64,000 bases of DNA from assembly GCF_000340215.1 (NCBI RefSeq), contig NW_006921534.1, positions 1,017,171-1,081,170 of the forward strand, in the 5' to 3' direction. The notes under the pieces are model-generated. The model did no database searches. It was not told where the DNA came from and saw nothing but the letters and a program-made list of their open reading frames with translations. This DNA is from Pseudocercospora fijiensis CIRAD86. Lineage: Eukaryota > Ascomycota > Dothideomycetes > Mycosphaerellales > Mycosphaerellaceae. A program made the translations under genes and the position numbers. Of the stretch, positions 1 to 64,000 are shown piece after piece (the stretch's first letter is position 1; every line of letters begins with the position of its first letter).

Positions 1-3000
1 CGCTTCTTCCGCGAGCTTCTTAGTCCTTAGCGGTACTAGCGAGATACTATCGAGGTACTCTAGAGGTAGGTGCTCCCTACTCGATGCGATCTTAATACTA
101 TTAGGAAGGTTCGGTTTAATACCGAAGGCAACCTTAATTAGAGATTTGCTACTAAGTCTATTATACGGCTTACTATTATAAGCAAACGTAGCAGTATATA
201 GTAACCGAGCCTAATCGTCTTAGTCCTAATTACAGTAGATACGAAGATAGTTCTTAAGCTGCTAGTTTATACGCTTAGTCTAACTATCGGTCTAAGGATA
301 AAAAGCAGTACTAAGACAGCGTTTAATAGCGAGATAGTAATAGAAAGCACTCTAGTAAGCACTAGTAAAGATTAATCCCCGATTAGAAACTAACTTATTA
401 GGAGCTCCGGTATTATAGACAACCTTATTAAAGAAAAGCTCTACTAGTATAACCGCGTTAATATCCTTTATAATAGGGAAGTAACATACTATTTTAGAAA
501 ATCGATCGATAATAACTAAGACGGAATTATATATACGACCTCTAAACCTAATAGAAGGCGGCAACCTAGTAATAAAGTCTATAGAGAGGTACCTCTAGGG
601 TACCTTAGGGACCTCTAGTAGGCGTAGCCGACTATAAGGCTTATAGTATTTAGTTTTCGTTCTTTAATAGATATCGCATTAGGAGACGTATTCGGATACT
701 TCTTTAGTAATCCTAGGCTAATAGTACTTAGTAGCGATAATGTATTAAGTTTATACGGTACTATAGTACCCGGCGATAGGATTATTGTAATTCCGTCGAA
801 GGATCTCTTACTTAAGAGGTATAAAGCTAGGAATATATACTTTTCCGTCGTAACGAAGAAAGTTATTATTATCGAATTCCTAGTATCCTTCTAGCCGAGG
901 GCGCTAAGGTGCCTTTAAGGTACCTAGGAGGGGCTCTATTAGTGCCTTATCCGTACCGCTTCCGGCCGCCTACGTAGCTCCGGTTCGGATGTCTTCTACA
1001 AAAGCGTCCTTTTACTAAGCTTCCCGAATAAGGTCTATAAGGGACGCCGGTAGCTCGATAGCGTACGCCGTTTTACTATCTGCTACCGTAGCAATAAGAT
1101 AGCGAGATATTAAGAGGTTACGGTTCTTAGTACTAGCCGTCGGTCCTACCCTAGTAAGGTATAGTCCGACGACATTGTCGAAAGCGTAGTTATCTAAGTC
1201 CTCGTTCTCTTCTTAGAGGTAGAGGCTTGCTATCGTTAAATGATCTATTTAACTACCCTCGGGCGAGTCCGTAGGAGAGGACTATTCTACCGATACGGTC
1301 GCGAGGGGCCCGCAAAGTGCCTCTACGGTAGGCCGCGGGTCCTAGGTAACTTCTAACTAACGCTTAAGGCTAGGTAAGAGGTCCCTTAGCTCTCTACGTT
1401 TAGTATTATCCTTAAACCTATCGAAGTAGTTAGGACGGCGGGAGAGACCGTCCGATAGATTAGATATTCCCTTCTTATACTCGATCGTAAAGTTATAAGC
1501 AGTAAGGCGTTTAGCAATACGGGCTTAATAGCTATTAAGCTCCTAAGTCGTTATAAAGTACTTTAGGTTATAATAGTCCGTTATAACTCTAATCGGATAC
1601 GCTACTCCTTTAAGGTAGTATCGCTAGACTTTAAAGTATTCGGAAATCGCTATTAATTCTTTATCTAGTATACTATAACGGATCTACGCGCCTATAAAAC
1701 TCTTAGAGTAGTAGGCAACAGGGTGCTAGTAGTACTAATAAGGTGCCTCCGAGGTACCTAGTTAGAGGAGGATGCTAGTATAGGCCGTATCTAAGGCATT
1801 AGTAATAACTATAATCGGTAAAGTAGGGTCGAAGTATCGTAAGATAGGAGCTTCTTAGAAGGCCTACTTTAGAGTACGAAACGATTCTTCGGCATCTTCT
1901 ATCTATTACTATAGCCTTCTAATAACCTTCTTCTTCCCCTTCCCTTTCTCTTCTAACTTCCCGCTAGCTAACAACTTATTTAATAGGCGGGCGATACGTA
2001 AATATCCCTATATAAAACGTCGATAGAAGTTAGCGAAACCTAAGAAGACTTAAACGTCTCTATAACTGCGAGGTATAGGCTAATCTTAGATAGCCTTTAC
2101 CCGCTTTTTATCTATAACGATACCCTCCGGAGTAACAACAAACCCTAAGAATTCTATATACTTAGTATAGAATTCGCACTTAGAAGGCTTAGTATACAGC
2201 TTCTATTAACGTAGTCTTTTAAGGACTATCCGGACATGCTTATTATACTCTTTAGGGTTCTTAGAATAGATTAAGATATCGTCTAAGTAGACTACGCAGA
2301 TACGATTAACTAGTCCTATAAGGGCTTAATTAATATATAATTAGAAAGTAGCAGGGGTATTAGCTAGGCTAAACGGTATAACGAGATACTCGAATAGTCT
2401 ATAACGAGTCTTAAAAGCCGTCTTCTATTTATCTCCTTCGCGAATACGAAGACGATAATAGGTATCTTTAAGGTCCAATTTAGAGAAGATCTTAGCCTTG
2501 CTAAGCCGATCGAGAAGCTTACTAATAAGTAGCAACGGATAGCGGTCCTTAATAGTAATCTTATTAAGGCTACAATAGTCGATATATAGACGAACACTAC
2601 TATCCTTCTTAGGGACAAAGAGGATAGGTATACCGTATAGGGACTTGCTAGGCCGGATCTAGCCTTTAGCTAGAGCCTAATCGATATATTCGCGGAGTGT
2701 CTTTAATTCGTCCTATAAGAGGTTATAAATAGGAAGTTATAGAGGAACTTTACCTACTTCTAGTTTAATAGTATAGTCGTACTAAGAATGCTAAGGAATA
2801 ATGCTAGCAAGGTCGGTATTAAAGACATTAACGTAGTCTTTAAATACTTCGGGTACTTCTTAATAAACTTCGGTAGCAGCGATAATAGTATACTAATAGA
2901 TAGAGCCGGGAAGCGAAGCTAATTTAGGGTAAGGGTCGCAAAGGGTTTTAAACCTAGAATAAGTAATAAGTGCCCCGATCTACTAACGATCTTATTAACT

Positions 3001-5045
3001 GTAATCGATAGTAGTAGGATCGCGGTTACCTCCTCCTTAGGTAGAGAGGGTTGTAAGAGCCTCTACTACCGGGGTATAGAGGTAGTCTAGAGGTACCTCC
3101 GAGGCACTAGCGACGTTAGGATTGTTACCTAGTAGTTCTTCGTTAGTAGTTTCGGGTCTAACAATATACCGGCTATCTTTAAGCTAGAAGGCAGCCGATC
3201 CGTTAACGATTGCTATAAGAATGCGACGGATAGGATTATTTGTAAGGACCTCGTAGGAGTCTCCGAGGGGCTTATTAGGCGCCTTAAAGTAGTCCTCTAG
3301 GTCTCCGGTAATCGGGTTCTAGATAAAGGTTCCCTTTTAGAAAGAGATAAGAGGATTAGTATCGGCGAGCTAGTCCTATCCTAAAACTATATCGTATCCG
3401 GTAAAGGTCCTAGCCTAAAAGGTTTAAGGGATAGTACGCTCGGTACCCGTCTTATCCTTTACTATCGGAGAGAGGGAGTAAGCCTTATAGATTATTATAC
3501 GATTGTTATCGAGGAAAGTAACTTTCGGAGGGACTAGATCTAGCGGTACTAGGTCTAGGACTTTCGCTATATACTAAGAGATAAGGTTAATTTAGGCACT
3601 ATAATCGATTAGTGCCTTAAGGGTACGCGTAAGGCCCTTATAAGGCACCTTAACGTCGACGATAATACGTCGTTCTCTTCCTCTAGTATTAGGCCCTAGT
3701 CGTAGTAAGGAAAGGGAAGCGACTAGGGCTTCGTGTTTTCCGAACCGGTAGAGGCTTAGCTATCTCCGGCGGAGGAATTAAAGGTTAGGTTTGCTAATCC
3801 GCCCTAGGCTTAGCCTCGGCTATAGTTTCTAAACTAACCCCGACCGCTACCTCTACCCCTAGGGCCCCTTAGAGGTGCCTATAAGGTACTAGGAGGGGTA
3901 TCGGTTCTAGAACTAGATACTTGCTTAGAAGACCCGCCGGAATTGCGAGTATTCTTAGCGGTATCTTTCTTCTTTATAGACTCCGAGTCTTCGATACGGT
4001 ATACCTCGTTAAAGAGATTATTAACGGTCTAAAACGAAATTAGCTTATTAATGCGGATAATCTCTGCTTAGATATCCTTTAGAAGCTTAGTATAATAGAA
4101 GTCGATACGTATAGTTTTATACGATCTATCTTTAGGAAAACTATACTCGATTTAGCTTTCGACCTTCTTTATATAGGCGTAGAACTTTATTACTAGTTGA
4201 TTAGCGTAGTATATAGTACCCTAGTAGGATATAGCATTCTCGGCTCGCTATATAGCCGGAGGCCTAATAGTGTCTTTAATAAGTTCTTTGCACTCGGACT
4301 ATTTAAACTTAGTATAGTTATCTATATACGATTAGATACGCCGTTTAACGGTAGCAGTAATCTCTACTAGTTTGACCTTGCTAGTCGCCTATAGAGTGCG
4401 TCTAGTACTGTCTCGATCGGTGTAATTTATATAGAAGAAGCGGGCCTCGCATACTTAGGCCTACTTAAGAAAAGCTTAGTTGTTTATAGTAAGAAGCTCG
4501 GGAGGATCTTTCTTAAAGAGCTTAATTAAGGGGTCTCTTAGAGGCCCTAGAGGTACCTACGAGGCGCCGGTAGGACTTGCGGTCTCGTCGACGGTCTCTA
4601 CCCTCTTCCTTTTAATAGCAATCTTGCTCTTAAAGGAGGTAAGGAGATCTATAAGGGTTTTACGCTTCTAAACGTAAGCGTCGAAGGCTTAGCCTTCTAA
4701 TTCCTCTAGTAGTAAGGCATCGAGGGTATTAATAAGTCGAGAAACTCGATTAATATTATTCTTTACCGTCTACTAGGTATTAGCCTAAGGGTTTAGGTCC
4801 TAATCCTCTTCTTTAGGACCGGATTCCGCACGGCTACTTATACGGGAGCTACGAGGTCCCTTTACGGTACTTGTAGTATCGTCCGGAGTAGTATCGTTAT
4901 CTTCTTTGTTATCGTCCTAAAGTTAGTCTCTAGGTCCGGTAGGGAATGTTTGTTCTTCTACTAGAGGGTTAATATTAGGACCTTTTCCCTTAGATAACGA
5001 TATACCGGTTCCGCCGGCGGCCCTACCGCTTCCTTTAAGAGGCAT
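1..5045 (-). pseudogene. gag-pol of Ty3/gypsy element (degenerate)
   Basis: The probable start is an ATG at 5045 (MPLKGSGRAAGGTG...). A Lys/Asp-rich gag follows. A protease active-site remnant, LIDYSAQINLIS (DSGA changed to DYSA), lies near 3610-3570. The reverse transcriptase runs from about 2640: GIPILFVPKKDSSVRLYIDY, then LDLKDTYYRLRIREGDK with the following Trp as TAG, then VVYLDDILIYSK near 2300-2265 (catalytic YLDD). The integrase core at 564-352 reads DFITRLPPS and VIIDRFSK, but the second catalytic Asp is changed (SDRG to SNRG). In-frame stops sit at Gln/Trp codons, so it cannot be functional. Confidence 0.85.
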
Positions 5046-5480
5046 AGTACTAATAAGTAGGTAGTACTACGTTAGGAGTAGGTACGCTAGTTAGAGGTGC
5101 TTTCGGGTAGCTTAGAGGCACTTCGAAGGGGCCTAGTAGGTGCCGACGACGTAGGTACTACTACTTAGAGGTCGTACTTAGTACGGCTATACTCCTAAGG
5201 AGAATTCGGAGGCGATATTCTATAAGGAAGCAGTATATAGGGAGTATTAATACGAGTAAACAGTAGTCTTAGCATTTAACGATATCGCCTAAGGAACGAG
5301 CGATTCTCGAGGTAGGAATAGGCGCCTTATCCTATAGTGCTAAGAGTTAGGTAACTCGGGGTTACCGGCGAGGCACCTCTAGGGTGCCTTACAGGTGCCT
5401 AGCAAGGGTCTCGGCGGTATAGAAGGGTATTCCCTTACAAGTATAGACCGGCAACTAGAGCCTTATTTAAGAACTCGTAC
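1..5480 (-). mobile_element. Ty3/gypsy retrotransposon, 5' part, RIP-degraded
   Basis: Read on the minus strand, this stretch gives gag, protease, reverse transcriptase/RNase H and integrase in Ty3/gypsy order. The 3' end (rest of integrase and 3' LTR) lies beyond the left edge. The 5' LTR must lie between the gag start (about 5045) and roughly 5480; I could not fix its ends because no second LTR is in view. CA and TG are almost absent, and the frames are cut by TAG/TAA at Gln and Trp positions, as RIP produces. The family differs from the two nested gypsy copies further right. Confidence 0.85.
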
Positions 5481-5985
5481 CGTTTAGTAAAGTTAGTTCA
5501 ATTAAAGTGAACTAGGCCGTCTGTGTTACACTATCGGTTACTATATTAATCGTATAGATATCGTCTAATTAATTAGATAAAGGGTTAAGTAAATATATAT
5601 TAGTTAAATAGATTTAACGAATTAGGATAGGTAACTTAACTAAGAACGCTACCCTTAGACAAGACTACTACACTATTATTATTAGCACTAGTACGAGCGC
5701 CGCAGGCTTATTAGTTAGTAGGAGTAACGCTCGAAGTAATAATATAGGCGATAATAACGTATTAGAAGGTAAGGTTAAATCCTTTATCCTAATTAGTCGT
5801 CGCTATTATATTAGACACTTTTGTTAGCGCTAATCGATAAAGTTATACCTAATCGACTTAGTTATAATTAGTAGAAGGGGGGCGGCTACTAAATATTATA
5901 TAGAGTTGTCTTAATATTACTAAAGAGGAAGAGGTTATTAGAGGAAGAGTTGCTTCCTTATATACCCTTAGAACTATACACTTTA
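5481..5985. other. Transposon-derived DNA, no gene recognised
   Basis: AT-rich, CA/TG-depleted DNA between the gypsy 5' end and the copia RNase H C-terminus. It should hold the 5' LTR edge of the gypsy element and the 3' LTR of the copia element. I found no clear repeat of these LTRs elsewhere in the window and give no boundaries. No coding frame was recognised. Confidence 0.5.
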
Positions 5986-6427
5986 ATTAGTTATTAGGTT
6001 AGGTATTAGTTTAGTTAGTCTTAGCTATTTAATAAACCGCTTCTAGTTCTGCGGGCTATAGAGCTTAGTTAGTCTATCTACTAGCATGTCCTATATAGCT
6101 AGGTATTTATATTAAATCCTTCTAGCCTTATATTCTTGCCTTAGCTAGCACTAGTAAATATCTATATAGCGGAGCTTCGTGTCTAGTTTGCTAGTATTAG
6201 CCTTAATAATGCGGATAGTCTATATATTATTATATTATAGTATAGGAAGGCTATCTAAGGTAAGGCTAATATTATTAAAGAAGCGCTTCTACTAGATTAA
6301 TTCTAAGCCTATATATAAGGCGGCTAGCAGTTTAGCCTTAGTCGTGGATTTAGTAATAGTAGACTATTATACTAATTTCTAATCGATTAGCCTATTAAAT
6401 AGTCTAAATATCTATCCTTCTAATAAC
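5986..6427 (-). pseudogene. copia RNase H, C-terminal piece
   Basis: Continues the RNase H frame interrupted at 16044. On the minus strand it gives STTKAKLLAALYIGLELI (the STxEAEYxAL...E box of copia RNase H), then KLRYIDIYQCQLR (KHIDIRYHF-like), then DMLVDRLTKLYSP (the D-M-L-A-D-x-L-T-K-P end motif of copia polyproteins). The reading frame ends near 5990. Several TAG/TAA codons interrupt it, mostly at Gln/Trp positions. It is the 3' end of the copia pol and sets the position of the 3' untranslated region and LTR to its left. Confidence 0.85.
6420..6427. repeat. Target site duplication of hAT-1, left copy
   Basis: CTAATAAC directly precedes the left TIR and recurs at 16036-16043 directly after the right TIR. 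Eight base pairs is the hAT target duplication length. Confidence 0.9.
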
Positions 6428-6599
6428 TAGACCCCGTAGTGGTTCGGGTTGGTTTGGTTTGGTTTGCTAAGCCGAAACTCTAGTTTAGTTTGGGTTGGTT
6501 TGCTAAGCAACCATATAAGTAGCTAGTTCGAACTATATAATTTATCGGTTTTTAAGAAGTGTACGAATGTATACGTAGCTTCAAGCAAGCCCTTTATAA

Positions 6600-6636
6600 G
6601 ACTCAGCAGTATAGCCGGCAGCGTGGCCGGCATTTT
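6600..6636. repeat. GCCGGC-type minisatellite cluster
   Basis: Units of the form TAGCCGGCAGCG lie upstream of the small plus-strand ORF. The sequence that follows (cggcatttttagtccttag) resembles that after the cluster at 7445-7500, so the two clusters share flanks. No splice signals were assigned here. Confidence 0.6.
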
Positions 6637-6774
6637 TAGTCCTTAGTACTTATAGAATTTTCGAATCCTACTTAGGCTACGTAGTTGTATAAAGGTACTT
6701 ATATAACCTTAAATCCATAGATAATCAGCTAAGGGCACTAACCAATCAAAAGCATATATATATACATATAAGGC

Positions 6775-6850
6775 ATTATAGTTTAGTTCGGAAACTGTAC
6801 TCCTTAGGTATGAATTTTATCCTTTCGTTTACGGTTCAATTCCCTAACTG
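6775..6850 (+). other. tRNA-like fragment (D-arm and T-arm/B-box)
   Basis: GTTTAGTTCGGAAAC can fold as a D-arm (GTTT/AAAC) and is followed about 30 nt later by GGTTCAATTCC, a match to the Pol III B-box and tRNA T-loop. The acceptor stem does not close, so this is at best a degenerate tRNA or tRNA-derived fragment. Confidence 0.3.
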
Positions 6851-6859
6851 CTTAGCAGA

Positions 6860-7318
6860 ATGTCTTTATCTAGATCTAGGCAGAACTTATCGATTTCCCT
6901 AGAAGTCCTCCTCCTTAAGAAGTTTATACACTTTCCTACCGAACTATTCGATAATATTAAGTACTAGGATAGCTCCTCCCTCGGTATCGGCATAGTATAT
7001 AAAAGAGCTATAAGGCAGCTCTATAGAACGTTCCACTAGTCACTCGCTATACTAAGGCCGAATGCTAGTTCGTTCCTTAGAACTCTTAGTTATTTAGGAG
7101 ATATAAAGGGTAGGGCAGGTAGTAACTTCGTATTATATAAGGAGGTAGAGGCTGCTATAGAAGAGGCCTTCAACCTATAGAAGATAGTAAAAGATATAGA
7201 GGCAGCTGCAGGTCTAGGTACCTAGTTGAATTTTCAGTAGGTAGAGTATAAGGATATTTAGAGGGAGTATTAGGTAGAGTTGCGAAGGCAGGTATATAAT
7301 ATGCTCTAGAAAACAGGG
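6860..7318 (+). pseudogene. Small unknown ORF of hAT-1
   Basis: An ATG at 6860 opens a frame of about 150 codons (MSLSRSRQNLSISLEVLLLK...) with roughly six TAG codons at likely Gln/Trp sites. Read through them, the product looks mostly helical, with a Tyr/Arg/Gln-rich middle and an acidic C-terminal half. I do not recognise a family. It is the only clear plus-strand frame in the element and keeps more CA/TG than its surroundings, so it is less mutated. GCCGGC repeat clusters lie on both sides (6600-6636 and 7445-7500). Confidence 0.45.
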
Positions 7319-7444
7319 ATAGTGCCTATAACTATAACTATTAGGCTCTTCAACCTTCCTTATTTTTCCCTGTTTTCTTTTTATAAAAATCTAAACTAAT
7401 ACAAATCAACCGGAATGTCTATCTTCTTTTAGTTCTTTAAAAAA

Positions 7445-7500
7445 CCTAGCAGCGTAGCTAGTAGCGTAGCCGGCAGCGTAGCCGGCAGCGTAGCCGGCCT
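7445..7500. repeat. GCCGGC-type minisatellite cluster
   Basis: About four units of AGCGTAGCCGGC, the same unit as in H3 intron 1 at 8041-8143 but in the opposite orientation. It lies between the small plus-strand ORF and the 3' end of the first H3 gene. Confidence 0.75.
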
Positions 7501-7723
7501 TTTTACTACTTAGTACTAACGGGATTTTGGGAGACTTCCATTCCGTACGGCCAATAAAGTATACTATACTATGTATATATACTTAGAGAGTATTTAGAGC
7601 GCGGTATATAGCGCCGTATAATAGCGGCTCATTTCGCATATAGAAAAGCTTGCAGATAACACTACGAACATCCTTTCTACTAGAACATCTATCCTACCTA
7701 GCACCGTCTCGAATATAGACATT

Positions 7724-8384
7724 CTAGCCTTTTAGAATCTAATCGAGTGCTTTGAAATCCTTATCTATAATCGTTATACGCTTCGCGTAGATAGCTATAA
7801 GGTTAACCGCTAAAATAGTATTAGTATAGTCCGAAAAGAGGTAGAAGAGAAACATACATTCGAAGATACGAACTAGGTAGGCTTCTATAGCCTCTTAAAG
7901 GGCGCCTATCGCGGAGGCTTAGAAGCGAAGGTCCGTTCTATAATCCTAGGCAATTTCGCGAATAAGTCGTTAGAAAGGAGCTTTGCGGATTAGGAGCTAA
8001 GAACTCTTCTAATACTGCCGAATCTTACGGAGGGCTACGGCTAAAGAAGGATTAGTAAAAAGATAGTAAGAATGCCGGCTACGCTGCCGGCTACGCTACC
8101 GGCTACGCTGCCGGCTACGCTGCCGGCTATAAATAGGACTTACTTCCTAGGCGCTATCGACGCTTCGCACGATTGCTACTAGTAGTAGAAGCGCTAGTTG
8201 TCGTCTTGCGTAGAGCCTTGCCCGCCGTTGTCTTACGCGGAGCCTTACTCGCGACGCCCTTTCTAGTACCGGAGCTAGCGGTAGTAGTAGTAGCCCTCTT
8301 ACGTTAATATACTATACTCGTTCTACTATTTCCGGTCTTATTGCGACCCGTAGAAGTACTAGGTCCCTTCTTACGAGGCGTCGT
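7724..8384 (-). pseudogene. Histone H3-like gene 1 carried by hAT-1
   Basis: Read from 8384 downwards. An H3-type basic tail holds GVASKAPRKTTAGKALRKTT. Removing intron 1 (8041-8143) joins RLGT to VALRKIRQY, matching the H3 PGTVALREIRRYQ box. Next come KSSxLLIRKAPFxRLIREI, then DYRTDLRF, ASAIGAL, EAIEAYLVRIFE. Removing intron 2 (7810-7857, GTATGT..TACTAAT..TAG) gives FESVNLIAIYAKRITI (H3 FEDTNLCAIHAKRVTI). Stops fall on conserved H3 glutamines (YQK, PFQR, AQD, RFQ, ALQE), as CAG to TAG RIP predicts. Loop 1 has canonical H3 length, so this is an H3 variant rather than an obvious CenH3. The start codon is not certain; the C-terminus departs from H3. Confidence 0.85.
8041..8143 (-). repeat. Minisatellite inside intron 1 of H3-like gene 1
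   Basis: A 103-nt intron with donor GTAAGT at 8143 and acceptor TTTAG at 8041, plus a TACTAAT branch-like site. The interior is about five units of TAGCCGGCAGCG. Its removal restores the H3 frame across RLG/TVALR, so the intron call is supported by the protein. Confidence 0.85.
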
Positions 8385-8419
8385 AACTTAGTTAAGTAGA
8401 CTCGCTATTATAAAAGTCG

Positions 8420-9640
8420 TCGAATTGAGGAAAAAAGTGCGTTACGAAGGTATACGAAGGCGCGCGCGGAGCGAGGGTGTTACGGAGGTAGTAGATATAG
8501 AGCGTAGAGGTATAGGTATCGATGCGAAGGTTGAATATAGCGGTAGTATCGCGGTATCGCTAGGTAATAGAGTAAGCTTCGCGCAAGCCTATATTATAGT
8601 AACGTTAGAGCAAGGAAAGAAGGCAGGTACGGCTAAAAAAGGTAGGCACGGCTAAAAAAGGCAGGTACGGGAGACTTTGAAATATAGCCGGCATATATAG
8701 CCGGTATAGTAATAGGCGAAAGCCTCCTTTTAATGAATAGCCGGCGTAATAATAGTATCTTACTATAGTATAGATATTCTTTAGTAATGCCTTTACTAGC
8801 TATAGTAATCTTATAAGTAACCTAGGCCTATTACTAGTAAATATAAGAAATATTAGGTAGGCTATACTAAACAAGCTAGTCATTTAGTAGGAAAAGGCCT
8901 ACTACCGTCTCTATATACCGGCTACGAGTGCCGGCTATCGCTCTAAATTCAACTCCGCCCTATCTCGGAGGCTAAGGTACCGAGCGGAAACCCTATAGCT
9001 TATATTCACTCGGTTATCGCGGAGCGCTTATAGGTAAGGTATTAGAAAAGAGTATAAAAAGTACGAGAAGAGTATCCTAGGATATAGGTCGTAAGTGAAT
9101 AAGAGTAGTACGCCTAGTTATTTATATAGTACGTTACTCTATACGACTAAGAGCCTATATTATCTTATGCTTCGCTTATAAGACCTCGACTCTACTAGTA
9201 TACTATCGATCTCTTCCTCGGTCGCTAATACGCTATCTTAATTCTTCTTCGAGTTGCCGGACTTAGTACGTATCTATAGCTATACAATAGCGCTACGCAT
9301 TATAGAGAATTTCTCGTTAAAGTTTCTCTCTCGTAGGCTTACTATCTGCCTCGTAGTATAGAGGATTAAAGTGCTAATGCTAAAGAATCTCCTTATAGTT
9401 AGGATGCTAGGGCTCCTTAGGACCTTTGTGTTTTAGGTCTAAATAGAGACGTATTATAAACGTTCTATCGCCCTTTCGATTACTACCCGCTAGGTCGCGA
9501 TATACGAAGAAACTAATCTGAATATAGCTCGTCTCTATAATAGCCGGGTAAATATAGAGCGCTAGGTTTCTACTTCGTACCTTAGATTTAGGGACGGCGC
9601 GGAGATAAAATCAGAAATGTAGCCGGTACCTATAGCCGGC
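8420..9640 (-). other. Unassigned coding-like block of hAT-1
   Basis: Between the two H3 genes. The minus strand at about 9540-9200 keeps one frame with stops only at likely Gln/Trp codons: FVYRDLAGSNRKGDRTFIIR, then LYLDLKHKGPKEP, then FNPLYYEADSKPTREKL. Below 9200 the frame is less clear. GCCGGC-type repeats occur near 8687-8712, 8921-8940 and 9622-9650. I do not recognise the family and cannot set the exons. A plus-strand open frame at 8425-8655 is a less convincing alternative. Confidence 0.35.
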
Positions 9641-9700
9641 AAAAGGATACGAAAATAGGCCTCCTCCTAGGTTAATCTAACGACTAAATACAATTTCTAA

Positions 9701-10294
9701 CTAATCCGCTATAAACCGACGCCGAATTTTAGCTAGAAGCTATATATCTTTATTTTAAAGAGTAACCCGCTTCGCATAGATAGTAAGGAGGTTTAAAAGC
9801 TTAAGCTCGGTTACGAGAAATGCCTCCGTAGCTTCCTAAAGAGCACTAATCGCCTTAGCCGTAAATCGTATACTAAACCGAAAATCTAATGTAATTTCTC
9901 GGACGAGTCGCTAGAAGGGAGTCTTAGGGATTAAAAGCTCGGTCCCTCTTTTATTTTAGAAAAGCCGGATCTAGCGAAGGGCAATAGTACCTAGTTTAAA
10001 GCGCCGCTTCTTTGTCGTCGAGTCCTGCCTTATTCCCTTTCTTTTAATAGAAAGATAACTTTTCTTCGCGATAGTCTTCGTCCGCCTACTCTTTTTAGCC
10101 TTCTCCTATCTACCTATAGCCTTCTTATTTTTCGGTACTGTTTTCCGAGGAACCCCCTTCCTTCGTATATACTACGGAGAGCCTTGCTCTTCCGATATCT
10201 CGTTCTCGCTACGGTCTCCCTATACTTAGCTTGCTTTACCCTTGCCCTTTAGCCTCTAAAGATATTTATCTACGCGTTTAGGCGACGAGGGCAT
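9701..10294 (-). pseudogene. Histone H3-like gene 2 carried by hAT-1
   Basis: ATG at 10294 (MPSSPKRVDKYL), stop at 9701: 197 codons, one exon. A long basic tail with RKGVPRKTVPKNKKA and IKRKGIRQDSTTKKRRFKLG leads into the fold. The fold reads GTIALR, TELLIPKTPFxRLVREITLD, FRFSIRFTAKAISAL, EATEAFLVTELKLLNLLTIY, AKRVTL, NKDI, LLAKIRRRF. Spacing matches H3 from the N-helix to helix 3, with no loop 1 insertion. About ten TAG/TAA codons interrupt it, many at H3 glutamines. The tail lacks the ARTKQTARKS start and the core is far from canonical H3. RLGT/KLGT before VALR/IALR is shared with gene 1, suggesting common descent. Confidence 0.85.
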
Positions 10295-12001
10295 ATCGGT
10301 AGGACCTAGAAAATTAATAAGTATATAATCGTAAGGAGACATTAATGCTTCTTACCTTCTAGAACAAATAGTCTTCTATTAAACCGCCTTATTAGGTTAT
10401 CGTTAGATTCGAATAAAGGATAGTAGCTTAAGGAAGGGGAGGTAGCCGGCTTAGGAAGGCCCGAAGAGCCGAATCCTTAAGGCATATTTGTCTTTAAGAA
10501 TATAGGGAAAGGGAAGAAGGAGAGGAAGAGCGAATAGAGAATTAGAAATAGTCCGTAGGTAAGCGGGGTCGGTTGCTATAGCAACTAGTCTGTTTAGGTC
10601 CTAGGAATTCGAAACATATTTCGGACATATGCCGGCTATATACGCCGGCTATATTACCTTATACGTAAACGCTTCGTCTCCTTAAAGCTGCTCTAAGCCT
10701 ATATACGTTTCCGCTTCTCGACCTAGTATCGCCTTCTGCCTCCGCCCTCCTCCTCTTCGTTATCGCTAATTAGGGTTTCGCTTAGACTAAATTTCGCATT
10801 CTCTTCGCGCTCCTAGGTTTCTTCGATCTTAAGGTTTTCTAATTCCTCGATTAACTCCTTTAGTATAATCTTTAGTAACCTGCCTTAGCGATTCTAGTAG
10901 AGGAGATAGTATCGGAATACTATAATAGATTCGAAGATAGTAGGCGAGTATATTCGATTAAAGCGGCCCTAGTAACGAGCGATACTAAAAGACCTCTTAT
11001 AGCCTATGCCTACGCTCGGGATAGCGAGGACGTCCCGAGCGACCGACGCTATCGTTAGAAACTTAGGCTCTAACCGCTACTATATAGCGAGAATATCGTC
11101 TCCGAATTCGTCTAGAAGACCGGAAAGATCTAGAGATTATTAGCCCTCTTTCCGAGCCTACGGGTTTATACTTACTCGCGCGCCGATAGAGATCGAACTC
11201 TTCTTTATTTACTTTAGTAGTTACTTCCTCTTCTACCTCTACTTCCTACCTACGAAACAGGTATAATATCGGAGCCTTCTAAACCTTCTTTTTCTTTATA
11301 GGAGCTGCATTTAGACTAGTTTCTTTCCGACGCTTATAGAACATCTTTTCTAGAACAGTCTAGTAATGCTTCGGCTATACCTCGTCCGCCTTCTATTCCG
11401 GCCTCTACTAGTATATATCCTTTTCTACCGGGTTAAGCAAGTACGCAACGCTATAGATATCCCCGAACGAGGTAAAGGTAGCACTATAATATTTATACAA
11501 CTTAGTATAGGAGGTGTCTATAGCTTTCGTTATAGCTACTTTCTAGGGAACGCTCTTCTTAGCTAGCTTAGCTACGGTTTCCTCGAGCTCGTTAAAGAGC
11601 TAGTTGTAGTACGTAAAGATAAGGTAGATCGTCGGTCCTCGGGTTCTTCTAATCGTAGTAGTAACCTTCGCGTAATGCTTACTAATATCGACGAGATACT
11701 CTACTTAGCGCTATTCGGCGGCGGTAAGGCCGAGCTACTTAATACCCTCGGAACTCTAATAGATCTCGAGAGCGGTACGTAAAGTACATCCCCTCGTAAC
11801 TATATAGAAAGTCGAATCGAACCGGGTCTTAACGTCTTAGGTAAAACGGAGTAGGCGCTAAGGAGGCCGCTTTTACTATCGCTTATTCTATGCGATATTC
11901 TAGGCATCGGTTTTAGGGCGCTCGATTAGGTTCTTTTAAATAGCCTCGAATCGGTTATATCTCTATAAGCTCGAGTTCGTATATATTACTAGACGACGAA
12001 G

Positions 12002-12070
12002 CTAGAGAAAAAGAGTTAGAACTATACTAGGTTACCGGCTATAGGTGCCGGCTACGGACAAAAGTTATAC
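12002..12070 (-). repeat. GCCGGC repeat inside a transposase intron
   Basis: A 69-nt intron with GTATAAC donor and CTCTAG acceptor, and a TTCTAAC branch site. It holds two units, GTAGCCGGC and TATAGCCGGT, between donor and branch site. Confidence 0.7.
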
Positions 12071-13025
12071 CTTATATAAAACGAGAGCGAGGCTCTCTGC
12101 CTTATCCCGTCTTATTGCTATAATAAGTTTCTCGACTTTCGACTTTGCTTTATCCTTATCTAGGATCTTCTATTAGTCGTCGTTTAATAGTGCAATTTTA
12201 AGCGTCTTAAAGAGGGCTCGGATCGCGATTTGAACTATATAAGCGAGGTAGGGAAACTTCTATAGGGATGTAACTAGCAACGACGTCGGCTCCGATTCGT
12301 TAGGGCTAGGGCTATTAATAGGCTCCTCTTTATCGTTATTATCGTACGTATTATCGTACGTATCCGGAATCGTAGCGAGCTTAATATTCGGAAGATTAAG
12401 CTAGATTGTAGACCTTATAATCTCCTCTACGCACTCGACCCTATCGATATAATTAGTAATTTCAAAGATATATACGAGTGAATTGTATATACAACGCCTT
12501 ATATAATGTTCGATTATTACTAGCGTTATCCGTAGTAATCGAGATCAGTTTCGTTATTACGCTAACCCTGTCTATTGCCGTATAGACAAGCTTCGCTATA
12601 TCCTTACTAGTATAGGAACCTAGAATTTTAGGGAATCCGATTATAAGTTCCTAGAGTTTCTAATCCGAATTAATAAAGTATAGCATAATCGAGAGGAAGG
12701 AGGCTCTTATAGTCCGGCTTAACTAGCTATCGATAGTAATAGCTACTCGGCGAGTATTACGGAGGATCTCCCGAATGTCGTCTAACGCAGCCTCTTTGTT
12801 CTTTTCGAATATAATACGCTAGGTTGTCGCGCCGAGAAATAGGGGAGGGTAGTTTGTAAGACATAGGTATATCTTCTATATAGACTCCCTTTCGTAGAAG
12901 TCTTCCGGAAGACCGTTTATAGCTAGCATTTCGTTTGCTAGTTGCTTAAAGTCTTCGGGGGAGAAATCGGTAGCCTTTAATCCTAGAGCTTCCTTAAGCG
13001 TAGCCTATAATAATTAGCTAGACCT

Positions 13026-13156
13026 CTACGGTTGATTTAAGTAGCCGGAATCTATAGCCGGAATCTGTAGCCGGAATCTGTAGCCGGAATCTGTAGCCGG
13101 CAGCTATAGCCGGTAGCTGTAGCCGGTAGCTATAGCCGGCATTTTAGAAGACGTAC
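13026..13156 (-). repeat. GCCGGC repeat inside a transposase intron
   Basis: A 131-nt intron with GTACGT donor and CCGTAG acceptor. It carries about eight units of GCCGGCTAYAGMT form. The branch site is less clear (ATCAAC). Confidence 0.65.
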
Positions 13157-14485
13157 CTCTTTCTAGAACGCTGTATCTATATTAACTCTCCTCTCTCCTT
13201 AAGATTCCCGATACCGTTTAGAATAGAGATAGTTCGTAGGCGATAAGTTCCTATCCCCTAGTTTCGGGTATTTTAAGATTAAACCGTAGAAGTTGCAGAC
13301 AATTACTAGTTAACCTTTAAGTCGAGAAGTCGTATAACGGTACAATGCCCCCTCTATAAAGAACTTCTAGAATATATCCGTTCGCTCCTTACTCCCCTAT
13401 CGCATCGAGTACTTCCGGAGTTTACACTCCTTCGAACGTAAGTATAAAGGGAACTATATCTTATAGACCTATTAATTGAACTGCTCTATATACTCGGGTT
13501 TCTAAAGATACGCCTAGCTAGCCTTTTCGAAGATTTCCGGGTTAATACTCGATATTCTTATATCTCCGAACAACCTTCTACTTAGACTCCGTAAAGGTAA
13601 GGACTAGGTAGTAGTACCCTATAATGAATTCCTACTACTAGGATTCGGAGAGGATAAATCTAGCCCTAATCGTCGTCTAGGACTCGATAGGCTCGAAGGT
13701 AAGTATGCGACCTCTTCTCGACGCTATCGCAATCTCGCTCGTATACTAGACTGTTTCGACTATCGTCTCGTTATTACCCTTCCTAGTATAGCGCCTAGTG
13801 TATATACAATGTCGGTCGGTATGTTTTAAGGTTTCGTACGGTAAGGTAAGGACTTAGGAGTAGTAGATATATACTAGTAGCTATAGGGAAACACCCTTTC
13901 TTTTATAGTATCGTATCGTTAGGAACAGCTAGGTAGTAAATAGCTAGCTACCTTTTTTTTTGTTTCCTAGCTACCTAACTACTAGATTTTTTTTCCTAGC
14001 TACCCTAGCTAGCCTAACTACTAGAATTTCTTTCCTAGCTACCCTAACTACCTAAATTTTGCCTTCTATACGGCGGCTCTCTCCTACTAACGGAACCGAG
14101 CTACTATACCTAACGAATCTAAGCTCGTTTTTAGTCTTAATCTATCCTCTTTCGGTATAAGACACTCGATAAGCAAATGCTTAGGCCGAGTCTAACTACG
14201 AAACCTAAGACTAACTAATAGCTCTATTAACTAATCCTAATCCTCGAACTCCTTCCGCTTCTTAGTAAAGACCTTAAAGAGCGCTCGAGCTTCTTCGGGT
14301 ACCTACGGAGTAGTCGAGATAAAGCCGTATCGCTGAAATAGGTAATCCTTCGGAGGCTTATATAGAGATTTAGAGAATTCTAACGCTAACCTATCCTACT
14401 AGTAGCTTAGATTCCGGATATAAGCCCTCTCTGCCTTAGTAAAGATTTTATATAGTAGTAGCACTCTGCCTTCGAGAAACGCTTT

Positions 14486-14551
14486 CTATTTAACTGTTAG
14501 TATCTGCCGGCTACGAACGCCGGCTATATATACCGAGTATAGAATAATTAC
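14486..14551 (-). repeat. GCCGGC repeat inside cargo-gene intron 2
   Basis: A 66-nt intron, GTAATT donor, AAATAG acceptor. TATAGCCGGC and CGTAGCCGGC precede a perfect ATACTAAC branch site. Confidence 0.7.
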
Positions 14552-15032
14552 CTGTACCCCTTCCTCCTATAGTAACACTTCTGCCGTCCCTAGATACCTA
14601 GCCCTAATCGCATTAATCGCAAGCTACTTTGCCTTTATAGACGTAAAGGCTTCGCTCTAATACTAATAAAGAAACTTCTACTCTATATCGAGGATATAAA
14701 GACGACTAGTCTCGATTCCAATCCTTGCTAGCTTTTCGTAGTAGCTTTAACTATGATTTTCTAGATTGATAGGACTTATGCCTTAGCCCTTTACTAGTAT
14801 CTCGTCTCTTTAACTATACTCGATCCACTCCTAGCGCTTATCGTCTATAGCGTTACGCCCTAAGACTGTACCTATTACTAGATCGACGTATAGTATCTCC
14901 TCGCTTTTTTTAGTTCCTTTATTCGTAGTATTAAGCTCTATCGCGGCATCCTAAACTCTAGTATTGTTATTCTCGGCTATCTAAACATCTCCGTTACTAT
15001 CGGTCGTATCGATAGAGGTAGCGGCTACAGAT

Positions 15033-15139
15033 CTAAATGCTATTAGTTAACGTATTAAAGAAAAATATGCCAGCTACAGCTGCCGGCTACGGCTGCCGGC
15101 TATAGCTACTAGCTACGGCCGCTAGCTAGATTAACTTAC
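15033..15139 (-). repeat. GCCGGC repeat inside cargo-gene intron 1
   Basis: A 107-nt intron, GTAAGT donor at 15139, TTTAG acceptor at 15033. It holds about four AGCCGGCAGC-type units, then a TTAACTAAT branch-like site. Confidence 0.7.
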
Positions 15140-15599
15140 GCTACTAGAACTTTACGCTCGAAAACTAGCCGCAATTCTTTCCTCCTCTTAGCCTTCTCTT
15201 AGGTTGTCTTCTTATTCTAACCTTCACTTTTTTCTATAGGCGCTAGCTATCGATAGAATGCCTTATTCCGCGCCTTTCTTCTCTTATCCTTAGCTCTTTT
15301 ATCCTTATCTATCTTGTCCTTTCTCTCGCGGTCTCGTACGGAATTCTTCTTCGTAGAGTACTCCTCTTTAGTCTTGCGCTTTTTAGTTAGACGCTTAGGT
15401 AAAACAAACTCGCGGTCTTTAGTTCTATCTTCTATTTAGCGCGCGGCGCGCTTCTCTCTTGCTATTATAAGGGAAAGGGGCGGGGGCGTAGCGTATAGTA
15501 GTTGTTGTCGGTATAGGTATAGAGGAAGAAGTTGAAAGTATAAGAATATCGCGAAGCCCTAATTGTTGCCGCCTACGTAACGTTATATAGGTAAGCTTT

Positions 15600-15900
15600 C
15601 GTAACTACGGCAACTACGCCCCGGTAATAGCAACTACGCCCTAGCAACGGCAACTACGCCCTAGCAACGGCAACTACGCCCTAGCAACGGTAATAAAGCG
15701 TAGTAAATACAACCTAGTAACTATTATAGCCGGCAATCGTAGCCGGCAGTCGAATAAGAGTGTCCTTGTAGTAAAACTACGCCCTAGCAACGGCAACTAC
15801 GCCCTAGCAACGGCAAAAGAGCGTAGTAAATGTAATAGAGTTACTATTATAGCCGGCAATCGTAGCCGGCAGTCGAATAAGAGTGTCCTTATAGTAAAAC
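15600..15900. repeat. Subterminal tandem repeats of hAT-1
   Basis: A 20-bp unit, CAACTACGCCCTAGCAACGG, is repeated about four times near 15600-15690 and again at 15775-15815. A longer block of about 120 bp (short units, GTAGTAAAT, ATTATAGCCGGCAATCG, ending GTGTCCTT) occurs twice, near 15680-15775 and 15800-15900. These lie just inside the right TIR, where transposase-binding repeats are typical. Confidence 0.75.
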
Positions 15901-16035
15901 CAATACAGTCTCTAGTTCAAACTAGGAATCTATATAGTTCGAAAAAACCAAACCGGAACTAGGGAGCTAGTTCGCCGCTAAGAAACCAAACTATATACGT
16001 TTAGTAGTTCGGAAACCGAACCACTACGGGGTCTA

Positions 16036-16043
16036 CTAATAAC
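16036..16043. repeat. Target site duplication of hAT-1, right copy
   Basis: CTAATAAC, identical to 6420-6427. Confidence 0.9.
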
Positions 16044-17769
16044 TGTCTTATACCCTTATAGTTACTATAGGAGGCGTTAGAAGCTCCGTAGAATTCATAA
16101 AGCTATTAGCTTAAATAAGTAGTAATTGCTAGTCTATTAGCGTTGCTGCGTTATATTCTAAGCATAGGTGCCTTATCTAAAGCAGGTATTTAATATACTA
16201 ATTAGCAGCGGCTATGTCTTCTTGTCGTAGATTCTAAAGGGCTTTTAATAGTATAGAAACTGCTTTAGCTATATCCGGCCGGGTTTAAACCGCTACAAAG
16301 TTAAGTAAACCTATACAGCTCTAGTAGGCTAGGATTGCTGCTAAATTCAGGTATAGTTTGCTAGCTTTATTAGGTATTAGCTTCTTATATAGCTTATATC
16401 TAGTTAGTAGTAGTAACTCTGCTCGCCTACTAGCTTCTAGATCGATTCTATAGCGCTAACCTATTAGCTTAGTATACGCCTTTTGTAATAACTATAGTTT
16501 CCTATTCTGCCTATTACGTATAACTTTAATACCGAGAAACTATAAGAGCTTGCCTAGGCTACTAATTTTATATTCCTTTATTAGTTTCTACTTAAGGTCT
16601 GTTGCTTTTTGCTTATACTAGCGGTAATATCATAATACTATATCGTCTACGTAGAAGAAGATAAATACTTGTTTGTCTAGGTCGGTATATAGGCAGTCTA
16701 TATTATCTACTAGTTGTATATAGAGCTTGCTTTCGAGGGTGGTAGTAAGGTAATTGTACTATAGCCTTAGTAATTCCTAAAGCCTATATAGTGCCTATAA
16801 TAGTCGTAGTACCTTTCCCCTACGTTTAAAGCCTTCTAGTAGCTTTAAATATAGCGTATAAGGCAGACTAGTATTAAGGAAGGCATTAATAGCGTCTATT
16901 TGTTCTACTTCTAGGTCGAAACCCGTAGTAATAGCTATTAGAATACGGAAAACCCTTGCTGCTAGTATAGAAGTATATATATCTAAGTATATATTCTTCT
17001 ATAGATCCCCTCTTATATATAGTCTAGCTTTAAACTTTACTAAACGGCCCTATATATTATATTTGTACTTAAATACCTATATAAGCGGCAGTAGGTGTAG
17101 TTATTCTAGTATATATCTTATATTTTCCTATTTAAACGTGCTAGTTATTAATGCCTTGTTAAATTCTACTCTTGCGGCGTATATCTAATACTCTTTAAAT
17201 TAGCTCTTTAGTACCTATCGCTAGTTACGTAGCTCTTTTAGCAAGTCTAATACTTTCGGTATAAGGGTTAGATCGTTTTTATTATAAGAAAGAGGTAGTA
17301 GATCGCTATCGACTTAATTACTATCGGCGCTATTACTATTGCTATATATTAATCTAGCTTCGTATTCTATAGCTATATATAGATTATTAAATTGTAGGAG
17401 GTTTCTTACTTAATCTCGGTTACTAACGTAGTAACGGCCGGCTCGGTAGATAGCCGCTACTCTCTATCGTTTATACAGGTTACTAACTCGATAGTTCGGA
17501 CCTCCTATATTTAGTAAGTAACGATGAGATATATTAGCTACTTTAGTTAGTATTAGCAATTTAGCAAGCTCTATACGTAGTAAATTTATATCTATATTAT
17601 CTATATAACCTAGTACGTCTATATTGTTAGTAGGGGTATAAGTACTAGCATCGTTCTTAGGTTGTTAAGGTTGCTAGTTAATAGTTAGTTCTACTAATCT
17701 ATCTAGTATATTATTACGCGGCTCTAGCGCCTCGCGTAGATTAATTAGAAAGTCTTGTTTCTATAGCTA
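16044..17769 (-). pseudogene. copia reverse transcriptase and start of RNase H
   Basis: The minus strand gives FIFFYVDDIVL near 16670-16640, the Tyr-Val-Asp-Asp box of Ty1/copia reverse transcriptase. Upstream RT sequence extends to about 17400 and an acidic linker follows towards integrase. Downstream, FYGASNASYS is the RNase H SDASxA box, interrupted at 16044 by hAT-1. The frame resumes at 6427 (LLEG...). Gypsy copy A entered at 17765-17769, so the preceding integrase lies from 25922 rightwards. Confidence 0.85.
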
Positions 17770-17966
17770 TGTTAGGGCTAAAGAGGCTATAGGTAATTAG
17801 TATGTAACTAGACCGAGTAAAGCTAGGGTCTTAGTGCCTTAGGCAGGGCTTAGCGCTTAGCGTTAGGCTAACTAGCCTACCTTCCCCCTTCTCCTCCTAG
17901 ATCTTTATCGAATACTACTTATACCTACTACTACCCTATCTACCTGCTAATATAACCCTTCTTATA
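17770..17966 (+). repeat. Gypsy copy A left LTR
   Basis: A 197-bp repeat from TGTTAGGGCTAAAGAGG to CCCTTCTTATA (CA end mutated to TA), flanked on the left by AGCTA (17765-17769). It matches 25720-25916 except for mostly C/T and G/A changes of RIP type. Confidence 0.92.
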
Positions 17967-18236
17967 TAGTATTCGATCTACCCTTTAAGGGTAGTAGCTA
18001 GATAGTCCTTATTTTAAGCTTTTAGCGGTATAGCTACGAAAACTATCGATTTAACTATATTACGCCTAAAGAACGGGACCTATACGTACTATTCTACTAA
18101 AACAACCGTACTAATTATTAAGCAGGGCCTTCTATACGGCCTATTACACTAAGTTAATCGTACTAAGCCGATACCTACTAATTCCGCTATATCTGTACTA
18201 TAAGGGGCTGTAATACATTATTAGTACTACCCCCTA

Positions 18237-19234
18237 TTCGTTACGAAAACTTTTTTACCGATCGCGACGATCCTATCGATAGGATCGCTTAGGATCCTTA
18301 GGATCCTTAGGATCCTTAGGATCGCACGTCAAAGATCTTGTCTAACAGGATCGCCGCGATCTAGAAATTCCGACTACTCGCGATCCTATCCGACAGGATC
18401 CTCGCGATCGCGAATTTCGGGACGGCCCGTCCCGAAATTCGAGGGCAAGGAACGCAAAGGACGCGGGGCAAGTTAGAGCCCGACTGCTACTACTCCGTAT
18501 ACTACTACTACGAGGAGGTATTTCGGGGTATTGCGTACTAATATAGGTCAAATTTAGCGGTTTCGCAGGTTTTTTTTATAAATAAATTTTTTTCGTTGAG
18601 GTTTCGTTAAATGCAGCCGATATTTCGTTAAGGTTTCTTTCAAAAGCCGACGCTTAATAAGCAGAACTTTGAAAAAAAGTACACTCGAAACACTCGAGAT
18701 TCTTTTCTAGATTCTAGGATAATTACTAGGTATTAAGACTTCAAAATTTATAATACTCTTATTAGTAGGTAGAACTTTAAGTTCTATTTTTTAAATTTCT
18801 AGAAATAGTAAAGTATAACTTAGAAAAGCCAAAATACTATATTGCTTATTTCTGTTCCCTAGCTTTAGTTTCGTAGAAAAACTATAAATTTTATATTTTT
18901 TTAAAATAATATACTAAAAATAGAGTACCTTTTTACTATATTACTAAGCTATAAACCTACTAGAAAAAAAGATAAATTAGAAGCAAAATGTCTAGAAAAG
19001 CGATTTTCTTTCCTTTATATCTTTTTATCTAGAAGGTTTACGGCTTAGTAATATATGACAAAAATGTTCTATTTTGAGTGTAGTATTAGGCAAAAGTCTA
19101 ACTTTTATAAGTTACCTATTTATCGTTCTAGGATAGCTTAGGATCGCTCGGGATCGCTCGGGATCGCTCGGGATCGCTCGCGATCGCTAGGATCGATAGG
19201 ATCGTCGCGATCGGAAAAGAAGTTTTCGTGACGT
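18237..19234. mobile_element. 998-bp MITE in gypsy copy A (TA duplication)
   Basis: The left end TTCGTTACGAAAACTT and right end (reverse complement ACGTCACGAAAACTT) continue into CCGATCGCGACGATCCTATC on both sides, giving inverted repeats of roughly 40 bp. The flanks read CCCCC-TA-element-TA-TAATAGCC. Copy B has the empty site CCCCCTATAATAGCC, proving insertion and a TA target. TA duplication suggests mobilisation by a Tc1/mariner/pogo-type transposase. Subterminal GGATCGCTCG and GGATCCTTA tandem repeats lie inside both ends. No transposase frame is present; the 18551-18342 open frame is just palindromic repeat DNA. Confidence 0.85.
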
Positions 19235-19244
19235 TATAATAGCC

Positions 19245-22200
19245 GGCTTATTACGAAGCAATAACAACCGCGGCGCCGCTAGCAGCGCTAGTAACGATAA
19301 CGCTAGTAGCACAGTGCCTACTAAAGTGCCTACTAAAGTGCCTACTAAAGTACCTACTAAAGAACCTACTACTAGGCCTGCCGAAGAACCTATAGTCCTA
19401 GGTAATAATCTAGAATTGCCTGTTAACGACATTCTTAACAATATTATTAATCGACGATATAGCTAACTAGCCTTTAGCCCCTAGCTAGTAGCGAGACTCT
19501 AAGAAGCTACCTAGAATAGGCTCGCTACTCTACGCTAAGAACAATAGCTAAAGGATAATCTCCTCGAGATTCGCCGCCTATAGGAGTCCCTAGCAACTAA
19601 TACTAAGCTAATAGCAGGGCCTTCCTTACTAACTATTTAAAAGAAGGATACTAAACTTAAGGATTGCACCGTGTTTAACGGCTCTAGCCGTAAGCAGTAC
19701 AATAATTATATACGCGATTATAAGCTTAACTAGCGAAACGCACTAAGGGCTCTTCCGGACGATTACTCGCTAGTCGTCTATGCTATACAATACATTAATA
19801 GAGACCTAAAACGTACCTAGGATAATCATTTTAATTCCCTTAATAACTAGGCCGCTATTTAGTAGCAGACCTATAAAACTATTATACTAGACACCCTTAG
19901 AAACCCTATACTAAGGCAATAACACGCTTAGGACTAGTACCTTCGAGCTAAGTAAAAGACTAATTAATTAGCTCGCTTATTTAAGGCCTATTTAAAGACC
20001 CTCGAAGACGACCTTCCGGCTAAGACTAATTCTATATAGATCTCGGAAATACGCCTAAAACTAAGATAGGAATTAGTCCTTAAATTAGACCGCCGCCGTA
20101 TATTCGAATAGGCTAATCTAACGCGTATTTAATTCATAGTCGAAGTAGAAACAGCCGAACGGGCTATTTAGCTCTAATAACGACTAGAATCGAGGATCCG
20201 ACTAGCTAGTACTAACCGCGGCAACCGTAGTACCCGCGGAGGAAACTAAGGTTCCTACTAAAACAATAGTACTAATAATAGGAACAGTAACAATAACCGT
20301 AGAAGAGGCCGTAGCCGGCGACTATATAGAGGAGGCCGTAATAGAGGCCGTAGAAGGGGCTCGTATCCCTATAGTGCTAACCGCTCTACTAACAATAATA
20401 GTAGCTATAGCAATCTCCCTACTAGATTGAAATGCTTTAACTATAATAGTACTAGCTATCTACTAGGCTAATGCGACAAACCTAAGGATTAGGCCCGAAT
20501 TGACCGTACTACCGCCGAGTACCGAAAGCACCTTTTAGTAGCTAACGCTACCCCTATAGGCTAACCTTCGAAAAAAGAATAAGCGCCGCACTAACTATTA
20601 GCCTTATACGGCGTAAAACTATCGACATTGTACTAGCTATTATACGTACCTACCTCGGATAGGATACGTATAGAGCTAACTATAAGACTAAGGTTATACT
20701 AGATCTAGGAAATTCAGTTAGTGCCCTTATTAGCTATCGCCTAGCTAAGCAATTAGACCTTCGACAATTAAATAGGGCTAACCTACTAACCCTTGCTTAG
20801 TTTAATAATGCTCGGCACTTAACCTATAGGGCCTACTATATTCCTATAGTCCTAAAAGACGACCTCGGCAATAAGCGCTTATTAGACTTTACTGCCTACG
20901 TAGTAGATATAGACAACCTATATAGAGGAGCTACTATTGTTATTAGTAACCCTGTTCTTAAGCACTACGCCGTAGCTATAGACCTAGGTAGCTAATAGTA
21001 GCGATTTAGAATCGCTAGGAAAGAGGATATTAAATACATTAATACTAGCGAGTGCCCTAACGATATTAGGGTCCTATTTATTAGCAACCTAATACTAGCC
21101 TCCGCCTTAGCCGATCCGACTACTAATCTTCTTAGTAGAGATAACGATAAACCTATGCCCCCTAATAGCATAGACCCTAATTAACTTACTCGCATACTAC
21201 AGCCTATTTAAGAGACCTATACCAATATATTTAAACACTACCTAGTATCGACATTGCCTATATTTAAAGAGACGGACTATAAGATCGATATTATATAGGG
21301 TAAGGAGGTTCCTTTTAGGCCCCTCTATAACCTTAGTAAACGAGAGCTTACTATATTGCGTAAGTACCTAGACAAGAACCTAGCTAATAGTCGAATTTAG
21401 TATAGTAATAGCCCTACTAGCACGCCTATCCTCTTTGTACTAAAGAAGGATAGTAGCCTACGCCTATATATCGACTATCGTAGGCTTAATACTATTACTA
21501 TTAAAGAACGCTATCTACTTCCGCTTATTAATAAGACCCTCGATCGCCTTTCTAGCGCCTATTTCTATACTATATCAGACATTAAGAAGGCGTACTATCG
21601 TATCTGTATTCGTAAGGGCGATAAATAGAAAACAGCCTTCTATACTCGCTATAGCTATTTCGAGTACTTAGTTATACCCTTTAGGCTAGCTAATACCCCT
21701 ACTATATTCTAGTCCTATATCAATCGGGCCCTATTAGGCCTATTAGACTACCTCTATATAGTCTACCTAGACGATATCCTAGTCTATATATACTTACCTA
21801 ACATTGCGGAATATTAGGCCGCTATACGTAAGGTGCTTAACCGCCTACGAGCCTATAGCTTATATTGCAAGCCTTCTAAATGCACCTTCGCTACTAAGGA
21901 GGTAGCCTTCCTCGGCTTTATTATATTAACTAATAGTATTAAGGCTAATCCTAATCGGATTAAAACTATTACTAAATAGCCTATTCCTACGTTAATTAAG
22001 GAGCTATAGTCGTTCCTCGGCTTCGCTAATTTCTATCGTCGCTTTATTAAGGGCTATTTACGGCACATAATGCCTCTAACTAAGCTTACTAAAACCAAGG
22101 CTAATCTATCTAGAGAGTTTAAATAGACTAACAAAGCACAAGCCGCTTTTAACGGTTTAAAGCAGCGCTTTACTAAAGTCCCCTTATTATACTATTTCGT

Positions 22201-24480
22201 ACTAAGTAAGCAGATCCGTATTAAGACTAACGCTTTACAGTTCGCTATATTAGCTATTATATTACAACAGGCTAATAACAATTACTAGCACCTAATCGCC
22301 TTCTTTTTACAAAAGATAATCGATATAGAACGTCGGTACGAGACCTACGAGTAAGAGCTCTTAGCAATCGTAGAAGCCTTTAAGTACTAGCGCTATTATC
22401 TCGATAGTGCTTAGCACCCTATTTAGGTCTATACGGACTATAACAACCTCCGTAGAATTACGAAGGTTACTAGGGTTATAGGTCGATAGGCTAGATAGGC
22501 CGTCTACTTCGCTAGGTTCGATTTTAATATATTATATCGGCTAGGCGTAAGTAACCCTACTAATAGCCTATCGAGGCGACCTAATTAGAATAGCGAGACC
22601 TAGTATATTAATTCTTTGTTTCTAATCCTATAGTATAAGATTGCTATAGCCCGTATTATTAATAAGCAAGCGTAGGATAAGCGGCTTACCGGACTCCGCG
22701 ACGGCTTAAAGTATATTAATACTCTTACTATATTAATAGTACGTATTAAGGATACAGATAGGAGAAGTTATAATAACTCCCTAGTCGATATCGCTATATA
22801 TAGTAACAGCGATTAAAGTACTACTATAGTTAATCCGGCTACTAGTGCTATTAGATATATATAATGCGTACCTCGTTTAATAGCGAGGGTGCTATTAAAT
22901 AACCTTGCAAATAGAGATAGTTAATCGTTTATAGATAAGCTATTACATATTTAGCAGAGGGACGCCTTTACTACTAAACGTATCGATAAGCTTATAAGTA
23001 GGCGAAAGACTCGATCTAGTAAGAGTAACAATTAGTCGATCGACAATAAGGGTTACTTAAAGTTTAAGGGTAGATACTATATCCCCGCTAAACAATCGAT
23101 TAGACAAGAGCTTCTTAAGCGACACTATAATAGTAAGCTTGCCGGTTACTATAGTATAGAGAGGTCGTACGAGCTACTATCGCGTATATACTACTAGCTA
23201 AATAGTAAGCGGGATATAAAGGACTATATAGACACGTATGCCGTATATTAACGTATTAAGGTACTAAAGCATTAGCCTTTTAGCGAGTTGTCCTTATTAC
23301 TAATCCCTTATAAGCTATTTATAGAGCTTATAATAGACTTTATTATAGGTCTTCCTCCTACTAAGCGAAGAGGAAGCAAAGATATCTTTAACGCTATCCT
23401 AGTCGTCGTAGACTAGTTTACTAAGGGCGCTCGATACATCCCGGCGCGAAAAGATTAGACTGCTATTAATATAGTAGAAGCGCTATAGAACAATATCTTC
23501 TATACCTATTAGGGGACCCCTAAAGGGATAGTCTCTAACCGAGGCTCGACATTTACATCCTATTATTAGAGTGAGATATGCCTATAGCTAAGACTTAAGT
23601 ATCGGCTATCTATAGCCTTCTATCTATAAATAGATAGCTAAACCGAGAGGCAAAATGCTACCCTATAGTAGTACCTGCGTAGTTATATTAACGAGAACCC
23701 TAACGACTAGGTCAACCTCCTACAACTAGCTAAATTCGTACACAATAACAGTGTCTACCCACTAACTAAGATTTTACTATATATAGCTATAATAGGCTAG
23801 AACGCTGCCCTACTACAAGATCTATTTACCTCGCTCGAGGCCGAGCGTAAGAAAAGGGAAGCGCGTTAAGTACTAATACCTAAGACACTAGCGGCTATTA
23901 AGAGGGTTCAAAAGATACGGGAAATTTACGCTAAGTTAGCTAACAAACTAGCAAAGGCCTAGGCCTATTAGAAGGCCTATTACGACAAACACTATACGCT
24001 AATAACCTTTAAGCAAGGCGATATAGTTATACTTAGTACGAAGAACCTCCGTATTCGCAAACACCTATCCCCTAATAGCAAAACAAGGCCTAAGCTCGCA
24101 CTAAGATATATTAGCCTATTCCGTATTCGAGAAGTTAAGGGCTCTTCTGTATAGGCCTATTAGTTGTAGCTTCTACCTTATTACACTATCTATAATACCT
24201 TCTATATATCCCTCCTTAAACTATACTATTAGCACGAAGACGATAAAGCGCCTACTAAGTTAGAAGAAGTCTTAGCCGATAGTAAAGAGCTATAGTCTAT
24301 AGAGCGTATACTAAAGCATCGGACTAGGAAGGGCAAGAAGGAGTACCTATTAAGACAGTAGGGCTATTTACTAGAATAGGACTCGTAGGAAGCTAAAGAC
24401 TCCTTCAAGGATATAGCTAAGTTGTTAGACGAATATTAGACTAGTATAAAGAATAAGAAGAAGGCTAAGGGCCTATAATA
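19245..24480 (+). pseudogene. gag-pol of gypsy copy A
   Basis: Gag begins just after the MITE, which hits its N-terminal codons. It includes a (VPTK)n repeat near 19320-19370 and an Arg/Gly/Asn-rich stretch, then a damaged zinc knuckle, CFNYNSTSYLLGQCDK (20435-20480). Protease: VILDLGNSVSALIS near 20695. RT: TPILFVLKKDSSLRLYIDYR, then IVYLDDILVY near 21755-21790. RNase H follows to about 22560. Integrase: zinc-binding region from 23100, VVVDxFTKGARYIPAR, then SNRGSTFTSYY (catalytic Asp lost). Chromodomain at 24300-24440: ERILKHRTRKGKKEYLLR. Many TAG/TAA codons make it inactive. Confidence 0.9.
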
Positions 24481-25719
24481 TCGCCTAGGAATAATACTAC
24501 CCCCGGGACACTATTAAGCTAACTAATTAGAGGCAAGCAATTGTTAGTAAAGGATAATAAGACTATACTACGATAACGAACGCGCAACGAGTACTAACGA
24601 GCGCACTATAACTATTAACTAATCGCCTGCTCTTTTAAGGATTCTACCTCTTTACTAATACGCCCTATAAGGCCCTCCCCTTAGTATTTAGGTCCCCCTC
24701 TTATTCCTTTATTCTACTAAGGCCTCGAGGCCTAGGCGATCGGTAGAGGCGGCGCGCGCGTAGGCGAATAGTATTAGCGCTAAAAGGCGGCGCAGCTATA
24801 TTAGTAACGGTATTATAGAGTATATTATAGGTCGAAGAAGGAAATCGGAAGCAAGGTAAAGTTAGCGCTAAGATAACTAGCGCTACTATTATTAATATTA
24901 CCTACTCGCTACTATTACTAACCTTACTTATTATCGCTACTATACCTACAAAAACAACCTTACCTATACTATAGCCTAAGGCTAAACGTACTACGCTAAC
25001 TAGGTTAAAAGGTTGAACCGTTCGAAGGACTTAGAGACTAAAAAGGTTAAGCGACTAATAGACTAACTAAGGGCAAAACTATAGAGCTAAGCTAGCTAGG
25101 GTCGATCTTGCGGATAATAGGTTACTCCTCGATCTTTCCGACCCTTTAAGCGAGGCGAACCTTAACTATTGCACTTGTAATGGCCTTTACTTATAGAAAC
25201 TAGACGAACTGTGTTTTTTAAAAAGATAAGATAAGATTAACAATTAAAGGCTGCTAAACCTAACTAATTAGGGCTAGCGAAACTACAAACAATAATAGTC
25301 CTCGTAATAATAAGAACAAACCCTCGGAAGCGGACAACCCTCGGAAGCGGACATTGCTAGGTCTTTTAAGAGTAGACGTAAAGAACTCGGTACGATATTA
25401 CTTAGAGCGGAGGCAGTGCTGCAATACCCCGTACGTCTACCTATTATAGTAGGGAAGACGCGCTTATATTATAATTAGTCGAAGGCCCTTAATTCTTATA
25501 GCTATATATCCCTTTACTTTATTATATACAAGGATAGCGCAGTTAGAGTTAGACATTATATTAGAAGGTAAGGTTTAATATAGTTACATAATTAGGTAGT
25601 TAAGTATTTAATTTAGCGCGGGCTAAGCAGCTTATTAGACTTGCTAAGTTAGCGGCAATAGAGGTTAAGATTAGAATATAGACAGGCTACGAGGGCGCGG
25701 CCTTTAGAAGGGAAGCGTA
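24481..25719. other. Non-coding 3' region of gypsy copy A
   Basis: About 1.2 kb between the pol stop and the right LTR with no recognised frame; the corresponding stretch is also present in copy B (28330-29640). It ends in a polypurine tract next to the LTR. Confidence 0.6.
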
Positions 25720-25916
25720 TGTTAGGGCTAAAGAGGCTATACGTAATTAGTATATAACTAGACCGAGTAAAGCTAGGGTCTTAGTGCCTTAGGCAGGGCT
25801 TAGCGCTTAGCGTTAGGCTAACTAGCCTGCCTTCCCCCTTCTCCTTCTAGATCTTTATTAAATACTACTTGTACCTACTACTACCCTATCTACCTACTAA
25901 CATAACCCTTCTTACA
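25720..25916 (+). repeat. Gypsy copy A right LTR
   Basis: 197 bp, TGTTAGGGC...CTTCTTACA, followed by the duplication AGCTA (25917-25921). Confidence 0.92.
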
Positions 25917-25921
25917 AGCTA

Positions 25922-28133
25922 AGGCTCTAGAAGTAGCCTTTTCGGCACTCGTATAAGCTGTAGCTCGTTTAGTAGTAATTTTTAAGGTAGTTCTTGTCTA
26001 ATAGGCTTATCTGCTAGCCTTATAGGGTTAGCTATTATAAGTCGACTAGGTCCTCTTAGTATATCTACCCCCTTAGCTCTAAACCTAATAAGGTCTAGAG
26101 GTATATCGTATACTTCTCGAAGCTCGTTAAATTAATGCTCCGAGGCGGGTAGTTATAGCTCTTTAAGATTACTATATTCTTCTATAAGCTCTTAGTTAGT
26201 TATAATAATACCTAGGTTATTATTATATCTATTATAGAACTTGGTTTCGTTAAATATAACGTCTCTTATACGTAGTGCGGTTATTCGTAAGGGCACCTAC
26301 ATCCTATAGATAGAGTATCCTTTATATCTATATAGGTATCTAATATAGGTACGTAAGGCTACTTTTATATTATTTAGTAGTATAGCCTTCCTTTTACTAT
26401 TAGTTATCTCTATGCCGTAGATTACTAGATATGCCCTTGCTCTAGATTAGTAGATGTGAGCTGCATTCGGCTTGTGTCTAGTGCTAATCTTGTATAGTAT
26501 ACGTATTAGTAGGTCGATAGTGCGTAATCTTAGTAACCTATTAGCTAGGAAGGTTGCTATATAAACTGCTTCTAGCTATAGGTTATATAGAAATCTAGCA
26601 TAGATTATTAAAGCTCGAGCTACCTTAATAATAGTACGGCCTACTCGCTTAGCTAGGTCCTATTCTAATATATATAGGGCTATTAGCCTCTATATAGTAT
26701 AATTATTACGTAGGTAGGATCGAAACCGAAGGCCTAAGATGCCTCCTTTATTATTAGATAACAAACAGATAATATCTCTACTAATGCTACGTACGAAGGT
26801 AGCTAACTAGTTCTAGTACTAAAGGAGGATTAACTCCTAGCGATTACTAATTGTCTATATAAAGTAAAGTCTAGTATTTAGATTATATATATAAAAAATG
26901 TACTAATTACTATAATAGGCTAGATCTAGCTATATTAGGTCGGCTACAATGTATCTATATAGAGTTAGTATCGACATATTATAGTACCTAGGTCTCCTAG
27001 AGATAAGCCTCTTGCCCTTTGCTTATATATATATAGGTTAAAGTAGTGTTCTTAGTACCTTATTATTATATATATAATCTCTTTTTATTCTATTAACCCT
27101 ATTAACTAGCTCTTCTGCTCTCTTAGCGCCTAGATATCTAAACACCTTATATATTTGCTTAAGTATAAGCTTTCTTAGTAGCAATAGGCGTACGGAGCGA
27201 CGGGATATTACGTAGGCCGATAGTATTATTAATAACTAAGACAGTTAGAATAGGTATAGATATAGCCTACTATTATCTCCTATTAGCTATTCGAGAGGAG
27301 GTTTACTATCTACTTTATAGGTAATATCGAAATAGGGCATATAGTTATTAGGCCTAATAAGAGGGACTAGTAGTTTCCCTTATAGGTTATAAAGAACATT
27401 ATTAAGCTTATTATACTTAAACCTATAGTAATAGAAAATTGCCGTACTAATAATATTAGTATAGAAGTTAGGGATATAGAGGCATTCCTTTAGTTTAATA
27501 GTTAGGGGTTTGTTAGTTACTAACTTAATAGTAAAGAATGCCCTTCCGATAGCGATAACTTTGTTATATCTAGTACCTATTGCAATAGTAGCTCGCGGTA
27601 GAATAAACATTGTCTAAAGATTAAAGCGACTAGAGTAGTTAATAATATTATAGTTAGATCTACTATTATATATTAGGCTAACAAAGGGGTTCTATTTCTT
27701 GCCCCTTATAGCTATTAGTAGATAGGTAGTTAGTATAAGGGTAACTAAGGCGAAGGCTAATAGGTCTAGAGTATCGGGTTTAAAGAAGCAGGCTAGTAAG
27801 ACTTTGTCTAGTCTATTGCCTATTCTAGTATTATTTCTATTATTAGAAGATAACCTATAGTATTGCTATACAATCTTAATAGCTAGTAAGTCCTTAAAGA
27901 ACTTAGCCTATCTTAAGTAGAACCCTTTATTCTTATATAGGTAGCCCTTAAAGTACTTTAGCTTTCCTTTCTACTTATTGTCCTTATTTTTCTCTTTAAC
28001 CTATTCTCGTAGGCGATAGTTTACTACGGTACATTTGCCCCGGTTCTTATATGCCTTCTTCTTACCTACGCTAGTAAGCTTAGTATATGTCTTTAGTATA
28101 CGGTTGCTACTATTACTACGGCCCTTATTTATA
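25922..28133 (-). pseudogene. copia gag end, protease and integrase
   Basis: The minus-strand frame at 27610-27380 reads GTRYNKVIAIGRAFFTI, then LKECLYIPNFYTNIIS. This matches the copia protease to GAG-pre-integrase junction (LxxVLYVPxFxxNLIS). Integrase sequence follows down to 25922. A Lys/Tyr-rich segment near 27950-28080 is the end of gag. Gypsy copy B entered at 28134 and copy A at 25921, so both ends are cut by insertion. In-frame stops are of RIP type. Confidence 0.75.
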
Positions 28134-28329
28134 TGTAAGAAGGGTACGTTAGCAGGTAGATAGGGTAGTAGTAAATTAGTGTAGTATTCGATAGAGAACT
28201 AGGAGGAGAAGGAGGAAGGCAGGCTAGTTAGCCTAACGCTAAGCGCTAAGCCCTGCCTAAGGCACTAAGACCCTAGCTTTACTCGGCCTAATTATATGCC
28301 AATTACGTGTAGCCTCTTTAGCCCTAATA
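28134..28329 (-). repeat. Gypsy copy B 3' LTR (left in window)
   Basis: 196 bp, reverse complement of the copy A LTR (starts TGTAAGAAGGG, ends GCCCTAATA). Preceded by TTATA at 28129-28133. Confidence 0.92.
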
Positions 28330-29639
28330 CACGCTTCCCTTCTAAAGGCCGCGCCCTCGTAGCCTATCTATATTCCAATCTCGACCTCTATTGCTACTAA
28401 CTTAGCAAGTCTAATAAGCCGCTTAGCCGCGCTAAATTAAACACTTAACTACCTAATTATATAACTATATCAAATCTTACCTCTAACACAATACAATATA
28501 CAACTCTAACTACGCTATCCCTATATATAATAAACTATAAAGTGATATATATCTATAAGAGTTAAGGACTATCGACTAATTATAATACGAGCGCGTCTTC
28601 CCTACTACAATAGGTAGACGTACGAGGTATTGCAGTACTGCCTCCGTTCTAAGTAATATCGTACGAGTTCTTTGCGTCTACTCTAACAGACCTAGAAATG
28701 TCCGCTTCGAGGGTTTGTCCGCTTCCGAGGGTTGTTCTTATTGTTACGAGGACTATTATTTACTATCGTAGTTTTACTAGCCTAAATTAGTTAGGTTTAG
28801 CAGCCTTTAAGTGTTAACTAATTATATCTTTTTAAAAAACTCAGTTCTTCTAGTTTCTATAGGTAAAGGCTATTATAAGTATAGTAGTAGAGGTTCGCCT
28901 CGCTTAAAGGATCGGAAAGATCGAGGAGTAACCTATTGTCCGCAAGATCGACCCTAGCTAGCTTAGCTCTATAGTTTTACCCTTAGTCGGTTAGTCTATT
29001 AAGCTACTTAATCTTTTAAGCCTTAATATTCTAACTTAGCCTTAAAGTTTTAATTGAAGTTTTGGTTAAACCTTTAATATAGCTATCCCTTTAACTTAAC
29101 CGATATAGTACGCTCTAGCTTGTAGTATAGGTAAGGTTGTGTCTATAGGCGCAGTAGCAATAGCAAGTAGTGTTAACAATAGTGGCGAGTAGGTAATGTT
29201 AACAATAGCGGCGCTAGTCGTCTTAGCGCTAACTTTACCTTGCTTCTAATCTTCTTCTTTAACTAATAACACACTCCGTAATACCGTTACTAATATAGTC
29301 GCGCCGGCCGCGCCGTCGTTATTATTATTATTACCCTCTACGCGTACGCGCCGTCCTCGCCGATTACCTAGGCATCGAGGTCTCGATAGAATAAGGGGTT
29401 AAGAGGGGGACCTAAACACCGAGAGAAGGGCTAAGAGAAGGGCCTTATTACGTACGCTAGTAAAGGGGTAGATCCCTTAAAAGAGTAGGCGATTAGTTAA
29501 CAGTTATAGCGCGCTTGTTAACACTCGGTGCGCGTTTACTATAGTAGTATAGTCTTATTGTCCTTTGTTGCTAATAATTGCTTGCTTCTAATTAGTTAGC
29601 TAATAGCACCCCGGGGGTAGTATTAATCCTAGGCCTTAA

Positions 29640-32600
29640 TAGTAACATTATAAGCTTTTAGCCTTCTTCTTATTCTTTACGCTAGTCTAATACTTATCTA
29701 ATAACTCGGTTATGTCTTTAAAGGAGTCTTCGGCTTCCTATAAGTCCTATTCTAGTAAATAGCCTTGCTATCTTAATAGGTACTCCTTCTTGCCTTTCCT
29801 AGTCCGGTACTATAGGATACGTTCTATAGACTATAGTTCTTTACTATTAGCTAAGACTTCTTCTAACTTAGTAGGCGCTTTATCGCCTTCGCGCTAGTAG
29901 TATAGTTTAAGGAGGGAGATATAGAAGGTGTTATAGATAGTATAATAAGGTAGAAGCTATAGCTAGTAGGCCTATGCGGAGGAGCCTTTAACTTCTCGAA
30001 TGCGGAATAGGCTAATGTATCTTAGTACGAGCTTAGGCCTTGTTTTGCTATTAGGTAATAGATGTTTACGGATACGGAGGTTCTTAGTGCTCAGTATAAC
30101 TATATCGCCTTACTTAAAGGTTATTAGCGTATAGTATTTGTTATAGTAGGCCTTCTAATAGGCCTAGGCCTTTGCTAGTTTGTTAGCTATCTTAGCGTAA
30201 ATTTCTCGTATCTTTTGAACCCTCTTAATAGCCGCTAGTGTTTTAGGGGTTAGTACTTAATACGCTTCCCTTTCCTTACGCTCGGCCTCGAGCGATAGAG
30301 GGTCTTATAGCATAGCAGCGTTCTAGCCTATTATAGCTATATATAGTAACACCTTAGTTAATAAATAGACACTATTATTGTATACGAATTCAGCTAGTTA
30401 TAGGAGGTTGACCTAGTCGTTAGGATTCTCGTTAATATAGCCGCGTAGGTACTGCTATAAGGTAGCATTCTGCCTCTCTGTTTGACCGTTAGTCTATAGA
30501 TAGAAGGCTGTTAATAGCCGATGCTTTAGTCTCAGCTATAGGCATATTTCGCTCTAATAATAAGATATAAATATTAAGCCTCAGTTAGAGACTATCCCCT
30601 TAGGGGTCCCCTAATAGGTATAGAAGATGTTGTTCTATAGCGCTTCTGCTATATTAATAGTAGTCTAGTCTTTCCGAGCTAGAATGTAACGAGTACCTTT
30701 AGTAAACCGATCTACTATAACAAGGATAGCATCGAAGATATCCTTGCTGCCCCTACGTTTAGTAGGTAGAAGGCCTATAATAAAGTCTATTATAAGCTCT
30801 ACAAATAGCTTGTAAGGGATTAGTAATAAGGACAACTCGCTAAAAGGCTAATGCTTTAGTGCCTTAATACGTTAATACACGGCATACGTATTTACGTAGT
30901 CCTTTATATCCCGCTTACTATTTAGCTAGTAGTATATGCGCGATAGTAGCTCGTGCGACCTCTCTATACTATAGTAACCGGCAAGCTTACTATTATAGTA
31001 TCGCTTAAGAAGCTCTTATCTAATCGATTGTTTAGCGGGGACATAGTATCTGCCCTTAAACTTTAAGTGACCCTTGTTATCGATCGACTAGTTACTCTTA
31101 CTAGATCGAGTCGTTCGCCTACTTACAAGCTTGTCGATACGTTTAGTAGCAAAGGCGTCCCTCTGCTAAGCACGTAATAGCTTATCTATAAACGATTAAC
31201 TATCCCTATTTGTAAGGTTATTTAATAGCACCCTCGCTATTAAACGAGGTACGTATTATATGCATCTAATAGTACTAGCAGCCGGATTAACTATATTAGT
31301 GCTTTAATCGCTATTACTATATATAGCGATATCGACTAGGGAGTTATTATAACTTCTCCTATCTGTGTCCTTAGCCCTTGCCTTAATACGTACTATTAAT
31401 ATAGTAAGAGTATTAATATACTTTAAGCCGTCGCGGAGTCCGGTAAGCCGCTTATCCTACGCGTACTTATTAATAATACGGGCTATAGCAATCTTATACT
31501 GCAGGGTTAGAAACAAAGAATTGATATGTTAGGTTTCGCTATCGTAATTAGGTCGCCTCGATAGGCTATCGGTAGGGTTACTTACGCCTAGCCGGTATAA
31601 TACATTAAAATCAAACCTAGCGAGGTAGACGGCCTATCTAGCCTATCGACCTATAACCCTAGTAACCTTAGTAATGCTACGGAGGTTGTTATAGTCTATA
31701 TAGACCTATATCGTATATTAAGCCCTATTAAGGTAGTGCCTCTAATACTTAAAGGCTTCGATAATAGCTAGGAGCTCTTACTCGTAGGTCTCGTAGCGAC
31801 GCTCTATATCGATTATTTTTCGTAAGAAGAAGGCAATTGGGTGCTAATAGTAGTCCTTGCCCGACTGCTAAGACATAATAGCTAAAACAGCAAACTGTAA
31901 AGCGTTAGTCTTAATGCGGATTAGTTTGCTTAGTACGAAATAGTGCAGTAGGGGGACTTTAGTAAAGCGTTGCTTTAAACCGTTAAAAGCGGCTTGTGCT
32001 CTATTAGTCTATTTGAACTCTCTAGTCGGGTTAGCCTTAGTTTTAGTAAGTTTAGTTAGTAGCATTACGTGCCTCGAATAGCTCTTAATAAAGCGACGAT
32101 AGAAATTAGCGAAGCCGAGGAACGACTATAGCTCCTTAATTAACGTAGGAACAGGCCATTTAGTAATAGTTTTAATCCGATTAGGATTAGCCTTAATACC
32201 CTTAGTTAATATAAGGAAGCCGAGGAATAATACCTCTTTAGCAGCAAAGGTGTATTTAGAAGGCTTACAATACAAGCTATAGGCTCGTAGGCGATCGAGT
32301 ACCTTACGGACTGTAGCCTAGTGCTCCGTAATGTTAGGGGAGTATATGTAAACTAGGATATTATCTAGGTAAACTATATAGAGGTAGTCTAATAGGCCTA
32401 AAAGGGCCCGATTAATATAGGACTAGAATATTATAGGGGCATTAGCTAAGCCGAATAGTATAACTAAGTACTCGAAATAGCTATAGCGAGTGCGGAAGGC
32501 TGTCTTCTATTTATCGCCCTTACGAATACAGATGCGGTAATAGGCGTCCTTAATATCTAATATAGTGTAGTAGTAGGTACTAGAAAGGCGATCGAGGGTC

Positions 32601-35000
32601 TTATTAATAAAAGGAAGTAGACAGCGGTCTTTAATAGTAATAGTATTAAGCCTACGATAATCGACATATAGGCGTAGGCTACTATCCTTCTTTAGTACGA
32701 ATAGGATAGGGGCGCTAGCAGGGCTGTTACTATACCGTATCCAGCTATTAGCTAGGTTTTCCTCTAGATACTTACGTAATATAGCAAGCTCTCGTTCGCT
32801 AAGGTTGTAGAGGGGGCTAAAAGGAACCTCTTTGCCCTCTATAATATTAATCTTATAATCCGTCTCTTTAAATATAGGCAATGTCGATGCTAAGTAGTGT
32901 TTAAATATATTAATGTAGGTCTCTCGAACAGGCTCTAGTATACGCTCGAGCTAATTAGGGTCTATGCTATTAGGGGGCACAGGTTTATCGTTATTACTAC
33001 CGAGTAGGTCGGCAGTTAGATTAGCTAAGGCGGGTGTTAAGTTGCTAATAAACAGGACCCTAATATCGTTAGGGCACTCGCTAATATTAATGTATTTAAT
33101 GTCCTCTTTCTTAGCGATTCTAAATCGCTACTGTTAAAGGCCTAGGTCTATAACTATAGCGTAGTACTTAAGAACAGGGTTGCTAATAATAATATCGGAG
33201 GGGAGGCTGTCTATATCTACCGTATAGGTAGTAAAGTCTAGTAGGCGTTTATTTCCGAGGTCGTCCTTTAGAACTGTAGGAATGTAGTAGGCCCTATAGG
33301 TTAAGTGCCGAGCGTTATTAAACTAAGCAAGGGTTAGTAGGTTAGTCCTAGGCAATTGTCGAAGGTCTAATTACTTAGCTAGGCGATAGCTAATAAGGGC
33401 GCTAACTGAATTTCCTAGATCTAGTATAGCCTTAGTCTTATAGTTGGTTCTATGCGTGTCCGATACGAGATAGGTACGTATAATAGCTAGTACAATGTCG
33501 ATAGTCTTACGCCGCACAAGGCTAATAGTTAGTGCGGCGCTTATTCCTTTTTCGAAGGTTAGCCTATAGGGGTAGCGTTAGCTACTAAGAGGTGCTTTCG
33601 GTACTTAGCGGTAGCACGGTCGACTCGGGCCTAGTCTCGAGGTCTATTATATTAGCCTAGTAAATGAGTAGTGCTATTATAATTGAAGCACTTGTATCTA
33701 GTTAGGGCACTACTAGGTCTGCTCGAATTAGTACTAGAATTAGATAAACGATTAGGGGTATATAGAAATAAGCCCCTTCCTTATCCTCTTCCTCGCTAGG
33801 GGTTTCTACCGCGGTATCGGCCCCTGCCCCTTCTACGTTAGTCGTTACTATTTCTATTGTTAGCAGTGTTAGTTTAGGGAGTACCTCCTTAGTTTCTACC
33901 GCGGCTACGGTTAGTAGATAGTCGTATCTTAGATTCTAACCGTTGCTATAGCTATACTATACGCTCCGCAGTTTCCACTTCGATTATAAATTAAATTCGT
34001 ATAAGATTAGCCTATTCGAATATACGGCGGCAGTCTAATTTAAGGACAAGCTCCTACCTTAGTTTAGGGCGTATTTCGGAGATCTATATAGAGTCGGTTT
34101 TAGCCGGAAGGTTATCTTCGAGGGTCTTTAAATAGGCTTTAAATAAGCGAGCCGATTAATTAGTCTTCTGTTTAGCTCGAAGGTACTAGTCCTAAGTATA
34201 TTGTTGCCTTAGTATAGGGTTTCTAAGGGTGTTTAGTATAACGGTCTTGTAGTCTTGCTATTAAATAGCGGTCTAGTCGTAAAGGGAATTAAAATAGTTA
34301 TCCTATATACGCTTTAGGTCGCTATTAATGTACTATATAGCGTATACGACTAAGGAATAGTCGTCTAGTAGCGCTCTTAGTGCGTTACGCTAGTTAAGCT
34401 TATAGTTACGAATATAGTCGTTATACTGCTTTCGGCTAGAGCTATTAAATACGGTATAGTCCTTAAGCTTAGCATCCTTCTTTTAAATTAGGACTAATAG
34501 TAAGGAAGGCCCTATTGTCGGCTTAGTGTTAGTTATTAGGGCTTCCTATAGGCGGCGAATCTCGAGGAGATTATCCTTTAGCTATTATTCTTAACGTAGG
34601 GCAGTAAGCCTGTTTTAAGTAGCTTCTTAAAGTCTCGCTACTAGCTAGGGCCTAAAGGCTAGCTAGCTATATCGTCGATTGACAATATTATTAAGTATAT
34701 CGTTAATAGGCAACTCTAGGTCGTTACCTAGAACTATAGGTTCTTCGGCAGGCCTAGTAGTAGGTTCTTTAGCAGGTAGCACTTTAGTAGGTGCTTTAGT
34801 AGGCACTTTAGTAGGTACTGTGCTACTAGCGTTATCGTTGCTAGCGCTGCTAGCGGTAGCACGGTTATTGTTTCGTAATAAACCGGCTATTATAGGGGGC
34901 GGCACTAATAATATATTATTAGCCCCTAAGATGCGGATATAGCGGAATTAGTAGATATCGGCCTAGTATGCTTAACTTAGTGTAATAGGCCGTATAGAAG
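29640..35000 (-). pseudogene. gag-pol of gypsy copy B
   Basis: Gag N-terminus lies around 34950-34660, with VPPPIIAGLLRNNNRA and an in-frame (VPTKxPTK) repeat; the true start is not clear because the open frame begins at GTG. Gag continues to about 33540. Protease near 33420. RT is open over 32881-32507: MPIFKETDYKINIIEGKEVP, PILFVLKKDSSLRLYVDYRR, ILDIKDAYYRICIRKGDK. YLDDIL lies near 32380. RNase H runs to about 31560. Integrase is at about 31080-29900. A chromodomain lies at about 29840-29700. TAG/TAA codons at Gln/Trp sites inactivate it, but fewer than in copy A. Confidence 0.9.
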
Positions 35001-35162
35001 GCCTTGCTTAATAATTAGTACGGTTGTTTCGATAGAATAGTACGTATAGGTCCCGTTCTTCGGGCGCAATATAGTTAGATTAGTCTTGTTCGTAGCTATA
35101 CCGCTAAAAGCTTGAAATAAGGACTATCTAGCTACTACCCTTAAAGGGTAGATCGAATACTA

Positions 35163-35358
35163 TATAAGAAGGGTACGTTAGCAGGTAGATAGGGTAGTAG
35201 TAAATTAGTATAGTATTCGATAGAGAACTAGGAGGAGAAGGAGGAAGGTAGGCTAGTTAGCCTAACGCTAAGCGCTAAGCCCTGCCTAAGGCACTAAGAC
35301 CCTAGCTTTACTCGGCCTAATTACATACTAATTACGTGTAGCCTCTTTAGCCCTAACA
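35163..35358 (-). repeat. Gypsy copy B 5' LTR (right in window)
   Basis: 196 bp starting TATAAGAAGGG (TG mutated to TA) and ending GCCCTAACA, followed by TTATA at 35359-35363. Confidence 0.92.
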
Positions 35359-35363
35359 TTATA

Positions 35364-36350
35364 TTAGGCTTATTATTATCGGTATCGCCTATAGCTTATA
35401 GAGCGGTATTAGCACTAGCTTTACCTATTTCTTCGTAGATAATACTAAAAGATAGACCCTTCTTTATAGAAGTACCTAGTATATTGCGGGCATAGTCGCG
35501 TACTATACTAATTAGTTAATAGAAGTTATTAACTATTAGCCCTACCTAGTATATTATATAGAGCCCTTTGCTATAGGTCTTATCTATATTTGTAACTATA
35601 GTATATAGGTAGGTTACTAGGTTATTAAATTCCGGGTATTATATACGCTTTATAGTCTTATACAGGTTAAGCTATTCCTCGTACTAGCACTCGGGGTCCT
35701 TTACCTACTTAGAATTTATAAGGCGGTATAGCTCCTTACTAAGAGCAGTTCTTTACTATTAAGTATTAGGTATAAGCTTATCTTTTAATCGAGTTAGGAT
35801 AAGCCGTATAGTTAGTGCTATATTGTCTATATCAGAATTAGCAATCTCTAAGTAATAGCGGATATCTATAGTTATAGCTAGATATTCGATTGTCTTATTA
35901 CGTACTATTCTAAAGCGTTTAAATTCCGTCTTCCTTATATTAAAGTGTTCCTTAGTAAGCTTTGTACCGGCCTAATATAGGGGGTTAGTTATAAGTTACT
36001 ATATATCGAATTCCGGGAGAAGGGGTTATATAAGTTTAGTAGGCTCGGTCGAGTACGGATTAGTAAAGACCTAGGTCTTATATCTAGTTAGGTACGTCTT
36101 AGTTTACTTAAACTATCGATCCTATTCGTTAGGTCTACGAAGGATAATAAGCTTGCTACTACTAGGGCGACTAGCTAATAAGAGAGCTATTATTAAGGAT
36201 ATATTAACTTTAAAGCGATTATAGAGGCTTATAGAAGCTTAAATAGTTGTTTTCGTAGTACCGTTAAGACTATCGATTATTAAAGATCTCGTAGAATGAA
36301 AATTCTTTCCTACTATAGAAGTCTCTAATACCGCGGATTAAATCCGGGCT
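35364..36350 (-). pseudogene. copia gag, N-terminal part
   Basis: Minus-strand sequence upstream of the copy B insertion, in the position of copia gag. It reads as a gag-like helical region with many RIP stops, and I can only support it by position and continuity with 28133. To its right, near 36330-36355, AGCCCGGATTTAATCC could be a tRNA primer-binding site, with a short AT-rich LTR ending near 36465. Confidence 0.5.
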
Positions 36351-36479
36351 TATAACTATTATATATAGCGTAGTAGATTACTTATATAATACTATATTAC
36401 TAGCGGTTAAATTAGCTTTGTTAATTGCCTATATTCTATCTATTCTCTCGTCTAAAATACAGTGTAAAAAATTCTTTAA

Positions 36480-37887
36480 GCCAAGAAGTTACGTACCTGT
36501 CATGTGACTGAGCTAACGCGTCACATAGGATTAGGACCTCTCTAGCTTTCGGCGCGTCGCTGCCAAGCGAAACTCTGCCTCACCCAACTTCCTCCTTCCT
36601 CCTTTCCTCCTTCCTCCTTCCTCCTTCCTCCTGGCTTCTACCCGCTGTGACATCACTTCAGATTGGCGCCCTACACAGCATTGATGGAAGAGACACACAC
36701 TTCGCCGTCAGAGCTCTCGACAGTCACGGCCCTGGAGCCCCATTAGACCGGGTCATTCTGGCCACCTTCCCACCCTGCATATCGCGACCGGAGTTCTGAG
36801 CCCAATATTGACCTCAACATTGCAGGCCGTACAGCGCAGCATTACGCCTCAGGAGCCAGCTGGGCCTTGACGACATGATACGACGCACTCTGTGATGGCC
36901 ATTGAGGCGCACACTGGAAGTTGCCTGCTAACATCTTGTATGCTGAGGGCTGAGTTCTTGACGACCTTGCAAATGCCAAATTCTCCACGACCTGAGCGCT
37001 GTCGATTCTCCTCTCGTCGACCAATCCCATGCCAAAATCGTGCTTGAATCGCTGTTTCGTCTCTGGGCCCTATTCGACTTCGGCGAAATTCGGCACGTAC
37101 GGCGGGATGCTCTCTCGCCTTTGGAGCCTCAGTCTGTAGCAGCCGGAATGGAGACATCTGATCATGGTGCGAATTCCACGGCTCTTAGGCGTCTGCAGGA
37201 AGAGAATCGCCTGCCTGGGACACTGTGATGCAATGAGCTGATTTCTTGCAGATGTGGCAATGCTTCACGAATGCTCCGTTACGTCGTGCTCTTTTCTTCA
37301 ATGTGTCTTCGAGTCCCTCTCAGCTACCCTCTCAGACACTCTCATCACTTCCATCCACCCGTCTGTATGTATTGTCGAAGATGGCGGAGACCAAGTCCCT
37401 TGGAGCCCCGTAGGGGACCAGCATCCTATGTGCTTGGTCCCAACTCCTGGCAAGCGGCTAGCACATGGGCTTTGTCTAGATACCGCCTCTGTTCCGCATG
37501 CCCATGACACGTGAGTCCAAAGTACTCCTGTTCGATCGTAGGTCCATAGATGCGGTTCCCAATTTGTGTGCGGTTTGCGTATGCATGCGGAGCCGATCAA
37601 TGCCGAATCCCTGCCGCTTGTCATAAGCAACACATATTGTCGACCTACCATCAAGAGGGGTAAGCTAGCTACACCATTTGAGCGGTTAAAGAGGAGATCT
37701 CTGAGCCGAATCAGGCATTCGCTGATACCAGAAACGCTTTCACACCACTCACCAGGCATGCGACCTTTCACCCCTCCATGCACGCGGCACCGCACCGAAC
37801 CCGCATTATGGACTTCGCAAGCCATTTTCCAGTGCATAAAGAACACGTCTTCTCGAGGAGCCAGATTAGCTGCCTGTACACAACCAC
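36480..37887. other. Intergenic DNA upstream of the monooxygenase gene
   Basis: Base composition changes sharply near 36465-36490: CA and TG return and RIP marks end. Overlapping open frames of 60-180 codons on both strands lack family features and overlap each other, so I call none. The region must hold the promoter of the gene starting at 37888/37936. A (TTCCTCC)n tract is at 36589-36632. Confidence 0.5.
36589..36632. repeat. TTCCTCC polypyrimidine microsatellite
   Basis: About six imperfect copies of a 7-bp pyrimidine unit, in unmutated DNA just right of the transposon block. Confidence 0.8.
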
Positions 37888-39997
37888 ATGAGCAGCTCTA
37901 CTCCAGCAATTCGAGCAAAAGACAACGCAACAACCATGGGTACTCCGGGCAGCATCACCAACCCGAAGCTCAAGACTCAGCTTTGGGAATATGGCAAGCG
38001 TAGAAGAACAGATGGGCCGTATGCAGACAACCTGGAAGTCGATGCCCTTGTCGTCGGAGGTGGCTTTGGAGGTGTCTTCTGCTTTCACTCTTTACGCCAA
38101 GCAGGTCTGAACACGGTGTGTTCATGATGAGCGATATCATTGAGAACTTACTGACACCTGTAGGCAATCTACGAAGCTGGCACGGATCTTGGAGGAACAT
38201 GGCGATGGAATTGCTATCGTCAGTGGATATCACCATGCTTATCACCCATATCAGACTGATAAGAATCCAGCTGGAGCCATGGTCGACTCTGAAGTTCCCG
38301 AGTACCAACTCTCAATTCCTGAAACATGGAAGACGTACGTGCTCGGGTTCCAGGCATGTAGAGAGAGCTCTTGCTAAGTTTCCCAGATACAACTGGCCAA
38401 ATAATTATCCAACGTATCGAGAGCTCAGAGACTACTTCGACCATTGCGACAAAGTCCTGGATATCAAGAGTCACACTGCGTTCGACAGTGTGGTTGTTGG
38501 TGCTGAGTTCGACACCGAAGCAGGCAAATGGCATGTCAAGACTGCAGATGGCAGGACTGCGAAGACCAAGTACCTTGTCATTGCCGCCGGATTTGCGGCA
38601 AAGCGATACGTTCCCGATTGGCCAGGCCTCGAAAAGTTCAAGGGTTTCGTGTCTCATTCGTCGTTCTGGCCCGACGATGAAATCGATGTCAAAGGGAAGC
38701 GTTGTGCAATTATTGGGACAGGTATGGAGTGTCGGCCCACGTCTCTCTCACGTCACTGACTCACGTTCTTCCCACCAGGCGCCTCTGGCGTGCAAATTAC
38801 TCAAGCATGGGGCCCGACCGCTGGCCAGTTGAAGGTGTTCCAGCGCACACCTAACCTGACTGTACCAATGCGTCTCCGAAACCTTACAGTCGACGAGCAA
38901 ACTGAAGGCAAGAAATGGTACCCAGAACTGTTCGACCTACGTACGTCCCACTCTTCATCAAAATACTTCGTGAACTTCACTCACATGATCAGGCGAGCGA
39001 TGCTTCGGCGGCTTCCTTTACGACTTCTCCGAGAAAATGACCTTCGAAGACAGCCCGGAAGAACGCGAAGCCTTCTTCGAGAAACTTTGGTCCGATGGCG
39101 GTTTCCGTTACTGGCTGGGCAACTACAAAGATTACCTCTTTAACGCCAAAGCCAATCGTGCAGTTTACGACTTCTGGCAGAAGAAGCAGGCCCTTCGACT
39201 GAAAGATGCACGCAAGCGCGACATTCTCGTACCAAAGGAGCCACCGCATCCATGGGGAGTCAAACGTCCATGCCTTGAATATGGATATTTGGAGCAATTC
39301 AACCGAGACAATGTCGATGTTGTTGACATCCGCCACAACCCCATCCAGGAGTTCAATGAGAACGGTATCAAGCTTTCCGATGGTACTCAGCATGACTTCG
39401 ATGTCATATGCATTGCTACTGGCTTCGATGTTGTCACCGGTGGCATGACTGCTATGGGTCTCAAAGCTCTCAATGGCGAGCAATTGGAGAAACAATGGAA
39501 GAAGGCGGCTTACACCTACCTCGGCACCACTGTGGCTGGATATCCCAATATGTTCCATCTATATGGACCACGTAAGTCGGATCACTCTCCTACGGGGTTT
39601 GTGCATACTAACACCATCCGCAGAGGGTCCAACTCTCCTTTCCAATGGTCCAACTTCAGTCGAAATCCAAGGCCGCTGGATCACCGACGCAATCAAACTT
39701 TGCGAGCGTAATAACATCAAATACATCAACCCAACCGATGCTGCCAGCAAGGACTGGAAGCGCAAGATCAATGCTTTGAGTGACAGATCTCTGTTCCCAA
39801 CGACGAAATCGACGTGAGTTCAGTCAAACGTGGCATCGATACAAAACATGACTGACACATATCACAGATACATGGGCGGCAGCTTGCCTGGCAAAGCCTT
39901 CGAACATACTTGCTATGCCGGCGGCATGTACAACTATGCTCAGGAGATCAGAAGTGTCTTGCCACATTTCGAAGGATTTGAAGTCGTCAAGAATTGA
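37888..39997 (+). CDS. Baeyer-Villiger flavin monooxygenase (type I)
   Basis: Eight exons; introns 38116-38163, 38219-38270, 38335-38386, 38722-38778, 38941-38992, 39572-39623, 39814-39867; stop TGA at 39995. 580 aa from ATG 37888, or 564 aa from the in-frame ATG 37936, which has the better start context. FAD site GGGFGG (37-40 codons after 37936), NADPH Rossmann motif GTGASG across intron 4, and the full type I fingerprint FKGFVSHSSFWP (38637-38672); DVICIATGFD near 39400-39431 is the C-terminal flavin motif. The family inserts oxygen next to ketones using FAD and NADPH. Intact and free of RIP, in a 4-kb island between transposons. Substrate unknown; cyclohexanone/phenylacetone-type relatives are the nearest concept. 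Confidence 0.93.
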
Positions 39998-40496
39998 ACA
40001 CATGGGCAATCGCTCTCCAATTGAAACGTCGTCTAGCTCATTACGATAGCTCGTTTGATTTCGCCGTGCAGCCAAGGCTTACTTCTCCTTCTTCGCTTCT
40101 TTAGTCTCCTCCGCCTTACCATCATTCTCGGCTTTCTTGGCTTCGGCCTTGTCATCCTCCTTGCCTCTCAGTGGGATATCAGCCTTCTCCTCGGCCTTTG
40201 ATCCCTCCGTTTCTTCTTTCTTCTCTGCATCTACATATTAGTCAGCTGTCACATGCCTCAACACTCTGCATCAGAAACACTCGCCAGGCTCCAGCCTATT
40301 CTCCATAGATGCGTCTACCCCGTCATCGCCCTTTTCAACAGTATCCTCCACCTTGCCACCCTCTTCGTTCTTGCCGCACGAACAGGCGCGATCTGTCGCG
40401 CCATCGAGCTTCTCGCCTTTCTTCGAAACGATGACAGTCTTATCTGCTTCGTCATCATCGGCCGCATATTCAGCATGCTTAGCTTTCTCCTCGTTC

Positions 40497-40504
40497 TTCA
40501 CTAT
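40497..40504. repeat. Target site duplication of hAT-2, left copy
   Basis: TTCACTAT, repeated at 44423-44430. Confidence 0.88.
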
Positions 40505-40749
40505 CATAGAGTTTGAATAATGATTATTCAGTATTCAGTGTATTCAGTATTCAATCTGAATATGAATTTGAATATGGATCTACTAAATACGACTGAATAT
40601 CAAGTATTTACTAGGCAATACGTCGGCGCATATAGATCCTATATAGATATCCGAATTTGTAGTGTTTTAGGCTCTTTCTTTATACAATACACTTTCGAGG
40701 ATAGGCGGCAAACGCGTAGAAGTAATCGAGGTAGAAGAAGGTTAATATT

Positions 40750-41470
40750 GTTGTAAGAATAGTAGTGCTAAGTCGTACGCAGTTATTAGACTCCGAGTCT
40801 AAAGGCTCGTTGTCGCTAATATTGCCGCCGCTACTAATAACACTACTGCCGCTAGTAGTCGAGCCTATTGTCAAGACTGAGCCTAAAATCAAGCGTAACT
40901 ATACACTAGAAGAAGAGCCTATTGCTAAGAGGCTTCGGTAGAACCCTAGGAAGACGTTAAAGGCACTACAGTAGCTCGAAGACTAGTCCGCCAAGATAAG
41001 GGCTTCCGAGAAGGCTATTAAAGGCCTTAGCAAGGCTTATCGAGACCTTAGCAAAGAATACTAGGCTATTAAGCACCGACTGATCGTAAAGAACGCTAAG
41101 CTCGATATCTACGCGAAGAAGGCGAGCGCTTTCGAGGAGTATATTCGAAAGGAGGGTAACTATATACTAGTGTATCTAGTAGACTATCGGTACGAGGTAT
41201 GTCGTAATCGGATTCGAATAGTAGAAGAGAGGGCGAGGCACTTTAGGCATACGGATCCGTATAGTTGTAACCTATATATACTGCGTAGCGGCGAGGATTG
41301 TAAGTTTAAGGAAGAGCTCGCTACGTAGCGCGCTCGTAATGCCTTAGCGGTAATAGCGGTGAAGAAGGAGTGTATTAGTAGTATTGTTGTAAAGGAAGAA
41401 GATAGATTATAGAAGGTGTTAGTTGCTTCCGTAGTGCCGTATATACTATTGCTACTTGTTTAGGGTCCTA
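40750..41470 (+). pseudogene. Coiled-coil-like N-terminal/accessory frame of hAT-2
   Basis: The plus strand reads as one frame with stops at Gln/Trp sites: KAIKGLSKAYRDLSKEY, KHRLIVKNAKLDIYAKKASA, FEEYIRKEGNY. Heptad-like Leu/Ala/Lys/Glu spacing suggests a coiled coil. It may be a separate protein or the N-terminal part of the transposase polypeptide; I cannot tell which. Confidence 0.45.
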
Positions 41471-41719
41471 TTGCGTTATATAAGGCTTAACGTAGCCTAA
41501 TTATCGTATCCGGAAAGTATAACCGAGAGCGGTCCGTTAACGGGCCTTTCCGGCCGTATAGCTTTAGTAAACTCAAATTCTTTAAATCTACACTAATAAT
41601 TATACCTCGACGACAAACTCCGCTATAGTTAACCTCCGTACTATCTATAAATTGATATAGAAAGCGCAGGAAAATTTGCTAAATAGCTAAGCATCGCAAC
41701 GGGAAAACAACGAGCCTCG

Positions 41720-44090
41720 AAAGCGGAAGTATAGTAATAGCGCTAGCGATAAAAGCGACAGCGACCTTAGCGAAGTGCTAAATCCGACCCTAATCGCTAT
41801 ATTATCTACTAACTCGCAATCGACTCAATCTACGCAACAATTAATAGTACCTATACTACGAGTTCTTATACCCCTACCGGCGCCTAGTATAAAGAGAAAG
41901 AAGCAGAAAGAGCCAGATCCGGAGGTAGTACAATACCTAAGAAGGCCGTACGAATAGGAAGACCTACAAATAGACGACTATAGATATATAATTTGGTACT
42001 GCAAGTTTGAGCTATACTATAAGGTTGTAGGCGAGCTAGATTTAGGACAATAGTACGGTGTTATAAGCAATTGCGACTATTACCTATAGCGTAGACACAC
42101 TCTGCCTGTTAGCAAGTATAAGGATAAGGACAAGGACAAGAACCGCTATTAAGGCGATATTCGGGTAGTAATAGCTTCTTAGGCTTTACGGAAGGTATTA
42201 ATAGAAGAGACGAGGGCTCGCAATATCCTATATAACGCTACTAGAACACAGCAATATCGTAACGCACTCGCCGCCTTCTCCTCTAAGTACTATATCGCCT
42301 TTAACGCCTTAGTTTCTACCGCCTTCTATAGGATAATACTAGCTGTTAACCCCGAGGCTTCTTACGTCCTTCTATACGCTAAGTCCGCTCTACGGTCTCG
42401 AGTCTTCCGTAACTTCTATAATATGCGCGATTAAGTAATAGAGATAATAGCTACTACTATTAGCTCGATTCACTTCTATATAGATACGTAGAAGTCGCAG
42501 TATAGCTATAAGTACTTCTAAGCTATTAACTGCTAGTTTGTCGATAAGAATAGCCGATTACAATAAGTACTTCTCGACCTGCCGGTTGTCGTTATACGCT
42601 ATACTAGTGCTAAGCTCGCATAACTGCTTATTGACGTCTTTAAGTAGTACAATATTGTCAATAATATTAGCTAGATTACAAGCGACAACGTTACCTCTAA
42701 CGATACCTTAATACGTAAGATTGAGCGCTTCCTTTACTCTTAAGGCGTTATCGGCTAGACTAAGAAGTCGCGGAGGCTTCGCTATATTAAATACATTATT
42801 AACCTCGCAATATAAGCCTTTATATTCTTAGAGTCTATAGAGTCCGCTAAGATGGCATTTAAGAAGGCGAAGAATAACGAGCGTGCCTTTATTGAATAGT
42901 AAACAGCCGCTTACAATGCCGCCGAAGGTACTGCCGATACGATATCTATCTCCGCTTAGCTAGATATTGACGTTGCCTCGTTTGCTAAACAAGAAGCCCT
43001 TTAGAAGCTATATAACCTGTTACTCCGTCTACGAGACGACGTTCTATAGGCTACATTTAAATTCCTCGCTAGGTCCGCCGTTACTGCCGCCGTGCTAAAG
43101 ACGCCTAGTAAGACTCGCTAGAATGGTTAGCTATTGCTTATAGAAGAAGCTATTGCGGCAAAGCTAATACTGCAATTGCTATTCGAGCGAGAGCCTTTAC
43201 TATAAAACATAGCGCTTTCCGACTCGGACTAGATAGTTATTAAATATACGCGTAACTTCCTTTATCCCTTTAAGGAGGTTACTATACGGTTATAGGGCTA
43301 TCGCTATACACTAGACAGCTTCTAAGAAGCTATAAAATACTTTGTTAACTATTACGAGAAGTCGCTTTAGTACTATTAATATAGGCCGGCTATTACAAAG
43401 TTAATCCTTGTCTCTTAGCTCCTATTTAACAAATACTATCGACTTATTAACGAGTCTAGAGCCTACGTTGTAGCACTATTGCTATACCCTTCAAAGCGAC
43501 TTACCTAGCTTAAGAAGCGCTGGACTAGTAACAAGAAGGCGGACTAGTTACAGCTAGCACTCGAACGAGCGAGGTCGCTATAGTAAGAATATAAGGACAA
43601 GTTCAACTACTCGTTAGCTTAGTAACAAGCGCTAACCGCAGTTATAGAGCTTACTAGCTTCGAGTCGTAGCAACAAGAAGCTAACGTTGTTAATGCTATA
43701 ACTAACGAGTTTAATAGCTTTATATATGCCGCCGCTAGTCTACTGCCTATCGAGAACAATAGACGGTTAAGTCTACTAGACTAGTAGCTATTGCTAGCAT
43801 AGCGGCAAGCCTAGCCTTTACTCTCTCGACTAGCAATTAACGTATTGTCCGCGTTTGCTATATCCGCTAAGAGTAAGCGTACCTTTAGCTTCGCAAGGCG
43901 TACGATTATATAGGACCGAAGCCAACTCGATAGTAAGACAGTGCGAGTACTTAAGCCTTCTAAGCAGTAGTAGAAGGCTAGCATTGTAGAGCTACTGTCT
44001 AGTTTAGTAGACGACGATAAGCCGGAAGACTTAACCGATACGCAGTACTATATAGTAGGCGCCTTACAGTAATACCGATAGTATTATTAT
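41720..44090 (+). pseudogene. hAT transposase of hAT-2
   Basis: Open from about 41775 for 60 codons, then broken by RIP stops. Landmarks in order: ISSIHFYIDT near 42463-42492 (hAT HFSIDxW); AINCxFVDKNSRL; ITSDNVTSNDTLIRKIERFL near 42670-42735 (catalytic Asp box); LRYIKYIINLAI near 42775; and the C-terminal dimerisation domain near 43760-43960 with LSRLAINVLSAFAISAKSKR and TFSFARRTI. Family members have WW before this domain; here it reads TAG. Inactive. Confidence 0.88.
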
Positions 44091-44170
44091 TACAGTATCT
44101 ATAGCAAAAGTATATATATAATAGATTGATAGACACTACCCTCGTAATAAGGTAGAAGGCGACAATCTTT

Positions 44171-44242
44171 AGCAATATAGTGTAGTAAACAGTACGTTAA
44201 CTAGCTATAGTTAAAGACTAAGGTTCAATTCCTTATATTGCC
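44171..44242 (+). tRNA. tRNA-like gene or relic inside hAT-2
   Basis: 72 nt with acceptor stem AGCAATA/TATTGCC (6 of 7 pairs; the open pair fits a G to A RIP change), D-stem GTGT/GTAC with 8-nt loop, anticodon stem TTAAC/GTTAA, T-stem TAAGG/CCTTA with loop TTCAATT, then a TTTT run at 44244. The anticodon loop has 8 nt and no proper U33, so no amino acid can be assigned and it is probably degenerate. Confidence 0.4.
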
Positions 44243-44422
44243 CTTTTCTTTTGCTATTCTACTGCTATTTTTTTGCTATTCACCTTCCTTTTGCTAATTA
44301 TATACAAATTGACCTCCGCGGAAGACTGAATATTGAATATTTACCTAAATATAGGCCGTTGCTATATTTAGAATATTAAATATAGGCGCTACTAACTGAA
44401 TAATCATTATTCAAACTCTATA

Positions 44423-44430
44423 TTCACTAT
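44423..44430. repeat. Target site duplication of hAT-2, right copy
   Basis: TTCACTAT, identical to 40497-40504. Confidence 0.88.
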
Positions 44431-44763
44431 AGAATCATACTCGAGAGCCTTCTTATCGAGCTTTAGATCCTTAGTCTTAAGCTTCGAGTACGAGGGTTCC
44501 TAGTTCTCTTACTTGCTACCGTAGTCCTCTTTTTTATATGTAGACTTATCTAAAGCAGGTTTATAACGGTTGATATTGAAAGCGTTAAGGTTCTTTTCCG
44601 TAAGAATAGGCATTTCTCTTCTTGCTTGCAGTAAGTTAGAAGGTGTTTGTAAGAATTGTTCAGTTCGATATTGTAGTAAGGATTGTGCTATCGTGCCAAG
44701 TACCCTAGAGAGCTGTTTCATTCTTCTTATACCGTTCCTTCTATCGGCATCATTTCCGGACAT

Positions 44764-45140
44764 GTTCGCTACTGCCTTAATGTTCTTAGTCTTTGCTATA
44801 CGATGTGTAGTAGACAGATTAAGAAGAAATGGTTTCGCAATAGGTTTACTTACATGCTAAAACTTGAAACGTTTTAGTACACAGGACCAATTCCTCTACG
44901 TTCGTTAGGGACTTTCTATGAAATCGAAGGGGAAGTGTATTCTAATCCTGCTAATTTGGTATGGTCGATGCGCAAGCTTAGGCGCTAAGATCTGTTAAGT
45001 TATATGTCTCGTTCGAGGACATCCTAGCCTGCTAGCGTTAATGCTCTACTAGAAAACTATCATTCGAGCAATAAGATTGTTTTTATTTCAGCAGCTAACT
45101 ACATAGCAGCTAGCTACTACCTTGTCTGCTATTTATCAAC
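44764..45140. other. Intergenic host DNA with light RIP
   Basis: CA/TG content is intermediate between clean host DNA and the transposons. It holds the presumed upstream region of the split Lys/Glu-rich gene. No further gene seen. Confidence 0.4.
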
Positions 45141-45299
45141 TGCTATAGAGGAGTTACCCGGTACCGGCAGCTCGTTAAGGGAGTCGAACCCTTCTACTAT
45201 CGCTCCCCTATATACTGTCTTCCGTCGATAGTAATTAGCACCGCACCTACTTAATTTAAGGGAAGAGCGTACGAGGACTGGAATACTACGCTACCTTAA

Positions 45300-48200
45300 T
45301 CCTATATAATCCTTTCTAAATCTAACAACACTAAAGCCTAGAAGGGCCCTCTAGTAACATGCACCTACTAAAGGATCCGAGGCTCCCGTCGGATCCTAAC
45401 CTGCTTCGGTTCCTACCCCTAGAGTTGCTTAAAGGTCTTCGCGTTATACTTCTTTCCTATATACTTGTTAGTTAAGTAGGCTATCCGATTAACGTAGACC
45501 TGTTTCCTAATCAATGTCCTAAAAAACTTAACTGCCGTATCGATGCGCTAATAGTTAACCGGCTTAGCAAAGGAGTGTAATAGGTAACACTTCTACAAAC
45601 CCTATACTAGAGCCTAGCTTAGTACGAGCTAGCGCCTTTTATCCAATCTACGGAGGTTTAGTAAAAAGGCGGTTAAGACTACTAGCCCGTCTAACGTCCT
45701 TACCTCTAGAACTTAAACCGAGGAGACTCTGTACTATATTAAGTAGAACTCCTCCTAAACCGCCTTAGAGACCTTATAGTCTAGCTAAATATAGTTTAGG
45801 GAGAGATCCCTCCCGTCTACCGGGCACATCTGCTATGCCGGTTCGATCTAGGTAAGCTAAGAGCCTAATTAGACTTTTCTATATACGATCCGCTAGAGCA
45901 GGGTACCTGCCTTTAGCGTGCCGTATAGGAGGCGGAGTGATTTCTAGAGGTCCCCTAGGTCCATTTCACATCCCGTTATTGACTTATATACCTAGAGATA
46001 CCTCTAGGTTAGCCTATTAAAGCTATATCCCTTTAGGCGCCTCGCAACGAAAGTCCTATACGCCGTAGCGAAGCCGACTTTGCTAAGCTTAGCCGGGTCG
46101 CTATAGGTTCTAAACTTGTATTCGTAACGAGGCCGAGATCTCTAAGGTCTATCCCTCTTATTAAGTAAGGCCCGCTAGTCCGTCGGCAGGGCTTCAATCA
46201 AGCCCCTAATAGCCTTACGGGCCCTATTAATATTACTTCTGCTAACAATTGTAGTAGGAATATTAGGGGCTCTTTTATTAGGGTCCTATACGTCCCCTAA
46301 TAGTCGAGCCCCTATATTCTAGAGCAGCTTCTATCCCTTGCTATTCTACCGTCTTGCCCCCGCCCCTAGTCCCGGAGAGATTAGGGGGTAGTAGAACAAT
46401 GCGGTAGATAGTATATTATTGCGAGTCTTCGGCGGGTCTATTACGATAATATAGTCCTCCTTAGTGAAGTTATAGAGTGAACTCTACCTTCTCTAGAGGT
46501 AACCTACCGAACCTAGAACCGCCTAAACTCGCGAAGAGAAGGCCTAGATCTAGGGGTTAGTAACTGCATTATTAATAGACTAGGTACTAGCGCATCCTAC
46601 TAGTACCTCGTTCGCTAGAGAGGCCTATACTAGACTAGGTCTAGCAGTAGCTCGCATTATAGCAGCAGTGATACTACTATTAATAATAGAGTTAATATCT
46701 ATATAGCCTAAGCCGCCTTCCTTTCTCGCGTAGTAGGCTTTTAGGTTAGTAATCGTATATCTCCGGCTATCCTATACTAGGCGATAGTACTCCTTTTCTA
46801 ACGCCTTTCTCGTCGATATAGGGACTTTAAGGAACCTTATCGCGTATCGGGGCAAGGACATTATTAGGGCATTCGCTACTAACACTCTCCCTTTTAAAGA
46901 TAGGTAATATTTCAACTATTAGGAGGCTACCGTTTCGAACTTGTCCTGGATTTTTACCTAGAAGTCCCTTAATTATATATCGATGTCTATCCCTACTAGG
47001 ATCCCTAAGTATTTATAGGGGTGCTCCGGAGAGACTACCTAGACACTAGGTAAAGCCAATAGTTAGATATTGCCGACATAGAGGATGTATAATTTATCCT
47101 AGTTAACCTTTGCACCTAATGCTGCGGAGTATATATTAAGCGCTTTTATTAGGGCGTTTGCCTCCAATTGATTACGTAGAACTACCGCCGTATTATCTAC
47201 ATACATTATTAGCTTAATAACCTGTTCTTTCGTAAAGACCCTAGAAATCTCTAGGTCCCTTAGGATAAGTTAGGCTAATCCCTTAATAGCTGCGATATAG
47301 AGAGGACAACTTATAGGATTACCTTAGCGAACGCTATAGTGAACCTAAATCGAATCTCTAAGGAAGCCGTTTAAGTAAACCCGAGTACGTGCATTAGAGT
47401 ACAATAGCTTAATCTACCTAATAAACTGGTCTAGGAAGCCGAGTTTGCTTAATACCGCCTAAAGGAAAGTATAGCTAACTCTGTCGTAGGCTTTCTCCTA
47501 ATCTAGGAAGAGGATAGCGATAGGCTCTTTATTAATCGGGGGTCTGTTGCCTCGAGGTCGGTATCGGTCGATTAGGAACTAAACTGTCCTAATATTGTCG
47601 TTAATCAAGCGCCCTAGTAAAAAGGCACTTTAATAGGGGCCGATAACATCCTTTAATACGTATACTATCCTTTATATAAGAACCTTAGTAAAGATCTTAT
47701 AATCAACGTTTATTATAGACAGCGGTCGGTAATTCTTTAGCTCCTTAGGAGAGCCCTTTTCCTTATAGAGAAGGGTGAGGATACCGTCTGTCTATCCCTC
47801 TAGGAGCTCGTTCCTAACTATTATTTGCTTACTAACCTTAGCGATCCGGTAGGCAATTAGTAGCGGTTCTTGTTCTACTTTCCTATTAGTCCTAATTCGT
47901 ACGGTACTCGGTTCTACGCGGATAAGAGCTTTGTAATACTTAGTAGGTAAGCTATTAAACCCCGGCGACCTCCCTACGGCCGCTCTTTTAAGCGATAACT
48001 AAACCTTATCTACGTAGTTAAGGTCGATATAGTCCTCTGCCGATTTCGTACTAATCCTTTTGTCTAAACAGTTCAAGATCCTATCGCGGGCCTACCTAGC
48101 CGATAGCTTTTTAGTATACAACTCCTTATAAAACTGTCCGGCAATAGCTAAGAGTTCCTTAGGTTTAGTTCGAACTATACCTTTATTGTCTAATAGGCTA

Positions 48201-49400
48201 GAGATATAGGTGTACGTTATTGCCTTGTATAAAGAGAAGAACTACTTAGTAGGCCGCTCTCCTAACAGCAAGTGCTTAGCTAGGGCGCAGTAAGAGTAGT
48301 TCTTAAATTGCTACTTAGCGAGGTGACTTTCCTTTACCTCTATAGCCTCGATCCTAAGCTCTAGGTCTCGATCTACTACTTTAGACCTTCGCTTACTTAT
48401 TAAAGTCGAGCGCTGCCTCGTCAAATTCCTAGAGAGCTTGCGTAATCGCTTATACCGCTCCTCTATTATTAGGCGAAGGCAGGCTTGAATGCCCGCTTTA
48501 TACTTAGGCTATTCACTAATGAGGTCCTTATAGGGTAATAGGACAAGAGCTTAGTAATAGCTAGCTGCTACCTATCTTTTGTCTAGTATTGATAGGTATA
48601 ACCGCTATCTTCCTAGTCTACGTTTATTAGATTCAGGCCGTCCAATTTCAATAGATACCGCCTTATAGTCGGAAATCCCGCTATTTGATAGTATTCGCTA
48701 TTAAGCTATCCTACTAAACTAGTTAGCCCGTACGTAAATACGGTCAATCCTCGATATCCCGGAGGACAGAACAAAGTACGTAAATTTAATGCGGTTAGGA
48801 TAGAGCTCTCTCTATCTATTAATAAAGTTAGTATTATTAGATCGTAGTTTACCTATGAATTGCTTTATAGCTAAGACTACCGAAACCCGACTAGGAGCCC
48901 CGCTCCTTCTGTTAATGCCTAGGGAGCACTAGTTCTAGTCCCCTCTAACTATGTTACAGTTAATAGGTTCTACTAACTTACTTAATCTTATCGACGCTTA
49001 GTTAAAGTACTCAAGCCTCGGTCCAATGTTCGCTAGGGCGTATATATAGGAGATAGTGAATACGACCTCTTTGTAGATCAACCTATAAACTAAAAGCCTC
49101 CTATCTAGGTCCGCGTAAAGGGGTGAGCCTTTAGCAAACGCAGTAGTAAAGCTATTGACTAGGATGCCTACGCCTCCTCTATCCGCAACCGACGGGTTGT
49201 TAAGGAAGAGGATGCCTAGGAATATTAACTTATAATACAAAGACATTTTATTACTTAGGCGCGTATCCTAAAGCAATATAACATCAAACTAGCGGCTTCT
49301 TATAAACTTATAGACCGTACGAAATCTAGCGGGATTGCGTACCGAGTTAATATTTAAAGAGCAAATACGTATATTAAGTCCCTTTATAACTTAGGTCTAA
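45300..49400 (-). pseudogene. LINE ORF2: endonuclease and reverse transcriptase
   Basis: The endonuclease region is open at 49246-48998: NNPSVADRGGVGILVNSFTT and DLDRRLLVYRLIYKEVVFTI match the (S/G)GVAILxN and GRLLV segments of LINE AP endonucleases. The RT palm motif LIMYVDNTAVVLRNQLEANA lies near 47215-47160; the family box is Y-A/V-D-D and the second Asp reads Asn. The region down to about 45300 should hold thumb and RNase H-like sequence, but I did not identify motifs there. Stops at Gln/Trp codons throughout. Confidence 0.78.
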
Positions 49401-49449
49401 AAGGCAGCATCGACTCGACCCCCTGTTTATTCGTAAGAATAACTGTTTC

Positions 49450-51150
49450 CACCTCTAGATAGGCTAGGGTAGGGTAAGCCTTATTACAAATATTATAGGA
49501 CTAGTCAAGCTTTGCCGCTACAAAGAGAGCTATAAATGGTTTAGTGTGTCCTAGGTTAGCCTTCCCTAGGGGGATCTCAACCTGTTAGATACTACAAACC
49601 CTATTAAAACAAAGAACGAATTGGCCTATATAGGCACTAAAGCCGACTTACTAACCTAACTAAAAGGAGATATCCTTTAGACGCTCTTTAAGGCTAGCAA
49701 TTGCAGTAGCAATTAGGTAACCACTCGAGGGCGGGGCGTTCTTATAGTAGAATACCCTAGGTCCGCTAGTCCGAAATAGACTAACCTCTATCCGATAACT
49801 ATTATAGTTAAAGTCTTTCCCTAACGCTCTCCGGGCGTCCTCAATTCGGTATAAACCGACAACAAAGCCCCCTGCCTAGTGTACCGCTTCCTCGATCCTA
49901 CCGACTAGTACTATGCTAGATCGAAAAGCCGCCTTAATAAAAGGGTATAATCGTTTAGGCGGGTCGTCCGACAAAGTGGACGGCTACCTAATAAATAGGT
50001 GCCTTCTATTAGCGTACTAATAAGCCGTATTATCTAAAAGACTACTCGAAACGTTCTTCGCCCTAATAGACGTTTTAGTAAGAGTAGCCTTTAGCTTATA
50101 AATGGCCGGTGTTAGTCGGGCCGTAGTAGAGCTAGCGGCCCTAGAGGAGCTCGATCCTAAGACAGACGTCTCTAACAAGGACTGCGTAACGTCCTTAACA
50201 TTTAAAGAGCGACCGCGGCTCTCGGATTAGGCCTTTTAGGGCCTATCCTTCGGTGCTTTGCTCTTCTTCCTCGGTACTTCTACTTAAGGGGAGCCTACTA
50301 TTAAAGGCGTAGTTCCCCTCTTTCGTCTAATTAGTAACAGCTTAAAAGTAGAAGCGTTAGGGGTTGACGGGCGCGGTATCGGTTAGGTAGTAGCTTAATT
50401 ATTAACCTCTATTTTACTAGAGATTAATTTACTACTAGGGCAATCGGCCGGGAGGTGCTCAAGGCTCGTATACCTATTGCGTCTATATAGCCGAGTTAGA
50501 GCCTTACTATTAGAGCCCTCGGCAGCAATAGTTTCAGCTCTCTTAGCCTTATTAGCCTCCCGCTTCTCCTTCTTCTTACTCTTCCGTTCCTTCTTTGCGG
50601 TACGTTAGTCCTCGACCTTTTTAGGCTTATCGGCCTAATCCCCTAGATCTTAGCGCGCTATCCTTAGAAAACTTGCTACGAAGGCATTAGTCTCTAACTG
50701 TTTACTCGGACTTAGAGTAGCGTCTAAGTCGTTTGCGGACTTACTATTACTAGTAGTATCTAGCTAATTCTCGCGTAAGCGTCTACTAGCTTCCTTAGAC
50801 AGACTAGTAACTAATAAATTCGATAAAGATTGTTAAATACTCGAAGGCGGGCGTAAAGTGTAGCTAAGGCTAGGTCTTGCGTTACGAGAGTGTTCTATTA
50901 TCTTTATTAATACAACTTTAGAGGCTTTTAGGCGATTCTACCGTCGCTAAGGGGCACTGCTAACCCCTATTTCGGTACCCCTTTCGGACGCCCTTAAAAA
51001 TCTCTTTACTAGGCCCCTCCCGTTACAGCCGGTATAGCCGCTACCGCCGCTATACCCGCACCGCGGAGGAGGAGAGAAGGGAAGGAGAGTAGGCCTTAAA
51101 GGGCCTCTAGACGCTCCTAAGGGCTCTAGTCTAGTAGGCTTCCGTCGGGG
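49450..51150 (-). pseudogene. LINE ORF1 (gag-like)
   Basis: A minus-strand frame upstream of the endonuclease, rich in Lys, Arg, Ser and Pro, with ALTRL, then EHLPADCPS near 50470 resembling the end of a zinc knuckle. Charged Lys/Arg runs lie near 50600-50520. Assigned to ORF1 by position; details are too degraded to count zinc knuckles. Confidence 0.5.
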
Positions 51151-51400
51151 GGTTTATATATAAAGAGCCATTTAGCTAGCGTATTATCCGACCCTCTTAG
51201 ACAGGCCTAGAGGTTGTAAGAAGGTCCGCTATGTATCCCTTAGGTTCTCCGCGCAAAGGCGCTCTTCGTAAAACCGATTATAATAGCAGTATATAGCCTG
51301 CTATTGTCCTCTCGGCGCCACTAAATAGTGAAGAATTACTAAAGGTGCCTACCGAAGGGAGAAAACTATTATTCGCAATCTAGTATAGAGAATCGACAAC

Positions 51401-52102
51401 ATTTAGAGTTGTCGCACTGTGTTAATATAGATTGAGGCGCTGTTACTATTTCAACCTCTAAACTTACTTGTTTAATAAGATGCATTGTCTAAGTTATTTA
51501 AAGCTATCATTTTCCGCCGACTCCTAGTTTAGCGACAAGACTATTAAGCATCTGTCGCTCCTCTATAAGGTATTTCTAAAACTTCTAGGGAAAGCCTTAG
51601 ATCGTCTCCTAGGCTTCGCTAATCTCCTCTTAGCTACATTCTTGCTAGCTTATCCTAAAGGCAGCCCGAATCAACAGCCTATGTATAGACATAGCCTAAG
51701 GAGAGTGTAACCCTATAATATAATCGTTTCCAAGCCGCCCTATAACTTCTAACGCTATAGCTTTAGCTTCTTGGAACTCTCCCTTTATAACGAGAACTTA
51801 GGCAAGACTATGTTCGGCTATAAGAAGCTTAGAACCATTTGGGCTATTATTGGTTATGAATCTTAGCAAACTCTCGTATTAAGCTTTATATTCTAGTCTA
51901 TTACTGTACTAGGTTTTGCAGAATACGTAAGAATGCCAAGACTTTAGCGGAGCCGTATACCGCAATTTAGCTACCTCTTGTTATATCGTATTATCGCTAC
52001 TTTAATAGTATAGCGCTATTGTAGGTGTTGTTTGTAATACCTAAGAAGTCGAAGAAAGTGCCGCTAAAGAAGCCTAAGAGGCGTAACGGCAATAGTACTA
52101 AA
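51401..52102. other. RIP-mutated DNA between LINE and Tc1/mariner gene
   Basis: No gene recognised. It should contain the left end of the Tc1/mariner element; I did not find a convincing terminal inverted repeat. Confidence 0.4.
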
Positions 52103-53135
52103 ATGCCTATAGATACTGTCTCTAAAGCGACCTAGCTCTTTAGAGGCAATTTCACTATAAAAGATATCTACGACAAGACTAGAGTCGCTATTTCGACGTT
52201 ATATCGGTAGCGCGTAAATATAGACCTGTTTAACGAGTATTATTATCCGATTCGAGGTAGGGCGGGTACGCCGAAGGCTCTAAAGCTTAAGATACGAGAG
52301 GTAAGGGATTTTGCTAGTTTTAAACTAAACTAAACTAACTGCTATAGTAGTTAGAAGAATACCTCGGAGACCGACCGGAAGCGTACCTAGAAGAAATGTA
52401 TCTCGAGTTGTTTAACTAGTTTAGTGTCTAAGTCTACCCCTTAACGGTCTACTATACCCTTACCGGCGTTATAGGCTAGTCTCGAAAGCAGTCGCGCAAA
52501 GCAGCCGCTAAAAGGAATACGAGGAATAGGGCGGTATAGAGTAAGAAGATAAAGAGTTAGCCTATCGAGAAGTTAGTATTCTTAGATAAGACAGCCTTAA
52601 ATAAGAAGATAGCGCACCGGAAATATAGATAGTCGCCGCTTAGTATAGATTGTTGCGATATATAGTATACGCAGCGATAGAAGCGCCTCTCGGTCCTACC
52701 GGCTCTTACTATTAATAGATACCTACCCTACACTCTTTGCGTAGAAGGCGGCGTTAATTAGGTCACCTTCGACAACTAGCTCGAGATACAGGTTTTACCG
52801 CTTCTTAAAGGCCTTAAGATAATCTTTGTTATAGATAACTGTTTAATCTACTATAGCGATAAAGTCGAGAGTATTATTACGTTAGCAGGCTACTAACTCG
52901 AATACTTGCCGCTATATTCGCTAGATTTGAACCCGATAGAACAGACCTTTAATATCCTTAAAATATAGATAAAAAAGAATAAGAGTCGCATAAGTAAGTA
53001 CGCTAATTTTGCCGACTTCTTATACTAGGCCTTAGACTATGTCGTAGGCGTAGATATAAGGAAACTGTTCAAATATAGCGGATACGACGTTAATAGCTTA
53101 TAGCTTAATAAGATGGTATACGGCTTTAATACTCT
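52103..53135 (+). pseudogene. Tc1/mariner transposase (DD34E)
   Basis: ATG 52103 (MPIDTVSKAT). An N-terminal helix-turn-helix follows: FTIKDIYDKTRVAISTLYR, PIRGRAGTPKALKLKIREVR. The catalytic core includes IIFVIDNCLIYYSDKVESI (second Asp at about 52833), then LEYLPLYSLDLNPIEQTFNI (catalytic Glu). Thirty-four residues lie between that Asp and Glu, the Tc1 spacing. Middle segments are scrambled by stops and possibly small indels. Downstream, the frame ends near 53135-53170. Confidence 0.82.
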
Positions 53136-53449
53136 GCTAGTCTAGCACTACAATACGTATATTTTATACTACTAAAATTAGCAAGCTCCTTCTTAATATA
53201 TATCTAAAGCTCCGTATAAAGTTTTATATATATCTATAGCGATATAGTTGTATAAGAATGTAGGAGAGGCTGCTAATAGTATAGCGGTAACTCCCGCTTT
53301 TTTATGTAAAGCGCGTAACGAGGATTCGAAGCAAACAACGACGATTATAGTATAGCTAGCGGAGAGATATTAAGGCTATTCAGTTATTAGTTTGCTAGTC
53401 AACTACTAGTTAATCTCGATAAACAAGCACGCCCGGTACTCCGTTATTA
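53136..53449. other. RIP-mutated DNA, right end of Tc1/mariner element expected
   Basis: AT-rich, no coding frame recognised. Confidence 0.4.
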
Positions 53450-55175
53450 ATATTATTATTAGCTACTCTTACTAGCTGCTCCTCTTAGCTAACTTCTGCT
53501 TCTGAAAGCGCTTTAGGCTATTTCTAATAGACCTATAGTCGCCTTTAAAGAAGCCTAACTCCTTCTAATTCTTTATCGATAGTATATAGATCTAATTATA
53601 ATTATATCGCTCTTTTATAAAGTAATCTTCTATCTTTATAAGCTGCTTACGATCTTCCTCTTCTAGCTATTCTAGCTGCTTTTCTACCTACTTAAAGAAC
53701 TATCTAAGAAGGCTTCTTAGCGGTGTTCCGAGTATTATAGTAACCCTTATAGGAGGTAGAGATTCTTACTAAGAACGAGGTACTTCTTCGACAATAGGAG
53801 AGGTTAACTTATTAGCTAAGCTAGTAGCTAGAGTCTAGGCTGTCTCGAGAAGCTTTAAGTAATTAATAGCGGCCTATTAGATAGAAGCTAGTATAGAGCG
53901 AGAACGATAAGGAGTCTAGTCCGGCGGCTAGAGTATTTAAGGCTCCTTCTTCTGTTTCTTTATATTGTCGTTATAGACCTTTATCTAATTAAGAGCGGCC
54001 TTTAATAGTGTCTTAGAGTTAACGCTAGGCTGTCCGCTATTCTAAGCAGAAGACTATAAGCTAAAGGAGGCATTCGAGAGCTATAAGTAATGCCGAGGGA
54101 TATTTAGAAGATTAGGAGGAAGATAGTACTATTTCCCTTTATTATTATAGCCGCTAAGAGAGTATATATTATCCGCTTTAATCTCGTAGGCTCGATTACC
54201 GAAGTTGCGGCGCTTAGTAATAAAGGCTTTACTATCGATAAGTTATTAGTCGTTTAGCTTCAATTTACTAACCTTCGGAGCGGCGGTAGGTACGTCTTTC
54301 GCGGTAGTAAGAAACTCTATATTAATACGGACCTTGTCCTTACTTTTACGGTATAATTCTAATCCCTCCGAGAGCGCTTTTATATAGTCTTTACCTTCTT
54401 CGAAGTCTTACCTAAACTCGTCCTTTAAAGCGACCTTCGCTACTATAATAACGATAAAGTAACGACCGACGAATAGGCCTTGCTTTCTTATAGTATCGAC
54501 GGCTTAGCGATAGGCCTTATCGCTATATTTACAACTCTAGCCGGTGCGGTCGAAATTCTTTACTAAGACGATATTCTTACTAGTAAGAAGCTTCTAGGTT
54601 TGTTTATACGAGAAGACGTCGCGTAAGTCGCTAGAATTAGTCTTAATATCGTCCTCGTCTATCTAGACTCTATTAATTAGTCGCTACGCTAACTCTTTTA
54701 TAGGTGCGTTACCGAGTCGCGTTAACTCGCCTTCTTCGACTTATCTACCTATATTCTTACCTTCTATAGCCGTCGAGGCGTCCTTATTCTCCTTCTCCTA
54801 CTACGTAAACCGACGGTACGCTTTAGTATTATTTGCTTAATAACTTATTAACTCTCGAAGCGCCTACGCCTTCGTCTTCTTCGTCTTCTTCGCATTTCTA
54901 CCCTTTTTCGCGTTTCTACCGTTCTTCGCGTTTCTAGCCTTCTCCGCCGCGTTACTAGTACTACTAATATTACTACTATCCTTTTTCGGCGACTCGCGCC
55001 TTATAATAGCCTCCTTATACGCTAGTAGGTCCTTCGAAACTAGCTTCTACGACCGAGTCTTACGCGCCGGCGGTTAGTAGTCCGGTATAGCGAAATACTA
55101 CTTTAAGAGGTAGCTAGTAGCGTAGAAGGCGATAACACTCGCTAATTCGGGTAGTAACTAGATAATAAGAGACAT
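53450..55175 (-). pseudogene. Unknown repeated gene, RIP-degraded
   Basis: ATG at 55175 (MSLIIxLLPELASVIAFYAT, a hydrophobic start). A Lys/Arg-rich stretch with (NAKKGR) repeats lies near 54950-54870. A steady frame follows: TSKNIVLVKNFDRTG, SCKYSDKAYR, KQGLFVGRYFIVIIVAKVAL, EEGKDYIKALSEGLELYRKS. The Ser/Lys-rich C-terminal part runs to about 53450. Stops are nearly all TAG/TAA at Gln/Trp-like sites, so the original was a long ORF of about 570 codons and multicopy enough to trigger RIP. I recognise no family; it may be transposon cargo or a repeated host gene. Confidence 0.5.
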
Positions 55176-55259
55176 ACTAGCTTATAGCGGTATAGGGATA
55201 CTATTTAGATCCTATAAGAGCAAAAGAGGAGCAATCTACCTAGTAAACTATATAGACAC

Positions 55260-56248
55260 GTGCTCCGGTTACGCTTTCCTTGGCATTCTCACGTATTCTG
55301 CAAAACCCAGTAAGGTGTTAGTGAATTGTCGAGATGCCGTGCATGCACCTTGCCCATAATTTGTATTCTGGTTCTGACAACGTTGTGGTAGAATTTGAGC
55401 GAGGTAGCTTGTCTTGTAGGATCTCAAGGAGAAGCAAGAGCTTTTCATCATGAGGTAAGCCTTGGAATGGCTCGAGTCTTGCTTCTTCGATCGTTGCACG
55501 CTCAGAGCCAGGGAAGGCTTGTGCAAATCCACGAGCTATCTTCTTCCATTCGACGTCTGTCCAGAAGGGCGTTGATAGGTGGTTAAAGTCCCACGGAAAT
55601 TTCTGGTCTGCTAACGTGTTGATTCGATTAGTTGCTTAGGATTATATAGGCTTATTCTGATCCTTTTTTTTCAACGAGCGTGTGAGTTACGAGCGCAGCC
55701 CAAATTGTGAGGCAGAGATTTATAGATACTACTAGGCCGCAGATATTTCATTACTAGGCATATACAGGCAAGCTGTAAGCTTTTTATAAACTCTTCATCC
55801 TAGCCTTGTCGCCGCGCAATGGATTGGCACCTTCTCGTAGTGCGCGGTGTAATCAGTGACTCCTGAAGTCTGAGATTCGGCCTCGCATGCGCGATGTTGC
55901 TGCAATCAAACGTCACAGGCGGCGAATTCAGCTGTCACCATACTCCGAAGGGCTTGTCATCCAAACGTAGGACTGGGAAAACGTCGACTCGGATGCGCGA
56001 AAAGAAAATTCACCTCGAGGCCGCAGAGTGCGACATCGTCAGCTCATACAGTACCTAGTCAAAGCTACCCCAAAACGAAGACTGCGTTTTGATTGACATG
56101 TGTATAGTGGCCATTCCCAAGCCAGGACCACTTCCTCGAGTCCCTTGAGTGCAGTTGTATACATGTGGTCACGTCCTTCTGTTCTGCGCTAGAACGTGTT
56201 GGATTCTGCGGCTTTTCAACCTTATCTGCTTGATCTCTGTGCAGAGTT
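55260..56248. other. Intergenic host DNA
   Basis: Normal CA/TG content resumes at about 55260. Short overlapping frames at 55269-55586 and 56065-56430 have no family features, and the latter overlap the end of the DUF3429 gene. I call no gene here. Confidence 0.5.
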
Positions 56249-57459
56249 CTACTCTTCGTCTTCACCCTCATCCTCACCCTTGGAAGCGAGGAACTTCCTC
56301 CTGGCTTCCTCCTCATTCTCAGATTCAACTGCCTGCTGCTCACGCAGCTGACGAACCCGGTCGGCTGGGCCTGGAAGACGTCCAACACGGTCAGATACCT
56401 GACCACGACCAATCAAGGAAACCACGATAGAGGCGCCAACAATGAAGGTAAGGACGAAGCGGTAGACGCCGTACCAGCCCGGTGCCCAACCCTTCTTCGA
56501 TGCGCGCGAGTCGGTGTAGTAGAGGAAATTGAAGATGAGGAACTGGGAGATCAGAGCGTACTCGACGGGCAGGAGGATAGTCGGCCAGGCAAGCGCTGTA
56601 GAGATGACACCTAGATACCGCTACGATTAGGGAGATAAATATATAGGGGAATATATAGTAGACTTACCAATGGCATAGCGCGGGTAGCCCTGTTCACCAC
56701 CGTACTTGGCCCATTCGAGACCCCAGTGGATGGCGCCAAGGAAAGATATGATCTGAGAAAAGGGTTAGGAGAGAAGCATGATGGGTGTTGTGCGTATAGC
56801 TATGCTCACAGTAGCGCCGTAGCCGACCTGCAGAGGCTCGAGGATCTGGAGAACAAGCTCGGCAGTCTTTTCAGTCATCAAGTAGCCTCCATTGTGGATT
56901 TCCCATGCGCTGTAGACGGTAGCAGCCGATGTCGCGGCATATGGAAGTACACCAGCCAAGCCGATGTAGTATGCCTGGCGAGGTACTTCCTCCAGGTTGA
57001 AGGTATCACGGATGGTTTGCTGTGATCTCGTCAACGCCCGCTCTCACCATACGCGTCTGTGCTTGTCGTGTCTATGCATACCATATCAGATCTAACGCCG
57101 GCCATCATGTCTGCGTCCTTCTCAACTTCCTCGGCGCCAATCTCGCCACGAATCGGGTGCGTCGAAGAGGCGCTACTAACGAGCTCTGGATGCGGCGTGA
57201 TCGTGTTTCCACGGATGGCAGCTTCATGTTTCCTATCAACTGCATCGTACTGGCCTGGTTTTCGCTCGTCGGCAAACCGCGCGACCAGCATTTGTGATGC
57301 CAATGGCTTGGCGAGAGCGGACAACTGCGGTCGACGAGCGACGGTGCATAGTTGTGACTTGCATTGTGCGTGGATGGGCGAATTCACGGCGCGGAAAGCG
57401 GGTTGAAAGGAGGCATTGAGGGAGCGCAAAGCGGTGCGCGACGCACCGGAGCGGAACAT
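56249..57459 (-). CDS. DUF3429 / TMEM69-like mitochondrial membrane protein
   Basis: Four exons (57459-57082, 57019-56810, 56752-56668, 56610-56249), introns of 62, 57 and 57 nt, 344 aa. The start MFRSGASRTALRSLNASFQP is Arg/Ser/Ala-rich without acids, typical of a mitochondrial targeting peptide. The DUF3429 core follows: VPRQAYYIGLAGVLPYAATS (membrane segment), ISFLGAIHWGLEWAKYGG (family signature), ISTALAWPTILLPVEYALIS, and a fourth membrane segment FVLTFIVGASIVVSLIG. The C-terminus is a charged helix ending EDEGEDEE. The family is an inner-membrane protein of poorly defined function. Intact, no RIP. Confidence 0.9.
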
Positions 57460-57542
57460 TGTGGCCAGTGGAGAGCTGGGATGGTGGTGGCGGTGAGATC
57501 AACGTGTTCAGTGGGCGGTCGAGACAGGATCAGGTGGGGTGG

Positions 57543-57590
57543 AGTGGAGAGTGTCAGTGGCAGTGGCAGTGGCAGTGGTGGTGTCTTCAC
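57543..57590. repeat. GTGGCA/AGTGGC hexanucleotide repeat
   Basis: Short (AGTGGC)n tract just upstream of the DUF3429 gene, in its promoter or 5' UTR. It accounts for the Gly/Ser and Pro/Leu repeat frames called on both strands. Confidence 0.7.
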
Positions 57591-57937
57591 TTTGCTTCGC
57601 AGCTCGGAACCATGAAGCAAAACGCCAAGCTTTGACGCCAGAGCTCGAGCTCCGAACCCAGGTCAGAACTCAATTCATTTGCACACAAGTTGACTGCACG
57701 ACTCTGGTATCATTATCTGTGCATATCTGACTTACATGCTGTAGTAAGCTGGGAGTGCTGTAGACAACTATCCTGGAGTCGCGGACAATCGCTCCTCCGA
57801 AAGAAAATCCTTTTTCGAGCCTCGCTCCCATGTCTGGAAATCTCGTGCTGTGCTCCGATTCCACAACTCCATCTAATTCCGCTTGGCCCGTCCTATTACG
57901 CCTGATGATTTAGCAAAGCCTCAGTCCATAGCGCTCG

Positions 57938-59583
57938 TCATAGCAATAGTGCAGCAATACTTGCGCTTTCGTCTGTCGAAGTTACTGGAACGCTGGTCAG
58001 CACTCCTGGCTGATGCTGTTTCATGATGACATGCTCGACCGGCCACTCCACCCAATGCTTCCAAACCTCGTCCAGATCGCCAATCACGTCCGTCAACACC
58101 CTCGCCGCCCATCCTTGAATCCACCACCTGTCGTCCAGAACGTTGAGGAGAACGCAGTAGTAGGCAAGTATGATCAGTGCTTGAGGCACTTTTCTTTTGA
58201 TCAGACCAGCAAAAGTGGTGGAGTCCTGCTTCGGAAAGCACAGAATGTTGGCAACACTGCATCCACCCTGCGTCTGAAGGACCGTCTGATAGATCTGCTT
58301 CAATTCGGCCAGCACTATGGCACAGCTTCGCCTTTCCTCGTAAATCATGGCCTCTACGCCTAGCATGAAGTCAAGGTGGCCAAGGCCGAAGTCCATGCCA
58401 TCTGGCAATGGATCGTACCTTGAACGCCTTTTGTCAGCTTCACATTCATATGATTGAGCATTCACAAACTCACCCGCTCATGCTGGCAGTTACCGCCTCC
58501 TGGAATCCTCTGCTAAGAATGGGCGCCAACGGGCCTTGTGCAACCCAGTACCAGGTGTCACTGACGATCGCATCGATGCCCTTTACAAGCATGAAGAGCT
58601 CGACAATTGCATCCATGGGAGGTATGCTAGGTGGTACAGCATATGCAAATAGTGCGACAAGCCAAGTGAAGGCGAATTTTGCGTTTGCGTTTTCTGCTGT
58701 AGCTGGAGCTCCTCGATCCTGCCTGTACAGGACTAGAGCCTTGTCAAGATGATCCACTGCAGCAGCTTGTAAGTATCCTGCATTTGGGGGCTCCAAAGTC
58801 GCTTTGTGCAGTGCCGAGAAGCCAAGCAGGCCGTGCATCACATAGTCGTGAGAGAAGGCAACCTTTGGTATCTCGTGCCGCCATACTCGCATGATGTACT
58901 CTACGTCGTGGTCCTCGGTCATCACGTACTTAGCGTGCAACATATAGTGATGCATCAGCTGCAAATCCAGTTGCCAGATTGAGTCCTGGTTCATAGGTCG
59001 ATCGATCTGACCCGTCAGAATTGCGAAGGGATTCGGGGACGCTGGGCTGTGAGCGACAGAGGCTGTCGAGCTTGATCCCGCGGCGTCTATGGTGGTTGCT
59101 GCCGGTATAGCATTTGGCGATCTCGATGTCGTCGAATTTCTGCGCGCTTTGGCATCTTCTCGCGGCACAAACGGCCCGCCTGCCAGTGAGCAAGCGACGC
59201 CATGTCGGACGCAATTTGAACAGGGAGCTTCTTCGTTGCACTGAGAAAGATGTCAGGACTCATGGTCTCTAATATTTGGAGAGGTGGCGCTGAACGAAGT
59301 ATCTAGCAATGCAAAGCTCGTTATTTCACGCCTGTGGTTGCAATTCTTGCAAGCAACCGGGAGGATGCATTATATTGCCATGCCGTTCAACACCACGGCG
59401 CCTCTCCTTTGGTGGATAAAGCACAACACACGGAACTCTCGGGCCACGTACCTTCACGTGTCTTCGTTTACACTGCGCGCAACCTTTTCTGGACTTCTTA
59501 TGGCCGACGCGTGGTGCTCTGCTCACAGATGCATCCATCAGTTTCCAAGATGACCAAGATGGAGGTGCCTGAGTTGACAACAT
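57938..59583 (-). CDS. Zn2Cys6 fungal transcription factor
   Basis: Three exons (59583-59452, 59240-58474, 58418-57938), 459 aa from ATG 59583; ATGs at 59736 and 59538 are in-frame alternatives. KKSRKGCAQCKRRHVK, then across the 211-nt intron CNEEAPCSNCVRHGVAC, gives the complete six-cysteine cluster C-x2-C-x6-C-x6-C-x2-C-x6-C. The C-terminal part (DLQLMHHYMLHAKYVM, HDYVMHGLLGFSALHKA, WYWVAQGPLAPILSRGF) matches the regulatory domain of UPC2/sterol-regulator-like C6 factors. It would bind DNA in the nucleus; targets are unknown. Intact. The first intron is long for this locus, so exon 1 could differ. Confidence 0.88.
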
Positions 59584-59739
59584 CGATGTCCAAGTAACGA
59601 TGCAGAACACGAGAGTCTCATACTTCCCGACGGCGGACCCATTCAATTCCGAATGTTCAGCAGTAATAACGGCAGGTGTAGGAGACTTGGTGACTGCTGC
59701 CTGGGACGCGTTGTTCACGTCGTGCGTAACGGGCATTCC

Positions 59740-62700
59740 AGGCGAAGCATTCGAGCCTATTGCCGTTGTGGGATGGTTGCTGAAATCATGTCATGAATGG
59801 TGGCTATGAGTCGACAGAGAGAAGAAATTAGAACAGGTTGCGTCACACCTGGGACCAGTGCCTGGATTCCCTATGGCCACTGCAGCACGAGGACATGTAC
59901 AGCTGGAGGTATCGCAGCGCAGGGCAGTGTCAATCGGGCCGCTTGGCTTGTACCAGTGAGGCTCATCTTGAAGCTGAAGCGAAGGGCTGGAGGAGGACGC
60001 GAATGCGAGCACGATGCAGTCGGCTAGACTGATCTTTTCTTGGCACACATCCCTGCAGGTCGGACTTCAAATGCTTGAAACACCGATGGGCGGCTTCTTG
60101 CTGCCCTGGGTGCCATCGCAACACCGCGCACACTATTCTCTGCGATATAGACGAGTTCCGCTCCCCATCAAAATCGCCCCAGTGCTCGTGAACATCACCA
60201 GAACGCTCGTGCCGATCATACCCAGTCGCTGAATCCTTCATTTCGGCCCGGTGCAGCTTGTTCCAATCCTGCTCACACCTCCATCCGACCTGCAGTCCAC
60301 GGCAATCATATTGCTCCTGAACTTCTTCATTTTTGGCCGCTTGGGGTGTCTATCACCGGGCACGATAGGAATGCGGCCAAAACATCATTGCCGGCGCACA
60401 TACTGAAAACATCGACCACCCGGACGAATGGCTGTTCCGCCCGAATACGTACAGAACACCGGTGACCGTGGCGAAGCACAGCAATATCGCAAGCTCTTCT
60501 GATCATCATCATCTAGGCCACCTGCACCGTGTCTTCGACCTGACAGCTGAAGGGACGAAAAAGTCCTTGACTGAAATGGACACACAGTGAGTGTATCACG
60601 AGCAGCCACGTGGTCACAGTGGCTTGTCAGTACCAAAATCGTGCTTGTGACTGGCCTTAGTATGACTTACGGCGAGACCGAAACAACTCGTAGGTGCTGC
60701 ATGGCTTCTCGACAACATGCCACACCCGAGCAGCATTCCTGCTGAATCGTCACATACTCCGGTTCTCGGCAGCTGCAAGCCACGAGCGCGCAAAGGTGCT
60801 GTAGCGAGGCCCTGCAGCGGCCAAGACTTGATTTTGTGACCATAGCTAACAGAACGAGCATCTCTGCTCTGCCTTGACCTAAGGTGGGGTGATGTCTTTG
60901 CACGGTAGCACATCTACACCTATTCGTGGACGCTATGCTCTTCTCAGTATGTGCGATGGGACACTTCTAAAACGCTACATCCAGAATTTGCGCACTTTGG
61001 CACATCGCAAAGGCTAGTGTTCACCGGAATCGGAATGGCGAACATCTCAAGATTTTTGCTTGGCATTTGTCGCCATTCACCAAGCTCTTCCACAAGCCAG
61101 GAGGGAATGAATTGAAACATCTTTCCCCACACTTCATAGGGCTTGATACACATGCCGCACACGGCAGGAGGCCGTTTGCCTTTCCAGGTCGCAGATCATT
61201 CAGCAGAGTCTCCGATGATGTCGTGTGATCCTCGAGAATATGCACCAGAAGGTCCCCACGTTGCATATGCTCGCGCCGCCGCAGATACTCAGTCATGGAC
61301 AGCAGGCACATGGATCCTTTACACTGCGCCTCGTGTCACGAAACCATCCTTGCCGACCTGCCGGAGGCTTAGTACGCGACCAGTCAGCACGCCTTCAGGC
61401 AGCTATATGACAGCCAGGATCCGTTCGCATGGTCAGACAACATGCGAGCCCTTCAGCAGCTAGGATCTCACTTCATGCGGGTGACGGACGCTGTGACACT
61501 CTCGCCTCGACTGTAACCACCTTGTTCAGCCCTTGCTCTGACTTCGCCATGCGACCTCTCCAATGTACCAGTTTCAACACATATCGTCATACATGCAGCC
61601 ACATCATTGATGAAGCTGAGCACTACTCCATTGCCTCGGTAGCTGTGAAAGATGCAGAATCGTATGATTTGGGATCTGGCTTAAGTCTCAGGACAGCAAC
61701 TGCTCTACTGGACCTTCTTCACTCAGGCTCCAATACTTCTCATGTGAGCGCCTGGTGATTCGAATCCCCTGGCTGCGCATTGGCGGTCCGATTGACTCCC
61801 TGAATCTTTCAAGCCGGCTAGGGATGACACATGGCGGCGGCGCAGCAAGCCTTGGCTGCCCACGAGTAGCCTAGGACTGGATATCACGCAGTCAGACATT
61901 ACAGCAGCCGATGTTTCCTTGCGGTTGGCGGGAGTCAATGGCAGGCGTAGCGCAAGAGTGGGCATCTTCAAAGCACCATTCCTCATCAGATAGCCGACAC
62001 GGCCGATACGAGTAATCATCTACATGCCATCTCCAGTAGTGTGCTGGAGCCTCAACTCATGGTGTAGCGGATGAGGAAGCGTTTCATTTAGTGTTCAAAA
62101 GGTTTCAGGGCCGCGAGAGTACAATTCAGCGCTTCCGGGCCAGAATTGGAGAGTAACAGCTGCTGACGTTTCACAGTCGTGATTGAGCGAAGGCTCCTAC
62201 TCGGAGAAAGAAGTTGTTGGACTTGTTCGTCAGCGAAACCAAACCCCATCTGAGCCCTGGTCAAGAATTGTTATTGAAAGAGGTAGCTTCGCCTATGAGC
62301 AAACGACTTACGGGCCTTGGGCCTTGTGCATCAATGTCCTCTCAGCCTTCGCCATTGCCGACAGTCATCCCTGATATATACGCTCCGGTTCGAAATAGGT
62401 GACGATGTGGGCACTGTACTAGTGCAGTCCTCTGCATCACTATCATCAATCCAGGCGACTATTCTCTAAACGATGAGTGACACCACGTCAAGGCAACAGC
62501 CGAATTACCCAAATACTTAGAACGGCTGTCCATGTTCATTCACGAGAATTGGTGAGATTTATTCGACAGCTCGCTGAATCAATAATTCCCAAGTTCTGCA
62601 AGTATCGCACAGAGCGCAAGGAGTCAGCTTCCCACTGGTCTTCCGAGCAATCTCGCGGGTGAAGATGCGCCAAGCAGCAATTATACTCCTCTTCGTCTAT

Positions 62701-63650
62701 CTGACGCAAGTCATGTCACTTTTGATACAGGATAGCCGGCAATACAGCAAAGCTGCCAGAGATGTTGTCACTCTCGAATCACGAACCGAATGCGACTGTT
62801 GCAGAGCACGAGGTTATGGTGTTGTGGGTACTGCTGGCACCGTGATGCTGCAGGAAATGGATATGTGCGTCAATCGACGTCGTGCAGCCATCATGGCATC
62901 AACGATTGTATTTGATAGTGCTCGGCTTGTGTCGAGAACGGTGCCAAAAGTCGAAGGTGTGCGGCTGTTGGTCGGCAATGCTGGCGAAACAACACATCAA
63001 CACAAAAGCCTTTTAGGCTAAAGCCAAGCATCGAGCGGTTGTTCGCGATTGAACTCATTGTAGTTCGGCGCGGCATTGCATATCATTCAGCCCAGGTGGT
63101 TGGAGATAGATCTGCTGTCATTAACAAATATCGGTATCGGTATGGGTGGCAGCATACAGGATGGAGAGTGAGTGAGCTGCATCCAATCGTGGTGACTGTG
63201 ATGAGGCATCAGTCGTCGTCGGAAGCGGAAGCGGGATTAGGACTAGCCCCTCTCAGTATGTAGTGCCGACGAGCCTTAATTCTAGGCTTTCTCATTGCTG
63301 CCAAGTCAACTCTCAGCCCCTCCCTCTCAACAGTGCCGACGAGCCTTATTAGGCTTCGCTTCGCTTCCTCCCACTGTGTCCACACACCGACTCTCACCCG
63401 CCCAACGACACTGTCGCACAGTCTGGCCTGGGTTTTGACAGTCACGGGCTACGACGACGACGAAGACGACGACCATCGCCGCTTCCGCATCCGAAGGCAC
63501 GCCGCTGGCCTCCTCTCACCGAATCCTCGCGCATCAAAGAACACCGACCAAGCGAGCGCCACGAGGCGACGACGAGACAAAGAAGGATCGTATCAAAGCG
63601 ACAATCGGATTCCATATCACCACCACATCAAACCGAGCGTCGAATCTGCT
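59740..63650. other. Gene-poor stretch without RIP
   Basis: About 3.9 kb of ordinary composition with only short overlapping frames. Two frames on the minus strand (61311-61021 and 61162-60944) might together be exons of a small gene, and 62665-63021 (+) starts with a hydrophobic segment, MRQAAIILLFVYLTQVMSLL, but none has a recognised domain. I do not call them as genes. Confidence 0.45.
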
Positions 63651-63655
63651 CGGTG

Positions 63656-63682
63656 CCGCTGCCGCTGCCGCTGCCGCTGCCA
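63656..63682. repeat. GCCGCT microsatellite in 5' UTR
   Basis: About four and a half GCCGCT units ending 22 bp upstream of the bZIP start codon. Confidence 0.85.
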
Positions 63683-63703
63683 CACGAACGTCCGCCATCC
63701 GCC

Positions 63704-64000
63704 ATGTCGAGTTACAACGCCCGTCGCGCGCCCAATGTGTCGCAGTATGTCGCAGGCCTGAACCAGCCTGCGCCTGCCCCGGAAATCCCACAATTCGACG
63801 ACTTCGACCCTCCCTTTGACACTCTAGCCAACCTCGAATTCTTCGATTTGGACGCCGCTGCTGCCTTCCCCAATCCAGACCCTACTTTCCCACACGATGC
63901 ACACCTTGATGCCAAGAATGGTATGTTCGCTAGCTTAATAATCGAAGCGTCATGGTCCTGTTCGGTGGAATTTGTGTACTGACAATGCCACTTCGACAGG
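63704..64000 (+). CDS. bZIP transcription factor, CYS-3/MetR-like, N-terminus
   Basis: ATG 63704; exon 1 ends at 63920; intron 63921-63999 (GTATGT..ACTGAC..CAG); exon 2 starts at 64000 and the rest is outside the window. The product starts MSSYNARRAPNVSQYVAGLN, then FDDFDPPFDTLANLEFFDLD. The RRAPNVSQY-x-x-x-LN start and the acidic FFDxD segment recall the N-terminus of CYS-3/MetR sulfur regulators, from memory of the family; the bZIP domain itself is not in view. If right, it activates sulfur-assimilation genes under sulfur limitation. Confidence 0.65.

Follow-up and report, generated by a model that had tools for sequence, protein, structure and literature searches.

We conclude, with a probability of roughly 85%, that the 64,000-nucleotide stretch of Pseudocercospora fijiensis CIRAD86 DNA analyzed here (the window) holds a full-length, RIP-mutated copy of the histone H3-carrying hAT transposon family already published for that species. 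According to the initial annotation, no described hAT element was known to encode core histones. This was mistaken, because the sections available of two reports describe such elements (PMC6710886; PMC3538342), and the headline is therefore not new. The features of the element and its insertion site are as follows.

6420..6427, no strand: target site duplication CTAATAAC, left copy
6428..16035, no strand: full-length hAT element, 9,608 bp, delimited by TIRs, duplication, and collinear sister copies
6428..6447, plus strand: left terminal inverted repeat (TIR), 20/20 identical to the right one
7724..7809, minus strand: H3a candidate exon 3 (end of the fold)
7810..7857, minus strand: H3a intron-like gap 2, 48 nt, GTATGT...TACTAATACTATTTTAG
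7858..8040, minus strand: H3a candidate exon 2 (first part of the fold)
8041..8143, minus strand: H3a intron-like gap 1, 103 nt in the window, GTAAGT...TACTAAT...TTTAG
8144..8384, minus strand: H3a candidate exon 1 (tail; 5' limit uncertain)
9701..10294, minus strand: H3b, one frame of 197 codons with RIP stops inside
10803..13783, minus strand: hAT transposase gene in several exon-like blocks, placed by eye and mapped from a sister copy
14086..15444, minus strand: ORF-X, unknown gene-like blocks with limits drawn by eye
16016..16035, minus strand: right TIR, 20/20 identical to the left one
16036..16043, no strand: target site duplication CTAATAAC, right copy

Short TIRs and 8-bp target site duplications (TSDs), both characteristic of the hAT superfamily, were found at the element. 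The perfect 20-bp TIRs and the 8-bp duplication claimed for it were verified in the window, where the TIR pattern has two matches compared with 0.01 expected (up to 3 mismatches); 8-bp duplications also flank all six fetched copies and one copy of subfamily B. RIP indices of 1.85 for TpA/ApT and 0.32 for (CpA+TpG)/(ApC+GpT) show that the element is strongly RIP-mutated. As read from the flanking sequence, the insertion splits a copia element, as had been proposed: when the flanks are joined to give the empty site, a copia RNase H-like reading is continuous in one frame (judged by eye). The Pfam family RVT_2 was found in the right flank only, and the left flank is without any Pfam match.

Further copies were surveyed in one genome of 73.9 Mb, that holding the window. 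The TIR has about 804 matches (up to 2 mismatches) compared with two for the reversed pattern, and the form with CAG has 88 exact matches. Two sites in the TIR vary across the genome copies, in agreement with what is described in the available part of PMC6710886. Each of the six other full-length copies that were fetched has a perfect 8-bp duplication of its own. The window copy and five of the fetched copies align to the copy at C1:10992420 at about 93–96%, with some local duplications, and these alignments run through both H3 regions. That sister copies, each with its own duplication, align in this way places both H3 genes within the element, as initially annotated.

The 181 listed TIR ends, out of about 804, formed 38 adjacent pairs, 29 of them 9.0–10.6 kb apart and nine shorter. 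An H3b match or reading was present in 28 of these 29 full-length pairs: a scored match in 26, a reading broken by a frameshift at C1:10992420, and a 96% match at C7:693468; the remaining pair (C14:456472-466283) gave no match to the element at the two 0.8-kb places probed. Histone-less copies, which would speak against the initial annotation, were thus not found among the full-length pairs. None of the nine shorter pairs, which measure 373 or 393 bp in seven cases, 3.5 kb in one, and 5.2 kb in one, had a scored H3b match, and neither H3 was matched in the three that were fetched. Elsewhere in the genome, the H3a region has full-length matches at 95–100% (40 scored of 602 candidates) and the transposase region has matches at 97–100% (40 scored of 407 candidates). 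A genome search with PF00125 (150 scored of 772 candidates) gave 148 matches with in-frame stops; the other two are host genes, one of them an intact host H3 on contig 6. The TIR, histone, and H3a matches across the genome rule out a capture unique to the window locus. A plasmid search gave no match, and no copy of the element was recognised among the best 120 of 6614 protein matches to ten H3b readings.

A six-frame read-through of 8,880 of the 9,989 bp of the sister copy at C1:10992420 gave PF00125 (Histone) as the sole Pfam family at E ≤ 0.01; it matched two frames of the minus strand, with E values of 3.2e-27 at H3a and 9.4e-15 at H3b. The PDB matches listed, 60 for each gene, are all named H3 variants. 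In alignment, loop 1 of H3a and H3b has the length found in H3, unlike that of the host CenH3-like gene at C5:606604; neither the longer loop 1 nor the CENP-A-like sequence of a CenH3 was found. Loop 1 length and the PDB matches listed rule out a CenH3 identity, and an interaction with centromeres, which had been suggested initially, is not favoured because both genes resemble H3 and not CenH3. Fold identity to host H3 is 52–66% in three H3a readings and 54–56% in three H3b readings, and that between H3a and H3b is 57% in subfamily A and 49% in B; all of these figures are lowered by RIP.

H3a had been annotated as an H3 gene in a single frame at 8384–7724. It is an H3 gene, but the frame is instead divided into three exon-like pieces by two gaps. 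The gaps carry splice signals that match what we take to be the fungal-type consensus, and on their own these signals suggest that H3a may formerly have been spliced. Gap 1 is 79–103 nt long in the A copies, 103 nt in a B copy, and 69 nt in a C copy, where it ends in CCTTAG; it lies in phase 1, the same as host H3 intron 2, and one codon from it. The 5' end of gap 2 is intact in two of seven A copies and RIP-altered in the other copies read. Without both gaps, H3a of C1:10992420 gives one H3 fold (PF00125, E 6.7e-31). The absence of introns expected of an H3 retrocopy was found for H3b and not for H3a, so the gaps argue against a retrocopy origin of H3a, although not of H3b. The tail of H3a can be aligned with that of H3 and contains a repeated KAPRKTTAGK-like unit, the number of which differs between copies. 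The gaps would also fit introns gained after capture. The 48-nt gap corresponds in length to 16 codons and is probably the 16-residue "insertion" of the published description, as far as that is available (PMC6710886).

H3b is a single frame in every subfamily, with 197 codons in A, 189 in B, and 194 in C. About 65 residues unlike H3 come first, followed by RRTKTIAKKSY and then the fold; by our own reading of the sequence, RRTKTIAKKSY resembles the H3 N terminus. The frame holds 12 stops in 198 codons and the five remaining frames between 6 and 21, so it is not marked out by stops; the annotation of an H3 gene at 10294–9701 is borne out by the PF00125 profile match (E 4.1e-24 in the window) and by the conserved frame.

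The transposase assigned to the element was also confirmed by homology. Its read-through in a sister copy (residues 200–917) matches an intact Penicillium canescens protein with 24% identity over 93% coverage (E 1.3e-42), and this homologue carries Dimer_Tnp_hAT (PF05699), the C-terminal dimerisation domain of hAT transposases. Direct Pfam matches were below the cut-off, at E 0.045 for Dimer_Tnp_hAT and E 0.14 for DUF659. For ORF-X, no homologue was found at E ≤ 1 among 1808 candidates, a weak null result because the query is RIP-damaged.

Three subfamilies, about 80% alike, retain both H3 genes in the copies read: A, which holds the window; B, near C12:620129; and C, near C13:442289, which came from the H3b search. 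The searches with a B query had 40 scored matches each, from 415 candidates for H3b and 602 for H3a. A and C are 77–84% alike to B, and one B element is about 8.6 kb with diverged TIRs and its own duplication GAAGTAAA. Among the copies read, all three subfamilies have both H3 genes as well as the two H3a gaps; B and C are represented by few copies, with H3a read in one copy of each.

RIP makes transitions, and selection between subfamilies was therefore assessed from the ratio of nonsynonymous to four-fold transversions. The H3 genes show little significant constraint between subfamilies, in contrast to the transposase, for which the A-B ratio is 0.54 (p 0.022); that of ORF-X is 1.06 and not significant. 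H3b ratios are 0.80–0.88, none of them significant for the whole gene or by part, and 2.80 in another alignment, also not significant; codon-position counts for H3b agree in giving no significance (tail, p 0.85; fold, p 0.18). For H3a, the B-C ratio is significant (whole gene, 0.43, p 0.028; fold, 0.34, p 0.019), the A-B and A-C ratios of 0.77 and 0.75 are not, and the A-B comparison of fold positions 1+2 with four-fold sites gives p 0.046. Between H3a and H3b within subfamilies, divergence of the fold is 0.36–0.37 at four-fold sites and 0.15–0.17 at positions 1+2 (p 0.009–0.016), although the four-fold figure would be inflated if the two genes were separate captures. Coding indels, with H3a left out of the coding blocks, are multiples of three in 7 of 8 cases compared with 9 of 42 elsewhere (p 0.0007) when narrowed exon limits are used; the limits were narrowed after a first count, which gave 7 of 11. 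The A-B indels of H3b are multiples of three in all three cases under either set of limits. Two indels, each of 3 nt, lie inside exon 1 of H3a; an extra 21-nt gap there is a cutting artefact. Together, the ratios and indels indicate that the H3 genes remained open yet evolved rapidly.

These data are best accounted for if the hAT element acquired an H3 sequence long ago and came to carry two different H3 genes, the spliced-looking H3a and the intronless H3b. Both would have been copied along with the element as it split into subfamilies, their coding frames remaining open while they drifted from host H3, and RIP would last have put stop codons into the copies. We infer past splicing, of H3a, and past expression. 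Dhillon et al. read the histones as pure passengers: by chance the element captured a transcript or retrocopy of a host H3, which was multiplied without having any role and was inactivated by RIP. We consider this quite possible, if somewhat short of an even chance. It fits the lack of introns in H3b and the absence of significance in the H3b ratios (0.80–0.88 and 2.80), whereas the transposase ratio is significant. It sits less well with the two intron-like gaps of H3a, the first of which shares its phase with host intron 2 and is one codon away from it, with the retention of both genes in three subfamilies, and with the H3b A-B indels. The lower divergence at fold positions 1+2 than at four-fold sites between H3a and H3b also counts against it, subject to the inflation that separate captures would bring.

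A role for the histones is the more doubtful proposal. The variants might aid the element against host silencing, for example by entering its nucleosomes or by offering decoy tail lysines, but we regard this sequence-based idea as unlikely. The alignment of the H3a tail with the H3 tail, with its unit in varying number, and the retention in three subfamilies would be expected under such a role, and according to the part of the report available, the Pyrenophora hAT element also has an H3-like gene (H3L) with ESTs and tail insertions (PMC3538342). Against it, constraint is weak or unproven and every copy read is mutated. In a fuller version, the histones would not be chance passengers but established genes, once expressed, of an ancient hAT lineage in Dothideomycetes: a spliced H3 whose tail multiplies a lysine motif and an extended H3 lacking introns, both retained while the subfamilies diverged because they aided the element against silencing by host chromatin. 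This version is similarly improbable. It is next to impossible that the H3 sequences belong to the host and adjoin or underlie the transposon at the window locus alone: both H3 regions recur in sister copies that lie elsewhere and have different duplications, which rules out host histones beside the element, and contig 6 carries the intact host H3. The preferred reading remains that of a full-length member of the published family, mutated by RIP, and the broader question raised is whether a histone encoded by a mobile element can serve that element against silencing.

In the sections available, the P. fijiensis hAT element of Dhillon et al. (2019; PMC6710886) is 9.5–9.9 kb, with 20-bp TIRs containing two RIP sites, 8-bp TSDs, and one or two H3-like sequences each; the copies, numbering in the hundreds, are RIP-mutated, 784 H3-like copies were counted in 471 elements, host H3 was placed on scaffold 6, and similar events were reported in five further species. 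The H3-like sequences were described as intronless with a 16-residue insertion and were proposed to derive from a captured transcript or retrocopy. The window element agrees with that account in TIR and TSD length, size, copy number, variable TIR sites, and host H3 contig, and judged by these described features it is very probably the same element. Our analysis differs in that H3a looks spliced, subfamilies are seen, and a C-terminal hAT match is seen where the dimerisation domain was reported as not found in the P. fijiensis hAT. The intron-like gaps of H3a, three subfamilies, the tail details, and the H3-not-CenH3 type were not found in the open-licence PMC literature, as far as its text was available. 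The accepted captured-transcript account would have to be corrected for H3a if this gene of the element was indeed spliced.

Manning et al. (2013; PMC3538342) describe, in the sections available, a Pyrenophora tritici-repentis hAT element with a transposase, a central ORF, and an H3L with ESTs; its tail has insertions and it was considered neither H3 nor CenH3. There are elements of 5.6 and 2.3 kb and 26 nearly identical, mostly intact copies. Set beside it by description, the window element is analogous, with a hAT transposase, an additional ORF that has no known function, and an H3-like gene whose tail carries insertions, whereas the Pyrenophora element is smaller, has one H3L, is mostly intact, and has ESTs; Dhillon et al. 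reported no similarity between the P. fijiensis and Pyrenophora hAT elements (PMC6710886). Hane and Oliver (2010; PMC3017866) describe the Stagonospora nodorum repeat R25 as RIP-degraded, with weak similarity to a DNA transposon and histone H3, and reclassified it as a presumed endogenous gene region. It resembles the window element in its RIP degradation and H3 similarity but, in the text available, is not termed a hAT with H3. Pyrenophora H3L, and perhaps Stagonospora R25, raise the question of whether such transposons repeatedly carry H3 as a functioning gene.

Transversions between the window's own hAT subfamily (A) and subfamily B are rarer in the two intron-like gaps of H3a, one of the two element-borne histone H3 genes, than in the adjoining H3a exons, with 0/48 in the 48-nt gap and approximately one in the other. 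This scarcity relative to the exons is unexpected if the gaps are introns. Short repeats such as GTAGCCGGCAGC are found both inside and between the gene-like blocks of the element, their number differs from one element copy to another, and several seem to be intronic, including in the first H3a gap. GCCGGC occurs at 27 sites within the element (window 6614–15865).

The full-length sister copy L037 (contig C15:229392 of the same genome) has the target duplication GACTTACT; because this duplication and the flank point to the first H3a gap, we suggest that L037 is a nested insertion within that gap of another element copy. Among the scored hits, subfamily A copies were widely dispersed over contigs, whereas B copies were concentrated on a few (C11, C12, C17, C20, and C23) and C copies lay on C13.

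A putative gene-like reading lies close to the element's left end, and a tRNA was annotated elsewhere in the window:

6860–7330, + strand, gene-like reading (read in a sister copy)
44171–44243, tRNA

Outside the element, window positions 36500–40500 and 56000–64000 have raised G+C without the signature of RIP, the fungal repeat mutation process, and are perhaps host gene islands.
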